Origin: Haematobia irritans
Lineage: Eukaryota > Arthropoda > Insecta > Diptera > Muscidae
DNA: 64,000 bases
NCBI RefSeq assembly: GCF_050003625.1
Contig: NC_134400.1
Coordinates: 225,224,085 to 225,288,084 of the forward strand
Direction: 5' to 3'
The translations under genes and the position numbers were made by a program. Under the pieces are notes generated by a model. The model was not told the DNA's origin, ran no database searches, and was given only the letters and a program-made list of their open reading frames with translations. Of the stretch, positions 1 through 64,000 are shown one piece after another. Each line of letters opens with the position of its first letter. The first letter of the stretch is position 1.

Positions 1-1348
1 CAGCAGGGTTAGCACGACGGCGTTCATCACGCTCGTCTGCGAGTCCCGCCGCTTCGGCTGGGAAGTTGGGCCTCACCTGGGCAATTCGACCAGCGGGTAT
101 GAAGCGAGCGGCTGCTGCGTTGATGATGTCCCGGAACTCCCTCTGGGCAACATGAACATGTGAGGGGGACGGGAGCTCACTGAAGCGGCGATCGGTGTAT
201 TCTCTGAAGCCTTCCCAGTTGGCTTTCTTTTGATTAATAAACGTCCGGCGTTCAGAGGTTATGAAATCGGAGGGTCGGTTGATGGTGAGAATTATGGGGA
301 GGTGGTCCGAACCCAATGAAATGACGGGTTGCCAGGAGACGTCATTTATCAGACCAGGCGATGCTAACGATAAGTCTGGCGAACTGCTGCAGTCACCCAT
401 AATTCTCGTGGGGGCCTCTTCGTTCACCGTGCAAAATGTGGAGTCGTCTATCTGCTCTGCCAAAGCTATGCCCCTCTGGTCATTACCCAGGAGAGAATGC
501 CAGAGTTCATGGTGGGCATTAAAATCTCCTAGAACCAATCGGTTATGCCCGCTCAACAACCACTCAATGTTTGGGCTATAACCAGGAGCACAGCTACCAA
601 CCGGCGGTATGTACACATTGTATAGCTCTATCTCGGCAGCCCCACACTTAACTGCTACCCCCATACATTCCATGTACGGGTCATTAGTGTCTAGCACAAG
701 CGTGATAGGTCTATACTGCACGGAACGGTGTAATATGAAAGCCAGGCCACCACCTCCATTTCTTGTGCGATCCTTCCGTAGGACATTGTACCCATCACAA
801 TGTCGTAGGCTGCAGGTGGGATTCAGCTTTGTTTCCTGGATCGCCGCGACCCTTATCCTTTTCCGATTCATAAAGTCTACGATCTCACTAATCTTACCAC
901 GGAGCCCGTTGCAATTAAATTGCAAAAATGATGCACTCTCCGGAACTGGTACAACAATATTCGGTGTAAGATGCTGCGGCGGAGAATATTGTTGTGCGGG
1001 AGAAGTCGGTGGGGTCACATAATCAGATGACCCACTGCTGCTGTCATTGGCACAGCATCCTGCCACGAAGTCAGTTTGACTATACTCCCGCAGCGATGTT
1101 AGGCCGGAGCAATTCCGGAAGTGCACCCATTCCATGCACCGGTTACACCTCACCGAAACCGAGCGATGGTGAATTCGATTTCGGCAGACGGCACAGTACC
1201 ATGGTCCGGGGTTTTCCTCTATCCCGGCTCGGACCAAAAGCAGGCGGAGAAGGCTCCCCGGGATGCACCTTCTCCAACACGAAAAAATGGACGAGACAAC
1301 ACGTACACTGAGGTGGCAGCCGCTGGCCGATGGCTGGTATCCATCGGG
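1..1348 (-). CDS. Non-LTR retrotransposon ORF2, 5' part (2A-like, PHD finger, endonuclease)
   Basis: An open frame of 449 codons runs right-to-left and leaves the window at base 1, so the reverse transcriptase is outside. It opens after an in-frame TGA at 1349-1351 with no ATG before the zinc finger. In order it shows: a leucine-rich stretch ending AGIEENPGP (1202-1228), a 2A-like peptide in which the usual Asp is Gly; a PHD/RING-like finger (CAVC, then CNRC, MEWVH, NC); a Ser/Pro linker; and an APE-type EEP endonuclease with NCNGL, QETK, YIPP, LGDFNAHH and SDHLPI. This order is known from the Jockey/CR1 group of LINEs. The endonuclease would nick target DNA to prime reverse transcription. 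No ORF1 is visible upstream, since stops follow at once, so the copy is probably 5'-truncated near 1385. The visible frame has no breaks. Confidence 0.9.
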
Positions 1349-1438
1349 TCAATCCGGTGCGTAGAACCCGCCGCCGTGGGATTGAGGGTCAATCTCTTTG
1401 TGTTATGTGGTTTCTTAGGAAACTAATGTGGGTAGTAT

Positions 1439-1752
1439 CCCTGCCAACATTTTTCGAATTTGGGGGCGCTTCAGAGAATCCCCACTACGTCGAAAACAGT
1501 CGTATACGATATCCAAAACTCCTCGGAAAAGCGCCGTCACTATTGAGAAGTTGTACCACGCCAAGTTACTACAAAAAAGTATCGCATGAGTGCAATTATT
1601 AGATTCCTTTTTTAATAAATTTACAGTGACGCCAATAAGAGCCCCTTCAAACAATCAGAAAAAGTGTATTTTTTTTGGATGTCGTATGCGATTGTTTTCG
1701 ACGTGGTGGGGATTCTCAGAAGCGCCGTCAAATTCAAAAAATGTTGACAGGG
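1439..1752. mobile_element. Fold-back MITE with ~80-bp inverted ends
   Basis: The sequence from CCCTGCCAACATTTTTCGAA (1439 on) recurs inverted at the right end (TTGACAGGG, ending 1752). The arms match over about 80 bp with scattered differences and include the shared block GCGCTTC-GAGAATCCCCAC-ACGTCGAAAACA. Between the arms lies about 150 bp of AT-rich spacer. No protein is encoded and I saw no clear target duplication. Long imperfect ends with a short core fit a non-autonomous DNA transposon; the superfamily is not assigned. Confidence 0.7.
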
Positions 1753-1865
1753 TTGTTGGTCAGATAGTGACCCGTGTCCTATGTAAGTATTTCAAAATAA
1801 TAATCTTCAATTGTGATCAAAATATACCATGGTTAGGTTCGGTTATGTGTAGACTATTCAGTCGA

Positions 1866-2062
1866 TTGTTATGCCACAAGTGGTGAAATTCTCTCTTATG
1901 CCCGATTCTATGTTTAGCTCAATGACAAGGAAACTCCTTTTTATAGCTGAGTGACTGTGAAACGACATAGCTTAGTTGTAATACACTCGGGAATGTTTAG
2001 TCGAAACTGGGGTTGAACCCAAGACCGTTTGTGTGCAAGGCGGGCATGCTAACGGTGGCTCT
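1866..2062 (-). repeat. tRNA-headed SINE, 5' part
   Basis: Read on the minus strand it begins with a tRNA-like head (GAGCCACCGTTAGCATGCCC as A-box region, then GGTTCAACCCC as B box). A body follows with TTTTTATAGCTGAGTGACTG and TTTAGCTCAATGACAAGG blocks. The same body and head occur at 62226-62576 (nearly complete) and as pieces at 4094-4165, 12258-12460 and 26416-26492. Not a functional tRNA: the cloverleaf is not preserved. The family is, to my recollection, a common muscoid-fly SINE. Confidence 0.75.
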
Positions 2063-2767
2063 TTGTACAAAAAAAAAATATAAGTATTGTGGCATAACTA
2101 TTTTTAGAAGACCCATTTTGATATTTGGTGAAATACCAAGAGTAAATAGCTTCTTATAAATTAGTTGTTAGATTTGTATATTTATCAATTCTCAATTCAT
2201 TTAAAAAATGCAAATGCCACAGATCACTTAGATGTACCAATCGCTACAAAATTCCCTACAGCCTATTTTCGTTTTCCCACTGATGCTGATGTACCAGCGT
2301 CTATCAGCCGGTGTTTTCATCATTGATCAACAGAATTGAGTTTTTTTGCTTTTGTTTGTCAACGTTTTATGTCTGTCCATAATCTCAATTGTGGACACAG
2401 ATCTCTTTATGATTTCACCTTGGTGGCATATAGTGAGCAAATAAGTGCTGCTTGGGTACCCCAAGCATCACAAAGAACAGTTGCAAACTCTTGTATGTTA
2501 CTTTTTCATACAAATCATACCTTATAATAATAACGATTGAATTTGTGTTTCGCATTATTCCTACATGGAATAGATCATATTCGTAGGTAGCCAAAAATTA
2601 CAATTTATTGAAATGGCATGAAAAGCAAAACAAGACAAATAGTTATTTGTATATAAACTCTGAGAAATTTTATTTATCGTACTTTTCTTGTACAAGTAGA
2701 TAGGTGAATATTTAAGGGCTGTAACTATTACTGGTTTTACTTAAATTATATTACTTAATCATACGTT
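2063..2767. other. No gene recognised
   Basis: AT-rich sequence downstream of the ringmaker polyadenylation site, with only short chance open frames. I see no repeat shared with the rest of the window and no convincing coding signal. Confidence 0.5.
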
Positions 2768-2773
2768 TTTATT
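2768..2773 (-). terminator. Polyadenylation signal of ringmaker
   Basis: AATAAA on the minus strand, 67 bases past the stop codon at 2840-2842. It is the first consensus signal downstream of the gene. Confidence 0.6.
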
Positions 2774-2839
2774 CACTTTGTTAATAAATTAATTTAAATT
2801 GAATGTAGAAATGATTATTCTTGCGTCTAAAGGGGGAAT

Positions 2840-3479
2840 CTAATTATTTTCGGGATAGGTGTCCTTATTCTGGTAGCCGGAAACATAACCGGAATCATCA
2901 ACGATATTCTTGCGTCCAGCTATACCTTTGCCTTTGCCGCTGGCATCGAAACGTTCTTTGTGAGATCCTGTGTATTTACTAGTGTCGGTTAAACGTTCAA
3001 CTGCAGAAGCCGCCTTGCCAGCCTATATGAAGGAGAAATTAGATTCGATTTGAATATGATTACCTCTTGAGTCATTAGGTGTAAACAATTTTACTTACGG
3101 ATACATGCATCACACCTGGAGCACCACAAGAAGCCATTTTATCTTTGATTTCTTTCAATTCAACCTTTTTGGTTTTAGCCAAATCTTCCAAGTATTTGTT
3201 GTAGTCACTGTAGGAAATCTTCATTGATTTGAATTTCTTGAAGTGGATTCCAGTGTCGGTGGTGGTGATTTTTTTGTCTATAACTTTTGCCTGTTTCATC
3301 CATTTATCACTTTGGGAGAGGGTTATCATTTTTCCATCGGATTTTGTGTCACCAAATTTAGAGAATGCCTTGAATTGATCTTGGAATGAAACCTTAGGCT
3401 CTTCCAATGCCATTTCAGCCATTTCTGCAACGGGGGGAGCTGGGGATGATGATGTTCCATTAGTTGCTTCGTCCGACAT
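2840..3479 (-). CDS. ringer: TPPP/p25-alpha family protein, ringmaker orthologue (two coding exons)
   Basis: Coding exons are 3479-3099 (127 codons) and 3022-2840 (60 codons plus TAG), joined phase 0 across a 76-bp intron (3098-3023) with GTAAGT donor and ATATAG acceptor. The 187-residue product matches the p25-alpha domain from about residue 30 to the end, including the C-terminal family signature [15 protein letters not shown] and [13 protein letters not shown] proteins bind and bundle microtubules; Drosophila ringmaker acts in axon extension (family knowledge). Length is close to the fly protein. ATG at 3479 lies in AAACATG, a good insect start context. It is four bases after a strong splice acceptor (TTTCGTTGTAG, ending 3484), so the leader is spliced. 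The first 25 residues are low-complexity Ser/Pro/Ala/Glu, as in other insect TPPPs. Intact. Confidence 0.93.
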
Positions 3480-3822
3480 GTTTCTACAACGAAATTGGAG
3501 GGAAGATGATTTTAATAAAATTATTGTTGTCATAATAAGTGTTAAAGGTTTATTATATAACGTGGGTGGTCCGATAAGAATCTAAAACAATGCCCGTCGT
3601 ACGATGTCAAGTTGCTATTTCATCAGGCTAAATACTTATCGCACCACCCATTTGGAAGACAGCAAACAAATATTTCTCCAACAAAATGATTAGTGAATAA
3701 AAACCAAAATCCAAAAATTATTCAGTTCCTAAGACAAGAAGAATTTTAATAATTTTGTTTGTCAGCATGATTGATTGATTTATTAATAACATTAAGATTG
3801 TATGCATGTTTAGACGACTTAC

Positions 3823-3877
3823 CTGTAGGCTGCAATCCGAGCAACCATACTATGCATATTTTGTAAATATATATATA
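3823..3877 (-). promoter_or_regulatory. Putative ringmaker promoter and non-coding first exon
   Basis: On the minus strand a TATATATATA run (3877-3864) is followed about 30 bases on by a short segment ending CAGCCTACAG at 3823, directly before a consensus GTAAGT donor (3822-3817). Splicing from this donor to the acceptor at 3484 removes a 339-bp intron and joins a leader of roughly 25 nt to the AAACATG start. Inferred from splice signals only; other promoters further upstream are possible. Confidence 0.5.
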
Positions 3878-6560
3878 GTGTCTCGATCACAGAAAAGTTT
3901 GACAAATTGCAATGGATTTTCTATTACGACCTGTATATGTATTACTAAGTTAGATGATAGTTTTATAAAACTCTAATAATTACGGTATTAAAATCGCCTG
4001 CAATTGGCACACAACTTAATTATAAGGATTTCAATAAGACCGCTTAATAAATGGGAGCAAAGAGTTAAATACGATCGATGATAGGTTGAAGAGTATGTGG
4101 TGAACTCCTCTCCCTGATTCCATATTTAGCTCAATAAAGAGGAACCACCTTTTATAGCCGCGTTTAAAATGATACAAACAGCTTGAGTGTTCTTTTGATA
4201 CTTTTTTACATATGACAATATTTGTCCTTATATTATACCACTGATTACAACTACACACACTATCCTTTATCTACTTTGTCACATTAAGATCCAAAGTAGA
4301 CCAATATCACACATGTGCGTTTATCAGCCTGTGGAATGTATTTAGTATGTATTTGGAAGTTGTTCTAATGACACATATTTGGAAATTGTTCTTTAGACGT
4401 ATTTGCAAAAATGTCCTCCCAACGATGTTATTTTTTTTGTTCTTTCTTTAAGTTCATTTAGCACAGGAACTTTATTATATTTGTTGCCAACGAGCCTCTA
4501 AATAACCGATAGGCGCTGAGGCCAAATTAATATATGAATACATGAATTTTATAACGTTTTACGTTAGAATAAATAAATAAAAATAAAAAACGATTTTTTA
4601 TAATTCGTTTTTCATATTTTTTTACTTCATTCAATTTTTAGTATACAACTACTTTTCTTGCTTCAAATAGGTTAAAGACCGAATAAGACTTAATAAAATT
4701 GTACAAATTATTTAAATTTTATCGAAAAAAATGAGGTCAGTCGTTTCAGACAAGCGCTAAAATCCATTAAGAATCATAAAAAAATGATAAAAAAAAAATA
4801 TTTATTTGGCAAAATATCACAATTTTTTTTTTAATTCGCATCCCCAAAACCTTAAGAAGTGATGCAAATTCAGAGCAACGGAATCCGCCCATGTTAAATT
4901 CATCGCTTCTGCGTCAATTTTTCACCACTTATGGATCCAAAAGAAAATGTTCACTACTTTTTGGCGACGCTTTTATTGCTGGGAATTATTATTATTATTA
5001 CTTTTGTTAGATTATGTTATCTCAAATATATTTATTTTGAACAAGCCGAGTCCGAAAGGGGATGGTATCATTAAGGAAATTAGAGTGCTCATCAACCGAT
5101 TAAATGCATTTATTACTGAAAACTAATCTGAAAATCTGCGCTCAAAAATGCATGAGCGGTTTTCCACAATCGAAAATTATAGTCTTGGAAGTTGAAAATA
5201 ATCCGTTTCACCACATATAAATGATATACCGGAAGGTTTGTGAGTTGTTTTATTGCTGTTGGGGTCTGTTTTTATTCAATATGCTGGATATATTAAAGTA
5301 GGCAAGCAAATTCGAGCTAAACGTATCGCGCTTAACAAATGGTTCGATTTGGTAAATTAAAAAAATAATCATAATAAAAAATGTCCTCATTGCTTCCAGC
5401 TTGAAATATAAGTAATTTTCGGCTAACTACAGACTTTTTAGCAGTAAATTAGGTATTACTAAATTGTAACTGTGTTGTTGGAAAACAGCGGTAGGTGTTT
5501 ACTATTTTAGCAAAGGTTTTTTTCTATAAGTGAAGAGCGTATATACATTCAGAGGTACAATATAAGCATTTTATTTTAGATTTAACCAGCATTTATTCAT
5601 TATAGACTATTAATTAATGCGTGTATTTCATATATTTGTACTATTTGACCATCGCGATCTATGTTGTATAAGTACTTCGGAAACAGTTCGTTTTATATTC
5701 ACTTTGCCCTTCAGATTTATATGGAACACTTTAATAAGAGGACATTACTCATTTTCTTATTAAAAATGGTTTAAAACTTTTCTAAAGACACGATTTAAAT
5801 AACGATATGTAAAACACTACTCATAAAAATGTAATATCCAGATCATTTAGCCTCACTTTACCTCTCTACGAACGCTATTTGATATGGGCAATTGTTTAAA
5901 TGTCTTATGCTCAAATTATTTACTTTTTTCCCATACAAATCGGTTTGTTAGAATTTATAGATATTGGCAAAGTTTTGATCGATCGACGCTTCAGAAGATT
6001 TTAAAATATTCGAATGACAAACATTAGCCGGATTGTTTATTTCGTTAAGATGATGATATCATGACCAAAATGAAACTAAAACACATACACACATGACAAG
6101 CATGTATATCGCTATCCATATCACACCGGAGTGATAATAATTTTATATTTCTTTTTTGTATTTTTTTCTTTTAACAATGGAATCAAATAATGCCAAAACA
6201 ACAAAAACAAATTCTTATCATTCGGAGTGAGGGGAAAATGCGGGTTCTTTCCTAATATTGGTGGGAATAAATATTCTATGTATAGAATAGACTATGTCAT
6301 TAGAAAATCCCATAATTAAAAAAAAAAATATATATAACTCAAAACCTTAATAAAGAATAAGCTGCAGTTCCAGGCGGTAATATTCAAGTCTAATAAAAAC
6401 CAATTTCAAAAAGATTAATAAACATAGATGAATGAAACATTTTTGCAATTCTATGTTACATTTTAATATGTAAATAATTTTGTTGCAATATTATTGGGGA
6501 AGGGTACAAGGGCTCTTATGGCATCAGTCAGTATTCAATTTTGATGAATTTGGAGAGTGT
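3878..6560. other. Gene-free AT-rich stretch with small repeat fragments
   Basis: No coding signal. It holds a SINE-body piece on the minus strand at 4094-4165 (TGGTGAACTCCTCTCCCTGA to TTTTATAGCCGCG), a possible SINE scrap near 5041-5075 (AGCCGAGTCCGAAAGGGG), and a short element at about 5425-5545 belonging to the GCTGTTTTAGCAAAC family (ends TTTTTTTCTATAAGTG). The rest is unremarkable poly-A/T-rich sequence. Confidence 0.5.
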
Positions 6561-6685
6561 ATTGTATACACCCAAAGAGATTTGTTAGTAGAAACAGCGG
6601 AAAAGTCTGCTAAAACAGTAAAAAGTCTGCTGAAATTTGTAAACCACTCATTGTTTGCTGAAATAGCAAACATTGTCTGCTAGTT
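6560..6685. repeat. GCTGTTTTAGCAAAC-motif short repeat
   Basis: Contains CAAAGAGATTTGTTAGTAGA followed by alternating direct and inverted versions of GTCTGCTAAAACAG, GTCTGCTGAAATTT and TTTGCTGAAATAGCAAAC. The same vocabulary recurs near 5425, 8195, 8480, 27690, 61575 and 63690. Non-coding. Confidence 0.6.
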
Positions 6686-6866
6686 TTTTTTTTGCTCGAT
6701 TACACTAAAAAATGTTTTAGTTTGACTGGAACAAATAAAAATGTCAATTTAGGGGCTATCGTAACACAATATTTTGTGAATAGTATTTGCCCAAAAATCT
6801 GAATATTTATCAAATTGAGGCATAACAGTAAACAAAATTTTTGCTGATCGCATTTAGGAGCTTGTA

Positions 6867-8086
6867 ACAGGTTGGCTGATAAGTCCCAACGATTATAATG
6901 ACCTTCCAATTTTTTGATACCATTTTGGTGGTACTCCTTCGGTTTTGCCTCAAAATAGGCCTCAGTTTCGGCGATCACCTCTTCATTGCAACCAAATGTT
7001 TTCCCTGCGAGCATCCTTTTGAGGTCTGAGAACAAGAAAAAGTCGCTGGGGGCCAGATCTGGAGAATACGGTGGGTTGGGAAGCAATTCGAAGCCCAATT
7101 CATGAATTTTTGCCATCGTTCTCAATGACTTGTGGCACGGTGCGTTGTCTTGGTGGAACAACACTTTTTTTCTCTTCATATGGGGCCGTTTTGCCGCGAT
7201 TTCGAGCTTCAAACGCTCCAATAACGCCATATAATAGTCACTGTTGATGGTTTTTCCCTTCTCAAGATAATCGATAAAAATTATTCCATGCGCATCCCAA
7301 AAAACAGAGGCCATTACTTTGCCAGCGGACTTTTGAGTCTTTCCACGCTTCGGAGACGGTTCACTGGTCGCTGTCCACTCAGCCGACTGTCGATTGGACT
7401 CAGGATAGACTAGTGATGGAGCCATGTTTCATCCATTGTAACATATCGCGGAAAAACTCGGGTGTATTACGAGTTAACAGCTGCAAACACCGCTCAGAAT
7501 CATCAACACGTTGTTGTTTTTGGTCAAATGTGAGCTCGCGCGGCACCCATTTTGCACAGACCTTCCGCATATCCAAATATTGATGAATGATATGACCAAC
7601 ACGTTCCCTTGATATCTTTAAGGCCTCTGCTATCTCGATCAATTTCATTTTACGGTCATTCAAAAACATTTTGTGGATTTTTTTTTTTGATGTTTTCGTC
7701 GGTAACCACCTCTTTCGGGCGTCCACTGCATTCACCGTCCTCCGTGCTCATTTCACCACGCTTGAATTTTGCATACCAATCGATTATTGTTGATTTCCCT
7801 GGGGCAGAGCCCGGAAACTCATTATTAAGACAATTTTTGCTTCCACCGTATTTTTTCCCTTCAGTAAACAGTATTTTATCAAAACACGAAATTCCTTTTT
7901 TCCATTTTTTTTTCACAATAACTAAAGTTGCTTCACAAAAGACGCTCTATCTCACAAACTAATTGACTTACAAACGTCAAATTTTGACACGAATCTATTG
8001 AAGGTTGGTACTATATAAAAATAATATGCATTTAATACTAGCGACGCCATCTATGTGTCAGACCGGGGACTTATCAGCCAACCTGT
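6867..8086 (-). mobile_element. Mariner (irritans-type) copy a, defective
   Basis: Ends are ACAGGTTGGCTGATAAGTCC and its inverse, flanked by TA duplications (6865-6866, 8087-8088). Compared with the copy at 16961, about 80 bp of the transposase 3' end and UTR is missing: the left terminal repeat jumps directly to the AACGATTATAATG segment. An extra base in a T-run near 7680 and a second shift near 7420 break the frame. Inserted in AT-rich non-genic DNA. Confidence 0.9.
6903..7916 (-). pseudogene. Mariner transposase, frameshifted
   Basis: Fragments in three frames give, in order: an N-terminal part (7916-7656; KKYGGSKNCLNNEFPGSAPG and STIIDWYAKFKRGE); a second helix-turn-helix part with WVPRELTFDQ (7735-7400); and a catalytic part with HQDNAPCHKSL and YSPDLAPSDFFLFSDL (7425 down). 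These are the mariner HTH domains and the D,D34D catalytic core. The first catalytic block (MDETWLHHY in other copies) falls at the shift near 7425. The C-terminus is replaced by read-through into flanking DNA. It cannot make a working transposase. Confidence 0.88.
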
Positions 8087-9134
8087 TAGGTATATTACAG
8101 TACCAAAAACTACTTTTGGTTTTTAAATATACTTTGGGGAAAAATTATAACCGCAAAAATTTTATAATTTGTTGTTCGTTAGACCCTGAACAACAAAAAG
8201 ATAACCGCAGACATCGACTGCTATTTTTAGCAGACTTTTTTCTATGAGTGAAAGAATATTTTAAAGCTGGAATATGCAAAAACTGTTTTGATTCATGAGA
8301 ATATGTGACAACCTCCTTTTAGAGGAAGATAACTGTAAATTAAACGTGCAAAAATATATATGAAAAAAATTATGGATGGAAACCACCGAAATATTTAATT
8401 ATTTGCTGGACAACGTATTATGAACACAGTTGTCTGCTTTGGGAGTCACAATCTTTATATCTTGCCTTGGAGAACACACAAATGTCGCTGCTCTTCTATT
8501 TTCAGCAAACTCTTTGCAATTTCAGCAGACGTTCCATTTGTACTCACTAAAAGAAACTCTTGTTGTGTTAGTTCTATATTTGATTCGGTTAGATATGAAT
8601 GTTGCTATATAAAGGAAACTCGATTGCATAAATTCACTAAAATAATAGTAATAATAATAAAGACATTTTTTTGCGTCCTATCTGGGTTTAAATCTAGGAT
8701 TAGGAAACAGATATCATTTATCGAATTTTCATTTTCTTTTCGCGCTATTCACGTACAAAAATGTCAATTTAAAAATCCAAATTTATTTATTTTTGGAAAT
8801 AAATACAAAAGAATTCGGTGAAAAATTACAATATTTTATTACAAAAATTTACAATATTTTAGGAGTGTACGTGTATCATGGATACTGGTAGTAGAGTTTA
8901 TGATTCGTAGATTTCCAGGAAGGCAAAAAACCAAATCATAACGGCTACTTCAAAGTAAAAAATGTTTTCTTAGTTCCAAAAAAAAAACTTTAAACCAAAG
9001 ATGTTATGTTCTCAAAAGAAGTCTTAGCCTATATTTGAAGTGTTTTTATCTTAAATCTAGAGATATAATATTTCTCACATAATATATCAAGGTCGATTTC
9101 TTTGAAATGTGTTTCTTTGCATAGAAAATTTGAC
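8087..9134. other. No gene; scraps of the GCTGTTTTAGCAAAC repeat
   Basis: Holds CGACTGCTATTTTTAGCAGA ending TTCTATGAGTG at 8212-8247, and TTCAGCAAACTC...TTTCAGCAGACG at about 8500-8532. Otherwise AT-rich, with no recognisable protein. Confidence 0.5.
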
Positions 9135-9210
9135 ATCGTTGGCTGATAAGTCCCCGGTCTGACACATAGATGGCGTTGCTAGTATTAAATGCATATTATT
9201 TTTATATATT

Positions 9211-9729
9211 ACACTGAAAAACAGTGAACCCACCAGGAAGAAAACTTTTGGTTAATTTTAGAAAATTTTTAATATTTTTAGAAATTTTTAACTAAACAGT
9301 ATTACAAACGCTGGCATCACGCCGATATCACAAAAATAAGTAAATATTTTTCGACAAATTCAAGAAAATTTATTAGACATAAATAATTTTTTTCACTTGT
9401 TAAAGAAAATTTTGTAGTTTGGAGGAAAAAATTGGAGTTCAAAATTGCAAGAATCGCTTTAGTGACATATGAAGTTCATGATGGACGTGTTTGTAATAAA
9501 ATTTACAAATTTGAAGAAATAATGAACTATTTTGTGAGAAATACGAATTTAGGAAATCTTTATGCTCATTTTTTGTATAATTTTTTCCCGATTTTTAGTT
9601 CATTTAACTAACATACGCAAAAAATTATTAAAGTAAATGAAACTTTCTCTAAACACAATAATTCTATGAACTAATATAAAGTTAAATTGGCTTTAGAGAA
9701 AAAGGGAGTTCACTTTTTTTGAGTGTACC
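9211..9729. mobile_element. Nested MITE with CACTGAAAAA ends
   Basis: Starts CACTGAAAAACAGTGAACCC and ends with the inverse of CACTCAAAAAAAGTGAACTC, splitting mariner copy b at a TA-rich site. The interior is AT-rich with CATCACGCCGATATC and AACTATTTTGTGAGAA blocks and no coding capacity. Relatives with AAAATGAACT and TTTTAGTTCA blocks lie near 22328, 27930, 30340, 38627, 39400, 51255, 51993 and 59210, making this one of the commonest families here. Confidence 0.75.
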
Positions 9730-9828
9730 AACCTTCAAATGATTCGTGTCAAAATTTGACGTCTGTAAGTCCATTAGTTTGTGAGATAGAGCGTCTTTTG
9801 TGAAGCAACTTTTGTTATTGTGAAAAAA

Positions 9829-10560
9829 ATGGAAAAAAAGGAATTTCGTGTTTTGATAAAATACTGTTTTCTGAAGGGAAAAAATACGGTGGAAGCAAAA
9901 ACTTGGCTTGATAATGAGTTTCCGGGGAACGAAAGAGGGGTTACCGACGAAAACATCAAAAAAATCCACAAAATGATTTTGAGTGACCGTAAAATGAAGT
10001 TGATCGAGATAGCAGAGGCCTTAAAGATATCAAAAGAACGTGTTGGTCATATCATTCATCAATATTTGGATATGCGGAAGCTCTGTGCAAAATGGGTGCC
10101 GTGCGAGCTCACATTTGACCAATAACAACAACGTGTTGATGATTCTGAGCGTTGTTTGCAGCTGTTAACTCGTAATACACCCGAGTTTTTCCGTCGATAT
10201 GTGACAATGGATGAAACATGGCTCCATCACTACACTCCTGAGTCCAATCTTGAGAAGGGAAAAAGCATCAACAGTGACTATTACATGGCGTTATTGGAGC
10301 GTTTGAAGGTCGAAATCGCGGCAAAACGGTCCCATATGGAGAAGAAAATAGTGTTGTTCCACCAAGAAAACGCACCGTGCCGCAAGTAATTGAGAGCGAT
10401 TGCAAAAATTCATGAATTGGGCTTCGAATTGCTTCCCCAGATCTGGCCCCAGCGACTTTTTCTTATTCTCAGACCTCAAAAGGATGCTCGCAGGGAAAAA
10501 AATTTGGCCGCAATGAAAAGGTGATCGCCGAAACTGAGGCATATTTTGAAGCAAAACCGA
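9829..10560 (+). pseudogene. Mariner transposase, two internal deletions and stops
   Basis: Begins MEKKEFRVLIKYCFLKGKNT at 9829. The segment between NEFPG and GVTDENIKK is deleted (roughly 35 residues, including the RSGRPK linker). A TAA follows at 10123-10125 inside the FDQKQQ block. MDETWLHHYTPESN is retained, then about 45 residues are lost before EKGKSINSDYYM. A second stop lies at 10387-10389 after APCRK. Remains of the SDLKRM and C-terminal segments continue to about 10560. Confidence 0.88.
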
Positions 10561-10676
10561 AGGTGTACTACTACGTTGTATCGCTCTTGAAGGGAACTAT
10601 GTTGAATAATAAAAACGAATTTTGACAAAAAAATGTGCTTTTCTTTGTTAGACCGGGGACTTATCAGCCAACCTGT

Positions 10677-12257
10677 TAGACATACGGCTTTAACAAAGAG
10701 ACGCAAAAATCCAAAATTTGTGTACTAAATTTAATAAAAAAATTTGAAGCAAAGATCATAAACGTTCTTTTAATTAAAATTTTATTATTTTAAAGAAATT
10801 TGTCCTTAATATTTTGCAAATTTCGCATCCTAAAATTTAGGTTATATTTAATAGCATTTAATATCACGTATATATTTTTTCCAGTGTGGGGTAAATTTTA
10901 GGAAATTTACTTGGTTTTAGATAAAATATATCTTTAATTTGTAATAGACACTACTCGTTCCGTTTTCGGATTGTTTAATTCAAACAATTTATAGTTATAT
11001 CATTAAAATACCATCAAATAGTTTGTAACGCACCATTTGCTCTCTGGTACCCAACTGGTTCAAGGCTAATGTAGCCACGGAAAATGGTTATCAAACCGTT
11101 TCCGTAAAATAATCTGTTAAAATGTGTAGTGAGAGCATCCATAATCATTCGACATTTGTAGCATACATATCCACATTCACCATATACTGAATGCAATTAC
11201 AGGCTTATTATTTTCATGTTTAATAAGGTGGATCGAATAAAGAAATATGAATAAATAAATGGTTGTTATTAAACATGTTATACATATGAGGTTTCGCAGT
11301 CATTAAAATGAACTACGGTGGTGCCAATAACATACTTATGCTTTTTTTTAACCATGGTTAGTAATTATGTTACCACCTTTTCGTGGTTACTTTTCAGCCG
11401 CAAACTTTATTCGCTTGTTAAAGGTGTTTGTATAAGTCCGATCGGGTTCAATTGGTACCAAACAATTTTTTGGTCAGTTTTGTGATTGGTGGATTCAGTT
11501 TTATTTTAAAATAACGCCATGATATATGTATGTAAATAACGCCATCTACCCCCCATGTTCCGAAATTCGGAATCGCAAAATTTTCGTTTGGCCACAATTT
11601 CTTAACCCTGAATCTTTGCAACTTAAATCTTGGTAATATAGTTCTCTTTAATGAGAAGTTCAAATTAAAATTGTATTGATGTCCGATGGTACCTCTATGT
11701 ATTCGTAAAAAGAAAAATAAATTCTTGCGAATTTCGGAACATCGGTACTTTAAAGTACTTTAATTTTATATTGCTCCGTTGAGAAAATATGTTACAGTGT
11801 TTATTTTCTTACTGAAAGAAGAGTTTATTTTTTGAGGAACGAAACAATTTCTTTTGACACTAACAAGCAAACAAAACAAATTAGAAACAAAAAAATTCTT
11901 TACAACAAAGAGAATTTCGCTTGTCTAACATTCGTTCCATAGGTAAGTATTTTTTCTTTTTGTGCACGTATACAAAATGGAAAACACTAATATGTGAACG
12001 AGATGCCATGTTTACTTGCTGGCATAAATAGCTTTCAACAGACTTAGTGAAATGGTTCGAAAATTACAATAGGCATTGCCGATAATGTCAACGAAAGCAT
12101 GAACTTAAAAAATATAGTTGAAAACTATGTCAGGATCTATTAGGTTTACGAATGACATTGAACATAAATATATATGTATGTACATACATGTTTGATTTAA
12201 AAAATTCACAATAAAATGAGAAAAAAAAGTGTGCCATGTAGCGAAAGCCTTTAATAT
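10677..12257. other. No gene recognised
   Basis: AT-rich with no shared repeats that I can place. A palindromic-looking AATTTTTTATT-rich tract borders the mariner. Short open frames lack codon structure. Confidence 0.45.
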
Positions 12258-12460
12258 GTTACCTATGATCATGGGTTGAGTCCAAGATTCAACCAAACAC
12301 CAAACAGTTTTTAGCGTCTCCTCTCAGTATTTTCTGAGTTATTCTAAGCTCCCTTGTCGTTAAGTTTAACATAAAATTGGACAGTTCACATTAGTAGGAG
12401 AGAAGGTTCTGTGGTACCACAATGACATGAATAGTCTAAATGAGACTAGTTGTCACTATA
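12258..12460 (+). repeat. tRNA-headed SINE, diverged
   Basis: Matches the SINE body in order: GGGTTGAGTCC (B-box remnant), CCAAACACCAAACAGTTTTTAG, CAGTATTTTCTGAG, TTGTCGTTAAGTTTAACAT and GTGGTACCACAATGACATGA, then AATAGTCTAAATGAG. The tRNA-like A box is no longer recognisable. Confidence 0.65.
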
Positions 12461-12942
12461 CACACAAAAAAATATTTTTCTGATTCAATCACGAAATTAA
12501 TTGATCCAATTAATTTTTTAATTGAAATGTCTTCAATCACGAAAATGATAGTATCAATCACAGTTTTAATTGGGCATAGAAAAAATTCTTGATTAAAAAA
12601 TTAATTGATGTCATTAGCAATTTTCAATTAATTTTTTAATTGATTCAATTAAAAATTTAATTTTCAACTACTTTTTGAATTGGCTTAGAATTTTTATTTT
12701 GATTAAGAAATGTTCATCACTTTTTTTAACTGACTTCGTCTTCTGAATTTGATTAAAAAGTTAATTCTATCAATTAATTTTTTAATTAAAAATTTTAAAA
12801 TTTTCAATCATTGACTTAATTAACCTAATGTTTCTACCTTGATTAAAAAGTTAATTGTATCAATTAATTTATTAATTGAAAAAACATTCAACTTCAATTA
12901 ACTTTTTAATTGGAAATATTCTGGTGATATTTTTTTCTGTGT
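12461..12942. mobile_element. AATTAATTGATT-rich MITE, near complete
   Basis: Ends ACACAAAAAAATATTTTTC and the inverse ATATTTTTTTCTGTGTA. The interior consists of alternating ATCACGAAATTAATTGAT, AATTTTTTAATTGAA and GATTAAAAAGTTAATT blocks, so most of it can pair with itself. Same family as 12943-15285 (split), 18067-18240, 22144-22290, 38318-38585, 42217-42477 and 54600-55110. Non-coding. Confidence 0.7.
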
Positions 12943-13553
12943 ACGCACATTTTTTCTGATTCAACCACGAAATTGATTTATTTATTATACCCTTCACCAT
13001 AGGATGGGGGGTATATTAACTTTGACATTCTATTTGTAACACATTGAAATATTGCTTTAAGACCCCATAGAGTATATATATTTTGGGTCGTGGTGAAAAT
13101 CTGAGTCGATCTAAGCATGTCCGTCCGTCCGTCTGTTGAAATCACGCTAACTTCCGAACGAAACAAGCTATCGGCTTGAAACTTGGTACAAGTAGTTGTT
13201 TTTGATGTAGGTCGGATGGTATTGCAAATGGGCCATATCGGACCACTTTTACGTATAGCGCCCATATAAACCGATGCTCAGATTTGGCTTGCAGAGCCTC
13301 TTGGAGGAGCAAAATTCATCCGCTCCAGTTGAAATTTGGTACATGGTATTAGTATATGGTCTCTCACAACCATGCAAAAATTGGTCCAAATCGGTCCATA
13401 ATTTTATATAGCCTCCTTATAAACCGATCCCCAGATTTGGCTTGCGGAGCCTCATGGATGAGCAAAATTCATCCGATTCGCTTGAAATTTGGTACGTGGT
13501 GTTAGTATATGGTCTCTAACAACCATGCAAAAATTGGTCCTTACCGGTCTTAA

Positions 13554-14068
13554 CCCTTTCAATACCGAAATAAACCTGATGTTAAAAACTTTAATTTTTC
13601 ATCTGTTTTTACTAGTACTAACAGCATGTAGCAGAAAAATTGTCATATTGAGAACCTACCTCAATTACTTCAAGAGATATATGAGCTTGTTCTAAAAACT
13701 TGAATCTTGAATTGTGACCAAATGGCCTTACGAAAATAGGCGCTATTTGGCCTATAATATTTTCATATTGTGAGAAAAAATACAAAAAAGAACCCGAAAA
13801 AGTATCAGCTATAGTTTTTGTATGAATGTCCATTTACTAGAAACATACAGTAGAAAAACTGTCTCAAATTTTCATATATCTCGTTTATTGTTAAAGAAGT
13901 TTATAAAAATGTATTTTAGTGCTCACCAATATGGAAAATATTTATAGCTTATTTAGATAAAAGCCTCTACTTTAAAATAAACATCCAAATAAATCGAAAC
14001 TAAGTGGAAAAATAGAATTTGGTGTCTTTTTCGAATGTCCTTCTAAGTGGACATCGGTAGTGAAAGGG
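13554..14068. mobile_element. piggyBac-like MITE (TTAA target)
   Basis: A 515-bp insertion inside the dispersed element, flanked on both sides by TTAA (13550-13553, 14069-14072). Inverted ends begin CCCTTTCAATACCGA on the left and CCCTTTCACTACCGATG on the right. TTAA targets with CCC-starting ends are diagnostic of piggyBac. The interior is AT-rich without an open frame of note. Confidence 0.8.
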
Positions 14069-14407
14069 TTAATTATATATAACCCCATTTAAACCGATCC
14101 CCAGATTTTACCTTCGGAGCTATTGGATGAGCAAAATTCATCCGACCCGGTTGAAATTTGGTACGTGGTGAAATTTGGTACATTGCGCTAGTATATGTCC
14201 GCTAGCAAGTTTTGGTATTAAGAAGTTTTAAGATACCTTGCCATCGATACCCAGATTTGACCTCCAGAGCTATTGGCGGAGCAAAATTCATCCGACCCGG
14301 TTGAAATTTGGTACATTGCGCTAGTATATGGCCGCTAACAAACATGCCAAGATTGGTCCATATCGGTCTATAGTTATATAGCCGATCCCCAAAAATAATC
14401 TACCAAC

Positions 14408-14768
14408 ATTTTATAGAAAATTTTGTCAAAATTTTATTACTATCGAAAATTTTGTTAAGATTTTATTTCTATAGAAAATTTTGTCAAGATTTTATTTCTA
14501 TAAAAAATTTTGTCAAGATTTTTTTCTATCGAAAATTTTGTCAAAATTTTATTACTATAGAAAATTTTGTCAAGATTTTATTTCTATAGAAAATTTTGTC
14601 AAAATTTTATTTCTATAAAAAAATTTTGTCAACATTTTATTACTACTCAAAATTTTGTCAAGATTTTATTTCAATAGAAAATTTTGTCAAAATTTTATTT
14701 CTATACAAAATTTTATTGCTATAGAAAATTTTGTCAAAATTTTATTTCTATAGACAATTTTGTCAAAC
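14408..14768 (+). repeat. 29-bp minisatellite
   Basis: About a dozen tandem copies of a 29-bp unit with core ATAGAAAATTTTGTCAAAAT and then TTTATTTCT, diverging by single bases. The same unit in inverse orientation lies at about 30785-31005 inside another copy of the host element, so it is a built-in part of that family. Confidence 0.8.
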
Positions 14769-15285
14769 TGAATTAAGTTTTGGTGTTAAGAAGTTTTAAG
14801 ATACCTTGCCATCGGCAAGTGTTACCGCAACCCAAGTAATTCGATTGTGGGTGACAGTCTTTAGTACAAGTTTCTATGTAATCCATGCTGGAGGGTACAT
14901 AAGATTCGACCTGGCCGAACTTACGGCCGTATATACTTGATTTTTAATTGAAATGTCTTCAATCACGAAAATGATAGTATCAATCAAAGTTCTAATTGGA
15001 CATAAAAAAATATTTGATTAAAAAAATTTTTAATTGATTCAATTAAAAATTTAAGTGATGTTGATTGCAAAAATTAAAAAAAAAAAATATTGATTCAATC
15101 AAAAATTTAATTGGTGGGAAACTCAATAAGTCTTTAATTGATTCAGTTAAACAATTAATAGAGTTTTGCAATCGACAACGATTAATTTTTTTATTTAGAC
15201 CGTTAATTGGGAAAATTAATTATTTAATAAAAAGAAACGTTCTTAGTTTGATTAAAAAAAATGATAGTACCAATTAATTATACCC

Positions 15286-16200
15286 TAAACCACACAATAG
15301 TCAGGGTATAATAACTTGAAAATAGGGCGACTTTTCAAAACAATCTTGTTTTACTATTTCATGAAAATCGGATAAAAACTACTGCCCTTGGAGTAAAATC
15401 GGGAGATCGGTCTTTACGTGGGCTATACCAACACATGGGCTGATTCACCTCATTTCCGTTACATCTATTTGTGATCTTAAAATAATTCTAGATTTTAAAT
15501 TTTAGGCAAATCGGATAGAAAGTACGTTATCTAGAAGCCCAAAAAATAAAATCGGAAGATTGGTATATATGGGGGCTATACAAACACATGAACCTATAAC
15601 CATCATTTTCTTCACACCTATTTGTGGTCCTAAAATACCACTGTATTTGAAGTTTAAGGCAAATCGGATAGAAAATACGGTTTCTAGAAGCCCTAGAAGT
15701 AAAATCGGGATATCGGTCTATATGAGGGCTATATAAACACATTGACCGATAGACGCCATTTTCGGCACTCCTATTTGTGGTCCTAAAATACCTCTAGATT
15801 TCCAATTTCAGAGAAATCGGATAGAAACTATGGTTCCTAGAAGCCCAAGAAGTAAAATTGGGAGATCGGTCTATATGGGGGCTATACCAAAACATGGACC
15901 GATACACACCATTTTCAGCTCACCTACTTTTGGTCCTAAAATACCTTTAGATTTCAATTTCCAAATCGGATAGAAAATACAGTTTCCAGAAGCCCAAGAA
16001 GTAAATCGGGAGATCGGTCTATAGGGGGGGATATACCAAAACGTCATCAATCAATCCCATTTTATCATTAAATAGTCGTGACATTATTATAAAGCCGTGA
16101 CCGAAGTTTCACGATGATACCTATACTGGAAGTATTTTTGGCCGCTAACTCCATATAGCACCGACCACTGTGCATTGTGGCTTTCATATGGATTATGGAT
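15286..16200 (-). repeat. Second dispersed element family with ~155-bp units
   Basis: Starts ATACCCTAAACCACACAATA with AGTCAGGGTATAATAAC just inside, then at least four tandem units. Each unit contains AAATCGGATAGAAA, TAGAAGCCC, AAGTAAAATCGGGAGATCGG, TATGGGGGCTATA and CACATTTGTGGTCCTAAAATA-like blocks. It resembles the TATACCC family in design but not in sequence. No intact coding region. Confidence 0.6.
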
Positions 16201-16960
16201 TTGAAATGAAACAAATGATTAATGACACAATTCCATTGTACTAATTGTTAATGGCCAATAAATAAATTTTGCCAATTTTTTTGACATATTTACTACCGTT
16301 AATTCGCGGTCCAAGTCGACGCTAGCAGTTAATGTTCTTAGAAATTTAAATCTTTTAAAAGTTGGGTGTTGCTTATGTTTATTGATTTTTTCGGATTCAA
16401 CAAATCTAATTAATTTTTTTTTATTAATTTGTATAAAAAATGCTTAAATTTATTTTATTACAATGTCATCTACCGGGGGGTTCTTTTTTTGTTGTTAATT
16501 AGTTTCGATGATATCAAACGAATTTGTCTTCCCTGTTTGGTCAATAATTTTTTCTTTTCGCTTATTTTCTACTTTAGTAGACAAATAATTATTATTGACT
16601 TGTCGATATATTTAGGTGGCATTATTTTTTCAGTGGGGAATGGGACACAGTCTAAAATTATTGTACGCCATTATAGAGTAAAATATTTGAAGAAACAAAA
16701 AAATTGACATGATTAGTACATAGCTTAATTGATATATAGTATTGTATATAGTTGAAAATATTGAAATTTGCATCGTCATCTGAATTATTTATATGAAAAT
16801 TGCTAAATTGCCATAAAAGGTATTACATTTAATCAAAGAAGTCCAAATTGAGAATAAGATAAATGATGCTATATAATCTTATTTCATTTAATTTCCGTTG
16901 TAGTCGTGGTATAATTTCCGTTTTCAATATGTTATAATTAAACGTTTTTATATATAGTTA
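16201..16960. other. No gene recognised
   Basis: AT-rich sequence with weak AATTAATT-like tracts at about 16385-16430. The short frame at 16429-16707 is rich in Ile/Phe/Leu from T-rich DNA and has no family resemblance. Confidence 0.45.
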
Positions 16961-18066
16961 ACAGGTTGGCTGATAAGTCCCCGGTCTAACAAAGAAAAAC
17001 ACATTTTTTGTCAAAATTCGTTTTTATTATTCAACATAGTTCCCTTCAAGAGCGATACAACGATTATAACGACCTTCCAATTTTTTGATACCATTTTGGT
17101 AGTACTCCTTCGGTTTTACCTCAAAATAGGCCTCAGTTTCGGCGATCACTTCTTCACTGCAGCCAAATTTTTTCCCTGCGAGCATCATTTTGAGGTCTGG
17201 GAACAAGAAAAAGTCGCTGGGGCAAGATCTGGGGAATACGCTGGGTGGGGAAGCAATTCGAATCCCAATTCATGAATTTTTGCCATCGTTCTCAAAGACT
17301 TGTGGCACGGTGCGTTGTCTTGGTGGAACAACACTTTTTTCTTCTTTCGAGCTTCAAACGCTCCAACAACGCCATATAATAGTCACTGTTGATGGTTTTT
17401 CCCTTCTCAAGATAATCGGTAAAAATTATTCCATGCGCATCCCAAAAAACAGAGGCCATTACTTTGCCAGCGGACTTTTGAGTCTTTCCACGCTTCGGAG
17501 ACGGTTCACCGGTCGCTGTCCCCTCAGCCGACTGTCGATTGGACTCAGGAGCTGCAAACACCGCTCAGAATCATCAACACGTTGTTGTTTTTGGTCAAAT
17601 TTGAGCTCGCGCGGCACCCATTTTGCCCAGAGCTTCCGCATTGCAAATATTGATGAATGATATGACCAACACATTCCTTTGATATCTTTAAGGCCTCTGC
17701 TATCTCGATCAACTTCATTTTACGGTCATTCAAAATCATTTTGTGGATTTTTTTTGATGTTTTCGTCGGTAACCACCTCTTTCGGGCGTCCACTGCGTTC
17801 ACCGTCCTCATTTCACCACGCTTGAATTTTGCATACCAATCAATTATTGTTGATTTCCCTGGGACAGAGTCCGGAAACTCATTATCAAGCCAAGTTTTTG
17901 CTTCCGCCGTATTTTTTCCCCTTCAGAAAACAGTATTTTATCAAAACACGAAATTCCTTTTTTTCCATTTTTTTCACAATAACAAAAGTTGCTTCACAAA
18001 AGACGCTCTATCTCACAAACTCATTGACTTACTAGCGACGCCATCTATGTGTCAGACCGGGGACTT
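16961..18066 (-). mobile_element. Mariner copy c, one end truncated
   Basis: Left end ACAGGTTGGCTGATAAGTCC is intact, preceded by TA (16959-16960). The other end stops inside the terminal repeat (ACCGGGGACTT at 18066), where AATTAATT-type MITE sequence begins. About 67 bp of 5' UTR, present in copy a, is deleted between ATTGACTTAC and TAGCGACGCC. This copy keeps the 3' UTR lost from copy a. Confidence 0.88.
17080..17965 (-). pseudogene. Mariner transposase, broken
   Basis: The N-terminal parts are shifted by lost bases near 17800, 17640 and 17355. A block between QLL and SPIDSR (including the MDETWLHHY motif) is deleted. SAGKVMASVFWDAHGIIF and TINSDYYMALLERLKLE remain, followed by loss of the EIAAKRPHM segment. 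It is not translatable as one protein. Confidence 0.85.
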
Positions 18067-18240
18067 TCAATCAAATTCAATTATCATTTTAATTGAAAAT
18101 ATGTTGATCATATTTTATTCTGTGTTGCATAAAAAATTGTACGCAGATAAAATCATTTTGTCTTTTTTTACGAAAGTGTATAAGACAAAATAATTTTGTT
18201 TTCTAACATTTGGTAACTAAAACCAAACAGATTTTTTTAT
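18067..18240. repeat. AATTAATT MITE fragment
   Basis: TCAATCAAATTCAATTATCA and the end-like ATATTTTATTCTGTGTTG abut the truncated mariner end. Only part of the family is present. Confidence 0.45.
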
Positions 18241-19560
18241 GTGTATGAAAACAATTCATCTGGTGAGAGACCTTCAACTTGTGGTGTGCTAAAAGAAAGT
18301 CACGTAAAAGTTCAAAGCCCATTTAATCTTCTTAGTTGGCAATAGACAAAATACTTTCACTGTGACAAAAAGGCGCCATAGAAGAACTTCATTGATAACT
18401 CCAAAAGTAGGAGTCATTTCTAGGAGAGGTGTTGCAAATCCTCTTACATATGACATCATACCAAAATCGCACGGAAGTGGGTATGTATGCACATGAAAGT
18501 GCGCATGTTTCCTCACTGTGATTACCAATGAATTCCTCCATACCACCGAGTCTGTTTTAGTCTACGATGACTTCTTACCCATAGAATTGCAGATACGAAT
18601 ACATCATCATTCTGAGTTGTACCCTATGTCTAATAATGGTTGATGCTTGAGAGGAGAAAAGAACTTCCTTCATCATTAGACAATGATTTCAATAATAACG
18701 AGTATGAATAATATAAATGACGATGCAGATTTTAATAGTCCAGATTCTATCCAATAAGCCACAAATTGAAGCAAAATAAAGGATGCTGTATTCATCAATA
18801 GAAGCTATCACAATTCCGATATCTAATATGAGAAGAATTCTTATCTTAAACCATCTTGCCTGCGAATGAATTTTTTCTCTTATAATTAGTTTTCAGGTTA
18901 AGTAGATTCAATCATCCATCCTCCACTTTGTGAAATGTTAATTTAGGTCAGGATTTTTAAACAATTCCCAATGTACGTAGTCAACATTTTATACGAATAT
19001 GATTTAAAACATTTATTTATATATGTACATTGCCATTAAAAAAACTCACACTTTTCGTTTATTTCCTTTTGATATGAAAAATTTATGTTAATATTTTGAA
19101 TTTTGATATTTTAATAGTTGAAATTCTTTTGCCGCGTATTTTATTAGTTTTTTTTGCTTACTTTACGGATTTATTGTTGATACACAACTAAAAGTGTTGA
19201 TGGACACTGAAAGCTTTACAAAGCTATTCTCATCGTTTTTGTCGTTGTCATATTATTTTCACTCAGAATTTTGGAGAAATGAGTGTTATTGCCCCTGTTA
19301 TATAGACGAAAATCATCGTTTGAGTTTTTTGGTTGTTTTGTTGGATCACAAAATGATGATTACAAATTCTTGGATATATAAAGTTGACATTTAATAATAA
19401 AATAATTAAATTCGGTAGGGCCAACAGTATCCATATTCAAGATATCAATTTCTAATTTTAATATACACTCAAAAGAAAATTGATTCATTACAAACGAAAT
19501 TTTAGACAGACGAACATCGTTTACCATTTTATTTCGAATATGAAAAAAGATGTTTGGGAG
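18241..19560. other. No gene recognised
   Basis: Mixed-composition DNA with no frame that resembles a known protein. At 19480-19555, AAACGAAATTTTAGACAGAC resembles 48990-49020, a probable MITE edge. Confidence 0.45.
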
Positions 19561-19567
19561 AAAAGTT

Positions 19568-19795
19568 CACCTAGACCTCGCTTTGCGTCGCAGATACGTT
19601 CCAAAAAAACACGGCGCAAACTGAAACGACGCAAAGTGAATTATGAGTTTCTATGGAAAACTATGCAAAGATTGGAGATAGATAATAACGCAACTTTGAA
19701 AATCTAACGACGCAAAGTGAAAATTAGTACTATTTCAACAGCGACGCAACTTCGAAACAACGCAAAACGAGACGATGCAAACCGAGGTCTAGGTG
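19568..19795. mobile_element. Short MITE rich in GACGCAA motifs
   Basis: 228 bp between CACCTAGACCTCGCTTTGCG and the inverse of CACCTAGACCTCGGTTTGCA. Flanks AAAAGTTC and GAACTTTT may extend the terminal repeat with a 4-5 bp asymmetry. The interior holds many direct and inverted copies of ACGACGCAA or GCGACGCAA, a layout expected of transposase-binding subterminal repeats. Superfamily unknown. Confidence 0.6.
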
Positions 19796-19808
19796 TATAG
19801 AACTTTTG

Positions 19809-20504
19809 GGGAAAACGTTGACGTCTTTTACAGAAACCATTTAATAAAGACTTTTTTTCAATTTTCAGGCTAATTGGATATTTCTCCATATCATCTTTAT
19901 AATAAATCTTTTTTTTCGGACGATACGAATGCACTATTAACTGGACCATGTAGCTTTTATTATCGTCGTCTTTCAAATATCTATGTAGTCATCAACACAC
20001 AAGTAATACAACCGAGAAGATTTAAAGAATCTTCATTTAGAGAAAAGAAACAACTTCATTGGTTCCCTTTCTTACAAACAAGGTACCAAATACATCTTTT
20101 GAAAACGGAAAAAATTGTTTTACTTAAGCTTAAAAAAATTCTTCAGTATAATATCCTTGTACACAGAAAACGTTTCTTCTTATTCACCATGAAATTAATT
20201 AGTCGTATTTAATTAAGTTCAATCCCAAATTTAATTAAACATAGAAATTTAATTTTTGATAATCAATATAGTCTCATGCAAGCGAAATGAATTTTTAAAT
20301 ATAGAATAACGTAAATTGTTTCGATTTCGAGTGACTGGTTTTCTTTCGAATACAGGAAAAATATTTACTTATTTTTATCATATCGACATATGTAATAAAG
20401 TTTAGAAAAAATTCTTAAATTAACCTACATTTTCTATCCTGATCCCTTTTTTTAGTGTAAGGTCTACTAGCTTGATCATCAACTTGAAACATAGGTAATA
20501 TAAT
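19809..20504. other. No gene; AATTAATT scraps
   Basis: TGAAATTAATTAGTCGTATT and TTTAATTAAACATAG at 20188-20250 are probable MITE remains. Otherwise no feature. Confidence 0.4.
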
Positions 20505-21437
20505 GCACCAACCTTTAAATGATTCGTGTCAAAGTTTGACGTCTGTAAGTCAATTAGTTTGTGAGATAGAGCGTCTTTTGTGAAGCAACTTTTGTTATTG
20601 TGAAAAAATGGAAAAAAAAGGAATTTCGTGTTTTGATAAAATACTGTTTTCTGAAGGGAAAAAATACGGTGGAAGCAAAAACTTGGCTTGATAATGAGTT
20701 TCCGGACTCTGCCCCAGGGAAATCAACAATAATTGATTGGTATGTAAAATTCAAGCGTGGTGAAATGAGCACGGAGGACGGTGAACGCAGTGGACGCCCG
20801 AAAGGGGTGGTTACCGACGAAAACATCAAAAAAATCCACAAAACGATTTTGAATGACCGTAAAATGAAGTTGATCGAGATAGCAGAGGCCTTAAAGATAT
20901 CAAAGGAACGTGTTGGTCATATCATTCATCAATATTTGGATATGCGGAAGCTCTGTGCAAAATGCGTGCCGCACGAGCTCACATTTGACCAAAAACAACA
21001 ACGTGTTGATGATTCTGAGCGGTGTTTGCAGCTGTTCGTAATAGACCCAAGTTTTTCCGTCGATATGTGACAATGGATGAAACATGGCTCCATCACTACA
21101 CTCCTGAGTCCAATCGACAGTCGGCTGAGTGGACAGTGTCCGAAGCGTGGAAAGACTCAAAAGTCCGCTGGCAAAGTAATAGCCTCTGTTTTTTGGATGC
21201 GCATGGAATCATTTTTATCGATTATCTTGAGAACGGAAAAACCATCAACAGTGACTATTATATGGCGTTATTGGAACGTTTGAAGGTCGAAATCGCGGCA
21301 AAACGGCCCCATATGAAGAAGAAAAAAGTGTTGTTCCACCAAGACAACGCACCGTGCAAGAAGTCATTGAGAACGATGGCAAAAATTCATGAATTGGGCT
21401 TCGAATTGCTTCCCCACCCACCATATTCCCCAGATCT
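20505..21437 (+). mobile_element. Mariner copy d, truncated at both ends
   Basis: Starts within the 5' UTR (CACCAACCTTTAAATGATTC) and breaks off mid-gene after CCCCAGATCT at 21437. Sequence of the TATACCC dispersed element follows immediately. Neither terminal repeat is present. Confidence 0.88.
20600..21437 (+). pseudogene. Mariner transposase, best-preserved N-terminal half
   Basis: The first frame (from 20600; annotated start ATG at 20608 if one base is restored) reads through both helix-turn-helix domains and the AT-hook-like linker RSGRPKG to DDSERCLQL. A deletion near 21040 then shifts the frame. The second frame (from about 21055) carries RRYVTMDETWLHHYTPESN, a shifted patch around SEAWKDSKVRWQ, FLDAHGIIFIDYLENGKTIN, HQDNAPCKKSL and PPYSPDL, where it is cut off. 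Most informative copy for the DNA-binding region. Confidence 0.86.
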
Positions 21438-22143
21438 ACAAACCATGCAAAAATTAGTGCATTTCGGTCCATAATTATATATAGACCCCATATAAACCGA
21501 TACCCTCTGGAGCCTCTTGGAGGAGCAAAATTCATCCGATCCGGTTGAAATTTGGTACGTGGTGTTAGTATGTGGTCTCTAACAACCATGCAAAAATTGA
21601 CCCATATCGGCCCATAATCATATAAAGCACCCATATAAACCGACCGCCAGATTTGGTTTTGGAGCCTCTTGGAGGAGCAAATTTCATCCGATTCAGTTGA
21701 AATTTTGTATTTTGTGTTAGTATAAGGACACTAACAACCATGCAAAAATTAGTCCATACCGGTCCATAATTATGTATAGCCCCCAGATAAACCGATCCCC
21801 AATCACACAAAAATTGGTTCATACGGGTTCATAATTGTATATAGCCCTCTTATAAAGCGACCACCATATTTCAATTCCTCCTCTCTAATTACCGCGCAAA
21901 AGTTCATATTGGTTCGTAATTATTTGTAGAGTTTCCTTCCCGGTCAAGAACTGAATAATATACGTATTTAATTTGTCTAATATATATCATGTATGGACTA
22001 ACTTAGAATTTAGAAGATGATGTTAAGAAGTTTTAAGATACCCTGCCATCGGTAAGTATTACTACAACCCAAGTAATTCGCAATCCATGGTGGAGGGTAC
22101 ATAAGATTCGGCCTGGCTGAACTTACGGCCATATATACTTGTT
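21438..22143 (+). repeat. Dispersed tandem-unit element, copy 2 (3' part)
   Basis: Begins in mid-unit (AACCATGCAAAAATTAGTGC). It has two to three degenerate 150-bp units and ends with the family tail (GATACCCTGCCATCGGTAAG, AACTTACGGCCATATATACT). Its left end coincides with the mariner break, so a deletion or recombination between the two probably joined them. Confidence 0.7.
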
Positions 22144-22290
22144 TTAATTGACTTAATCTTCCGAGATTAATTAAAAAGTTATTGGTCTCAAAAAAAGTTA
22201 ATTGTATCAATTTATTTATTAATTGAAAAAAAAAATCATATTCGGTCAAATTTTTAATTGGAAATATTTAGGTGATATTTTTTTCTCTGT
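22144..22290. repeat. AATTAATT MITE fragment
   Basis: TTAATTGTATCAATTTATTT and the end GGTGATATTTTTTTCTCTGT, identical in layout to the right end at 12920-12942. Confidence 0.6.
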
Positions 22291-22327
22291 ATTGATGCAA
22301 ATTAAAATGCTCGATATCGGCGATGGC

Positions 22328-22790
22328 CCACACAGGAAAAAAAGCCCGTTGTAAAACTGATGCTAAAATGAACTAATATTTATTGCAAAAATTTTATTTT
22401 GTTTTAGTTTATTTTTAAAATTTTGTAAGAAATTTTCGCCAGCCCAACGGTTTTTTCTTTATTCCAAATATATCTCAAAAACTTTATGAACTAAATGGCA
22501 GTAAAATTTCAATGACATACAAATTAATTCAATTCTAACTAAAACAATGAACTATATCGTGGTTAAGATGGGAATGATGTGGCGCCTAAGATTTTTTCTT
22601 TATTTTTAGTTCATTTTTGCCTTTCGAGAAAGATGCATTTCGTTAATGGTAGTTAAAAATCCAAAAAATATCGGAAGATTTTCGTTAATTTGGTTAATCT
22701 CAAAATTTGGAATACAATTTAGTGCAATTTTCGCACGAGATTGTTAATTTTTCCCATAATGTACTTTTCTTTTTTTCTGTTCATCATTAA
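22328..22790. repeat. CACTGAAAAA-type MITE, diverged
   Basis: Edges ACACAGGAAAAAAAGCCCG and TGTACTTTTCTTTTTTTCTG. Internal AAAATGAACTAATATTTATT, ATTTTTAGTTCATTTTTGCC and TTCGCACGAGATTGTTAATT blocks are shared with 51255-51590. Confidence 0.55.
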
Positions 22791-25700
22791 CATTTTAGGC
22801 TTTTCGAATGTGATCCTTGTTATAGTAATCCTATAATGTTGGACACCGGTGGTCTTATCTTTCAAAAGTGGTTCAGAAATGGAAATATTTCTTAAAATAC
22901 ACCTAGCCCCCTAGATAAGTAAATATATTTCGGTACAGTACATACCTTACGCTAATAGTCCAATCCAAATATAACGAAAAAAATATTAACTACAATCTAT
23001 TAAGTTGAACGCTAATTACGTTTCAGCTTATACGAAAGCTACAACATTTGAACATATTTTGGTAACGATGACTTCATGTATTCCCTGGGTGGTGGTGAAC
23101 AAGTGATTAGTATTGAAACTAGAAGAGCCAATAACTAAGGGAAAGAAATTTTGAAACAAAACAAACACCCAAAACCAAGCGAACCTCTCACAATTGCCTC
23201 ACATTATCGCACTAAAGGAGAAATATTTGAACGTGGAGTCATTTTGGTTAAGGCATGAGCTTTAATGCTCACTGAGTGAGTGAATGTGCTCAAGAATATT
23301 TGTTTATGTCGAGCCGAAGCTCGATTATTATGAAAGAAGGTGGGGGTGAATTATGAGGCCTTCCAGTATCAGCTGGTTTAGGAGACGGCTATTTTGAAAT
23401 GGATACGCACAACTCTTGTATGAGTGAATTGTAGCTTCTCTGTTGTTGTGGCTGCCTGTCATATTTTTTTCAAATAAATTTACAGATTCTAGTCAAAGCA
23501 TTGTTTTACGAGTTTTATCAAAACAACATTAAGTTACTCCTCAGCCCTTTTTGCCAACCGAAGCACGATGCGAAAGAAACAGACGCCAGAAATTAGGGCG
23601 CCATAAATTTGTGAATATCTTGAGTATTGCAAAAAATCATTGAGTTTGTGCTTTACATGTTGACTGGCTGTAACACACAGAGAGAAAGAGAGCGGGAGAT
23701 AGATGACGGAACTATAGGACACACAATTGCACATATATTTTTGTTGTTTAATGACTAACATTGTTTTAATCTCTGTGCTAAGTAATCTCTTCCCGCTCTG
23801 TAAATTTTGGCGATGAGCTCATTTGAGTTGACGGTAGAAATAGTGCTTGCCTTCTGCCATTTCACACCCTTTTCTGCTTGGAACTTTTTCGAATTCTCTC
23901 AAAATTTTTTGTATTAAGTTTTCATGTAAATTAGTGATGGTATGGGATTAATGGTTGATGGTTTGTACTTTGTAGCAGACGTCATCTAGTTAAACATGGT
24001 CTCATGTTGAATGATTTATTAGTTCTGCCATCATCGTGACCATACAAAGCTTCTCACATGCGTAGTTAAGTATCCATTACTGTGGTTGCTTTGTCTTTCG
24101 ACCGTTTGAAAAATTTGGCTGAGTTGTTATTTGACCATGAAAACAAAATCATCTTAGGTGCTGGTTAGTGGGCTACGTTAATGTATGATTGATTGCATGG
24201 GTTTATTTCAACACCTGCAATCCTACATATGTTACAGGCCTATTATGTTAGACGTTTATGTAACTTGCTCAAGACTGCATTTGCCAAATGTGTTTGACCA
24301 ATATTCGCCAAAAATTGGCTTCTGAAATCGTCAAATGCTATTTAGATTTTTGCAATTTTTTAAGTGTAGAGACAACATTGTTTTCTCCTTATAGAAAGCA
24401 TTTTATTTATTTATTTATTTTAGTAATACTAAAGCTGATAGATAGATTTTTTCTGGTATAGATTTCATTTGATAGAGCTACTTTGGTCGTCAATAGTTGG
24501 CAACACTACTGTACTGTTTTCTTGATTTTAGTGAAATCAAGGATATGTAGTCAAAGTAAATCTTCGCCTATTTGTTTGAAGTTTTTCGATCTTTAATTCC
24601 CAGATTAAAAACATGAGTCAATTGAAGATTATCTCTCTTAAAACAATAATGTGTTTCTTTATATTTATTAAGACGTTACTTGTAATATAATCGGCTTTAA
24701 GGCGAGCATCCCAAATTATAGCGAAATGATTCTTTAAAATGTTTTTTCTGCTAATTAAAATATTTTTCTTTCCAAGAAATTTGTCCTTTATATCACATAG
24801 ATTTTCCACGTTCATAATAAAATTATTCTTAAAAATTGTTGTAAAATTGTGCACAGTTGCTGATTAATCTAATACCAAATGTTCCGGTTCATTTCTATCA
24901 TTAGCATTTAAGTACATGACTTGCTGAAGGAGCTTTTCGAATGTGTGTGCGTTTTATATTCAATTATCAGGCATTTCCCCAAAGCCTTTTCCGTCTATTT
25001 GATCCGAAATGTGTTTAGCTATAAATAGCAGCCTAATTCACTGACACCATCACCATAAAACACGCAACTATGACACGCATTTAGGCTTATGAACTTTATT
25101 AAAGGTGTTTTGTTGTGGATAAAAATTCTAACTATTCGACAAAAAATGCAATAAAATTGTAATAAAGTGTGAATCACAATGACCACTAATGGCATGTGTT
25201 TGCATTTTGGAGACTTCGATGTATTTGGTAAACAAAAGTCGTGTAGGGTGACCAAAGAATAAATCCAACTTATTTTTGAAGCCGGCGGATTGACTCCTAG
25301 GGTTATGGTTATGGTTATATTTTAAATAATGTAAATAACATAGGGTAGGGTTATATCTTATGACGTTTTCTTTTCTTGTAAAAAGAAATTTTGATAAACT
25401 ATTCATTGAAGACGTTTCGTCCTAAGAGTTAAGTTATTCGACTTTCAAATAGGTATGTTTTTATGATAGAAATTTTGTTGTACTAAGGTCAACTTAGGTG
25501 TAATAATTCTGAATATTCCACAAAACTGAAGAAGTCTTTAAATTTGTTGACTTTTTGTATCATGACAACAAAGCTAAAAAGCGTTCAAAAAAAGTAAACG
25601 TTTTTCAAATCCTTATTTTAAGGGCTCGTTGCACGTAAAAAACGGCGTAGTTTATACTTGAAGGTGAGATTTTGCGGTTAACATGTGTATGAAAGACTGG

Positions 25701-25820
25701 AAAACGTAACTTTAAAAGCGAATTGCGTCTTAACATAAATGTATCATTAGTGTAATTCCTTGCTTCTTTGGGTCGGAATCAATACCAAAATGATTTAATT
25801 AAGGACATAATCTTTGGAAC
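22791..25820. other. 3-kb stretch without recognised genes or repeats
   Basis: Less AT-rich than its surroundings around 23000-24300, with no repeat shared elsewhere in the window apart from a (TTTA)n tract at 24402-24420. No open frame with protein-family resemblance. It could hold regulatory DNA or non-coding exons; nothing decides. Confidence 0.4.
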
Positions 25821-25828
25821 TGTGTAAG

Positions 25829-26408
25829 TAGTCTTGGGCAAAATCGTTCACCATAGTGATTCGGACTCGTCGTTCCTTTTGTACAAAGGAACTAGTTCCT
25901 TCAAATCGTTCCTTTTCGTTCCATCTTTTTATATTTGTCATCGCTGTCATCTACCAAAGGCAGAGATGACATTGTTTACTTTGTGCAACGAAGTTCGTGG
26001 TCAAATGAAAGATACAAAAAATATTAAAAATTGAGTAAAATTAAATATATAAATATAGGAAGAAAAAATAATGAATGGAAAATTTAAAGAAGTAACTAAA
26101 GTCATTGCAAGAAATTAAGATTTTTTGTGTATTTTGAAGAGCCTGAAATGGAATTAATGATTCTATTGAATAGCGGCATACCAATCAATGATTTAATATA
26201 CATACGCGCTAAAATGAATAAATTGTCATATAGTTCAAACAAAAGTCAAAAAATCAAATTGCGATCCGCGGAACTATGGAGCGTAAGTTGAACATAAAAC
26301 TAAATTACAAAAGGAACGATGAGGACGAAAGAGATGGAACTAGTGACAATCGTTCCTTTTAGTGAACCGTTCATTGGAACTAGTTCATTCCGGAACGACA
26401 CAAGACTA
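25829..26408. mobile_element. hAT-type MITE with 8-bp target duplication
   Basis: 580 bp starting TAGTCTTGGGCAAAATCGTT and ending with the inverse of TAGTCTTGTGTCGTTCCGGA. It is flanked by identical 8-mers TGTGTAAG (25821-25828, 26409-26416). Subterminal regions carry repeated GGAACTAGTTCC palindromes and AACGATT/CGTTCCTTTT motifs on both sides. The 8-bp duplication and TAGTNTTG-like ends fit the hAT superfamily. Non-coding. Confidence 0.82.
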
Positions 26409-26415
26409 TGTGTAA

Positions 26416-26492
26416 GGTGGTACCACAATGGATTGAATAGTCTAGGTGAGCCTAAAATAGTGCGTTGCCACTAAACCTCATCTAACCAACCT
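26416..26492 (+). repeat. SINE 3' end fragment
   Basis: GTGGTACCACAATGGATTGA, AATAGTCTAGGTGAGCC and CTAAACCTCATCTAACC match the SINE tail (62500-62576) and abut the hAT-type MITE. Confidence 0.65.
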
Positions 26493-27669
26493 TCAATTCA
26501 AACCTCGTCCGTAGTATCGCCAGCTTGAAGTTTTCCTCGAATCACAATAGCAGTTTATTGTGTATAACTTGTACAAAAGAACAAAGAACATTAAAACTTT
26601 AAATAACTAGTATTATGTAATAAAAAGTATTATAATACCATGTGCCAAGGTATTCGATCTTTCGATGGTACCTTAGAATAAGTTAAAATTTGATTTTTAT
26701 TTTAATATCAAGTACTTTGGAAATAAGAATGTTGTTTTTGTCGGTGCAATCGTGGCCCTAAACAATATTTTCCCACTCTAACATACCGAATGTATACATC
26801 ATGGGCTTTGCGTGAGGTGCCATCATTTTTCTTTTCTTCTGACTGAGTGGACATTAATTAGACAGGTGGTGGGGTTTCTTGGACAAATCTCAGACTTTAG
26901 TGTTGCCCTTTCCTGTCCTCTAATAAAGATGTCAATTGAATTTAGGGCTACACATATTTCTGTACCACAAAAATCCATTAGAGAAATAACAAAATGTGCA
27001 AAAGCTAAGAAGGCAGTCGTTCTTCTATTGTAGAGTCCAGACATTCATTGGCGTGGTGTGCAGGTTACCTGGTACGTATGTAGCCCACATTCTCTTACCA
27101 TTTGCATTGCAAATCGATGATAAGAGGAAAACGTAGTTATGGGAGCCTATTTTTGATTTTATCAAATGCTTTAATGTTTATTACAACACCCTTCTTTGGG
27201 AAGTATGTCGACAATAATAGAGTAGAATAATGGAAATCCCTTCCAAAAGGATGCAACAGCTACAGCAACACCATAATAAACAAATGAAGCAGTTCATGCA
27301 TTGTGGTGGACGAACAGCTTGCAAACTCCGGGATTATTTGGTGTGCCTTTGGAGAAGTATTTGCTCCTAGTTCAATTTATTATAGAACATGACTTGCATT
27401 GAAAGATAACAAGAAACAACTGCATCTAAAGTGCATATGAGCAGTTGATTCCAGATGAGGTTGTGTCTTTAGAATTAAAGCTATATTAAACATTTTGTCT
27501 GTCCATACATAGCATAAGAAAAACTGAATGATTTGCAATGAAATCCCTAGCTTGGCAGACAAGGTACAAATACGAATAGTTGGACAATCAATAACAACTG
27601 AACTGAAAAAAAACGATAAAGGTAACAAGATCATAACGTCAAGGCAAATTGGATCTGCCAGTAACAGTG
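26493..27669. other. No gene recognised
   Basis: No protein-family resemblance in any frame. Slightly higher GC near 26800-27060, where frames on both strands happen to be open, but neither looks like a known protein. Confidence 0.4.
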
Positions 27670-27689
27670 ATATTTGCGGCGTTAGTTAT

Positions 27690-27795
27690 ACATCCAAAGA
27701 AATTTTATTGGTAGACACAAAATCTGCTAAAACAGCAAAAAAAAGTCTGTTGGAAAAGCAACCAGTCACATGTTTTTTTTTGTGCGTGTAGCCAA
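27690..27795. repeat. GCTGTTTTAGCAAAC-motif short repeat
   Basis: CATCCAAAGAAATTTTATTG, AAATCTGCTAAAACAGCAAA and AAGTCTGTTGGAAAAGC, closely matching the start of the 6560 copy. Confidence 0.55.
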
Positions 27796-27929
27796 TGGAA
27801 AAAATCCTCTGGTATAAGGACATTAACTTAAAATATTAAAAAATTGAAATTAAAATAGTAACAATCAATATCAATGTAGAAAATTTATCAAAAAATATAC
27901 ATAACACAATTTATATTAATTAATCAAAG

Positions 27930-28200
27930 AAATGTGATTTTGCAGTTTAATTTTAAATTGACTGCTTGGAGAAAGTTTCCTTTACTCTGATAATTTTTGC
28001 GTACTTTAGTTAAATGAACTAAAAATATGAAACAATTATACACAAATGAAGCATAGAGATTTACTAAATTCGTACTTCTCACAAAATAGTTCATTATTTC
28101 TTTAAATTTGTAAGTTATACTATAAATGCGCCCATCTAGAACTTCGTGTGTCACTAAAGACATTCTTCCAATTTTTAAGTCCAATTTTTTCCTTCACTTT
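27930..28200. repeat. CACTGAAAAA-type MITE fragment, inverse of the nested one at 9.5 kb
   Basis: TTAGTTAAATGAACTAAAAATATGAA, GAGATTTACTAAATTCGTA and CAAAATAGTTCATTATTTCT are the inverse of blocks at 9480-9610. Together these regions support a shared family interior. Confidence 0.55.
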
Positions 28201-28207
28201 CGTTCTT

Positions 28208-28385
28208 ATACACCTTCAAAAAAATCGCTTCTCTAACACATGTTCCAAACATATTTTGCAGGAAGCACATATATTATTGGATACTGCCGAAATATTAATA
28301 TGTTTGTTTTATGTGAACATATTATATGTTTGGAAGCATTTTGAGCCCAAAAATATTATATGCTTGGAAGAATTTTCCCCAAAGA
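28208..28385. repeat. ACATATTATATGTTTGG-motif repeat
   Basis: Repeated, partly palindromic motifs (TTCCAAACATATTTTGC, TGAACATATTATATGTTTGG, AAATATTATATGCTTGG). The same motif set occurs at 61205-61450. Non-coding; probable MITE. Confidence 0.5.
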
Positions 28386-28389
28386 AGAT

Positions 28390-28770
28390 TGTGCTCATTC
28401 CCTCGCATAATTTCACTTCCACGAACTTTTTTAGTTCTTTGGAACTTTTTTGTTTTTAATACAAATAATGTTGAAGAAATTATTAAATTTTATATTTTTT
28501 TTAAATTTTACCTTTCGCCTGGACGGAGAATCGAACCGAGGACCATACAGTTTGTAAGCCAACACACTATCCACTGGGCTACTTATCTGTTATAGTCACC
28601 AGTAGATAATTATCGTTACAAGTTACATTTATATAGCATAGTTTGCAGCGCCTACGAGCCTATGCAAACATAACATTATTTAACAGAAACATACATTTGT
28701 TTGCCACGTGGAGCAGTGGTTAGCATGTCTGCCTTGCATGCACGACGTTTTCACAATGGTTTATACTTTT
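28390..28770. repeat. Composite retroposon with two opposed tRNA-like modules, copy 1
   Basis: A minus-strand module (28516-28592; GTAGCCCAGTGGATAGTGTG as A-box region, CGGTTCGATTCTCC as B box) and a plus-strand module (28703-28745; GGAGCAGTGGTTAGCATGTC) are separated by about 110 bp (CATAGTTTGCAGCGCCTACG). The same arrangement is found at 49145-49523. The plus module of this copy loses its B box where CACAATGG follows. Confidence 0.7.
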
Positions 28771-28789
28771 CCGGCGGCAAAGAGTCACT

Positions 28790-29095
28790 GTAAAACACGA
28801 TCTTTTCTTTTTTTGAAAATTCGCCTTATTTTCATCGATATATTTTGAACCACTTAACTTATCACAGATCTAATTATACAAATTTGTTCGTCATCTCAAT
28901 ACCTTGCATTCAAGTACCAACAACGATATAATTTCTAGTTCGAGATATGATTTGTTTAGTGAAAAAAGGCCGAAAAACTAAAAATAACGGGATATCTCAA
29001 AAACTGTTCCATAAAAAAATTGTAACCTTCATTTTCAAAATACACCTCTCATCGAATGTACATTTTCAGTGTAAACTAGTGTCATTGGAACGAAT
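28790..29095 (-). repeat. Arm of the 62.7-63.5 kb fold-back family
   Basis: ATATTTTGAACCACTTAACT, TTATCACAGATC, GGGATATCTCAAAAACTGTT and TTTTCAGTGTAAACTAGTGT recur in the same order at 63270-63510. Only one arm is present here. Confidence 0.6.
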
Positions 29096-30339
29096 GATTT
29101 TTAGCTGAAGTTCACCTATTCTTGAATGTCCATTGGTATATTGGGAGGGAGAAGCATATTTCATAAAAATTATAAATACTCCATTTTCCTCTCATTTCAC
29201 CACTGTATGTTTTTGCGAACGAATAATTAAACCGAAACATCACAAAAATCTCGCAAGCCACTGCCATTGTCAGCACCGAAATCAGCCAGAAATATTTGAC
29301 ATTGTATCAACTGCATCAGGAATTCGCATGATCCCTGCGTTTGTTATGCTCTTTACATGGAATAGTCGAAAGGAATGTTAACAAGTCCAAGCTTTAAACA
29401 GAAAATTATTTTAGCAAACCAAAAAACGAACCTGGAAACTTTGCTACCATCCGCAACCAACCAGCCTATGTCTAAGAATCCTATCTTTGTCAGAACACAA
29501 AGTACTTGAGATGTACATTTCAATATTTGGAAAATATAACGTTTTCTCCTCCTCCTCCTCCTCCTCCTCCTCCTCCTCCTCCTCCTATGTTGTTCCACCA
29601 AACAATCAACAAAAAAAGTGATCTTAATTTTTCAAGTGAGATACTTTTCTAGGCGTACTTTTGCGGGTGGGGCCGTTGTAGCCAATGTTGCTACATCAAA
29701 CTAGCAGATTCAAAACATGAATCGCTAGCAATGTCGGTGTCAAGTCCTATTTACGGTAAATTCATTGCTTTCGAGTTGTTGTTGTGACTGTTGAGTCGAG
29801 TTATTTACTTGGACTGTGGCACACTATTGACTGGCGCGAATGGTGGTGGTGTTGAAGTGCATTGAGCGTACTACCGAAGCGCAAAGAAGTGACAATTTAG
29901 CCAACAAAATGCTTGCAAATTGTTCCTGACATCCATGACAACAACAATGCTCCATGGCACGAAGGTATTAAGATACATTCATTTGTCTCCTTCTCTGTCT
30001 GTCCGATTATTCGTATTGGTGTAGCCTAGTCCTTGGCCTTCACTTACCTTGAATTGTCTTGTCATGTTACTCACTTAAGGTTCATGTACTCCACGATGCC
30101 AAGCTATCGCTACTCATTGCTCGTATTCGTAATCGATGGTACTACGCCAACGACATTTTTTACATTCGTTGGACCACCTTTTGATGCGGCCCCAATTGAA
30201 ATTGAACTTAAGAATTGGATGTTTAACCGTTACATACATATCTTCAGTGTTTCATGATTAAGGGAATTTCATGTTCAAGTTCACCCGTAGAAAAAGAACA
30301 GTTGAAAATATGTCGGTATTCTTATATTTAGTACTGCAC
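29096..30339. other. No gene; one trinucleotide microsatellite
   Basis: (CTC)n of 41 bp at 29546-29586 (GAG on the minus strand, hence an Arg-rich chance frame). The remainder has near-balanced composition from 29640 to 30260 but no frame that resembles a known protein. Confidence 0.5.
29546..29586 (+). repeat. (CTC)n microsatellite
   Basis: An uninterrupted run of about 13.7 trinucleotide units. Perfect runs of this length are usually length-variable in populations. Confidence 0.95.
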
Positions 30340-30545
30340 AGCAAAAAGGAAATCTGTCTATGGGGATAATGAACCACCACTTAAAATAAGCAACATTTAC
30401 TGAAATGTTTGGAATTTTAACAACAAATTATGAAATTCTTTCTATTTGTAAAGCAAAAATTAACTAAATGAACTTTGAATTTCAGAACAAAACAAAGCCA
30501 TATTCAGGAGTTTCAAAATTATAAATTTAATTTCATGAAAAAATA

Positions 30546-31395
30546 TATATATACGGCCGTAAGTTCGGCCAAGCCGAAGCTTATGTACCCTCCACCATGG
30601 ATTGCGTAGAAACTTCTACTGAAAACTGTCATCCACAATCGAATTACTTGGGTTGCGGTAACACTTGCCGATGACAAGGTTTCTTAAAACTTCCTAACAC
30701 CGTAATATATACCACATAGCCCATACGTGGTATATATTAAACTAAAAAAGGCCGATTAAATACGTATATAATTAAGTTTAAAGTTTCTATAGAAATAAAA
30801 TTTTGACATTTTCTATAGAAGTAAAATTTGGAAAAAAATTTCTATAGAAATAAAATTTTGACAAAATTTTCTATAGAAATAAAATTTTGACAAAATTTTC
30901 TATAGAAAAAAAATTTTGACAAAATTTTCTATAGAAATAAAATTTTGACTAATTTTTCTATAGAAATAACATTTTGACAATGTTTTCTATAAAAATAAAA
31001 TTTTGGTAGATTATTTTTGGCTCGAGTGGCAACCATGATTATCAACCGATATGGACCAATTTTTGTGTGATTGGGGATTGGCTATATATAACAATGGACC
31101 GATATGGACCAATTATGGCATGGTTATAAGCGGCCTTATACTAACACCACTTTGCAAATTTCAACCGGATCGGATGAATTTTGCTCCTCCAAGAGGCTCC
31201 GGAGATCAAATCTGGGGATCGATTTATATGGGGGCTATATATAATTATGGACCGATATGGACCAATTCTTGCGTGTTTGTTAGATACCACATTCTAACAC
31301 CGTGTTCCAAATTTCAACCGGATCGTATGAATTTAACTCCTCCAAGAGGCTCCGGAGGACAAATCTGGGGATCGATTTATATGGGGGCTATATAT
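30546..31395 (-). repeat. Dispersed tandem-unit element, copy 3 (left part)
   Basis: Inverse orientation: ATACGGCCGTAAGTTCGGCC first, then the tail blocks, the 29-bp minisatellite (30785-31005), and two 150-bp units with GGATCGGATGAATTTTGCTC and GGGGATCGATTTATATGGGG. The gypsy element interrupts it at CTATATAT; it resumes at 38016 and ends near 38180 (CCCCCATCCTATGGTGGA). Confidence 0.75.
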
Positions 31396-31575
31396 TGTTA
31401 CGAATTTGATAATTATAGATATAAGTTTATTTAAATTAGTTTCCGTTAATTTAAAATTTAAAATTGTAACGATAAAATTTCGCTATCACTTGTTGGAATC
31501 ATCTATTCATTTTCTAGTATTTTCCTGAATTTCTTTTATGTTCTTTTGTTTGCTTACCGAAATGTTAGTTCTTAC

Positions 31576-31931
31576 CAAAAACAATAAACTTGAGGAAGAT
31601 AGGAAATTGGCTACTGAGGAGATCAAACCATTTACCGTGTTAGTTTCATACTCGAACCAAACGCGTATACGACAAGTATTGTCATAGCATTAAAATGCAA
31701 ATAAAAAGAAATTAAGTGCACGAAATAAATTTCCTTAAACGGGAAAATATAGTTTTTATGTTGTTGCCTAAAATTTAACATTATTTCATTAGGAAAATTT
31801 AGTTTTTCATTTAAAAAATAAAAACGAAAAACAAATAAAAAATTACGAACATGTATGGAACTAACATGGTAAATGCAACATTTGGTATGACGCAAGCCAA
31901 TTTCCTATCTTCCTCAAGTTTATTGTCTTTG
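31576..31931. mobile_element. 356-bp MITE inside the left LTR, 8-bp duplication
   Basis: Flanked by GTTCTTAC on both sides (31568-31575, 31932-31939); the right LTR has the empty site. Inverted ends of about 36 bp begin CAAAAACAATAAACTTGAGG on the left and CAAAGACAATAAACTTGAGG on the right. The match continues loosely inward (ACCATTTACC against GGTAAATG). An 8-bp duplication points to hAT, with P-like or Merlin-like as alternatives. No coding capacity. Confidence 0.92.
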
Positions 31932-32112
31932 GTTCTTACTCTCTCATAGAATAACAACCCCTTTGCTTTGTTATTTTGCTTTCTCATTTCATCTCATTGT
32001 CTATTGTCATTGTTGTTGTAGTAATGCGAGCATATATCTATGTGAGTGTGTATGTGTTTGGCAGCCACCAGACGAATTACTTAATGGTCGTAGATCCTTC
32101 TAGCATTGTCTA

Positions 32113-32160
32113 AGAATGTTCTGGCGTTGCCAGAATATTGTAGTGCTACCAGAATGTTCT
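32113..32160 (+). promoter_or_regulatory. Heat-shock-element-like palindromes in the LTR
   Basis: Two perfect AGAATGTTCT palindromes (32113-32122, 32151-32160) fit the nGAAnnTTCn heat-shock factor half-site pair. A further CCAGAATATTG lies between them. They sit about 20-65 bp upstream of the LTR TATA box and are present in the right LTR as well. Function is inferred from motif and position only; a full three-unit element is not present. Confidence 0.45.
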
Positions 32161-32178
32161 CGTATTGCCACACCGTCA

Positions 32179-32215
32179 TATATAAAAGCGCTCGCATGCT
32201 GCTAACGAGTCAGTC
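32179..32215 (+). promoter_or_regulatory. LTR core promoter (TATA plus Inr)
   Basis: TATATAAAAG at 32179-32188, with an arthropod initiator TCAGTC at 32210-32215 placing the start at A32212, 33 bases from the TATA T. This would define the U3/R boundary. The same pair occurs in the right LTR. Confidence 0.8.
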
Positions 32216-32364
32216 TTAATTAAAGCGTCAAACGAATAACTTCAGTGTGAACGAATTGTAAAGTGTGAAGTCATAGTAAATAAATTGTAGATTGTCGTTA
32301 TTTAAAAGAACTGTGTTTTAATTGTCGGGTAATTAAAAACGCCTAAATATAAAAACGTAACAAT

Positions 32365-32382
32365 TGGTGTCAGAAGTGGGAT
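32365..32382 (+). other. Primer-binding site (tRNA-Leu-like)
   Basis: TGGTGTCAGAAGTGGGAT begins two bases after the LTR. It is complementary to a CCA-ended leucine tRNA 3' end as I remember it (CCCACTTCTGACACCA). It primes minus-strand DNA synthesis. Confidence 0.8.
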
Positions 32383-32401
32383 AACGAAAAAAAAATCTAC
32401 A

Positions 32402-33823
32402 ATGAAGTTTAATGAGCTTCGAGTGGAAGACCTAAAAAAGGAGTTGAGCAAACTGGAGCTGCCGACAACAGGCAATAAGGCCCAGCTTCAAAAGCGTCTA
32501 CTGGAAGAGTTTGAACGGCGTAATATTGACATTGCGACGCATGAGTTTGATTATAAGGAAGACATTGATGAATCAATACTCGTCAATACCAGCAGTATAG
32601 AAACTCCGTCTGTGGCTTCGAGTGTTGTGGATTACACATCAATGCTCAGTGTTTTGAGCAAAATGATGGAGGAAAACTCTAGAAAAATCATGGATGAGAA
32701 TTCTAGAAAAATGGAAGAAAATTCTAGAAAAATGGAAGAAAATTCTAGAAAAATGGAAGAAACTTCTAGAAAATTGCTGAAAGAAAATGCCCTACAAATG
32801 GAAGCAAGTTCAAGAAAATTGGAAGAAAAATTCGACGAAAATTCTAGAATTCTCAATGAAAAACTACAACAAATTTCTGAAGGCATGGAAAAACGTGTGG
32901 ACCATATAGAAAATCAAATTGTGGAATTGGATAAGAAAGTTCTTTCTGTGGATGAGAAAATTATGGTTCATGATGAGAAGTTTCTGCACATCGAGAAAAA
33001 AATGTCAGAGCTGGAAATTAAAGGTGGTCCAGTGCGCGTCATCGAGGGCTCAAAAATCAAAACTCCTGTTTTCGATGGCTCAACGTCATTTGATGTCTTC
33101 AAATTCCAATTCGAAATGGTTGCTTGTAGAAATTTGTGGAATGACGATGATAAAGCAATTGAACTTCTATTGGCATTAAAGGGCAATGCTGCTGATGTGA
33201 TACAAAGCATTCCCGCTGCTTCTAGAAATAACTATAATGAAGTAATAGCGGCACTTCAACGCAAGTATGGTGGAGAGCACAAGCAAGACATCTTTAGAAT
33301 GGAATTAAGAGGTAGAGTCCAGAAATCAAACGAGACTCTACAAGACTTTGCAACAGAAGTTGAGCGGTTGGTGCTACTGACATACCCAGGAGAGAGTCAC
33401 CCACTTGTGGACCGCATCAAAATTGAGACCTTTGTGAATGGCATTCGAGACCCAGACATAAAATGTGCAACATATGCGTCACAAAAGGCTACATTCGCAG
33501 AAACAGTAACATTTGCACTTGCGCAAGAAACTGCGAGATTGCTGGCACGGCCTCAAATTCACAAAGTACGCAGAGTAGAGACCGAGTGTGAAGAATCGAA
33601 ATCTATCATTGACTCGATGAAAGAGGCAATGAAGCAGGTAATGCAAGAATTGAAACAGGATGCAACTAAATCCCGAATCAAATGCTATAACTGTGATAAG
33701 ACGGGACATCTAGCTCGAGAATGCAAAGCACGACGCAAACGGTCAAGATCCACATCACCATCTCCATTAAACAATAACCATAAGAAGGTGACCCCACAGT
33801 CAAGTGAGTCACCTTTAAACTAA
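32402..33823 (+). CDS. gag: Gag with N-terminal SAP-like domain
   Basis: 473 residues. Residues 4-38 fit a SAP motif (LRVEDLKKELSKLELP, then GNKAQLQKRLL), a helix-extension-helix DNA-binding fold unusual in Gag. Residues about 88-210 are a charged coiled coil with tandem ENSRKME repeats (GAAAATTCTAGAAAAATGGA units). Residues about 220-385 match the retrotransposon Gag core (FDGSTSFDVFKFQFEMVA). A CCHC zinc knuckle (CYNCDKTGHLARECK) lies near 427-441, followed by an Arg/Ser-rich tail. The start ATG is the first after the primer site. The last codons form the frameshift heptamer. It would assemble the particle and bind RNA. Confidence 0.93.
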   Translation: MKFNELRVEDLKKELSKLELPTTGNKAQLQKRLLEEFERRNIDIATHEFDYKEDIDESILVNTSSIETPSVASSVVDYTSMLSVLSKMMEENSRKIMDENSRKMEENSRKMEENSRKMEETSRKLLKENALQMEASSRKLEEKFDENSRILNEKLQQISEGMEKRVDHIENQIVELDKKVLSVDEKIMVHDEKFLHIEKKMSELEIKGGPVRVIEGSKIKTPVFDGSTSFDVFKFQFEMVACRNLWNDDDKAIELLLALKGNAADVIQSIPAASRNNYNEVIAALQRKYGGEHKQDIFRMELRGRVQKSNETLQDFATEVERLVLLTYPGESHPLVDRIKIETFVNGIRDPDIKCATYASQKATFAETVTFALAQETARLLARPQIHKVRRVETECEESKSIIDSMKEAMKQVMQELKQDATKSRIKCYNCDKTGHLARECKARRKRSRSTSPSPLNNNHKKVTPQSSESPLN

Positions 33824-33873
33824 ATCGAGCTAGTTCAGCGGGGCAAGAGCTGGCTCCCACCGACGATGGCCCC
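33814..33873 (+). promoter_or_regulatory. -1 ribosomal frameshift signal: TTTAAAC plus H-type pseudoknot
   Basis: T TTA AAC (33814-33820) sits in the gag frame directly before its TAA stop. After a 6-nt spacer, GAGCTAG (33827-33833) pairs with CTGGCTC (33850-33856). Loop bases GGGGC (33840-33844) pair with GCCCC (33869-33873), giving an H-type pseudoknot with loops of 6, 5 and 12 nt. Slippage by -1 enters the pol frame, which is open from here. Pairings were found by eye. Confidence 0.8.
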
Positions 33874-36800
33874 ACCATCTCCATAGCAATAGTTCAACAG
33901 AAAAATAACAATTTAACTATTGCGGGTGTTATTAATGGCGACAAGCGTACTTTGACGTTGGATACTGGTGCATCAAAGTCTATTATTAGATCTGATTTAG
34001 TAAAAGGAAAAGTTACACCACTGATTGGAGTCAAGCTACGCACGGCTACAGGGGAACCCGCAACCGTATATGGAAAGGTCGCCGTAAAATTAACTATTGC
34101 TAACAAGTCCGTTACTTATGATTTCATTGTGGCCGATATAATAGACGAAGTTATAATTGGAGCGGATTTCATGATTGCTTTTGGTATCAATCTGGATATG
34201 AAGCGTCGTGTAATGACATGGTGCGATGCCGAAATAACGGTAAACGTGGGCTATAGTGAGAATACACCCGTCAGACGTTTGACAACGAGCCAGTCAGAGT
34301 CTATACCACCGAATGCCGAAGCAATTATATGGGTTCCTATGAATGGAGATTGTGAAGTCGGCCAATTGTGGGTTGTTGAACCAGCAGAAAACAAAAGCAA
34401 CATCTTGATAGCAAATGCCCTGGTAACAACGAACGAAGAGAGACTAATACCAGTTCGTGTCTTGAACTTGTCTGACAATCACGAGCAAATTGTAAAATTT
34501 TCTGACATTGGCAAATGTACACCAGCCGAGGCAATAGTCAATTTGGAAGGCAACTCATCAAAGACACATGGAGCAGTGAGAAAACATCTAGAAGCGTATG
34601 TCGAGGCTTGGACACGTCATCTATCGCCGTCAGCGAGAAATAAAGCCAAGCAATTGTTGTGGAAAAACGCCTGTGCTTTTGCTTCTGAAAAGGGAAATCA
34701 AGGAAGAACATCTGTAGTGAAACATGAAATTAAAACCGCAGAAGAAAGGCCCATAAAACAGGCACCACGAAGTGTTCCCCTGGCAAAAAGAGACGAAGTT
34801 CAAAAGCTCATAAAGGATATGGCGGAGAGTGGAGTGATCGAGCCATCATCAAGTCCTTGGTGTTCCCCAGTTGTGCTGGTCAAAAAGAAAGATGGAAGTA
34901 CCCGATTCTGCGTGGACTACAGAAAACTGAATGATGTCACCAAAAAGGACAGTTATCCGCTTCCACGCATTGATGACACGTTGGACACACTAGCAGGAAC
35001 AACATGGTTTTCTACGCTTGATTTGCAGAGTGGATATTGGCAAGTAGAGATCGCCGAGAAAGACAAGGAAAAGACGGCTTTTGGCGTTAATGGCGGTCTC
35101 TGGCAATTCAATGTAATGCCGTTCGGGCTCTGCAACGCTCCGGCTACCTTCGAAAGATTGATGGAGCGGGTACTGAAGGGGTTGCACTGGAAGTCGTGCT
35201 TGATATACTTGGACGACATCATAGTGATGGGCAAAACATTTGACGAGCACCTTAAAAACTTGAAAGACGTTATCCAGCAATTGTCAGCCGCTGGTCTACG
35301 CCTTAACGCAAAGAAATGCTCCCTTTTCCAGCGGGAAGTTAAATACCTGGGTCATCATGTGACTGCAGAGGGCATATCCACCGATGAAGACAAAATCCAA
35401 GCTGTCAGAGATTGGCCACGACCCCGAAATCTCCACGAATTAAGAAGTTTCCTTGGGTTATGTACATATTACCGACGATTCGTCCCAAACTTCGCCAGCA
35501 TCTCCGCTAGTCTCCATAAATTGACGCAAAAAGGTCAGAAGTTCCAGTGGAGCGACGAACAGGAAGATTCATTCCAACATTTAAAAGAACTTTTATGTTC
35601 AGCTCCTGTTCTGGCGTATCCTATTCCGGGCGAAAAATTTGTTTTGGATACAGATGCTAGCGCGCATGGTATTGGAGGTGTGCTATCCCAACAGATAGAC
35701 GGCAAGGAGAAGGTCATCGGATATTTCAGCCGAACGTTGTCCAAGCCCGAAAAGAACTACTGTGTAACGCGACGAGAGCTGCTAGCCGTCATAGAGAGTG
35801 TAAAACATTATCATAAATATTTGTATGGACAACACTTCTTGCTCAGGACTGATCACTCAGCTCTACGATGGTTGCTCCAATTCAAGAATCCGGAAGCTCA
35901 ACTGGCACGTTGGATCGAGAGGCTCCAAAGCTATGATTTCAGTATCGAGCATAGAAAAGGTGGAAAACATGGTAACGCTGACGCCTTGTCACGTCGACCT
36001 TGCAGTATAGAATGCAAGCACTGCTCGAAAGCTGAACACAAGGAGGAGATTGTTGATATTCGGCTGTTACACGTCGAATCTGGAGTGGACTGGCCAACAG
36101 AACAGCGTAAAGATCCCATTTTGATCAAAATTATTTCGGCAAAGGAAGAGAACCAGAAGCCCAGTAAGAAAGACATCGCAGCCGAAAGTCCACTTATGAA
36201 ATCATACTGGGCTCAATGGGATAGTTTAGTTCTAGTCAATGGATCCCTGCAACGTAAATGGGAAAGCGAAGATGGCAAGAGCAGCCGAAATTTGATCATC
36301 GTTCCAGATTCCAAAATAAGAGATGTTTTGGCGGAGTTCCATAATGGTCCCAGTGGAGGTCATCTGGGAATAACCAAAACCGCCGAGAAAGTGAAGCAAC
36401 GATTCTACTGGGTTGGATGCCAGAAATCAATTGCTGAATGGGTAGCCAATTGCGAGAAGTGCATGAAGGCGAAAGGTCCAACAAGGAAAAGTCGAGGTCC
36501 TATGCAAGAATATAGACCAGGAGCCCCGTTTGAAAGAATAGCAATGGACGTGGCAGGCCCTTTCCCAGTAAGTGATTCTGGAAACCGTTATGTCCTTGTG
36601 GTCATGGATTACTTCAGCAAATGGCCGGAGGTGTATGCAATTCCAAACCAAGAAGCAAAAACGATTGTGGATGTTGTCAACAAAAACTGGATATGCCGCT
36701 ACGGTGTGCCGTCCGAGATTCACTCAGACCAGGGAAGAAATTTTGAATCGGCCATATTCAAAGAGATGTGTGAATCCCTTGGTATCAAGAAAACGAGGAC

Positions 36801-37401
36801 TACACCATTACATCCACAATCCGATGGCATGGTAGAAAGGTTTAATCGCACTCTGGAGGAACATCTTCGAAAAGTAGTGGACAACGGCCAGAGGGACTGG
36901 GACGAGCATATACCAAAGTTTTTGCTGTCGTATAGATCTGTCATTCATGATTCCACCTCTCGAACACCGGCCAATGTTCTATTCGGAACTGAGTTGAAGT
37001 TGCCTGGTGATCTGATATTCGGTGCTAAACCTAATGAGCTCGCCATGGAAGAAAACAGAAACGACATCCCAAACACTTTCGGTGAAGTTCACGAATCAGT
37101 GCGCAACAAAATAAAAATGGTCAGCAACAGAATGAAGGCGAGATACGATCGTGCTGTAAATACTGAAGGCTTCCAAGAAGAAGAATTGGTTCTGCTATTT
37201 AACCCGCAACGAAAGAAAGGATTGTGTCCTAAACTGCAAACACAGTGGGAAGGCCCATACAAAGTCATCAAGAAGATCAATGATGTTGTATACCGGATTC
37301 AGAAGGACGACAGCCCTAGATCAAAGATGAAAGTTGTACATCTGGAACGATTGGCTCCTTACGGAACAGGTTCTGTGCCTGTTCGGGACGAACAGGCTTA
37401 A
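33820..37401 (+). CDS. pol: Pol: protease, reverse transcriptase, RNase H, integrase
   Basis: 1194 codons in the -1 frame relative to gag, with no independent ATG near the start. In order: aspartic protease (LDTGASKS, about residue 45; IIGADF later); reverse transcriptase (FCVDYRKLNDVTKKDSYPLP, LDLQSGYWQV, FGLCNAPATF, YLDDIIVMG); RNase H (DTDASAHGIGGVL, RRELLAVIESVKHYHKYLYG); integrase with HHCC zinc finger (HNGPSGGHLG...CEKCMKAKG) and D,D35E core (MDVAGPFP, HSDQGRNFES, HPQSDGMVERFNRTLEEHLR); and a C-terminal GPY-like module (LCPKLQTQWEGPYKVIKKIN). All catalytic residues that I can check are present and there are no stops or shifts. Expected as a Gag-Pol fusion by frameshifting. Confidence 0.95.
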   Translation, partial: LNRASSAGQELAPTDDGPTISIAIVQQKNNNLTIAGVINGDKRTLTLDTGASKSIIRSDLVKGKVTPLIGVKLRTATGEPATVYGKVAVKLTIANKSVTYDFIVADIIDEVIIGADFMIAFGINLDMKRRVMTWCDAEITVNVGYSENTPVRRLTTSQSESIPPNAEAIIWVPMNGDCEVGQLWVVEPAENKSNILIANALVTTNEERLIPVRVLNLSDNHEQIVKFSDIGKCTPAEAIVNLEGNSSKTHGAVRKHLEAYVEAWTRHLSPSARNKAKQLLWKNACAFASEKGNQGRTSVVKHEIKTAEERPIKQAPRSVPLAKRDEVQKLIKDMAESGVIEPSSSPWCSPVVLVKKKDGSTRFCVDYRKLNDVTKKDSYPLPRIDDTLDTLAGTTWFSTLDLQSGYWQVEIAEKDKEKTAFGVNGGLWQFNVMPFGLCNAPATFERLMERVLKGLHWKSCLIYLDDIIVMGKTFDEHLKNLKDVIQQLSAAGLRLNAKKCSLFQREVKYLGHHVTAEGISTDEDKIQAVRDWPRPRNLHELRSFLGLCTYYRRFVPNFASISASLHKLTQKGQKFQWSDEQEDSFQHLKELLCSAPVLAYPIPGEKFVLDTDASAHGIGGVLSQQIDGKEKVIGYFSRTLSKPEKNYCVTRRELLAVIESVKHYHKYLYGQHFLLRTDHSALRWLLQFKNPEAQLARWIERLQSYDFSIEHRKGGKHGNADALSRRPCSIECKHCSKAEHKEEIVDIRLLHVESGVDWPTEQRKDPILIKIISAKEENQKPSKKDIAAESPLMKSYWAQWDSLVLVNGSLQRKWESEDGKSSRNLIIVPDSKIRDVLAEFHNGPSGGHLGITKTAEKVKQRFYWVGCQKSIAEWVANCEKCMKAKGPTRKSRGPMQEYRPGAPFERIAMDVAGPFPVSDSGNRYVLVVMDYFSKWPEVYAIPNQEAKTIVDVVNKNWICRYGVPSEIHSDQGRNFESAIFKEMCESLGIKKTRTTPLHPQSDGMVERFNRTLEEHLRKVVDNGQRDWDEHIPKFLLSYRSVIHDSTSRTPANVLFGTELKLPGDLIFGAKPNELAMEENRNDIPNTFGEVHESVRNKIKMVSNRMKARYDRAVNTEGFQEEELVLLFNPQRKKGLCPKLQTQWEGPYKVIKKINDVVYRIQKDDSPRSKMKVVHLERLAPYGTGSVPVRDEQA

Positions 37402-37412
37402 GCGGGAGGCAG

Positions 37413-38015
37413 TGTTACGAATTTGATAATTATAGATATAAGTTTATTTAAATTAGTTTCCGTTAATTTAAAATTTAAAATTGTAACGATAAAATTTCGC
37501 TATCACTTGTTGGAATCATCTATTCATTTTCTAGTATTTTCCTGAATTTCTTTTATGTTCTTTTGTTTGCTTACCGAAATGTTAGTTCTTACTCTCTCAT
37601 AGAATAACAACCCCTTTGCTTTGTTATTTTGCTTTCTCATTTCATCTCATTGTCTATTGTCATTGTTGTTGTAGTAATGCGAGCATATATCTATGTGAGT
37701 GTGTATGTGTTTGGCAGCCACCAGACGAATTACTTAATGGTCGTAGATCCTTCTAGCATTGTCTAAGAATGTTCTGGCGTTGCCAGAATATTGTAGTGCT
37801 ACCAGAATGTTCTCGTATTGCCACACCGTCATATATAAAAGCGCTCGCATGCTGCTAACGAGTCAGTCTTAATTAAAGCGTCAAACGAATAACTTCAGTG
37901 TGAACGAATTGTAAAGTGTGAAGTCATAGTAAATAAATTGTAGATTGTCGTTATTTAAAAGAACTGTGTTTTAATTGTCGGGTAATTAAAAACGCCTAAA
38001 TATAAAAACGTAACA
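37413..38015 (+). repeat. Right LTR
   Basis: 603 bp, TGTTAC to GTAACA, preceded by a purine tract AAGCGGGAGGCAG. Serves as the empty-site reference for the MITE in the left LTR. Confidence 0.95.
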
Positions 38016-38180
38016 ATATAATTATGGACCGATATGGACCAATTTTTGCATGGTCATTAGAGAACATATACCAACACAATAACAAATATATACTTTATGG
38101 GGTCTTAGAGCAATATTTCGATGTGTTACAAACGGAATGACAAAGTTAATATACCCCCATCCTATGGTGGAGGATATAAA
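38016..38180 (-). repeat. Dispersed element copy 3, right remainder
   Basis: Continues the unit split by the gypsy element (ATAATTATGGACCGATATGG) and ends with the family terminus. The GTCCGTCCGTC region seen in copies 1 and 4 has been deleted. Confidence 0.7.
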
Positions 38181-38317
38181 AAAATATATATCAGTGGGTA
38201 TGGAATTATAAAGCATATAATATTAAATATTAAAATATATTTCAAATATTGAAGCATATTATATTAATAACTAAAATTCACGAAAAAAGCTAAACGAGAT
38301 CACAAAAAATCCATAGG

Positions 38318-38585
38318 TGTACACGAAATTAATTGATCCAATTAATTTTTTAATTGAAATGTCTTCAATCACAGAAAATATAGTATCAATAAAAAAATTA
38401 ATTGAAGGTCAATTAAAAAGTTAATTGATCCAATTAAAAAATTAATTGATACTATTAAGTTTTGTGATTGATTTTTGTTTCAATTAAAAAATTTGTTGAA
38501 TCAATTAAATTTTTAATAGACTATTTTTTAAAACTCAATTAAAATTTTAATTGGAAAAATTTTCGTGAAATGTTTTTCAGTGTAC
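38318..38585. repeat. AATTAATT MITE
   Basis: ACGAAATTAATTGATCCAAT and TTTAATTGAAATGTCTTCAA at the left; TTCGTGAAATGTTTTTCAGTG at the right. Short, internally self-complementary copy. Confidence 0.65.
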
Positions 38586-38626
38586 TTTTTCAAGTGTCAT
38601 CATTAGATAAATTGTACTAATCACAC

Positions 38627-39730
38627 TCAAAATAAAGTGACCCCTTCTTTAAGGTAAAATGAACTCATTCTGAACAAAGTTGAACTTCGTATAACACCAA
38701 AGACATTTTTATTTGTTTGAACGATCTTGTTTTCGTAGAAATTATGAAAACAAAAAATATTTAATATATTTTAGTTGTATTTTTTCAAATAATAGGTCAC
38801 AAATATTGTTTTGGTGACCGTAAAAACACGATTCCAACTGAAAACTCAAAAAAAAAAACACATTTTTGAGATTTTTGGCATTTAAAAATATTTACAAGTT
38901 TTTCTTTTTATATTAACTTATTATGAGATATTACTAAAAGTCTTGCAATATATAATAAGTTAAAATTTTCTTTTGAATAAGTATCAATTGTAATAGTTAC
39001 ATATCAGTTTAAGGAGAAAAGATAGGGGAAAAACTTTCAAACACACAAAAAATACATGGTAGACCAAAAATATATGAAAGTGTTCCTATATTTTAAAAAG
39101 TATGTTTCCCCATGTTTTGAAAGGATTGAATACTTCCTAGTACGAGTGAACTGAAATATTTTTCTATGCAAAGTCTTATTCATGTATATGGTAAGCTTTC
39201 TATAACAAAGGACGATTTATCCTTTCATGAGAAATTTTTCTAAATTTGAGGGAAACTGGTTTTAGTTGGGGTTTCTTTATTTTTATGAATACTTTATTAC
39301 CAGTGAATAAATATATCTTTATTAATTGTAAAGTCTTACTCCCCAAGAAGAAATCAGTGTTAGTATAATGCCACATCTTATTCTAGTTTATGAACTAGTT
39401 CTAACTGCTTTCAGTTTAGGAAATTTTTACTGAATAAAGTAATTTTATTATTTTAAACAAAAATTTTACTTAATGGAACTAAAATGGCTAACCTATAATA
39501 AATAAAATTATTTTCGAGGGCACTTAGTAAAATAGTGTACTTAATTTGTATAAACCTTTTTTGTTCTCATTTTTAGTTCACGTCAGTCAAGAAAAAATAA
39601 TTAAAATAGGGAAAATTTTCTCACATTTGGCAAAATTTAACTAAAATTAATTAATTTTCATGAACTAAAATAAAGTCAAATCGGCTATAAAAAATTCGCT
39701 ATGTTTTTTCTGGTGGCATTTGTCTATTCG
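38627..39730. repeat. Cluster of CACTCAAAAT/AAAATGAACT MITE sequences
   Basis: 38627-38760 (CACTCAAAATAAAGTGACCC, GGTAAAATGAACTCATTCTG, TAACACCAAAGACATTTTTA) matches 51990-52120 closely. 39400-39720 has GTTTAGGAAATTTTTACTGA, AATGGAACTAAAATGG and AAAATTCGCTATGTTTTTTC blocks of the related family. Between them is AT-rich sequence without features. Confidence 0.5.
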
Positions 39731-40689
39731 GCGCCGATTAAATATCCACAAAAAATCTAATTTGAAATATACGAATATTTGTTACTATTTTAGCATTTCA
39801 TACATTAAACCTGTAAGATTTCACTTGTTTTCGGTTTGGTTTTAAACAACTGATGCTAGTGTTGCATATTTTTGGAGATGTCCTGGATAAAAGAAAACAA
39901 GCCTAATTTAGAATAAATTATTGAGTACATCCTCGATGTTATTTGTTAATGGGCGATTTTCTCTGGAATTCTATAGGGTAAAATATTTCTAAAGTGTGCT
40001 AACATTTATGTTGTGAGTGTGATGGGCAATACTTCGCGACTCCTACCATACCAGAAATTTTCATTGGTCTCTCTGTAAACACAATGACACAAGAAGACCT
40101 TTAATCTTCCAATAGCCAATTTCCGTTTATACTTAATTTATTTGATTGGTTTGATTTTAGAAAGACAACAAAAAAATCTGATCAAAACACTCTGTCGTTA
40201 TTTTTTTTTGCTAAAATTGTTTTTGTTTAGTGGAATCATTGTTAAAATGCTCTGACCTGTAATAATTTTTCAATTACCTCCAAAAACGAAAGGCGCCCTC
40301 CTACAATGTCCATTGGTGTATACAACGAAATCATATCCGCGTTGTTTATGCTTCAGTTCAGAGTCAACCAAAATCACGTACTCAAGAATGTCCAATTTAT
40401 TGATTTCAAAAGGTTATCAAGTGGTAGGGATGTGTTGAGTTTATTGGCTTTTATTTAGATTTCAATGGAAAAGGAAGTTAAGTACAATTTAAGATGTAAA
40501 TAAGGGGTATGTTTTTTTAAACTGAAGCGAGAAGCAAGTTTTATTATTCATAGAGATGAATGCATAGTAAATATGCAAGAAATAAGAATACCGATTTTTT
40601 AATGTGGTTTCTTTCTTCGGTCGTCCTTTAAACCCAAGCAAAATAGTTTTTTAATAATAATTTATTGTGTTTTTACATACTTGCATTGG
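39731..40689. other. No gene recognised
   Basis: AT-rich, with a T9 run at 40200 and no protein-like frame. Confidence 0.4.
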
Positions 40690-40931
40690 TAGAATGTCAA
40701 TTCTACCCTCTGTGCAAAATTTCACTAAGATCGGTACTAAACTTTGGCCTCTGTGATGATATGAGTCTAAATCGGACGAAAGATATTTATGGGAGCTATA
40801 TCTAAATCTGAACCGATTTGGCTGATATTTTGCAAGATTTTCGAGATTCATCAAATATTTGGATGTACGGTATTTCAAGAAAATCGGTTGATAAACACGC
40901 TAACTATGACCAAATCGGGGATAAATATATA
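40690..40931. repeat. Fragment of a third dispersed element family
   Basis: GTGCAAAATTTCACTAAGAT, GAAAGATATTTATGGGAGCT, CTGAACCGATTTGGCTGATA and GCAAGATTTTCGAGATTCAT show the same TATGGGAGCTATATCTAAAT design as the tandem-unit families. It is interrupted by the DD37E element at 40932. Confidence 0.5.
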
Positions 40932-42214
40932 AAGGGTGATACGGTCAAAATTTGGTCAAGGGAAAGCGCGTGTAAATCGGTGAAATCGTTTATTTAAAAA
41001 ATCAAATTAAATTTCTTTTTCAAGTTCAATTAGTATAAAATTCAGGATATTCAGTTAGGCTTTCGCTTTTCCAAATCCGAATTGCCGGGCCTCACGCTTG
41101 ACACCTGCCATCAGATTTTGTACAGCCACCTTGTCCACCTTCTTCGCCGCAGAATGCCAGTTTGCCTTGAACTGCTGCTCGTCCTTAGCAGTTTTTTGGT
41201 CTTCTTTAGGTTCCGCTTGACCCAGTATTTCTCAATTGGGCGGAGTTCTGGCGTGTTGGGAGGGTTCTTGTCCTTGGGAACCACCTGCACGTTGTTGGCG
41301 GCGTACCACTCCATGGCCTTTTTACCGTAATGGCAAGATGCCAAATCCGGCCAAAACAGTACGGAACAACCGTGTTTCTTCAGGAAAGGCAGCAGACGTT
41401 TATTCAAACACTCTTTCACGTAAATTTCTTGGTTGACAGTCCCGGAAGCTATGAAAATGCTGCTTTTCAAGCCACAGGTACAGATGGCTTGCCAAACCAG
41501 ATATTTCTTTGCGAACTTTGACAGTTTTATGCGCTTGAAAATATCTGCTACCTTTCCCCTTCCTTTTGTCGTATAAAACTCCTGTCCCGGAAGCTGCTTG
41601 TAGTTGGCTTTGACGTAGGCTTCGTCGTTCATTACCACACAGTCAAACTTCGTCAGCATCGTCGTGTACAGCCTCCGGGATCGCGCTTTGGCCGTCGTAT
41701 TTTGTTTATCATCGCGATTTGGAGTCACTACCTTCTTGTAAGTCGATAGTCCGGCTCGTTTTTTGGCTCGATGCACGGTTGTAGACGATACACCCAGCTT
41801 ATTTGCGGCATCTCGGAGAGAGAGGTTAGGGTTTCGCTTGAAACTACCGGCAACTCTCTTTGTCATCTCAGCGGCTTCCGGTTTTCGATTTCCCCCCGAT
41901 CCAGACTTCCTGGCTGTCGACAAACGTTCCCCAAACACTTTAATTACATTTGTGACGGTTGATTTGGCAACTTTTAGCGATTTTGCCAGCTTTGCGTGCG
42001 AGTATCTCGGATTTTCGCTATGCGCGATCAAAATTTTGATACGCTGCTCTTCTTGCTTGGACGGCATTTTGACAACTGAAGAGTGAATTCCAAAATCAAA
42101 ATAGGAGCAACATTCTACACACACACACCTTCAAAATGAGGGGGTTTTTTTAAATGCAAAATTGAAAGAAATACGTCAAGTTTATATTGACCAAATTTTG
42201 ACCGTATCACCCTT
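40932..42214 (-). mobile_element. DD37E Tc1/mariner element, copy 1
   Basis: 1283 bp with ends AAGGGTGATACGGTCAAAAT and its inverse, TA duplications (40930-40931, 42215-42216), and one transposase. Almost base-for-base like the copy at 59598, differing by scattered substitutions and small indels, so the family was active recently. Confidence 0.93.
41111..42067 (-). CDS. DD37E transposase, copy 1 (C-terminus out of frame)
   Basis: Start chosen at ATG 42067 (MPSKQEEQRIKILIAHSENP); upstream codons lie in the UTR. 318 residues: two helix-turn-helix regions (SHAKLAKSLKVAKSTVTNVI; SLRDAANKLGVSSTTVHRAK), then catalytic MNDEAYVK, WPDLASCHYGKKAMEW and TPELRPIEKYW. There are 37 residues between the second Asp and the Glu, hence DD37E. 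Two residues after EKYW are missing relative to copy 2 (6-bp deletion). After KKTKK the frame leaves the conserved one at A6 (41192-41197). The expected C-terminus, VQNLMAGVKREARQFGFGKA, is encoded in the -1 frame and ends at 41055. The first catalytic block reads NDE instead of DDE. Confidence 0.88.
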   Translation of the reverse strand: MPSKQEEQRIKILIAHSENPRYSHAKLAKSLKVAKSTVTNVIKVFGERLSTARKSGSGGNRKPEAAEMTKRVAGSFKRNPNLSLRDAANKLGVSSTTVHRAKKRAGLSTYKKVVTPNRDDKQNTTAKARSRRLYTTMLTKFDCVVMNDEAYVKANYKQLPGQEFYTTKGRGKVADIFKRIKLSKFAKKYLVWQAICTCGLKSSIFIASGTVNQEIYVKECLNKRLLPFLKKHGCSVLFWPDLASCHYGKKAMEWYAANNVQVVPKDKNPPNTPELRPIEKYWVKRNLKKTKKLLRTSSSSRQTGILRRRRWTRWLYKI

Positions 42215-42216
42215 TA

Positions 42217-42477
42217 TGGCAATTTTAATTGATTCAATTAAAACTGTGATTGAATTTTATGTTAAAAATCAATCACGTTTTTAATTGATTCAATCATACA
42301 ATTAATTGATTCCGTGACAAAAGTCAATTAATTTTTTAATTGAAAATCGTGTTGGTTTTCAATCAAAATGGGTGATTGATACTATCATTTTCGTGATTGA
42401 AGACATTTCAATTAAAAAAATGATTGAATCCGCGATTTTCGTGATTGAAATCAAAAAAATTTTTTTTGTGTGTAGTG
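42217..42477. repeat. AATTAATT MITE
   Basis: GGCAATTTTAATTGATTCAA through GATTGAAATCAAAAAAATTT and TTTTTTGTGTGTAG. The DD37E element sits at its left edge. Confidence 0.6.
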
Positions 42478-43358
42478 GTGAAGGGTATAATTAATGAGTA
42501 ATTCAATAATAAAATAACATAATGGAAAGCAAATAGAATTCAACATCAATGATTAATTCAATAATAAAATAAAAAATAAAATAACATAATGGAAAGCAAA
42601 TATAATATTCACGACTTGTTGAATGTTGGATTCAACACAGTCAAACTTTTTTTGCAGTGTACATTCCAACCACTTTGAAGCAAACATTAACATCAATCTT
42701 CCAGTATCTCCCCAAAATATTGCAATAGTTCTTCATACGAAATATAATAACAATTGAAGCTATTTCTCATTCACATTCCACACTACTGCCTCATTGTAAT
42801 TAGATAGAATGTGACTTTAATGGGATTTCATCGATAGAACTCCATCAAGGAATCGTGATGCATAGTAGTTACTTTGCCCACTTACGCAACTTTAATAATG
42901 CAACATCATGTGCCGCAATGGAAAGGGACTATGCCATAGACTCAATGGCATTCAAACCTTGTGATGTCCAAGTACAATGTCGTTTGCGTGGAGTACACAG
43001 TTTCAGCTGTCCACTGATGCTGTCCCCAATATTATGGGATACAATCAAGCAGCTCCAAGTTGATGGTTATTGTGGGCAAATGCGGTGGATTGGTGTGTAA
43101 GAAGAAGCAAACGTTGATGTTGGTAATGGAAAATCACACTTCACACTTTTTGCCCTTTATCAATGGGAACAAACTCTAAATTGTGGCAATTGTATGAAGG
43201 AGACAAGCTGACGGACTATATCTAAATTTAGAAAATCTAAAGAATCGCGGATTGTTACAACAACATTATGCCAGCCTCCAAATGCTTTGGCTAGCAATGA
43301 AAAGGTGTTGAGGCTGCGACAGCATAGATTGCCAATCAGAATATGTAACTGTGGCAGG
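42478..43358. other. Upstream region of the first cuticle gene; no other gene
   Basis: Contains a local duplication (AATAAAATAACATAATGGAA at about 42509 and 42577). The segment 42850-43320 has more balanced composition and may hold enhancer sequence of the cuticle gene. No protein-like frame. Confidence 0.4.
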
Positions 43359-43395
43359 TATAAAAGGATCTAGAACTCCACCATAGCATATCATA
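43359..43395 (+). promoter_or_regulatory. Core promoter of cuticle gene 1
   Basis: TATAAAAG at 43359-43366 with an initiator-like TCATAC at 43391-43396. The start would be near A43393, giving a leader of about 64 nt before the ATG at 43457. Confidence 0.7.
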
Positions 43396-43456
43396 CCTTC
43401 GCTGGGCGAGATTTAGTTCACATCGAAATTCTTGCAGCACCTTTCTGACAACAATC

Positions 43457-44248
43457 ATGAAACTTTGTTTAGTTTTGGTCACCTTGGTTGCAGCAGGCCA
43501 AGCTGCAAGTCTCTCATACATAGTGGCAAGTCCAACACTGCGCTCATATCCTTACGTCTATGGAAGCCATGCCACATCAGTGATTAGCCCTGTTCAACAT
43601 CAGTATCATACACAGGATGAATTGGGACAATATGCTTATGGCTATAGTGATCCTTTGTCCAGCAAACAGGAGGTGCGCTCATTGGATGGTGTCACCAGGG
43701 GATCATATTCATATCGGGATGCCGAAGGGATTCTGCAGACGGTTGATTATACGGCCGATGATACGGGGTTTCATGTCACCGCCACTAACTTACCGAAACA
43801 AGTACAGCATTCCGTCCAATCACAGCAGGAATTACACACACACCAGTCGTCAATTTCCGATACAGATCCCCCAGCTGCCGATTCCACAAATTCCATTTCC
43901 TCAGATTCCATTTCCGTCGATACCGATACTGAATCGATTGCCTCAGCTGGTCCGTCTGGTGATGCAATTTATTCGCGGAGTGGGTTGCGCCTGGCAGAGT
44001 CTTCAGCCTCTCACCCAAAATTTATTTCAAATCCAGCCCATGTTCGCTCTATGGAATTGCCTCAGTCCTTGGCAGATACCCTTAAGGTGGCCACTCCGTC
44101 GGGTGTTTTCGTAAGTGCTAAACCCAGGAACGTTCTAGTGGCAACTCCATTGACCACTGTTACTGGTATTCCAGTTGCTGCAAAATCATTGCTCCAGAAG
44201 GTTTATGGATTTGGCTATCCACTCAGCAAACGTTTCGTATATTATTAA
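43457..44248 (+). CDS. RR-1 cuticular protein (CPR family), Cpr72E-like
   Basis: 263 residues, single exon. Residues 1-16 are a signal peptide (MKLCLVLVTLVAAGQA). An RR-1 chitin-binding domain spans about 52-113 (DELGQYAYGYSDPLSSKQEV, GSYSYRDAEGILQTVDYTAD, then GFHVTATNLP). The rest is a Ser/Thr/Asp-rich spacer (SISSDSISVDTDTESI-type) and a C-terminal YGFGYPLSKRFVYY. RR-1 proteins are secreted by epidermis and bind chitin, usually in flexible cuticle. Start chosen at the first ATG after the TATA-defined leader. Its RR domain is nearly the same as in the gene at 46946, and both share a C-terminal GFP/GYP...RF.Y motif, so they are paralogues. The match to Drosophila Cpr72Ea/Eb is inferred from synteny with ringmaker as I remember it. 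AATAAA at 44316. Confidence 0.92.
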   Translation: MKLCLVLVTLVAAGQAASLSYIVASPTLRSYPYVYGSHATSVISPVQHQYHTQDELGQYAYGYSDPLSSKQEVRSLDGVTRGSYSYRDAEGILQTVDYTADDTGFHVTATNLPKQVQHSVQSQQELHTHQSSISDTDPPAADSTNSISSDSISVDTDTESIASAGPSGDAIYSRSGLRLAESSASHPKFISNPAHVRSMELPQSLADTLKVATPSGVFVSAKPRNVLVATPLTTVTGIPVAAKSLLQKVYGFGYPLSKRFVYY

Positions 44249-44315
44249 CGGTCAACCAGAATCCAGCCAGCATTACCATTTTAAGCTTAATTGTAATACC
44301 AACATTAAAAACGAT

Positions 44316-44321
44316 AATAAA
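44316..44321 (+). terminator. Polyadenylation signal of cuticle gene 1
   Basis: AATAAA, 68 bases after the TAA stop. Confidence 0.6.
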
Positions 44322-44394
44322 AATAATTTTTTACTAAGAATTTTCCGGTCCTTTGGTATATTTTTTAATCACTAAAGTCTAAAAAGCTTCTTTA

Positions 44395-44560
44395 AAAATT
44401 GATCGCTAAACCCGTCGCTACGAAATTCAACGGCGACAAAGAGTGAAAACGTCTCCAGGCATACCGATCTGTGTCGATAATAAACGATAGCAGACGATAT
44501 CGACAAACAGAATATCAATTAGTGGCGACAGGCGAAAAGCAACGGCGACAATATTTTTGA
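44395..44560. repeat. Possible short MITE with GGCGACAA motifs
   Basis: ACCCGTCGCTACGAAATTCA, ACGGCGACAAAGAG, GTGGCGACAGGCG and ACGGCGACAATATTT repeat a GGCGACA core around a partly palindromic centre (CGATAATAAACGATAGCAGA). No clear ends. Confidence 0.35.
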
Positions 44561-45785
44561 CATAAACATGTTACTGGCCACCATACAAAAAAAAAAAAAA
44601 TAATAATAATAATAATAATATTAATAACATTAATAACATTTTGCTCTTGAAACATATTTGAGGTGATCTGCGTGACGTCTTACTTCCCCCCAATTTGGAG
44701 CTTGGCTCTGAACTCTTATAATAGTAAACAAAACACCATTGGCCAAAAATGTAAGAATGAATTTATGATTTTTTATATACATATAGTATTACTTTTATTT
44801 TTTATAAGAATTTTACAATTCAGCATTTATTCTTTAGATTGCAGAACATGAGTTTCTTCGCGTTTCCTTAACATTTTGCCATAAACTTGGAAAAAAATCG
44901 TGCTACAAATGTTATTTTTCATATTATTTATTACATTTTCCTCTGCAAATCATATGGCTTGCAAATTTTCATTTTTAAGCGATTTCGAAAAATCTTGTTT
45001 CACATGAAACCAAGAACAACCAATTTTTTGGGGGGAAATCAAAGTGGAAGGTGAAATTTATTTGAAGGGAAATCAAGAACATACACGGATATGTTTCTTT
45101 TCTATATCATAGCATTTTGGACAACGATTATGATGTATTAAACATGGAAAAACAAAAATGTTTTGAGTTCACATCCCTAAACGGTATTATATTTTTTAGA
45201 TTTAGACAAAAAATATTTTTTCTCCAAGATTATAACATTTTGATCGGTGACCATACCGGTTGTATTATTTCGAAACATCAATGCCGATTAAAATGCTAAT
45301 ATCTTGTATTTTAGATCATAGCATAGTTGAAGTTGTGTTAAACTGTAAAACAACTTTTTTCTGTGATATAATAAATTGTCTCTTATGATTATTTTTTTTT
45401 TTTTTGAACATTATATTCACTTGCTAAACATGATTGCCGTGATAATTGTATATTCTTGGATAGTGATTGTAATGATAATAAAAAGTCGAATTTCCGTGTT
45501 TTTTTAAAGTTTGGAAAAGTTGCATTTTTTAATTTTTGCTGTGCCTGTATATAAAGTACATGTGAATATAAAATTATTTATGCAAAGTATAAATTGTGTG
45601 AAGAAAAAAAATGTAACTCTAACACCATTCCTCAATTTGTACTCCGGATTCCTCTCTGAATGGCTGTGGTGGACAATATGAACATATAATTTGTTTTTTT
45701 TTGACGTCTTTGACAAAATGTACTTTGGTGTGAATGTGTTAGGTTCTTCTGCTGAGCTTCTCATCTATTATCATTCTCAAAACAC
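44561..45785. other. No gene; a (TAA)n tract
   Basis: A (TAA/TAAT)n tract at 44590-44640 and otherwise AT-rich DNA without recognisable genes. Confidence 0.45.
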
Positions 45786-45789
45786 TTTG

Positions 45790-46215
45790 AACCAACAATA
45801 TTTTTTGAAGATAATCAAAAATTATTGTTGGTTCATCTTGTTTTAGTATCATGTCGCTTAATAGTGTCCGTATCCAGATTGCCTCTTTACATGCTTCTGA
45901 TAGAGATATGAATTCTGCTTCAGTTGATGAGAGGGAAACGCATGTTTGCTCTTTAGATCATTTGGAACATAAACCCAAAGAATTTGATTTTCTGTCCGTT
46001 CTGTCTTCTGCCCAATTTGCATCAGCATAGAAGGATTAGTACATTTTTGTTTGAAGCAGTAGTGTTACTTAGCCGTAGGATGTAGCTTGCGGTACCCTTC
46101 AAGTATTTCAAAACTCGCTTCAACTCATTCCAATCTTCTTGAGTTGGGCAACTAACCTTTTGTGCTAGAATTGAAACTCTCGCCGCTATATCGGGTCTTG
46201 AATTCACACTGATAG
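45790..46215 (-). pseudogene. Copia (Ty1) retrotransposon pol remnant
   Basis: The minus strand encodes the end of reverse transcriptase and the RNase H of a Ty1/copia element. Blocks are MNSRPDIAARVSILAQKVSC, LKRVLKYLKGTASYILRLSN, then in other frames YADANWAEDRTDRKSNS and QTCVSLSSTEAEFISLSEAC, ending EAIWIRTLLSDMILK. Frameshift near 46025 and a TGA in the RNase H part. No LTR is visible, so it is a decayed internal fragment between two host genes. Confidence 0.85.
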
Positions 46216-46431
46216 ACTAGCTCATATACATAGACTAGCACATATACATGATATCGTCCATAAATACTCACAGAAATATTTGCACCATAATTCCCTTTTA
46301 ATCCAATGTCAACTTAACGAATTTTCCGGAAAAGTCGATTATCGATTTTGCTTTTCGAATACGGTCAAGACAATCATGTTTCTCCTTGTGTGTGCATATT
46401 ACATTTTTCCAGTAACAACACTTTGACACAT

Positions 46432-46817
46432 CCCAGCAAAAAATGGAGCACTATTTCAGCAGGATTGTAAGGGAGAGAGGCAACACCAACTGCTTACAAA
46501 ACAACCGAATCAGCGCTGATTTTTGTGGGCTATGTCCCGATTTAGAGCAGCTTCTACATAGCGCTGATATAATTGCTCATTTTAATAGAAATATTGCTCT
46601 TGAGTATAGCATTGTTGGCGTGAAGGAAAACAGCACTACCTTTCACGCATCTATACTGCGTGAATTGGTTGCAATAACGTAAACGAATGATCATAAACTA
46701 GTTTGATTACTCGTTTACGTTATTGCCACCAATTCATGCAGTATGGATGCACTGCCTACTTTATTGTATACCAAACAGCACAACTAAACTCTTACTGCTG
46801 AAGTATTTTTTGCTGGG
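46432..46817. mobile_element. MITE with CCCAGCAAAAAAT ends and central long hairpin
   Basis: 386 bp between CCCAGCAAAAAATGGAGC and its inverse (ATTTTTTGCTGGG); the match extends to ACATCCC outside. The core has a hairpin: arm 46647-46685 (GCATCTATACTGCGTGAATT onward) against 46711-46750, about 40 bp with few mismatches and a 25-nt loop. Non-coding. It lies between the two convergent cuticle genes, close to the 3' end of the second. Confidence 0.7.
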
Positions 46818-46945
46818 ATGTTCATCGCAAACATAGATAATAAACAGTACAACACCAAAGATATGCAATTTTCAATTATTTTATTTTATTGGAACTTTGA
46901 AACAAATAATAAACAAAATACAAACAATATTTTTCTGTTTCAAAT

Positions 46946-47638
46946 TTAAACGGTTGGCAAATAGAATCGTTGGGGTAAGATAGGAAATCCATTTTTGTAT
47001 TGGTCTTTGAGGAGTGAAGAGGGAGATCTAATGGCTGGGATCGCCTGGTTAAATACGGCTGAATTGTGGCTCTTAAGGTTTGTGGATTTTCGTAACATTC
47101 GATGTTTTTCCTCTTCTAGGGCGAAACGGGCAAGGAATTCCTTTTTAGCAGCTGCCACTTCAGGTGTGTCCTCCACTGGTTGGGGCAATATGGACGATGA
47201 TGAGATATCTCCTCGTAGAATGGCCTCGTGGGCTGCCAAATGTTTTTGACGAGCCAAAGCAACTTCAGGCGTTTCTGTTACTGGCTTCTGATAAATGTCT
47301 CTGGGTAAATTGGTTGCACTCACATGGAAGCCATCGGAATCAGCAGTGTAATCCACTGTTTGTAATGTCCCATGGGCATCAATATATGAATAGGATCCAA
47401 GTGTTACACCATCGAATGTCCGAATTTCTTGCTTGCTAGACAATGGTTCCGAATATCCGTAGGAGTATTGACCTAGAGAATCCTGTGTAAAGTACTGTTG
47501 CAACTGGGGTTGTGCTTGCTTCAAAGAGGATTTTGCTATCAGTATGGGTGATTGTAATTGCTGAGATGGCACAGGGTAGACATAACTGTCTGCCCACACA
47601 ACAGCAAATAAGGATACGAATGTTGCCAATTGATTCAT
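46946..47638 (-). CDS. RR-1 cuticular protein with two TPEV motifs, Cpr72E-like
   Basis: 230 residues from ATG 47638 (MNQLATFVSLFAVVWA signal peptide); codons further upstream start with TTG and are leader. RR-1 domain at about 52-112 (DSLGQYSYGYSEPLSSKQEI, GSYSYIDAHGTLQTVDYTAD, GFHVSATNLP). Two copies of the cuticle-protein motif PVxxTPEVxxAxxxxLA follow, at about 120-138 and 154-172. The C-terminus NGFPILPQRFYLPTV resembles that of the gene at 43457. Single exon, intact, convergent with that gene. It binds chitin in the extracellular cuticle. TATA box at 47801-47794. Confidence 0.92.
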   Translation of the reverse strand: MNQLATFVSLFAVVWADSYVYPVPSQQLQSPILIAKSSLKQAQPQLQQYFTQDSLGQYSYGYSEPLSSKQEIRTFDGVTLGSYSYIDAHGTLQTVDYTADSDGFHVSATNLPRDIYQKPVTETPEVALARQKHLAAHEAILRGDISSSSILPQPVEDTPEVAAAKKEFLARFALEEEKHRMLRKSTNLKSHNSAVFNQAIPAIRSPSSLLKDQYKNGFPILPQRFYLPTV

Positions 47639-47793
47639 GATGTCTGCCAAGGATTTTCGTTGGTAATTTTTATTTTATTTTTTTTTTCTGTGGAAAAAGC
47701 GCTGCTAGTGTTTTGTCGATGGGGTTTCTGGACTAGTACTCGCTTTAAAGAGTTCTCGATGGGATTTGCGTTATGATCACACTTTGGTTCCTC

Positions 47794-47801
47794 CTTTTAT
47801 A
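47794..47801 (-). promoter_or_regulatory. TATA box of cuticle gene 2
   Basis: TATAAAAG on the minus strand. An ATCATAA initiator-like site lies about 30 bases downstream, which would give a leader of roughly 130 nt rich in A near its 3' end. Confidence 0.65.
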
Positions 47802-48950
47802 GTTGAAAAGAAGAATGCTAGTGGATGACAATCTCCCCAATTTGCTGACCCTTGAAACAAAACCCCATGAGTATTCTCATCAGGCAAATTCATGCGCCAG
47901 GCTGCTCCAAGAAGTATTTTGTGGGATGCCACAACAAGAACCTTGCCAGAACTCTATGCGCCGCTTGTAGAGCATGTTCCTGTGTGCATGTGTAGTTCAA
48001 AACATATGTCGAAGAAGGTCATCCAGTTTACTTTTACTCCAAATATCCAAAGCTTGGCTTGCTCCCCCACAGAAAATAAATGTGAATGCCTTTCTGGCTT
48101 CTTGCCGCCGCTGTTGCTGCCAATGTTATTCGTGTTTAATGTTATTTAACGTGTCTGCCGATCGTTTAGAATTGAAGTACCGCAACTTGTTCCCAGTGCT
48201 CGCTGACTGACTGGCGGGTTAGATAGCAGCAATTGCTTCCTCATAACTGCATCTTCAGTGGTCCAGAGACGTCATGTGGTGCAGCACGTGAGTAGTTTTG
48301 TTTATTGATCCGATATCCATCCACACGTTTTGTTCATGTATCGTTAAGCTGTCATTGGTGCTGCAGCCTGTTTTGCTCTTCCCTTCGTGGATGTAAAGGT
48401 ACGATGAGGAAGCCCCTATCACATCCCTAGGTAATTTGTTACTGTGTCGCATTGCCCGTCCGTCTGTTTGTCTGGTAGGAGGCCGAGTATGTTGACTGTT
48501 CCAATATTCTTGTACATTTATGTTGAGATGTCGACAAAAGGTAGCGGACAGCCCCTTTTGAATAAATCTTAGTTTCATTGAATTAAACAACGCATTAAGA
48601 AGCGTTGTTCGCATATTTTCATTATTGTGTCCCAATATTTGCCATGAATATGAATTGTCTGTCGATATTGTTCATTATACATACATTGGTGGTATTGGAC
48701 AGAATAATCAGAAATGGTACTGCCGATTGTGTGATTGCCTGGTAGTCATGCATGTGATTGATATATGAATTACATTGTCACTTTGTCATTGGTATATCTG
48801 ATGAAGATTTGTGGCAAAAGACATTAAATGGAGTTCACTCATGAATGATGACACAATGCTGCATTACAACCTATTTCTTTAAAATCTAGTTTTAGGTTAT
48901 CCTGCCAGTCGAACAGTGGACCGCGTGAGATATTATCACTAAATACACGC
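47802..48950. other. No gene recognised
   Basis: Balanced base composition (about 47850-48500) compared with the AT-rich surroundings, but no frame matches a known protein. Probably unique non-coding DNA upstream of cuticle gene 2. Confidence 0.45.
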
Positions 48951-49845
48951 AAAAAATTAATTCTTTCCTCCCAAACGAAATTTTAGACAAACAAAGTTCG
49001 TTTCTCATTTGCTTTTCATTGAAAGGAAGTGTATTTGGAAGAAAAGTATATACTTTTTGTGATAAACGTTTATTCTTTTCCAGGATGTAAAAGCAATTTC
49101 ATAAAGACTAACTCAAAAATTTTTTTTCTGGCTAATTGCATTTTCCCTCACATCTTTCTCACTTCCACGAAGTTTTTTAGTCCTTAGCACCTTTTTCTGT
49201 AATACAAACAATGTAGAAGAAATTATACGATTTTATAAATTTTTTTTACCTTTCGCCTGGACTGAGAATCGAACCGCGTACCATGCAATTTGTAAGGCAG
49301 CACACTATCCACTGAGCTACGTAGCTGTTATTGTCATCAATAGCTAATTATCCATATAAGTTATATTAATATAGCATAGCTTGCGGCGCCCACGAGCCGA
49401 TTAAACAAAGTTTATTTAACAGAAAAATACATTTAGTTTGGGACCGTGGAGCAGTGGTTGCTACGTCGGACTTGCATGCCAAGTGTCGTGAGTTCGATCC
49501 CTGCTTCGACCAAAGTTTTTTTTTTTACATATATTCCAGATATGGTCGGAAGATTCCGAAAAATTTTTCAACATTACATTCTACTATATTAAATTTTTAC
49601 TATGAACTGTAAAATCTGTCTTATTAAAGACCTAAAGTCAGAAAAGAACAGTGTTTGATATAAACGAAATGGACTGTGTTGTTGGTTCAAAAATAAGTTT
49701 TTTTTATTGAAAAAATAAAAATTGTGTAACAAACGAATTTTTTTGGTGATAAAAGTGTATACTTTTCGAAGCAATTCAAAAAACTCTAACAAAAGAAAAA
49801 CGTTTTCGGTACACGTTTTCCAAACGTTTTTTTCTTTGCGTGTAG
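48951..49845. mobile_element. MITE with ACACGCAAA ends, split by a retroposon
   Basis: Left part (48951-49140; ACACGCAAAAAATTAATTCT, AACGAAATTTTAGACAAAC) and right part (about 49650-49845; AAACGTTTTTTTCTTTGCGT) have matching inverted termini. The composite retroposon lies between them. Confidence 0.5.
49145..49523. repeat. Composite retroposon with two opposed tRNA-like modules, copy 2
   Basis: Better preserved than copy 1. Minus module at 49256-49326 (GTAGCTCAGTGGATAGTGTG, CGGTTCGATTCTCA). Plus module at 49443-49511 with intact B box (GAGTTCGATCCCTGCTTCGA), ending in T11. Both modules keep RNA polymerase III A/B-box character but cannot fold into proper tRNAs by eye. Confidence 0.72.
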
Positions 49846-50149
49846 TGAGCCACGGTTAAAAGTTAATTGAGACACAGCCATATGTTTACTTTCTGAGCGT
49901 ACTGTGTTTCAACTAAAATATGGTACACAAACAGATCTTTTGGGAGTGAAAGAATTTTCAACAAATAAAGCATAGCACGATATGGTTTTGTCGATTCTCA
50001 TGTGGGCTTGACAGCATCTCCACCACATCAGATCTATACTAGAGGTTATGAAAGTGCACCTTTCAAAGTTTTGTACCCTGTAGGCGTCTATAGATTTGAG
50101 TCTAGCATTTTCTTTTCAATGCAATAAAATTTCTTCATCTTAACAAATC

Positions 50150-50995
50150 CAGAAAACAGAAATTAACTACAAGTGATTCTTTAAAAAAGAGATTTCTTAT
50201 TTCCTTTCTGAATTTGTGCTATTTTGATTCGCATATTGAGCATCAATAAATTGTGGTCAGATGGTACATCAGCTCCCGGGTATGTAGAGCATTTCGTTAC
50301 ACAGTTTTTAAATCTATTGTTGATGAGTATATAGTCAATTTGATTACGAACAATATTCCTTCCGTTGTCTAGAGGTAATCTCCATGTGTAGAGTCGTCTG
50401 GGATCTCTCTTTCATTTCTTTCGCCGAGTCCATGTCTTCTTGTTACACCATCTACTTTGTCATTACCCACTTTGGCATTGAAGTCGCCTTGAATTATTGT
50501 TATTTCATGTGATTTCGTCATTTTTAGTAATTGGGATATTTCTTCGTAGAAATGTACAACCTCGTCGCTGTCTCGATCACATGAAGGAGCATATGTTTGT
50601 ATGATGTTTATATTCAGGGGCTTTGCTGAAATTTTTATCATCATAGACCTTTCTGACATTGGATAAGATCCAATCACACATGCTGCTATGTGATTTTGAA
50701 CAATAATTCCTACACATCTTCTGTGTATTCCCTCCATATTTCCTGAGTGATATACAGATACATTTTGGGATTTAAAAACGCCACACTCTGTCCACCTGGT
50801 TTCACTGACGCCAAGTATATCAATTTTGAGTCGATTCATTTCGCTAATTGTGTTGTTTAGTTTTCCGATTTCGTATAAACTTCTAACATTCCAGGTTCCA
50901 ATGTTTATTTGTTGGTTACTTTTACCTCCGGGGATTCTTAGCACCCTCGTTTGGCCGGTGACTGAGGGCCGTGTGTTTAGATTTATGTTGTTCAT
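50150..50995 (-). pseudogene. RTE-type non-LTR retrotransposon endonuclease, deleted and truncated
   Basis: Starts ATG 50995 (MNNINLNTRPSVTGQTRVLR). It contains IGTWNVRSLYEIGKLNNTIS, VSETRW, QTYAPSCDRDSDEV, IIQGDFNAKVG and HGLGERNER, the N-terminal APE endonuclease of the RTE/BovB type (often labelled craniofacial development protein 2-like). Near 50400 a deletion shifts the frame. The next frame continues RRLYTWRLPLDNGRNIVRNQ, IDYILINNRF, TYPGADVPSDHNLLMLNMRI and ends about 50150. Reverse transcriptase is absent. Upstream to 51255, a conserved leader encodes TPIGRVPRWRIGERLPDMGG in another frame. Confidence 0.87.
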
Positions 50996-51255
50996 ATTGT
51001 ATGATTTTCAAAGGAAGTATACTTCAGTGGTTTCCCGTTGCCTTCTGGAGGGTTTATAGATTTCCTTCTATATTTCAGCCGCCCCAGTGGAGAACAGACG
51101 CTGTTTGCAGTCGCCCAATGTGGGAACAGACACTGCTACCTCGCTTGAGAGGTATTTGATTTCCCTCTTACCACCCATATCTGGGAGGCGTTCCCCTATC
51201 CGCCACCTGGGGACGCGCCCTATTGGGGTTACAGGCTCCCCGTAAGGGGGTATAA
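50996..51255 (-). mobile_element. 5' leader of the RTE element
   Basis: Carries a short frame with PYGEPVTPIGRVPRWRIGER, LSSEVAVSVPTLGDCKQRLF and STGAAEI, then GGCAACGGGAAACCACTGAA before the endonuclease start. I recall this leader from RTE copies in other flies. MITE sequence begins at about 51255. Confidence 0.6.
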
Positions 51256-51590
51256 AGTTCAATGAACTAAACGTGGGTATGAAGTTCAATATGAACTAAA
51301 GCAAACGAAGATATTTGTACGATTCCCAAAAATAGTAAGAATGGTGATGATTTGGCGCCAATGGTGATGATTTGGCGCCAATGATTTTCTTCTTTACTTT
51401 TAGTTAATTTTTTCTTCTATGAGAGATGTAATTTCGTGAACTACAGTTAAAAAGTACAACAGGGAATTAAAATTTCCTGGTTTTAACAAACCTTTGGGGA
51501 AATCTCAAAATGTGGAGTAAAATTTAGTCCAATTTTCGCGCGAGGTAGTTCATTCTTCCTATAAAACAGTTCACTTTTTTTCGGTGTACA
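51255..51590. repeat. CACTGAAAAA-type MITE
   Basis: CAATGAACTAAACG at the left and GTTCACTTTTTTTCGGTGTA at the right. A 20-bp direct duplication (ATGGTGATGATTTGGCGCCA) is present at 51341 and 51361. Confidence 0.55.
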
Positions 51591-51989
51591 ACAATAAAAT
51601 GTCGATGCGGTTGGTAGTGAAAATATGTGAGGTGTCCTGAAAGATGGTTCCAAAGTCTAGAAAGCCTTAAAAGAAACATTCACAAGGCAAAAATTAAATA
51701 CAAGGCATAAGGAGTTGAGTCTTTCTTTTTGATCTATGGTGCGACCTAAAGGCCGGAATTAGGTTCGCACTGTCCCGCTAAAATATCAATTTTGTACAAT
51801 TAATATTCTTTAATAATTAATTTTAAAGAAAATAAACATTTTCAATTGTTGGTTTGGATCATTCCTCATCAAGTTATAATATAATTTACCAAACAAGTTT
51901 TATTCTGCTTTAACAGATTTATTTTCGATTGTAGCGGTTAAACTCGAACTTAATACCACCCTTAACAGCAAACATTTAGAAGTTCTTCT

Positions 51990-52120
51990 ACACCCAGAAA
52001 AAAGTGACCACTTCGTTAAGTTAAAATGAACTCATTGTGAAGAAAGTTGAAATTCGTATAGCGCCAAAGACATTTTTATTTGCTTGAACGATGTGATTTT
52101 CGTAGAAATTAGGTAGAACG
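51990..52120. repeat. CACYCAAAAWAAAGTGAC repeat fragment
   Basis: CACCCAGAAAAAAGTGACCA, TTAAAATGAACTCATTGTGA and GCGCCAAAGACATTTTTATT parallel 38627-38740. Confidence 0.55.
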
Positions 52121-52768
52121 CATTCCATATATTAGTTGACATTTTCCTATATTTATGTACCACTATACTACAGAATGAAAAAATTTAACTGAATTGAATT
52201 CATATATGGAATGATTTTATTGAACGTTTTTCATTCATTTGGACAAATCTTACATATTTGTGGTAAACCTTTTACTTCAAAATTAGAACTGCTTACCTTA
52301 TCTTTTTCTTCAATAAAATACATGTTTTGTTAATATATTAAATATATTTATTAAGAATTAACAGCATCGACTGGCCTTGAAATATTAGTTTATTATTCCA
52401 CTATTTCCAATTTCCATGTAAAGTTACCAACTGTAAAACGTAATGTAAAACGTCACTTCAATTTTTGCACCAAAATCTAACTAATCTTATTTGATTTATT
52501 TTTAAACAATAATCCAATATGTCAACGTTGTACAATAGACCCAAGTGGATACAAAGGGCCATGGGCCAGATTATTTTTCATAATGCCTAACACACTATCG
52601 GGACGCACTCAGCAATAAGAAGAAGTTCATCACTTGTGGTTTCAAAATTGGCTTGCTTGTCCAAACGTGTCTGTAGGCACAGACCAAAATAACTTATAGC
52701 GACCAAAAATAACTTATATGCAAAAACTAGTAATACGGGTCCATTTTTATGCATTTTAATATTTAAAC
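52121..52768. other. No gene recognised
   Basis: AT-rich DNA without shared repeats or protein-like frames. Confidence 0.4.
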
Positions 52769-53757
52769 AAGTATATACGGCCGCAAGTTCGGCCAGGCCG
52801 AATCTTATGTACCCACCACCATGGATTGCGTAGAAACTTCTACTTCTTCTACTTCTGGGGATCGGTTTATATGGGGCCTATATATAATTATGGACCGATA
52901 TCGACCAATTTTTGCATGGGAGTTTGAGGCCATATATTAACACCACGTACCAAATTTCAACTGAATCAGATGAATTTTGGTCTTCCAAGAGGTTCCGGAG
53001 GTCAAATCTGGTGATCGGTTTATATGGGGGCTATATATAATTATGAGCCGATGTGGACCAATTTTTGCATGGTTGTTAGAGAACATCACGTACCAAATTT
53101 CAGCCATATCGGATGAAATTTGCTTCTCTTAGAGGCCTCGCAAGCCAAATCGGGGGATCGGTTTATATGGGGGCTATATATAATTATGGACCGATGTGGA
53201 CCAATTTTTGCATGGTTGTTAGAGACCATATACCGACACCATGTACCAAATTTCAGCCGGATCGGATGAAATTTGCTTCTCTTAGGGGCCTCGCAAGCCA
53301 AATCGGGGGATCGGTTTATATGGGGGCTATATATAATTATGGACCGATGTGGACCAATTTTTGCATGGTTGTTAGAGACCATATACTAACACCATGTACC
53401 AAATTTCAGCCGGATCGGATGAAATTTGCTTCTCTTAGAGGCCTCGCAAGCCAAATTTTGGGGTCCGTTTATATGGGGGCTATACGTAAAAGTGGACCGA
53501 TATGGCCCATTTGCAATACCATCCGACCTACATCAATAACAACTACTTGTGCCAAGTTTCAAGTCGATAGCTTGTTTCGTTCGGAAGTTAGCGTGATTTC
53601 AACAGACGGACGGACGGACGGACATGCTCAGATCGACTCAGAATTTCACCACGACCCAGAATATATATACTTTATGGGGTCTTAGAGCAATATTTCGATG
53701 TGTTACAAACGGAATGACAAAGTTAATATACCCCCCATCCTATGGTGGTGGGTATAA
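52769..53757 (-). mobile_element. Dispersed tandem-unit element, copy 4 (both ends present)
   Basis: Inverse orientation: starts GTATATACGGCCGCAAGTTC and ends CCCCCCATCCTATGGTGGTG then GGTATA. It lacks the minisatellite and most of the tail but has three near-identical 153-bp units (53150-53460) and an intact GACGGACGGACGGACATGCT region. The units are 51 codons long, so one frame (53113-53685) stays open through all three. This is probably a by-product of unit length and not a gene, but it is the youngest-looking copy of the family here. Confidence 0.75.
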
Positions 53758-54209
53758 AAAGTCGACTTTCAACTGAAGGTCATAATGGGATGTGTATTAA
53801 ATTTTGTTTGCCCAACCGCCAAAACATTTTAAGGACATTAATTGTTATCATACATTGTATTTAGCTATACATCTTTAATACAAATATCTAAACGTATTTA
53901 AACCAAATAAAAAAAATAAAATTTAAATGAAATTAATTTGTAATTTGGGATGGGTGACACAACCAAATGAAGGGAACAACGAAAAATTCCATCGTCTGAT
54001 ACAACCAACTCCATATATAGTATTAGTTGGAGTTCCCATAATTCGATTGAGTCGACCGAATTTGTCGGGTGACACAACTGCCAACTGATAGTTGGTGCAA
54101 CTGCCAAAAGGAGGTTGGCAATAAATTCGGTTATCACAACCAATCTGTATTCTCTGTGTAAATTCGAGTAAATGAGAAGAACACAAAAGATCTGTAATAA
54201 TTTAGAGGA
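53758..54209. other. No gene recognised
   Basis: AT-rich flank of the dispersed element. At 54000-54150 there are repeated AGTTGG/CAACTG words of unclear origin (ACAACCAACTCCATATATAG, GTTGGAGTTCCC, CAACTGCCAACTGATAGTTG). Confidence 0.4.
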
Positions 54210-54225
54210 TATATAATCATAGTTG

Positions 54226-54366
54226 TTGTTGTTGTAGCCCTTTGGAGTTGGTATTTTCGAGTTTTTCGGGAAATAAGCATACTCCAAATGGGGGTTTGCA
54301 GTCCTTGGACAGGGTTGAAAACCCTGTGTCCGCCCCGGGCGGTAGACCCGACTGCAACGAGGGCGG
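54226..54366 (-). mobile_element. Short (CAA)n-tailed retroposon, 16-bp target duplication
   Basis: 141 bp flanked by perfect 16-mers TATATAATCATAGTTG (54210-54225, 54367-54382). On the minus strand it begins CCGCCCTCGTTGCAGTCGGG and ends GGGCTACAACAACAA. A long duplication and simple-repeat 3' tail indicate LINE-type integration. It may be a SINE or a drastically 5'-truncated non-LTR element. It contains a 10-bp hairpin-like GACAGGGTTGAAAACCCTGT. Confidence 0.85.
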
Positions 54367-54599
54367 TATATAATCATAGTTGGAAGAAACGCTGCTTGTT
54401 ATTTTGTAGAGGGATATGCCAAAACCCCCCTACCAACGCCAATATCATTAATAAATTATATTTAAATATAAACAAATACTGACTATCAAAATTCCGCCAG
54501 CCGTAAACAAATTATAACAAACTTGAATACCTACTTAAATATGCTTTTGTCCAGGGTCTGAATTTTCAATTGTAGAACATTTGAAGCCACACTAAATAT

Positions 54600-55110
54600 T
54601 GCCAATTAAAATTTATTTGGTCAATTGATTGAAACTTATATCTAATTAATAATTTTTTTATTTACACTGACACTATTTAATCACTTTTTAATCAAATTAA
54701 AAAATATAGTCAGGTAAGAAAATGATTGAAAATGTTTAGGTTTTCATTTGAATGTAATTAATTTTGTTCGGAAATAATTTTTATATATATATACACAAAC
54801 ATACTAATCATAAGAAAATTATTACGCAAAATGTGAAATAATTAATTTCTTAGAAGACTCAATCAAAAAATTAATTGAAAAAATATGATGAAGTTCAACT
54901 AAATTATTAATTGTCTCATTTAAAAAATTAGCGATCAAAATAAATTATAGGTTACATTGAATAAAAAAATGAAGGTGCCGAAGAAATGAATTACTTTTTT
55001 AATCCAGTGTATTTTTTATGTTTGAGTACTTATGTGATTGATGCTTTAATTTTCGTGATTGAAAACATTTATTCGATCAATAAATTTCGTGATTCAATCA
55101 ATTCAAGAAT
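54600..55110. repeat. AATTAATT MITE, diverged
   Basis: TTGGTCAATTGATTGAAACT, AAAAAATTAATTGAAAAAAT, GTGATTGATGCTTTAATTTT and CGTGATTCAATCAATTCAAG. A large copy with weakly preserved edges. Confidence 0.55.
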
Positions 55111-55688
55111 TTTTTCTGCACATATTGCCGATACTATTTCAATACATTAATTAATATTGGACATGAGAAGAACAACAGTTTTGCAATTCTGTGGGTACTA
55201 TGTTAGGTTTCGAACCGTACTTTTTTTGATTATTTTATTTGTTTAAAAGATGAATTTGTACACAAACTTTAAACTGTTTAACGAGATTTGATAAAAATAT
55301 AATCGTCATCATATACATGTTTTTGCACTTTTATGTTGTTATCTAACGTTATGACAACGAATTTAAAGGCATTACCAATATAATCTTATTTGTAATGAAC
55401 ATTTCATCATCATAATCAGCCATCGGAAATAGAGATAGTAAATGTACCCTAAATTTACTTTCACCACCCAGAAAAAGTTTTTATTTCCTAAAAACATTTC
55501 TTGTATTTTAGATTTTTCTAAAACAAAAATAAATCACAATAGTATTCTATTGGAAAATATTTATTTTCATTGCGTTTCTCTTTTCTTTATTTTGAATGAA
55601 AAAAAACGTGTGAGAGCCTATTACATTTCGTATGAGATATTAGCCGTATTTTAGTTTCTTACGTGTGTGTGGTCTTTCAAATAATTGA
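55111..55688. other. No gene recognised
   Basis: AT-rich region downstream of cuticle gene 3, presumably containing its polyadenylation site; no repeat assigned. Confidence 0.4.
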
Positions 55689-56762
55689 TTAATGTAAACG
55701 TTGGTTAATATATGTGGTACTTTTAGCCAATGGTAAATGCCCATGACCATTTCCTCCCACACGAATGGATTCAATTCGAGGCAAAGTTGTTAATACCGTA
55801 GGGATCTCGACAGTATAATGGGTATTGGGATTGTCCACGGTGAAATAGGTATCTTGTGAATTTCGCACATTTGGCTCGTCTTGCCATAAATTGATGGATC
55901 GTAGATTGGATATATCAATGCGATTGCCATTGGAGTTTTCCTCGTTCCGATTACCGTTATTATTTTGATCATTTTCATTGGAGGAGGGATGCCCATTGTC
56001 ATTTCCCACCTTAAGTATAACATTTGATTCGGCGTTTTCCGTGCTGTAGAGTGTCCTTAAATCTGATGTGCCACCATTGGGTTCTATACGTGCCTGGGCA
56101 TGGGCATGAGCTTGCCCACCATGACTACGTGCTTCGGCTTGGGCACTTATTATGTACGTTGTCATAAGCTGTGACTGTTGCTCCTCCCGAGCTCTTTCTT
56201 CTTCATGTTCTCGTAGCAACGAGAGCAATTGATCCCTGGATGTCTGGTGAACCAATAGCTGCTCCCGCGCATTCTGTTGAAACTCAGCATTGTGGATAGC
56301 TTCAGCGGATGCCTGTTGTATTGCAGCATTTTCCAATTCTTCGGTATCGGGTTGCATGGCAGCCTGAAGGGCTGCTTCGCGATATGCCTCAAAATGGGCA
56401 TGCTTGGCTATTTCAACTTCTGGCGTATCCGTTACTTGTTCTGGTGGTTGACTATTATCCACAGGCTGAACGGGAAGATTAGTAGCTGATGCAGTAAATC
56501 CTTGGTTTCGACCAGCCTCATATTTCACAGTTTGCAATTTGCCATCTGAATCGATGTACGAATAGAATCCCTTAGAAGAACCATCGAGCGTCGTGTACTC
56601 AGCCTTAGCAGATTCTTCTCCACTATAGCCGAATGAGTAAAATCCTTTAGAGTCCTGTTCTCTGTATTCAGTTGTAGGAATTTCAGTCTTGACCAGGACC
56701 AAGTGATGATTGCGGGATGCAGTTACCACCGCAAATAGGGCACAAATGATGATAAATTTCAT
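55689..56762 (-). CDS. RR-1 cuticular protein with long Gln/Asn-rich tail, Cpr72E-like
   Basis: 357 residues from ATG 56762 (signal peptide MKFIIICALFAVVTA); two codons upstream begin with TTG and are leader. RR-1 domain at about 33-97 (EQDSKGFYSFGYSGEESAKA, GFYSYIDSDGKLQTVKYEAG, GFTASATNLP). One TDTPEVEIAKHAHFEAYREA motif follows at about 111-130. Then come an Ala/Gln/Glu-rich segment (130-225), an Asn-rich tract near 262-285 and a C-terminal stretch ending YINQRLH. Single exon and intact. It is more diverged from the two other cuticle genes than they are from each other, and about 9 kb away. Extracellular, chitin-binding by family. TATAAG at 56803-56798. Confidence 0.92.
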   Translation of the reverse strand: MKFIIICALFAVVTASRNHHLVLVKTEIPTTEYREQDSKGFYSFGYSGEESAKAEYTTLDGSSKGFYSYIDSDGKLQTVKYEAGRNQGFTASATNLPVQPVDNSQPPEQVTDTPEVEIAKHAHFEAYREAALQAAMQPDTEELENAAIQQASAEAIHNAEFQQNAREQLLVHQTSRDQLLSLLREHEEERAREEQQSQLMTTYIISAQAEARSHGGQAHAHAQARIEPNGGTSDLRTLYSTENAESNVILKVGNDNGHPSSNENDQNNNGNRNEENSNGNRIDISNLRSINLWQDEPNVRNSQDTYFTVDNPNTHYTVEIPTVLTTLPRIESIRVGGNGHGHLPLAKSTTYINQRLH

Positions 56763-56797
56763 TTTCAAATAGAATCGTTTCCTCTGTGCAAGCTCCT

Positions 56798-56803
56798 CTT
56801 ATA
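56798..56803 (-). promoter_or_regulatory. TATA-like box of cuticle gene 3
   Basis: TATAAG on the minus strand, 36-41 bases before the ATG. A start 30 bases downstream would leave a leader of only about 10 nt, so either the leader is very short or another promoter is used. Confidence 0.4.
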
Positions 56804-57405
56804 TCCGATTGTGTGAAGCTTTAGACTGTTTCTAATACCGAATGATCTTTTTGGTTACAATTTATAGCGATTGTAGGGCTTTGGTTTGAATTGCGCCCTT
56901 ACAGTCACTATGTCTCCAAATATAATTGTAGCCATTGACCAGATTTTTTTTCTTGTTTGGTTGCATCCATGTCACTCTATCATCGCGACGTCTCATTTTT
57001 GTTTCGCTCTGATTTAAAAGTCTTCTTTTTTGACCTCGAATTAAGCGCCCAAACGGATGAAATGCCGTTTGATGGTAACATATACCATGTGGTTCGTGCT
57101 GGCTGACTGCATGGCGGTGGAAGTGGTTGATGCGTGGAGCCACCGCCTCTAGTGTGGTAAGCCACCTATTCAAGCATCATCCAGCTGCAATCACCAGAGA
57201 TAGTGGAAGGTGGTACATATCAATGTACTACAGCATCGATGACTTGGTGAATAATTTTGCAAGTTCTCTGTCTTCTTTGCCTTTAAGCAAATGTTTCATC
57301 ACAAACTGTATCAGATTTCTATATAATTTGGAATGTAGTCTACTCGCGAAATGACAACCTAAATTTTGAATTGCAAAATGTTAAGTTAACAGACTGAATT
57401 GACTA
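56804..57405. other. Upstream region of cuticle gene 3; no other gene
   Basis: Balanced composition, no shared repeats and no protein-like frame. Plausibly regulatory sequence. Confidence 0.4.
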
Positions 57406-58868
57406 CAGTGGTGTGCAGAAATGAGTACATAATTATTTTTTTTTTCAATTCTAAACGAATAAAAAAGCAGCAATAAAGAAACTCCAATTAATTTATATTT
57501 TTCTTTATTCCTTCTTCAATTCTAAATAATACAACAAAAACTCAAAACAAAAAGTAAAGAATTCAGAGAGATAAATAAACATAACAAAAAATACTCGCAT
57601 GCACTCAATTTTGCACTTTTCTATACCGGTGTCAGTTGGAACATTTTCTAGTACTTGGTCCATAACCCTTTATTTTTTAATACCATATTTATACGTTTTG
57701 GCATACTTTCAACCAACCAACCAACTCGTTCCCACAGGTCGTCCAGCCGTCTTCCCACGATTGACCATACATTTTCAATCGGGCTGAGGTCGGGGCTTTG
57801 CACTGGCCAATTCATCACTTGAAATGTTTGCTCACTAAGTCATTTTTTCGCTATTTTTGCACTACGCTTCGGATCACCATATGCACTCTTGTCAATAAAA
57901 TCGGGGAGATGAGTCTGCTAAATGGCGAGGTAGTCTTCCTTCTTCATTATACCATCAATTTTCTGCAATGGCCCAATGTGCCACCAAGAGAAGCAGCCCC
58001 AAACCATGATGCTTCCACCACCATGCTTCACAGTTTGTTTAACATGGTGGCGTTGAATGGTATCACCAGGACGACGCCAGCAATATTGTTTACCGTCCGA
58101 TTGGAAACGGTTAAATTTTTGATTCATATAACCAGATAACACGTTTCCAGTCATCTGTCGTCCAATTTTTATGCTCTCTTGCAAACTTCATTCGCTCTTT
58201 TTGTTCTTTTCGGACAATGCAGGTTTATTTTTTTACAGCTGAAACATAACCAATGTTGTACAGTGCTCGTCTTGCTGTCCATTCACTAACTTGCTTATTT
58301 TTGGCAATAGTTGTAGTTTTCGGCGTTACGGACTTGTTCTGCCTCATTTCTGCCATTATAAGGCAATCGTCCGTTCGTTCGGTCAACAGTATTCGGTGGC
58401 CTCTGGTTTGCTCTTATATTTAGTATCTTGGCTATTTTCCGCGGGTCTCCATTATTAGTTAAGGAAACTATATTGTCCTCCACATCGTGCGATAACTTTT
58501 TCATTTTAAATTTTATTTGAAATTATTGCAGTACACTTCGAATAAAGCTTTAACTCTTACTAGCAAACACGTTTCTAAACACAAAGTTATATTACTGATC
58601 ATAAAGAAAGACAAAAAATACAAAACTAACGGTATATTTTGTTTTTATGCTGAGTACATCAAAAAGTGCAAAATTGAGTACATGCGAGTTTTTTTTGTTA
58701 TCTTTATTTATCTCTCTGAATTCTTTACTTTTTGTTTTGAGTTTTTTAGAATTGAAGGAGGGATATAGGAAAAAATAAAATTATTTTGAGTTTCTTTATT
58801 GCTGCGTTTTATTATTCGTTTAGAATTGAAAAAAAAATTAATTATATACTCATTTCTACACGCCACTG
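57406..58868 (-). mobile_element. Tc1-like element with ~210-bp inverted repeats
   Basis: 1463 bp between TA duplications (57404-57405, 58869-58870). Ends are CAGTGGTGTGCAGAAATGAG and CAGTGGCGTGTAGAAATGAG. The inverted repeats extend to about 57622 and from about 58662, with blocks such as AGAATTCAGAGAGATAAATA preserved in both. Long inverted-repeat ends are typical of some Tc1 families. Confidence 0.9.
57655..58504 (-). pseudogene. Tc1-type transposase, multiple breaks
   Basis: The N-terminal helix-turn-helix starts at 58504 (MKKLSHDVEDNIVSLTNNGD). The middle part gives KFNRFQSDGKQYCWRRPGDT and VKHGGGSIMVWGCFSWWHIG. The C-terminal part gives QVMNWPVQSPDLSPIENVWS and GRRLDDLWERVGWLV, i.e. 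the conserved SPDLSPIENVW motif with the catalytic Glu. Frameshifts occur near 58300, 58150 and 57915, with further stops. Inactive. Confidence 0.85.
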
Positions 58869-59597
58869 TAGATGGTCATAAATTCTTAACATTTGTGTTA
58901 CCGCATATGAAACAATGTATTTGAGATTCTCTATTATTTGGAATACGTCAGTTTAGCTACCAACAAGGTTGCTGCAGTTGGTAGAGTCCTACCCAAATTG
59001 GTAGATATTTTGCTGTTAGGCAGATTGGAAGAATCATTGGTGTTTTTCGGTAGATTTTTGACTAGTTTTATTGCGGAGAAATCAGGATGATATAGATTAT
59101 TCCATTGGAATTTATTCAGTAATTACATAAATATTGACATCGTATAAAAGCTATGTGAAGAATCTTAAACAATTTTTGTTTTCTTTGGAAGAAAATTATT
59201 TTTCATTTCTCCATATCAACCACCAAAATGAAATTGTTTGTTTTCATTGTGGCTGATTGTGGGAAGAATTTTCTAAAAAATTGGCCGAATTATTTGAAGG
59301 ATACTAATTTCAATATACAACTCCACTATGTTAGAAGAAGATTAAAGTTGATTGTTTTATTATACATTTTCCAAAAAAGAACTACGTTGTACGAAAATTG
59401 AACTAAATTATACTCCACATTTTAAGATATCCACAAAGCATTGGAAAATTAAATTGCCTGGCTGGCGTACATTTTAGCTACATTTCTCGAAATTACACCC
59501 TCCATTAGAAGAAAAAATGAACTAAAGTAAAGAAAAAATCATTTTATTTTGTTAACATTTTTGTTTAAATTTCATGTTTAGACATTAATCTATTCTA
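58869..59597. repeat. AACTAAAAT-type MITE remains, no gene
   Basis: 59210-59575 contains AACTACGTTGTACGAAAATT, GAACTAAATTATACTCCACA and AGAAAAAATGAACTAAAGTA, blocks shared with 51300-51560. The part before 59200 has no recognised feature. Confidence 0.45.
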
Positions 59598-60893
59598 AAG
59601 GGTGATACAGTCAAAATTTGGTCAAGGGAAAACGCGTGTAAATCGGTGAAATCGTTTATTTAAAAAATCAAATTAAATTTCTTTTTCAAGTTCAATAAGT
59701 ATAAAATTCAGGAAAAATATTCAGTTAGGCTTTCGCTTTTTCAAATCCGAATTGTCGGGCCTCACGCTTGACACCTGCCATCAGATTTTGTACAGCCACC
59801 TTGTCCACCTTCTTCGCCGCAGAAAGCCAGTTTGCCATGAATTGCTGCTCGTCCTTAGTAGTTTTTTGGTCTTCTTTAGGTTCCGCTTGACAATAGCCCA
59901 GTATTTCTCAATTGGGCGGAGCTCTGGCGTATTGGGAGGGTTCTTGTCCTTGGGAACCACCTGCACGTTGTTGGCGGCGTACCACTCCATGGCCTTTTTA
60001 CCGTAATGGCATGATTCCAAATCCGGCCAAAACAGTACGGAACAACCGTGTTTCTCCAGGAAAGGCAGCAGACGTTTATTCAAACACTCTTTCACGTAAA
60101 TTTCTTGGTTGACAGTCCCGGAAGCTATGAAAATGCTGCTTTTCAAGCCACAGGTACAGATGTCTTGCCAAACCAGATATTTCTTTGCGAACTTTGACAG
60201 TTTTATGTGCTTGAAAATATCTGCTACCTTTCCCCTTCCTTTTGCCGTATAAAACTCCTGTCCCGGAAGCTGCTTGTAGTCGGCTTTGACGTAGGTTTCG
60301 TCGTCCATTACCACGCAGTCAAACTTCGTCAGCATCGTCGTGTACAGCCTCCGGGATCGCGCTTTGGCCGTCGTATTTTGTTTATCATCATGATTTGGAG
60401 TCACTACCTTCTTGTAAGTCCATAGTCCGGCTCGTTTTTTGGCTCGATGCACGGTTGTAGACGATACACCCAGCTTATTTGCGGCATCTCGGAGAGAGAG
60501 GTTAGGGTTTCGCTTGAAACTACCGGAACTCTCTTTGTCGTCTCAGCGGCTTCCGGTTTTCGATTTCGCCCCGATACAGACTTCCTGGCTGTCGACAAAC
60601 GTTCCCCAAACATATTAATTACATTTGTAACGGTTGATTTGGCAACATTTAGCGATTTTGCCAGCTTTGCGTGCGAGTAGCTCGGATTTTCGCGATGCGC
60701 GAGCAAAATTTTGATACGCTGCTCTTCTTGCTTGGACGGCATTTTGACAACTGAAGAGTGAATTCCAAAATCAAAATAGGAGCAACATTCTACACACACA
60801 CCTTCAAAATGAGGGGTGTTCAGGTTTTTTAAATGCAAAATTGAAAGAAATACGTCAAGTTTATATTGACCAAATTTTGACCGTGTCACCCTT
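59598..60893 (-). mobile_element. DD37E Tc1/mariner element, copy 2
   Basis: 1296 bp, ends AAGGGTGATACAGTCAAAAT and TTGACCGTGTCACCCTT, with TA duplications (59596-59597, 60894-60895). Very similar throughout to copy 1. Confidence 0.93.
59725..60742 (-). pseudogene. DD37E transposase, copy 2 (frameshifted)
   Basis: Starts ATG 60742 (MPSKQEEQRIKILLAHRENP). A one-base loss near 60521 in the RVAGSFKRN region shifts the frame (TTKRVPVVSSE). Downstream, in the second frame, HRAKKRAGLWTYKKVV, MDDETYVKADYKQLPGQEFY, WPDLESCHYGKKAMEW and TPELRPIEKYWAIVKRNLKK keep the full catalytic triad, including the first Asp altered in copy 1. The A6 run (59862-59867) and the out-of-frame C-terminus are the same as in copy 1. 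Confidence 0.87.
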
Positions 60894-60895
60894 TA

Positions 60896-61200
60896 TCATA
60901 TAGTAGTGAGCGACCAGGTGGTTGCTAATTTATTACGGAAATACCACTCCATGTTATTTTTTATTTTGTCGATCGATCTGATTACATTTTTAAATACCAA
61001 CGCGATCCACGTTTTTACTATAAATTCACACAAATCATTTTAATAAATAAATTATTTCTTAATTCACATTGCAAATGACGCCTTGTTATGAAACTAACTA
61101 AACTCAACATATGGAAGTATTGAACACGCTCTAATTATTCGCATTTTTGGTTTTGTATGGGATTTCGCTGCACCGAAACGAACATACTACCGACCTTTAA
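60896..61200. other. No gene recognised
   Basis: AT-rich spacer between the DD37E copy and the ATATG-motif repeat. Confidence 0.4.
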
Positions 61201-61204
61201 TACA

Positions 61205-61450
61205 CGGACGAAAAATACTGTTTTTCATGTGTTTCGGTGTAAACATTATATGTTTGGAACTCAAATTTTTAGCACATTATTTTTAACTTCATAATGTTCA
61301 TAAACTAGCATAACAACTAGCGACATATATGTTAATATGTTAGAACATATTATGTTTGGGACATAACATTTTTTTAAATATAATATATGTGAATGCAAAC
61401 ATATATTAATTTAGAAATTGCCTATAAACATATATGTGTTTAGAAAGAGA
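61205..61450. repeat. ACATATTATATGTTTGG-motif repeat
   Basis: AACATTATATGTTTGGAACT, TAGAACATATTATGTTTGGG and AAATATAATATATGTG repeat the motifs of 28208-28385. Confidence 0.5.
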
Positions 61451-61569
61451 GACCGAGAGATTATAAAGAAAAACTAAAGATGACGAATGGGAGATATTAC
61501 GAAAGACATCAACACAACACGAAGGAATATGTGAAACGTGATTGTTTGTTAACTTTTATGTTTTGTTTA

Positions 61570-61745
61570 TACACTCATAGAAAAAAGTCTGTTGTTAATA
61601 GCAAACGCTTTCTGCTGTTTTTCAGCTAACAAAATGCTTCTGTTTTAGCAGATGTTTTTGCTAAAACAGCAAACAATCTGTTATTTTGGAAAAGCAGACA
61701 TACTGCAGAAAAGTCAGTAGTATTCTGAAATTTTCTGTTGATCCG
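61570..61745. mobile_element. GCTGTTTTAGCAAAC-family element with CACTCATAGAAAAAAGTCTG edge
   Basis: Left edge ACTCATAGAAAAAAGTCTGT is the inverse of the edge at 8224-8246 (CAGACTTTTTTCTATGAGTG). Between the edges are alternating AGCAAACGCTTTCTGCTGTT, TTAGCAGATGTTTTTGCTAA and AACAGCAAACAATCTG words. Confidence 0.6.
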
Positions 61746-61941
61746 AATAAAATTATAAAGTCTCTCCAGTCAAATCGACAATAGTAAAATGGTACACATT
61801 ATAAAACTTCAAACGTTAAAAACAATTAGCATTTTTTTGATTATGCAATAACATTTGTGCAACATCTTTTAGTAACTTACATTTTAAGGTGGGTTCGAGT
61901 TTAGCCGATTACGATTACTTTTCTCTAGTTACTGGATTGCA

Positions 61942-62073
61942 TTCGCGTACTTTTCACTCTTTTGCTAGTTTTTATTGGATAATTATTGGAAGAAAAGTAC
62001 GCGAATAGACCTAATGTTGGTTTTGACAAATGTCAACGTCACTTTTCAACGAAAAAGTGACGTTGACATTTGT
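61942..62073. repeat. Two adjacent perfect hairpins (14 bp and 21 bp)
   Basis: TTCGCGTACTTTTC (61942-61955) is repeated inverted at 61992-62005. Then ACAAATGTCAACGTCACTTT plus T (62026-62046) is repeated inverted at 62053-62073, with only a 6-nt loop (CAACGA). Non-coding; may be the core of a MITE whose edges I cannot place. Confidence 0.75.
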
Positions 62074-62225
62074 TTCACTTTTAAACGAAAACACGAGTCA
62101 AGCAGGGAAAATAGAAAATTATTTTATGTTGTTTGGTAAGTATTGGATTGTATAATATTGTCTTTAAAAGCCTTTTGTTTTTAATAATTTTTAGATTGGA
62201 AAATTGCTATTATACATTTATATAT

Positions 62226-62576
62226 GGGAGCAACCGTCTTACAATGGTTCAAGCCCGCTTTGCATACAAACGGTTATGGATTCAATCCTAGTTTCGACTG
62301 AACACTATAAAGTTTTGCAACGGTGGATAGATAGGTGGATTACTCCCTCTGGAATGTTGGTGACATTTCTGAGTGTTTCAAACCTACTCTAAATTTTTCA
62401 TCGCAATTGGAAATGATGTTCAGGCTCGGCTATAAAAAGGAGATTCCTTGCCTTTGAGTTTCCTGCATGGAATCGGTGACATGGGAGAAGTTCAACACTG
62501 CTGTATCATAATGGACTGAATAGTCAAAGTAGGCCTGAAATAACAGGCTGCCACTATAGCTAACCAAAACTGTACC
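62226..62576 (+). repeat. tRNA-headed SINE, nearly complete
   Basis: Head with degenerate A box (CAATGGTTCAAGCCCGC) and B box GGATTCAATCC at 62278-62288. Then GTTTCGACTGAACACTATAA, GGTGACATTTCTGAGTGTTT, GGCTCGGCTATAAAAAGGAG, TTCCTGCATGGAATCGGTGA and ATCATAATGGACTGAATAGT, ending about 62576. Best reference copy in the window. Confidence 0.82.
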
Positions 62577-62689
62577 CGAATGTATCACAATTGGCAAAGT
62601 TCACCTTAAATGTGAGTATTAAAACCAGGATAACATTACCACCTTGCTATTTTAGCGAAATAATGTCAACTAAATACGGCCGAAATATA

Positions 62690-63510
62690 GAGGTTAAAAT
62701 AGAGGTTAAATTTTTATATGGAACACGTTTTGAGATATACTTATATTTTTAGATTTTTACTAGACGCCAGAATCATATCTCAAGCTAGAAATGTCCGCTT
62801 ATATCGTTGGATCTGTGATAAGTTAAGTGGTTATATATTTAGAAAAATTTAGCACATTTTCATCACGTTTTACAGTGATTCTTTGCCGGTGGAAAAGTGC
62901 CATCCGTTGAAATAACTTCAGGTTTCTCTTTATGCTCATAAAGGTGATACTTTAACGTAAGAATAAGATTAGAAGAAAAATGACAAAGTTATAAGCATAT
63001 TTTTTTGAAAATGTTTCATTTTTTAACCCTCTAATGCCCCAATTTTTTTTGCCAGCTGATTAAATTTTCAATGTTAACGACACTAAAGCAAGAGAACTAA
63101 GCAAGAAAAGTTTATACGGTAAAATTCAGCATATGCTGCAAAGCCTCTTGAATAGTTTCAAATAAGTTTTCTTTTTATTTTGCCCATTTTTGTTGTCTTA
63201 AGGTGTGTTTTACTAAAAACTTCCTTATTAAACGAAGCCCGCCTAAATGCGGGCTTAGGCTTTAGAGGGTTAAATATATTTTGAACCACTTAAATTATCA
63301 CAGATCCACATTTGTTCGATATAATCATAAATTTTTAGCTCGAGAAATGATTTTTCTAATGAAAAAAGGACAAAAAAATAAAAATATAAGGATATCTCAA
63401 AAACTGTTTCATTAAAAAATGTTAACCTCTATTTTCGAAGTCACTAGATGAAAATACATAAAAAGCAACATCTAATCAACTGTAAATTTTAGTGTAAACT
63501 AGTGTAGTTA
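62690..63510. mobile_element. Fold-back element interrupted by a TTAA MITE
   Basis: The left arm (GAGATATACTTATATTTTTA, ATATCTCAAGCTAGAAATGT, GGATCTGTGATAAGTTAAGT; about 62730-62830) is the inverse of the right arm (CCACTTAAATTATCACAGAT, TTTTTAGCTCGAGAAATGAT, AAGGATATCTCAAAAACTGT; about 63285-63410). The arms match over roughly 120 bp. A single-arm relative is at 28790-29095. Confidence 0.6.
63027..63269. mobile_element. piggyBac-like MITE, 243 bp
   Basis: Flanked by TTAA (63023-63026, 63270-63273). Inverted ends CCCTCTAATGCCCC and CCCTCTAAAGCCTAAGCC. Inserted between the arms of the fold-back element. Different end sequence from the MITE at 13554. Confidence 0.78.
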
Positions 63511-63689
63511 CTAATTGCTTTTTTACTTCTTTTCATTACAGATTGTTATGTTTTATCCGCGTGTATAAGGCCAAAGAAAAATAAACGAAAATAAATATTC
63601 ACTTCAACTCAACTTGTAATACTTCGATGGAATTTAATTTAATTCACACATTTAATAAATGTAGAAGTTATTGTATTAAATGATTTACG

Positions 63690-64000
63690 GGTTTCATTTC
63701 AACATATCGTTAAAAACGACAAAATTTTGTTGCTGGGACAGCAAACATTTGTAGTTGTTATAGCTGTAAATATGTTAGCTATTTGAACTAACGCAGTTTG
63801 CTATTTCAGCAGCGATATTTGTCAAAAACTTTTAGCAAACAAGTATGTTAATTCAGCAGCACTTGTTTGCTATTTTAACTGCAAAAAATGTTTGCTGTTT
63901 CAACTAACGAATGTTTGCTGAAACAACTACAAGCTACTGCTGTTCCTTTTTCAGCAAACAAATTCTGCTGTTTTAGCAAACATTTTTGTTATTATGAGTA
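63690..64000. repeat. GCTGTTTTAGCAAAC-family repeat, largest copy, runs off the window
   Basis: More than ten direct and inverted words of the type TTTGCTATTTCAGCAGCG, CAGCAGCACTTGTTTGCT, AATGTTTGCTGTTTCAACTA and TCTGCTGTTTTAGCAAACAT across 300 bp. The right edge is outside the window. Confidence 0.65.

What the first reader, a model, noticed from the sequence alone, without database searches (positions are those of the whole stretch)
33814..33873. Complete -1 frameshift cassette with H-type pseudoknot between gag and pol
The gag stop is immediately preceded by T TTA AAC in the correct phase, and pol is open in the -1 frame. After exactly 6 nt, a 7-bp stem (33827-33833 with 33850-33856) forms. 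Its loop holds GGGGC, which can pair with GCCCC at 33869-33873 (loops 6, 5 and 12 nt). Heptamer, spacer and pseudoknot are all as in well-studied retroviral sites. I do not know of this being described for this fly lineage.
Basis: partly seen in the sequence, partly recalled or inferred. Interest (0 to 1): 0.75.

Follow-up and report, generated by a model that had tools for sequence, protein, structure and literature searches.

The report
Frameshift signal in a fly retrotransposon
A young, many-copy jumping element in what looks like a fly genome carries a textbook signal predicted to make some ribosomes slip back one base at the end of its first gene and go on to make its enzymes; it is a well-formed example of a mechanism already known from retroviruses and many insect elements.

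Summary
A Ty3/gypsy-type LTR retrotransposon (31396-38015) has gag (32402-33823) and pol (-1 frame, open 33808-37401) overlapping by 16 nt. T TTA AAC (33814-33820) lies directly before the gag stop, in phase. Six nt on is a stem of 10 bp, not 7 (33827-33836/33847-33856); its loop GGGGC (33840-33844) can pair with GCCCC (33869-33873), an H-type pseudoknot with loops 3, 2, 12. None of 2000 dinucleotide shuffles and 4 of 2000 synonymous recodings scored as well. Of 45 distinct genomic copies read, window included, 44 keep the heptamer and 45 both stems, but they are too alike to show covariation. Of 24 Gag-like relatives 13 have a tail after the zinc knuckle; 11 of these end Asn-stop, as a ...AAC shift site predicts. 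A hairpin without stem 2 is not excluded; frameshifting was not measured. The kind is known: 28 of 51 surveyed animal LTR elements have pol in -1 (PMC5009743). Verdict: real, probably functional, ordinary in kind.

The parts
31396..32362 (+). 5' LTR (TGTTAC...GTAACA), 967 nt, carrying a 364-nt insertion (356-nt core plus 8-nt duplication)
   Evidence: otherwise identical to the 3' LTR
31392..31395 (.). target-site duplication ATAT, left copy
32365..32381 (+). primer-binding-site-like stretch tggtgtcagaagtggga; match to tRNA-Leu is recalled, not tested
32402..33823 (+). gag: SAP domain, PNMA-like capsid match (below cut-off), CCHC zinc knuckle; ends ...SPLN-stop
33808..37401 (+). pol open in the -1 frame: protease, reverse transcriptase, RNase H, integrase
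33814..33820 (+). slippery heptamer T TTA AAC in gag phase, directly before the gag stop
33821..33826 (+). 6-nt spacer, beginning with the gag stop TAA
33827..33836 (+). stem 1, 5' arm (10 bp)
33840..33844 (+). stem 2, 5' arm GGGGC in the loop of stem 1 (predicted)
33847..33856 (+). stem 1, 3' arm
33869..33873 (+). stem 2, 3' arm GCCCC (predicted)
33865..33879 (+). competing 5-bp hairpin GATGG/CCATC (-5.7 kcal/mol) that would exclude stem 2
37413..38015 (+). 3' LTR, 603 nt, purine-rich stretch just upstream
38016..38019 (.). target-site duplication ATAT, right copy

Best explanation
It is the gag-pol junction of a recently active Ty3/gypsy LTR retrotransposon without an env gene. Most ribosomes stop at the gag TAA and make Gag. 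A minority, held up by the structured RNA that begins 6 nt after the heptamer, slip back one base on U UUA AAC (P-site UUA to UUU, A-site AAC to AAA) and go on in the -1 frame to make Gag-Pol (protease, RT, RNase H, integrase). The stimulator is most likely an H-type pseudoknot (10-bp stem 1, 5-bp G-C stem 2), about 0.7 against a plain 10-bp hairpin. Shown: sequence, phase, frame change, predicted structure beyond shuffles, identity across the copies read. Inferred: that slippage happens, its rate, and the pseudoknot in the cell.
For: ORF layout with a 16-nt overlap and the heptamer inside it. Domain content. Pseudoknot score -20.4, reached by 0 of 2000 shuffles and 4 of 2000 synonymous recodings; the nested fold is reached by 62 of 2000 recodings. 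Of 45 distinct genomic copies read, the window's included, 44 keep TTTAAAC (L034 has TTTGAAC) and 45 keep all bases of both stems. Of 24 Gag-like relatives 13 have a tail after the zinc knuckle; 11 of these end in Asn-stop, 7 in Leu-Asn-stop. In Lucilia sericata one protein ends SPLN and another, a joined model, reads SPLKRASTEGQELAP, which fits the same -1 overlap. A distant Pol (P0029) begins MFKLK, which fits TTT AAA C read in the pol frame. Distant elements found in bacterial bins put other heptamers near the gag stop: L005 TTTTTTC 3 nt before it with a predicted pseudoknot (0 of 2000 shuffles as good), L006 GGGAAAC directly before it.
Against: No translation was measured. The copies are nearly identical, so their agreement shows a recent burst more than selection on the RNA. 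The stem arms also encode Pol residues shared with relatives (RAS, GQELAP, DGPTIS), so protein constraint alone could keep them. The best nested fold, with a second hairpin at 33865-33879, scores -21.5, as good as the pseudoknot's -20.4 in my simple model. Two of the 13 tailed Gag-like proteins do not end in Asn (P0007, labelled partial; P0040, from a 909-base contig). Musca autumnalis models P0003, P0025 and P0026 join gag and pol through a different linker without the RAS...QELAP peptide, so this stem is not universal. L006 gave no pseudoknot and L003 only a weak one (45 of 2000 shuffles as good).
Confidence: 0.9

Rival explanations
1. The same -1 frameshift, but stimulated by a plain 10-bp stem-loop; the GGGGC/GCCCC pairing is chance or minor, and 33865-33879 forms its own hairpin. 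(A variant of the best explanation; its odds are conditional on frameshifting.)
For: Nested minimum fold -21.5 against -20.4 for the pseudoknot model; stem 1 alone -14.7, competing hairpin -5.7. One search gives the nested fold a frequency of 0.66 in the nested ensemble.
Against: Five pairs, all G-C, at fitting loop lengths (3, 2, 12); 4 of 2000 synonymous recodings reach the pseudoknot score.
Confidence: 0.28
2. Pol is made without frameshifting, by splicing or re-initiation; the heptamer is a leftover.
For: None direct. CsRn1-like elements are reported to use fused, separate or -1 overlapping ORFs (PMC2582038, abstract and passages), so strategies do change.
Against: Phase, placement directly before the stop, and recurrence of Asn-stop in 11 of 13 tailed relatives. 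Plain stop readthrough would stay in the gag frame, which is not pol's frame.
Confidence: 0.05
3. Chance arrangement in a dead element.
For: A stop triplet follows some slippery heptamer in 92 of 7211 cases in this window; one other heptamer in the window has a stronger downstream pseudoknot score.
Against: Both ORFs open, LTRs identical apart from one insertion, near-identical copies elsewhere in the genome, 27 of 30 loci with pol still open to the locus end.
Confidence: 0.02

Closest known systems
-1 gag-pol junctions of animal LTR retrotransposons, mostly Drosophila (2003 survey as told in PMC5009743 section 11)
   Same: pol in the -1 frame, classical heptamer at the junction
   Different: That passage mentions no pseudoknot for the animal elements; the original survey was not read (the DOI I recalled for it was not held)
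Coronavirus IBV U_UUA_AAC frameshift site with pseudoknot
   Same: Same heptamer (PMC5009743 passage); long stem 1 and short stem 2 (recalled)
   Different: Different genome, gene junction and structure sequence; no homology claimed
PEG10, a mammalian gene derived from a Ty3/gypsy element, with -1 frameshifting and a pseudoknot stimulator (PMC5009743 passage)
   Same: Ty3/gypsy origin, -1 shift, pseudoknot stimulator
   Different: Domesticated single gene; heptamer and structure not compared here
CsRn1-like Ty3/gypsy elements of Anopheles (PMC2582038, abstract and passages)
   Same: Insect Ty3/gypsy; nine elements reported with two ORFs overlapping by -1
   Different: tRNA-Trp primer site and unusual CHCC Gag motif there; CCHC knuckle here and a primer-site-like stretch that by recall fits tRNA-Leu

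Membership tests
Ty3/gypsy (Metaviridae-type) LTR retrotransposon | Pol order protease - RT - RNase H - integrase | tested here: met
   Pfam on three pieces of pol
Ty3/gypsy (Metaviridae-type) LTR retrotransposon | LTRs TG...CA, short target duplication, primer site and purine tract | tested here: met
   TGTTAC...GTAACA, ATAT duplication, primer-site-like and purine-rich stretches; tRNA partner recalled only
Ty3/gypsy (Metaviridae-type) LTR retrotransposon | Placement in an RT tree among named clades | not tested
   No named reference set was used
Programmed -1 ribosomal frameshift site | X XXY YYZ heptamer in the upstream phase within the ORF overlap, downstream ORF in -1 | tested here: met
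Programmed -1 ribosomal frameshift site | Structured RNA 5-9 nt downstream | tested here: met
   6-nt spacer; predicted fold, z-score -2.09 nested
Programmed -1 ribosomal frameshift site | Measured trans-frame product | not testable with these tools
   needs reporter, profiling or proteomics
H-type pseudoknot stimulator | Loop of stem 1 pairs with downstream sequence at feasible loop lengths | tested here: met
   (a prediction by a simple energy model; a nested fold scores as well)
H-type pseudoknot stimulator | Compensatory changes in both stems among relatives | tested here: inconclusive
   45 copies show no change in either stem; no DNA of diverged relatives of this family was obtained (later genome searches with P0009, P0010, P0011 did not complete)

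The most novel reading that the evidence does not exclude
The pseudoknot, not just the heptamer, is an old and selected stimulator shared by the SAP-domain Gag elements of muscid and blow flies, and insect Ty3/gypsy elements widely use retrovirus-like pseudoknots with changing heptamers at one fixed place, as the distant element L005 (host unknown) with its own predicted pseudoknot hints.
Probability: 0.35. Interest if true: 0.4.

Novelty: new member of a known kind. Interest (0 to 1): 0.22.

Why it matters
It gives a clean, many-copy, recently active insect element in which the frameshift signal is fully predicted, useful for annotating gag-pol genes that automatic models appear to split or join at this place (the Lucilia and Musca autumnalis models are candidates; inference from their proteins) and for testing how insect ribosomes use retrovirus-type pseudoknots. 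It does not change what is known about the mechanism.

Tried and rejected
Viral contigs (5 scans) gave no relative. Rfam at E up to 1 on 33700-34000 gave nothing. The one genome-contig scan gave 8 distant Ty3/gypsy loci in bacterial bins. In one search two of the 8 (L001, L002) are open in the pol frame from the contig start, so no junction is seen; L004 has one long frame open over 1255-6954 and no junction with a knuckle-bearing gag in another frame; L007 and L008 have short or interrupted pol frames; L003 has an in-phase TTTAAAC, but its upstream ORF showed no zinc knuckle and ends 48 nt after the heptamer, and 45 of 2000 shuffles matched its structure score; L005 and L006 have a knuckle-bearing gag, pol in -1 and a heptamer at the gag end, but L006 gave no pseudoknot in the model. 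Comparing copies for extra conservation at the junction was uninformative: differences are clustered in gag and much of pol is as little changed as the junction (6 of the loci). A first script failed from a coding slip and was rewritten; ViennaRNA's pseudoknot routine was missing, hence the home-made model; an equality check was off by one and was replaced. ARAGORN found no tRNA in the window. The clade within Ty3/gypsy was not determined. Papers: seven answered searches listed no paper whose title or abstract start speaks of such a site in muscid or blow-fly elements; one search listed none at all; the library lacks most subscription papers. PMC12992720 and PMC6797199 were only searched for terms and gave nothing on shift sites.

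Full report
What is there. The window lies in a 1.17-Gb assembly in 181 contigs. It is an insect's: the window also encodes three proteins with the insect cuticle domain Chitin_bind_4, and named Gag relatives include proteins of Musca, Stomoxys, Lucilia, Calliphora and Rhagoletis. The assembly is unnamed; a muscid-like fly is an inference. At 31396-38015 lies an LTR retrotransposon: LTRs of 967 and 603 nt beginning TGTTAC and ending GTAACA, 4-nt duplication ATAT, a primer-site-like and a purine-rich stretch. The LTRs are identical apart from one 364-nt insertion in the 5' LTR, so the element is young. Gag carries a SAP domain and a CCHC knuckle; pol carries protease, RT, RNase H and integrase. 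Pol ends at 37401, 11 nt short of the 3' LTR at 37413, so there is no room for env.

The junction. Gag ends at TAA 33821-33823; pol is open from 33808 in the -1 frame, an overlap of 16 nt. TTTAAAC at 33814-33820 is in gag phase as T TTA AAC. GGGGC 33840-33844 can pair with GCCCC 33869-33873. Loops are then 3, 2 and 12 nt.

Chance. With a simple model (Turner stacking values and a fixed pseudoknot penalty, both recalled into the script) the score was -20.4, and the same structure was best for three penalties tried. Of 2000 dinucleotide shuffles 0, of 2000 synonymous recodings 4, and of the 191 recodings with like G+C 1 did as well. The nested fold of the same stretch is -21.5, reached by 62 of 2000 recodings, and 13 of the 191. 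Of 1433 slippery heptamers in the window this ranks second. A slippery heptamer directly before a stop triplet occurs in 92 of 7211 cases, TTTAAAC in 2 of 7211, this site included.

Copies. The DNA search listed 40 scored matches out of 850 candidates, all printed as 100% identical after rounding; a search with the Gag-like protein P0041 listed 150 scored matches of 1922 candidates. I read junctions in 16 loci from the first list (L009-L024; L010 is the window itself) and 30 from the second (L025-L054); L018 and L053 are the same element by position, leaving 45 distinct. The rest of both lists was not read. In one search, 8 of 16 were identical to the window over 111 nt and 8 differed by one base, C to A at 33861, in loop 3. 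In one search, 29 of 30 had TTTAAAC (L034 TTTGAAC), 30 of 30 had the same stems, and pol was still open to the locus end in 27 of 30. Two tails occur, gag ending SPLN or SSLN. This is agreement within a recent burst and is weak evidence for selection.

Relatives. Two Gag searches gave 24 proteins. Thirteen have a tail after the knuckle by the pattern used; the other 11 (joined, truncated or lacking the knuckle) were set aside. Of the 13, 11 end in Asn (QLN 2, PLN 4, SLN 1, KN 1, EN 2, GN 1), while P0007 and P0040 do not. Several are close kin, so they are not 11 independent cases. Asn directly before the stop is what an AAC A-site codon predicts; their DNA was not seen. The QLN tails imply A or G before the Leu codon; a G_UU(A) P-site shift is mentioned for equine arteritis virus in PMC5009743 (passage). 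The pol-frame peptide over the structure, RASSAGQELAPTDDGPTIS, recurs as RASTEGQELAPTSDGPTIS in Lucilia (P0027) and in part in P0016 and P0015, but not in the Musca autumnalis models P0003, P0025, P0026. In Lucilia the Ser-to-Thr change would shorten stem 1 to at most 8 contiguous pairs (inference from the codons).

Distant comparisons. Two misbinned elements, 41% and 60% identical to the window in the best RT segment (the second over about 100 residues only), have gag and pol in the same -1 relation with TTTTTTC and GGGAAAC at the gag end; the first also has a strong predicted pseudoknot (0 of 2000 shuffles), the second none in the model. They are 2 of 8 loci; most of the others show no usable junction. 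So the arrangement is not peculiar to this family, and the letters vary.

Known or new. A review section that I read whole (PMC5009743 section 11) says that 28 of 51 animal LTR retroelements surveyed have pol in -1 and many have classical heptamers, most from D. melanogaster. Passages of it list U_UUA_AAC among the shiftiest sites and PEG10 as a Ty3/gypsy-derived gene with a pseudoknot. The finding is therefore a good new member of a known kind. What remains open is whether the second stem forms and matters.

Noticed in passing
31568-31939: A 356-bp insertion with terminal inverted repeats (about 81% alike over ~80 nt) and an 8-bp duplication GTTCTTAC sits in the 5' LTR only; the 3' LTR has the empty site at 37585-37592. 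It looks like a hAT-type MITE (label recalled) that landed after the element.
   Followed up: partly
30779-31385: Tandem repeats upstream: a 29-bp unit (30779-31010) and a 153-bp unit (31080-31385); a related stretch follows the 3' LTR (38016-38077), so the element seems to have landed in a repeat.
   Followed up: no
32669-32839: Gag holds a 21-nt tandem repeat coding MEENSRK-like units of a probable coiled coil; alignments to other copies are gapped here, which suggests varying copy number.
   Followed up: partly
43364-44248, 46946-47674, 55689-56798: Three ORFs with the insect cuticle domain Chitin_bind_4.
   Followed up: no
L001-L006: Ty3/gypsy-like fragments lie in contigs filed under bacterial metagenome bins, presumably contamination of those bins.
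   Followed up: partly
window 1287, minus strand: A slippery heptamer followed by the strongest pseudoknot score of the window (-22.7); no gene context was examined.
   Followed up: no
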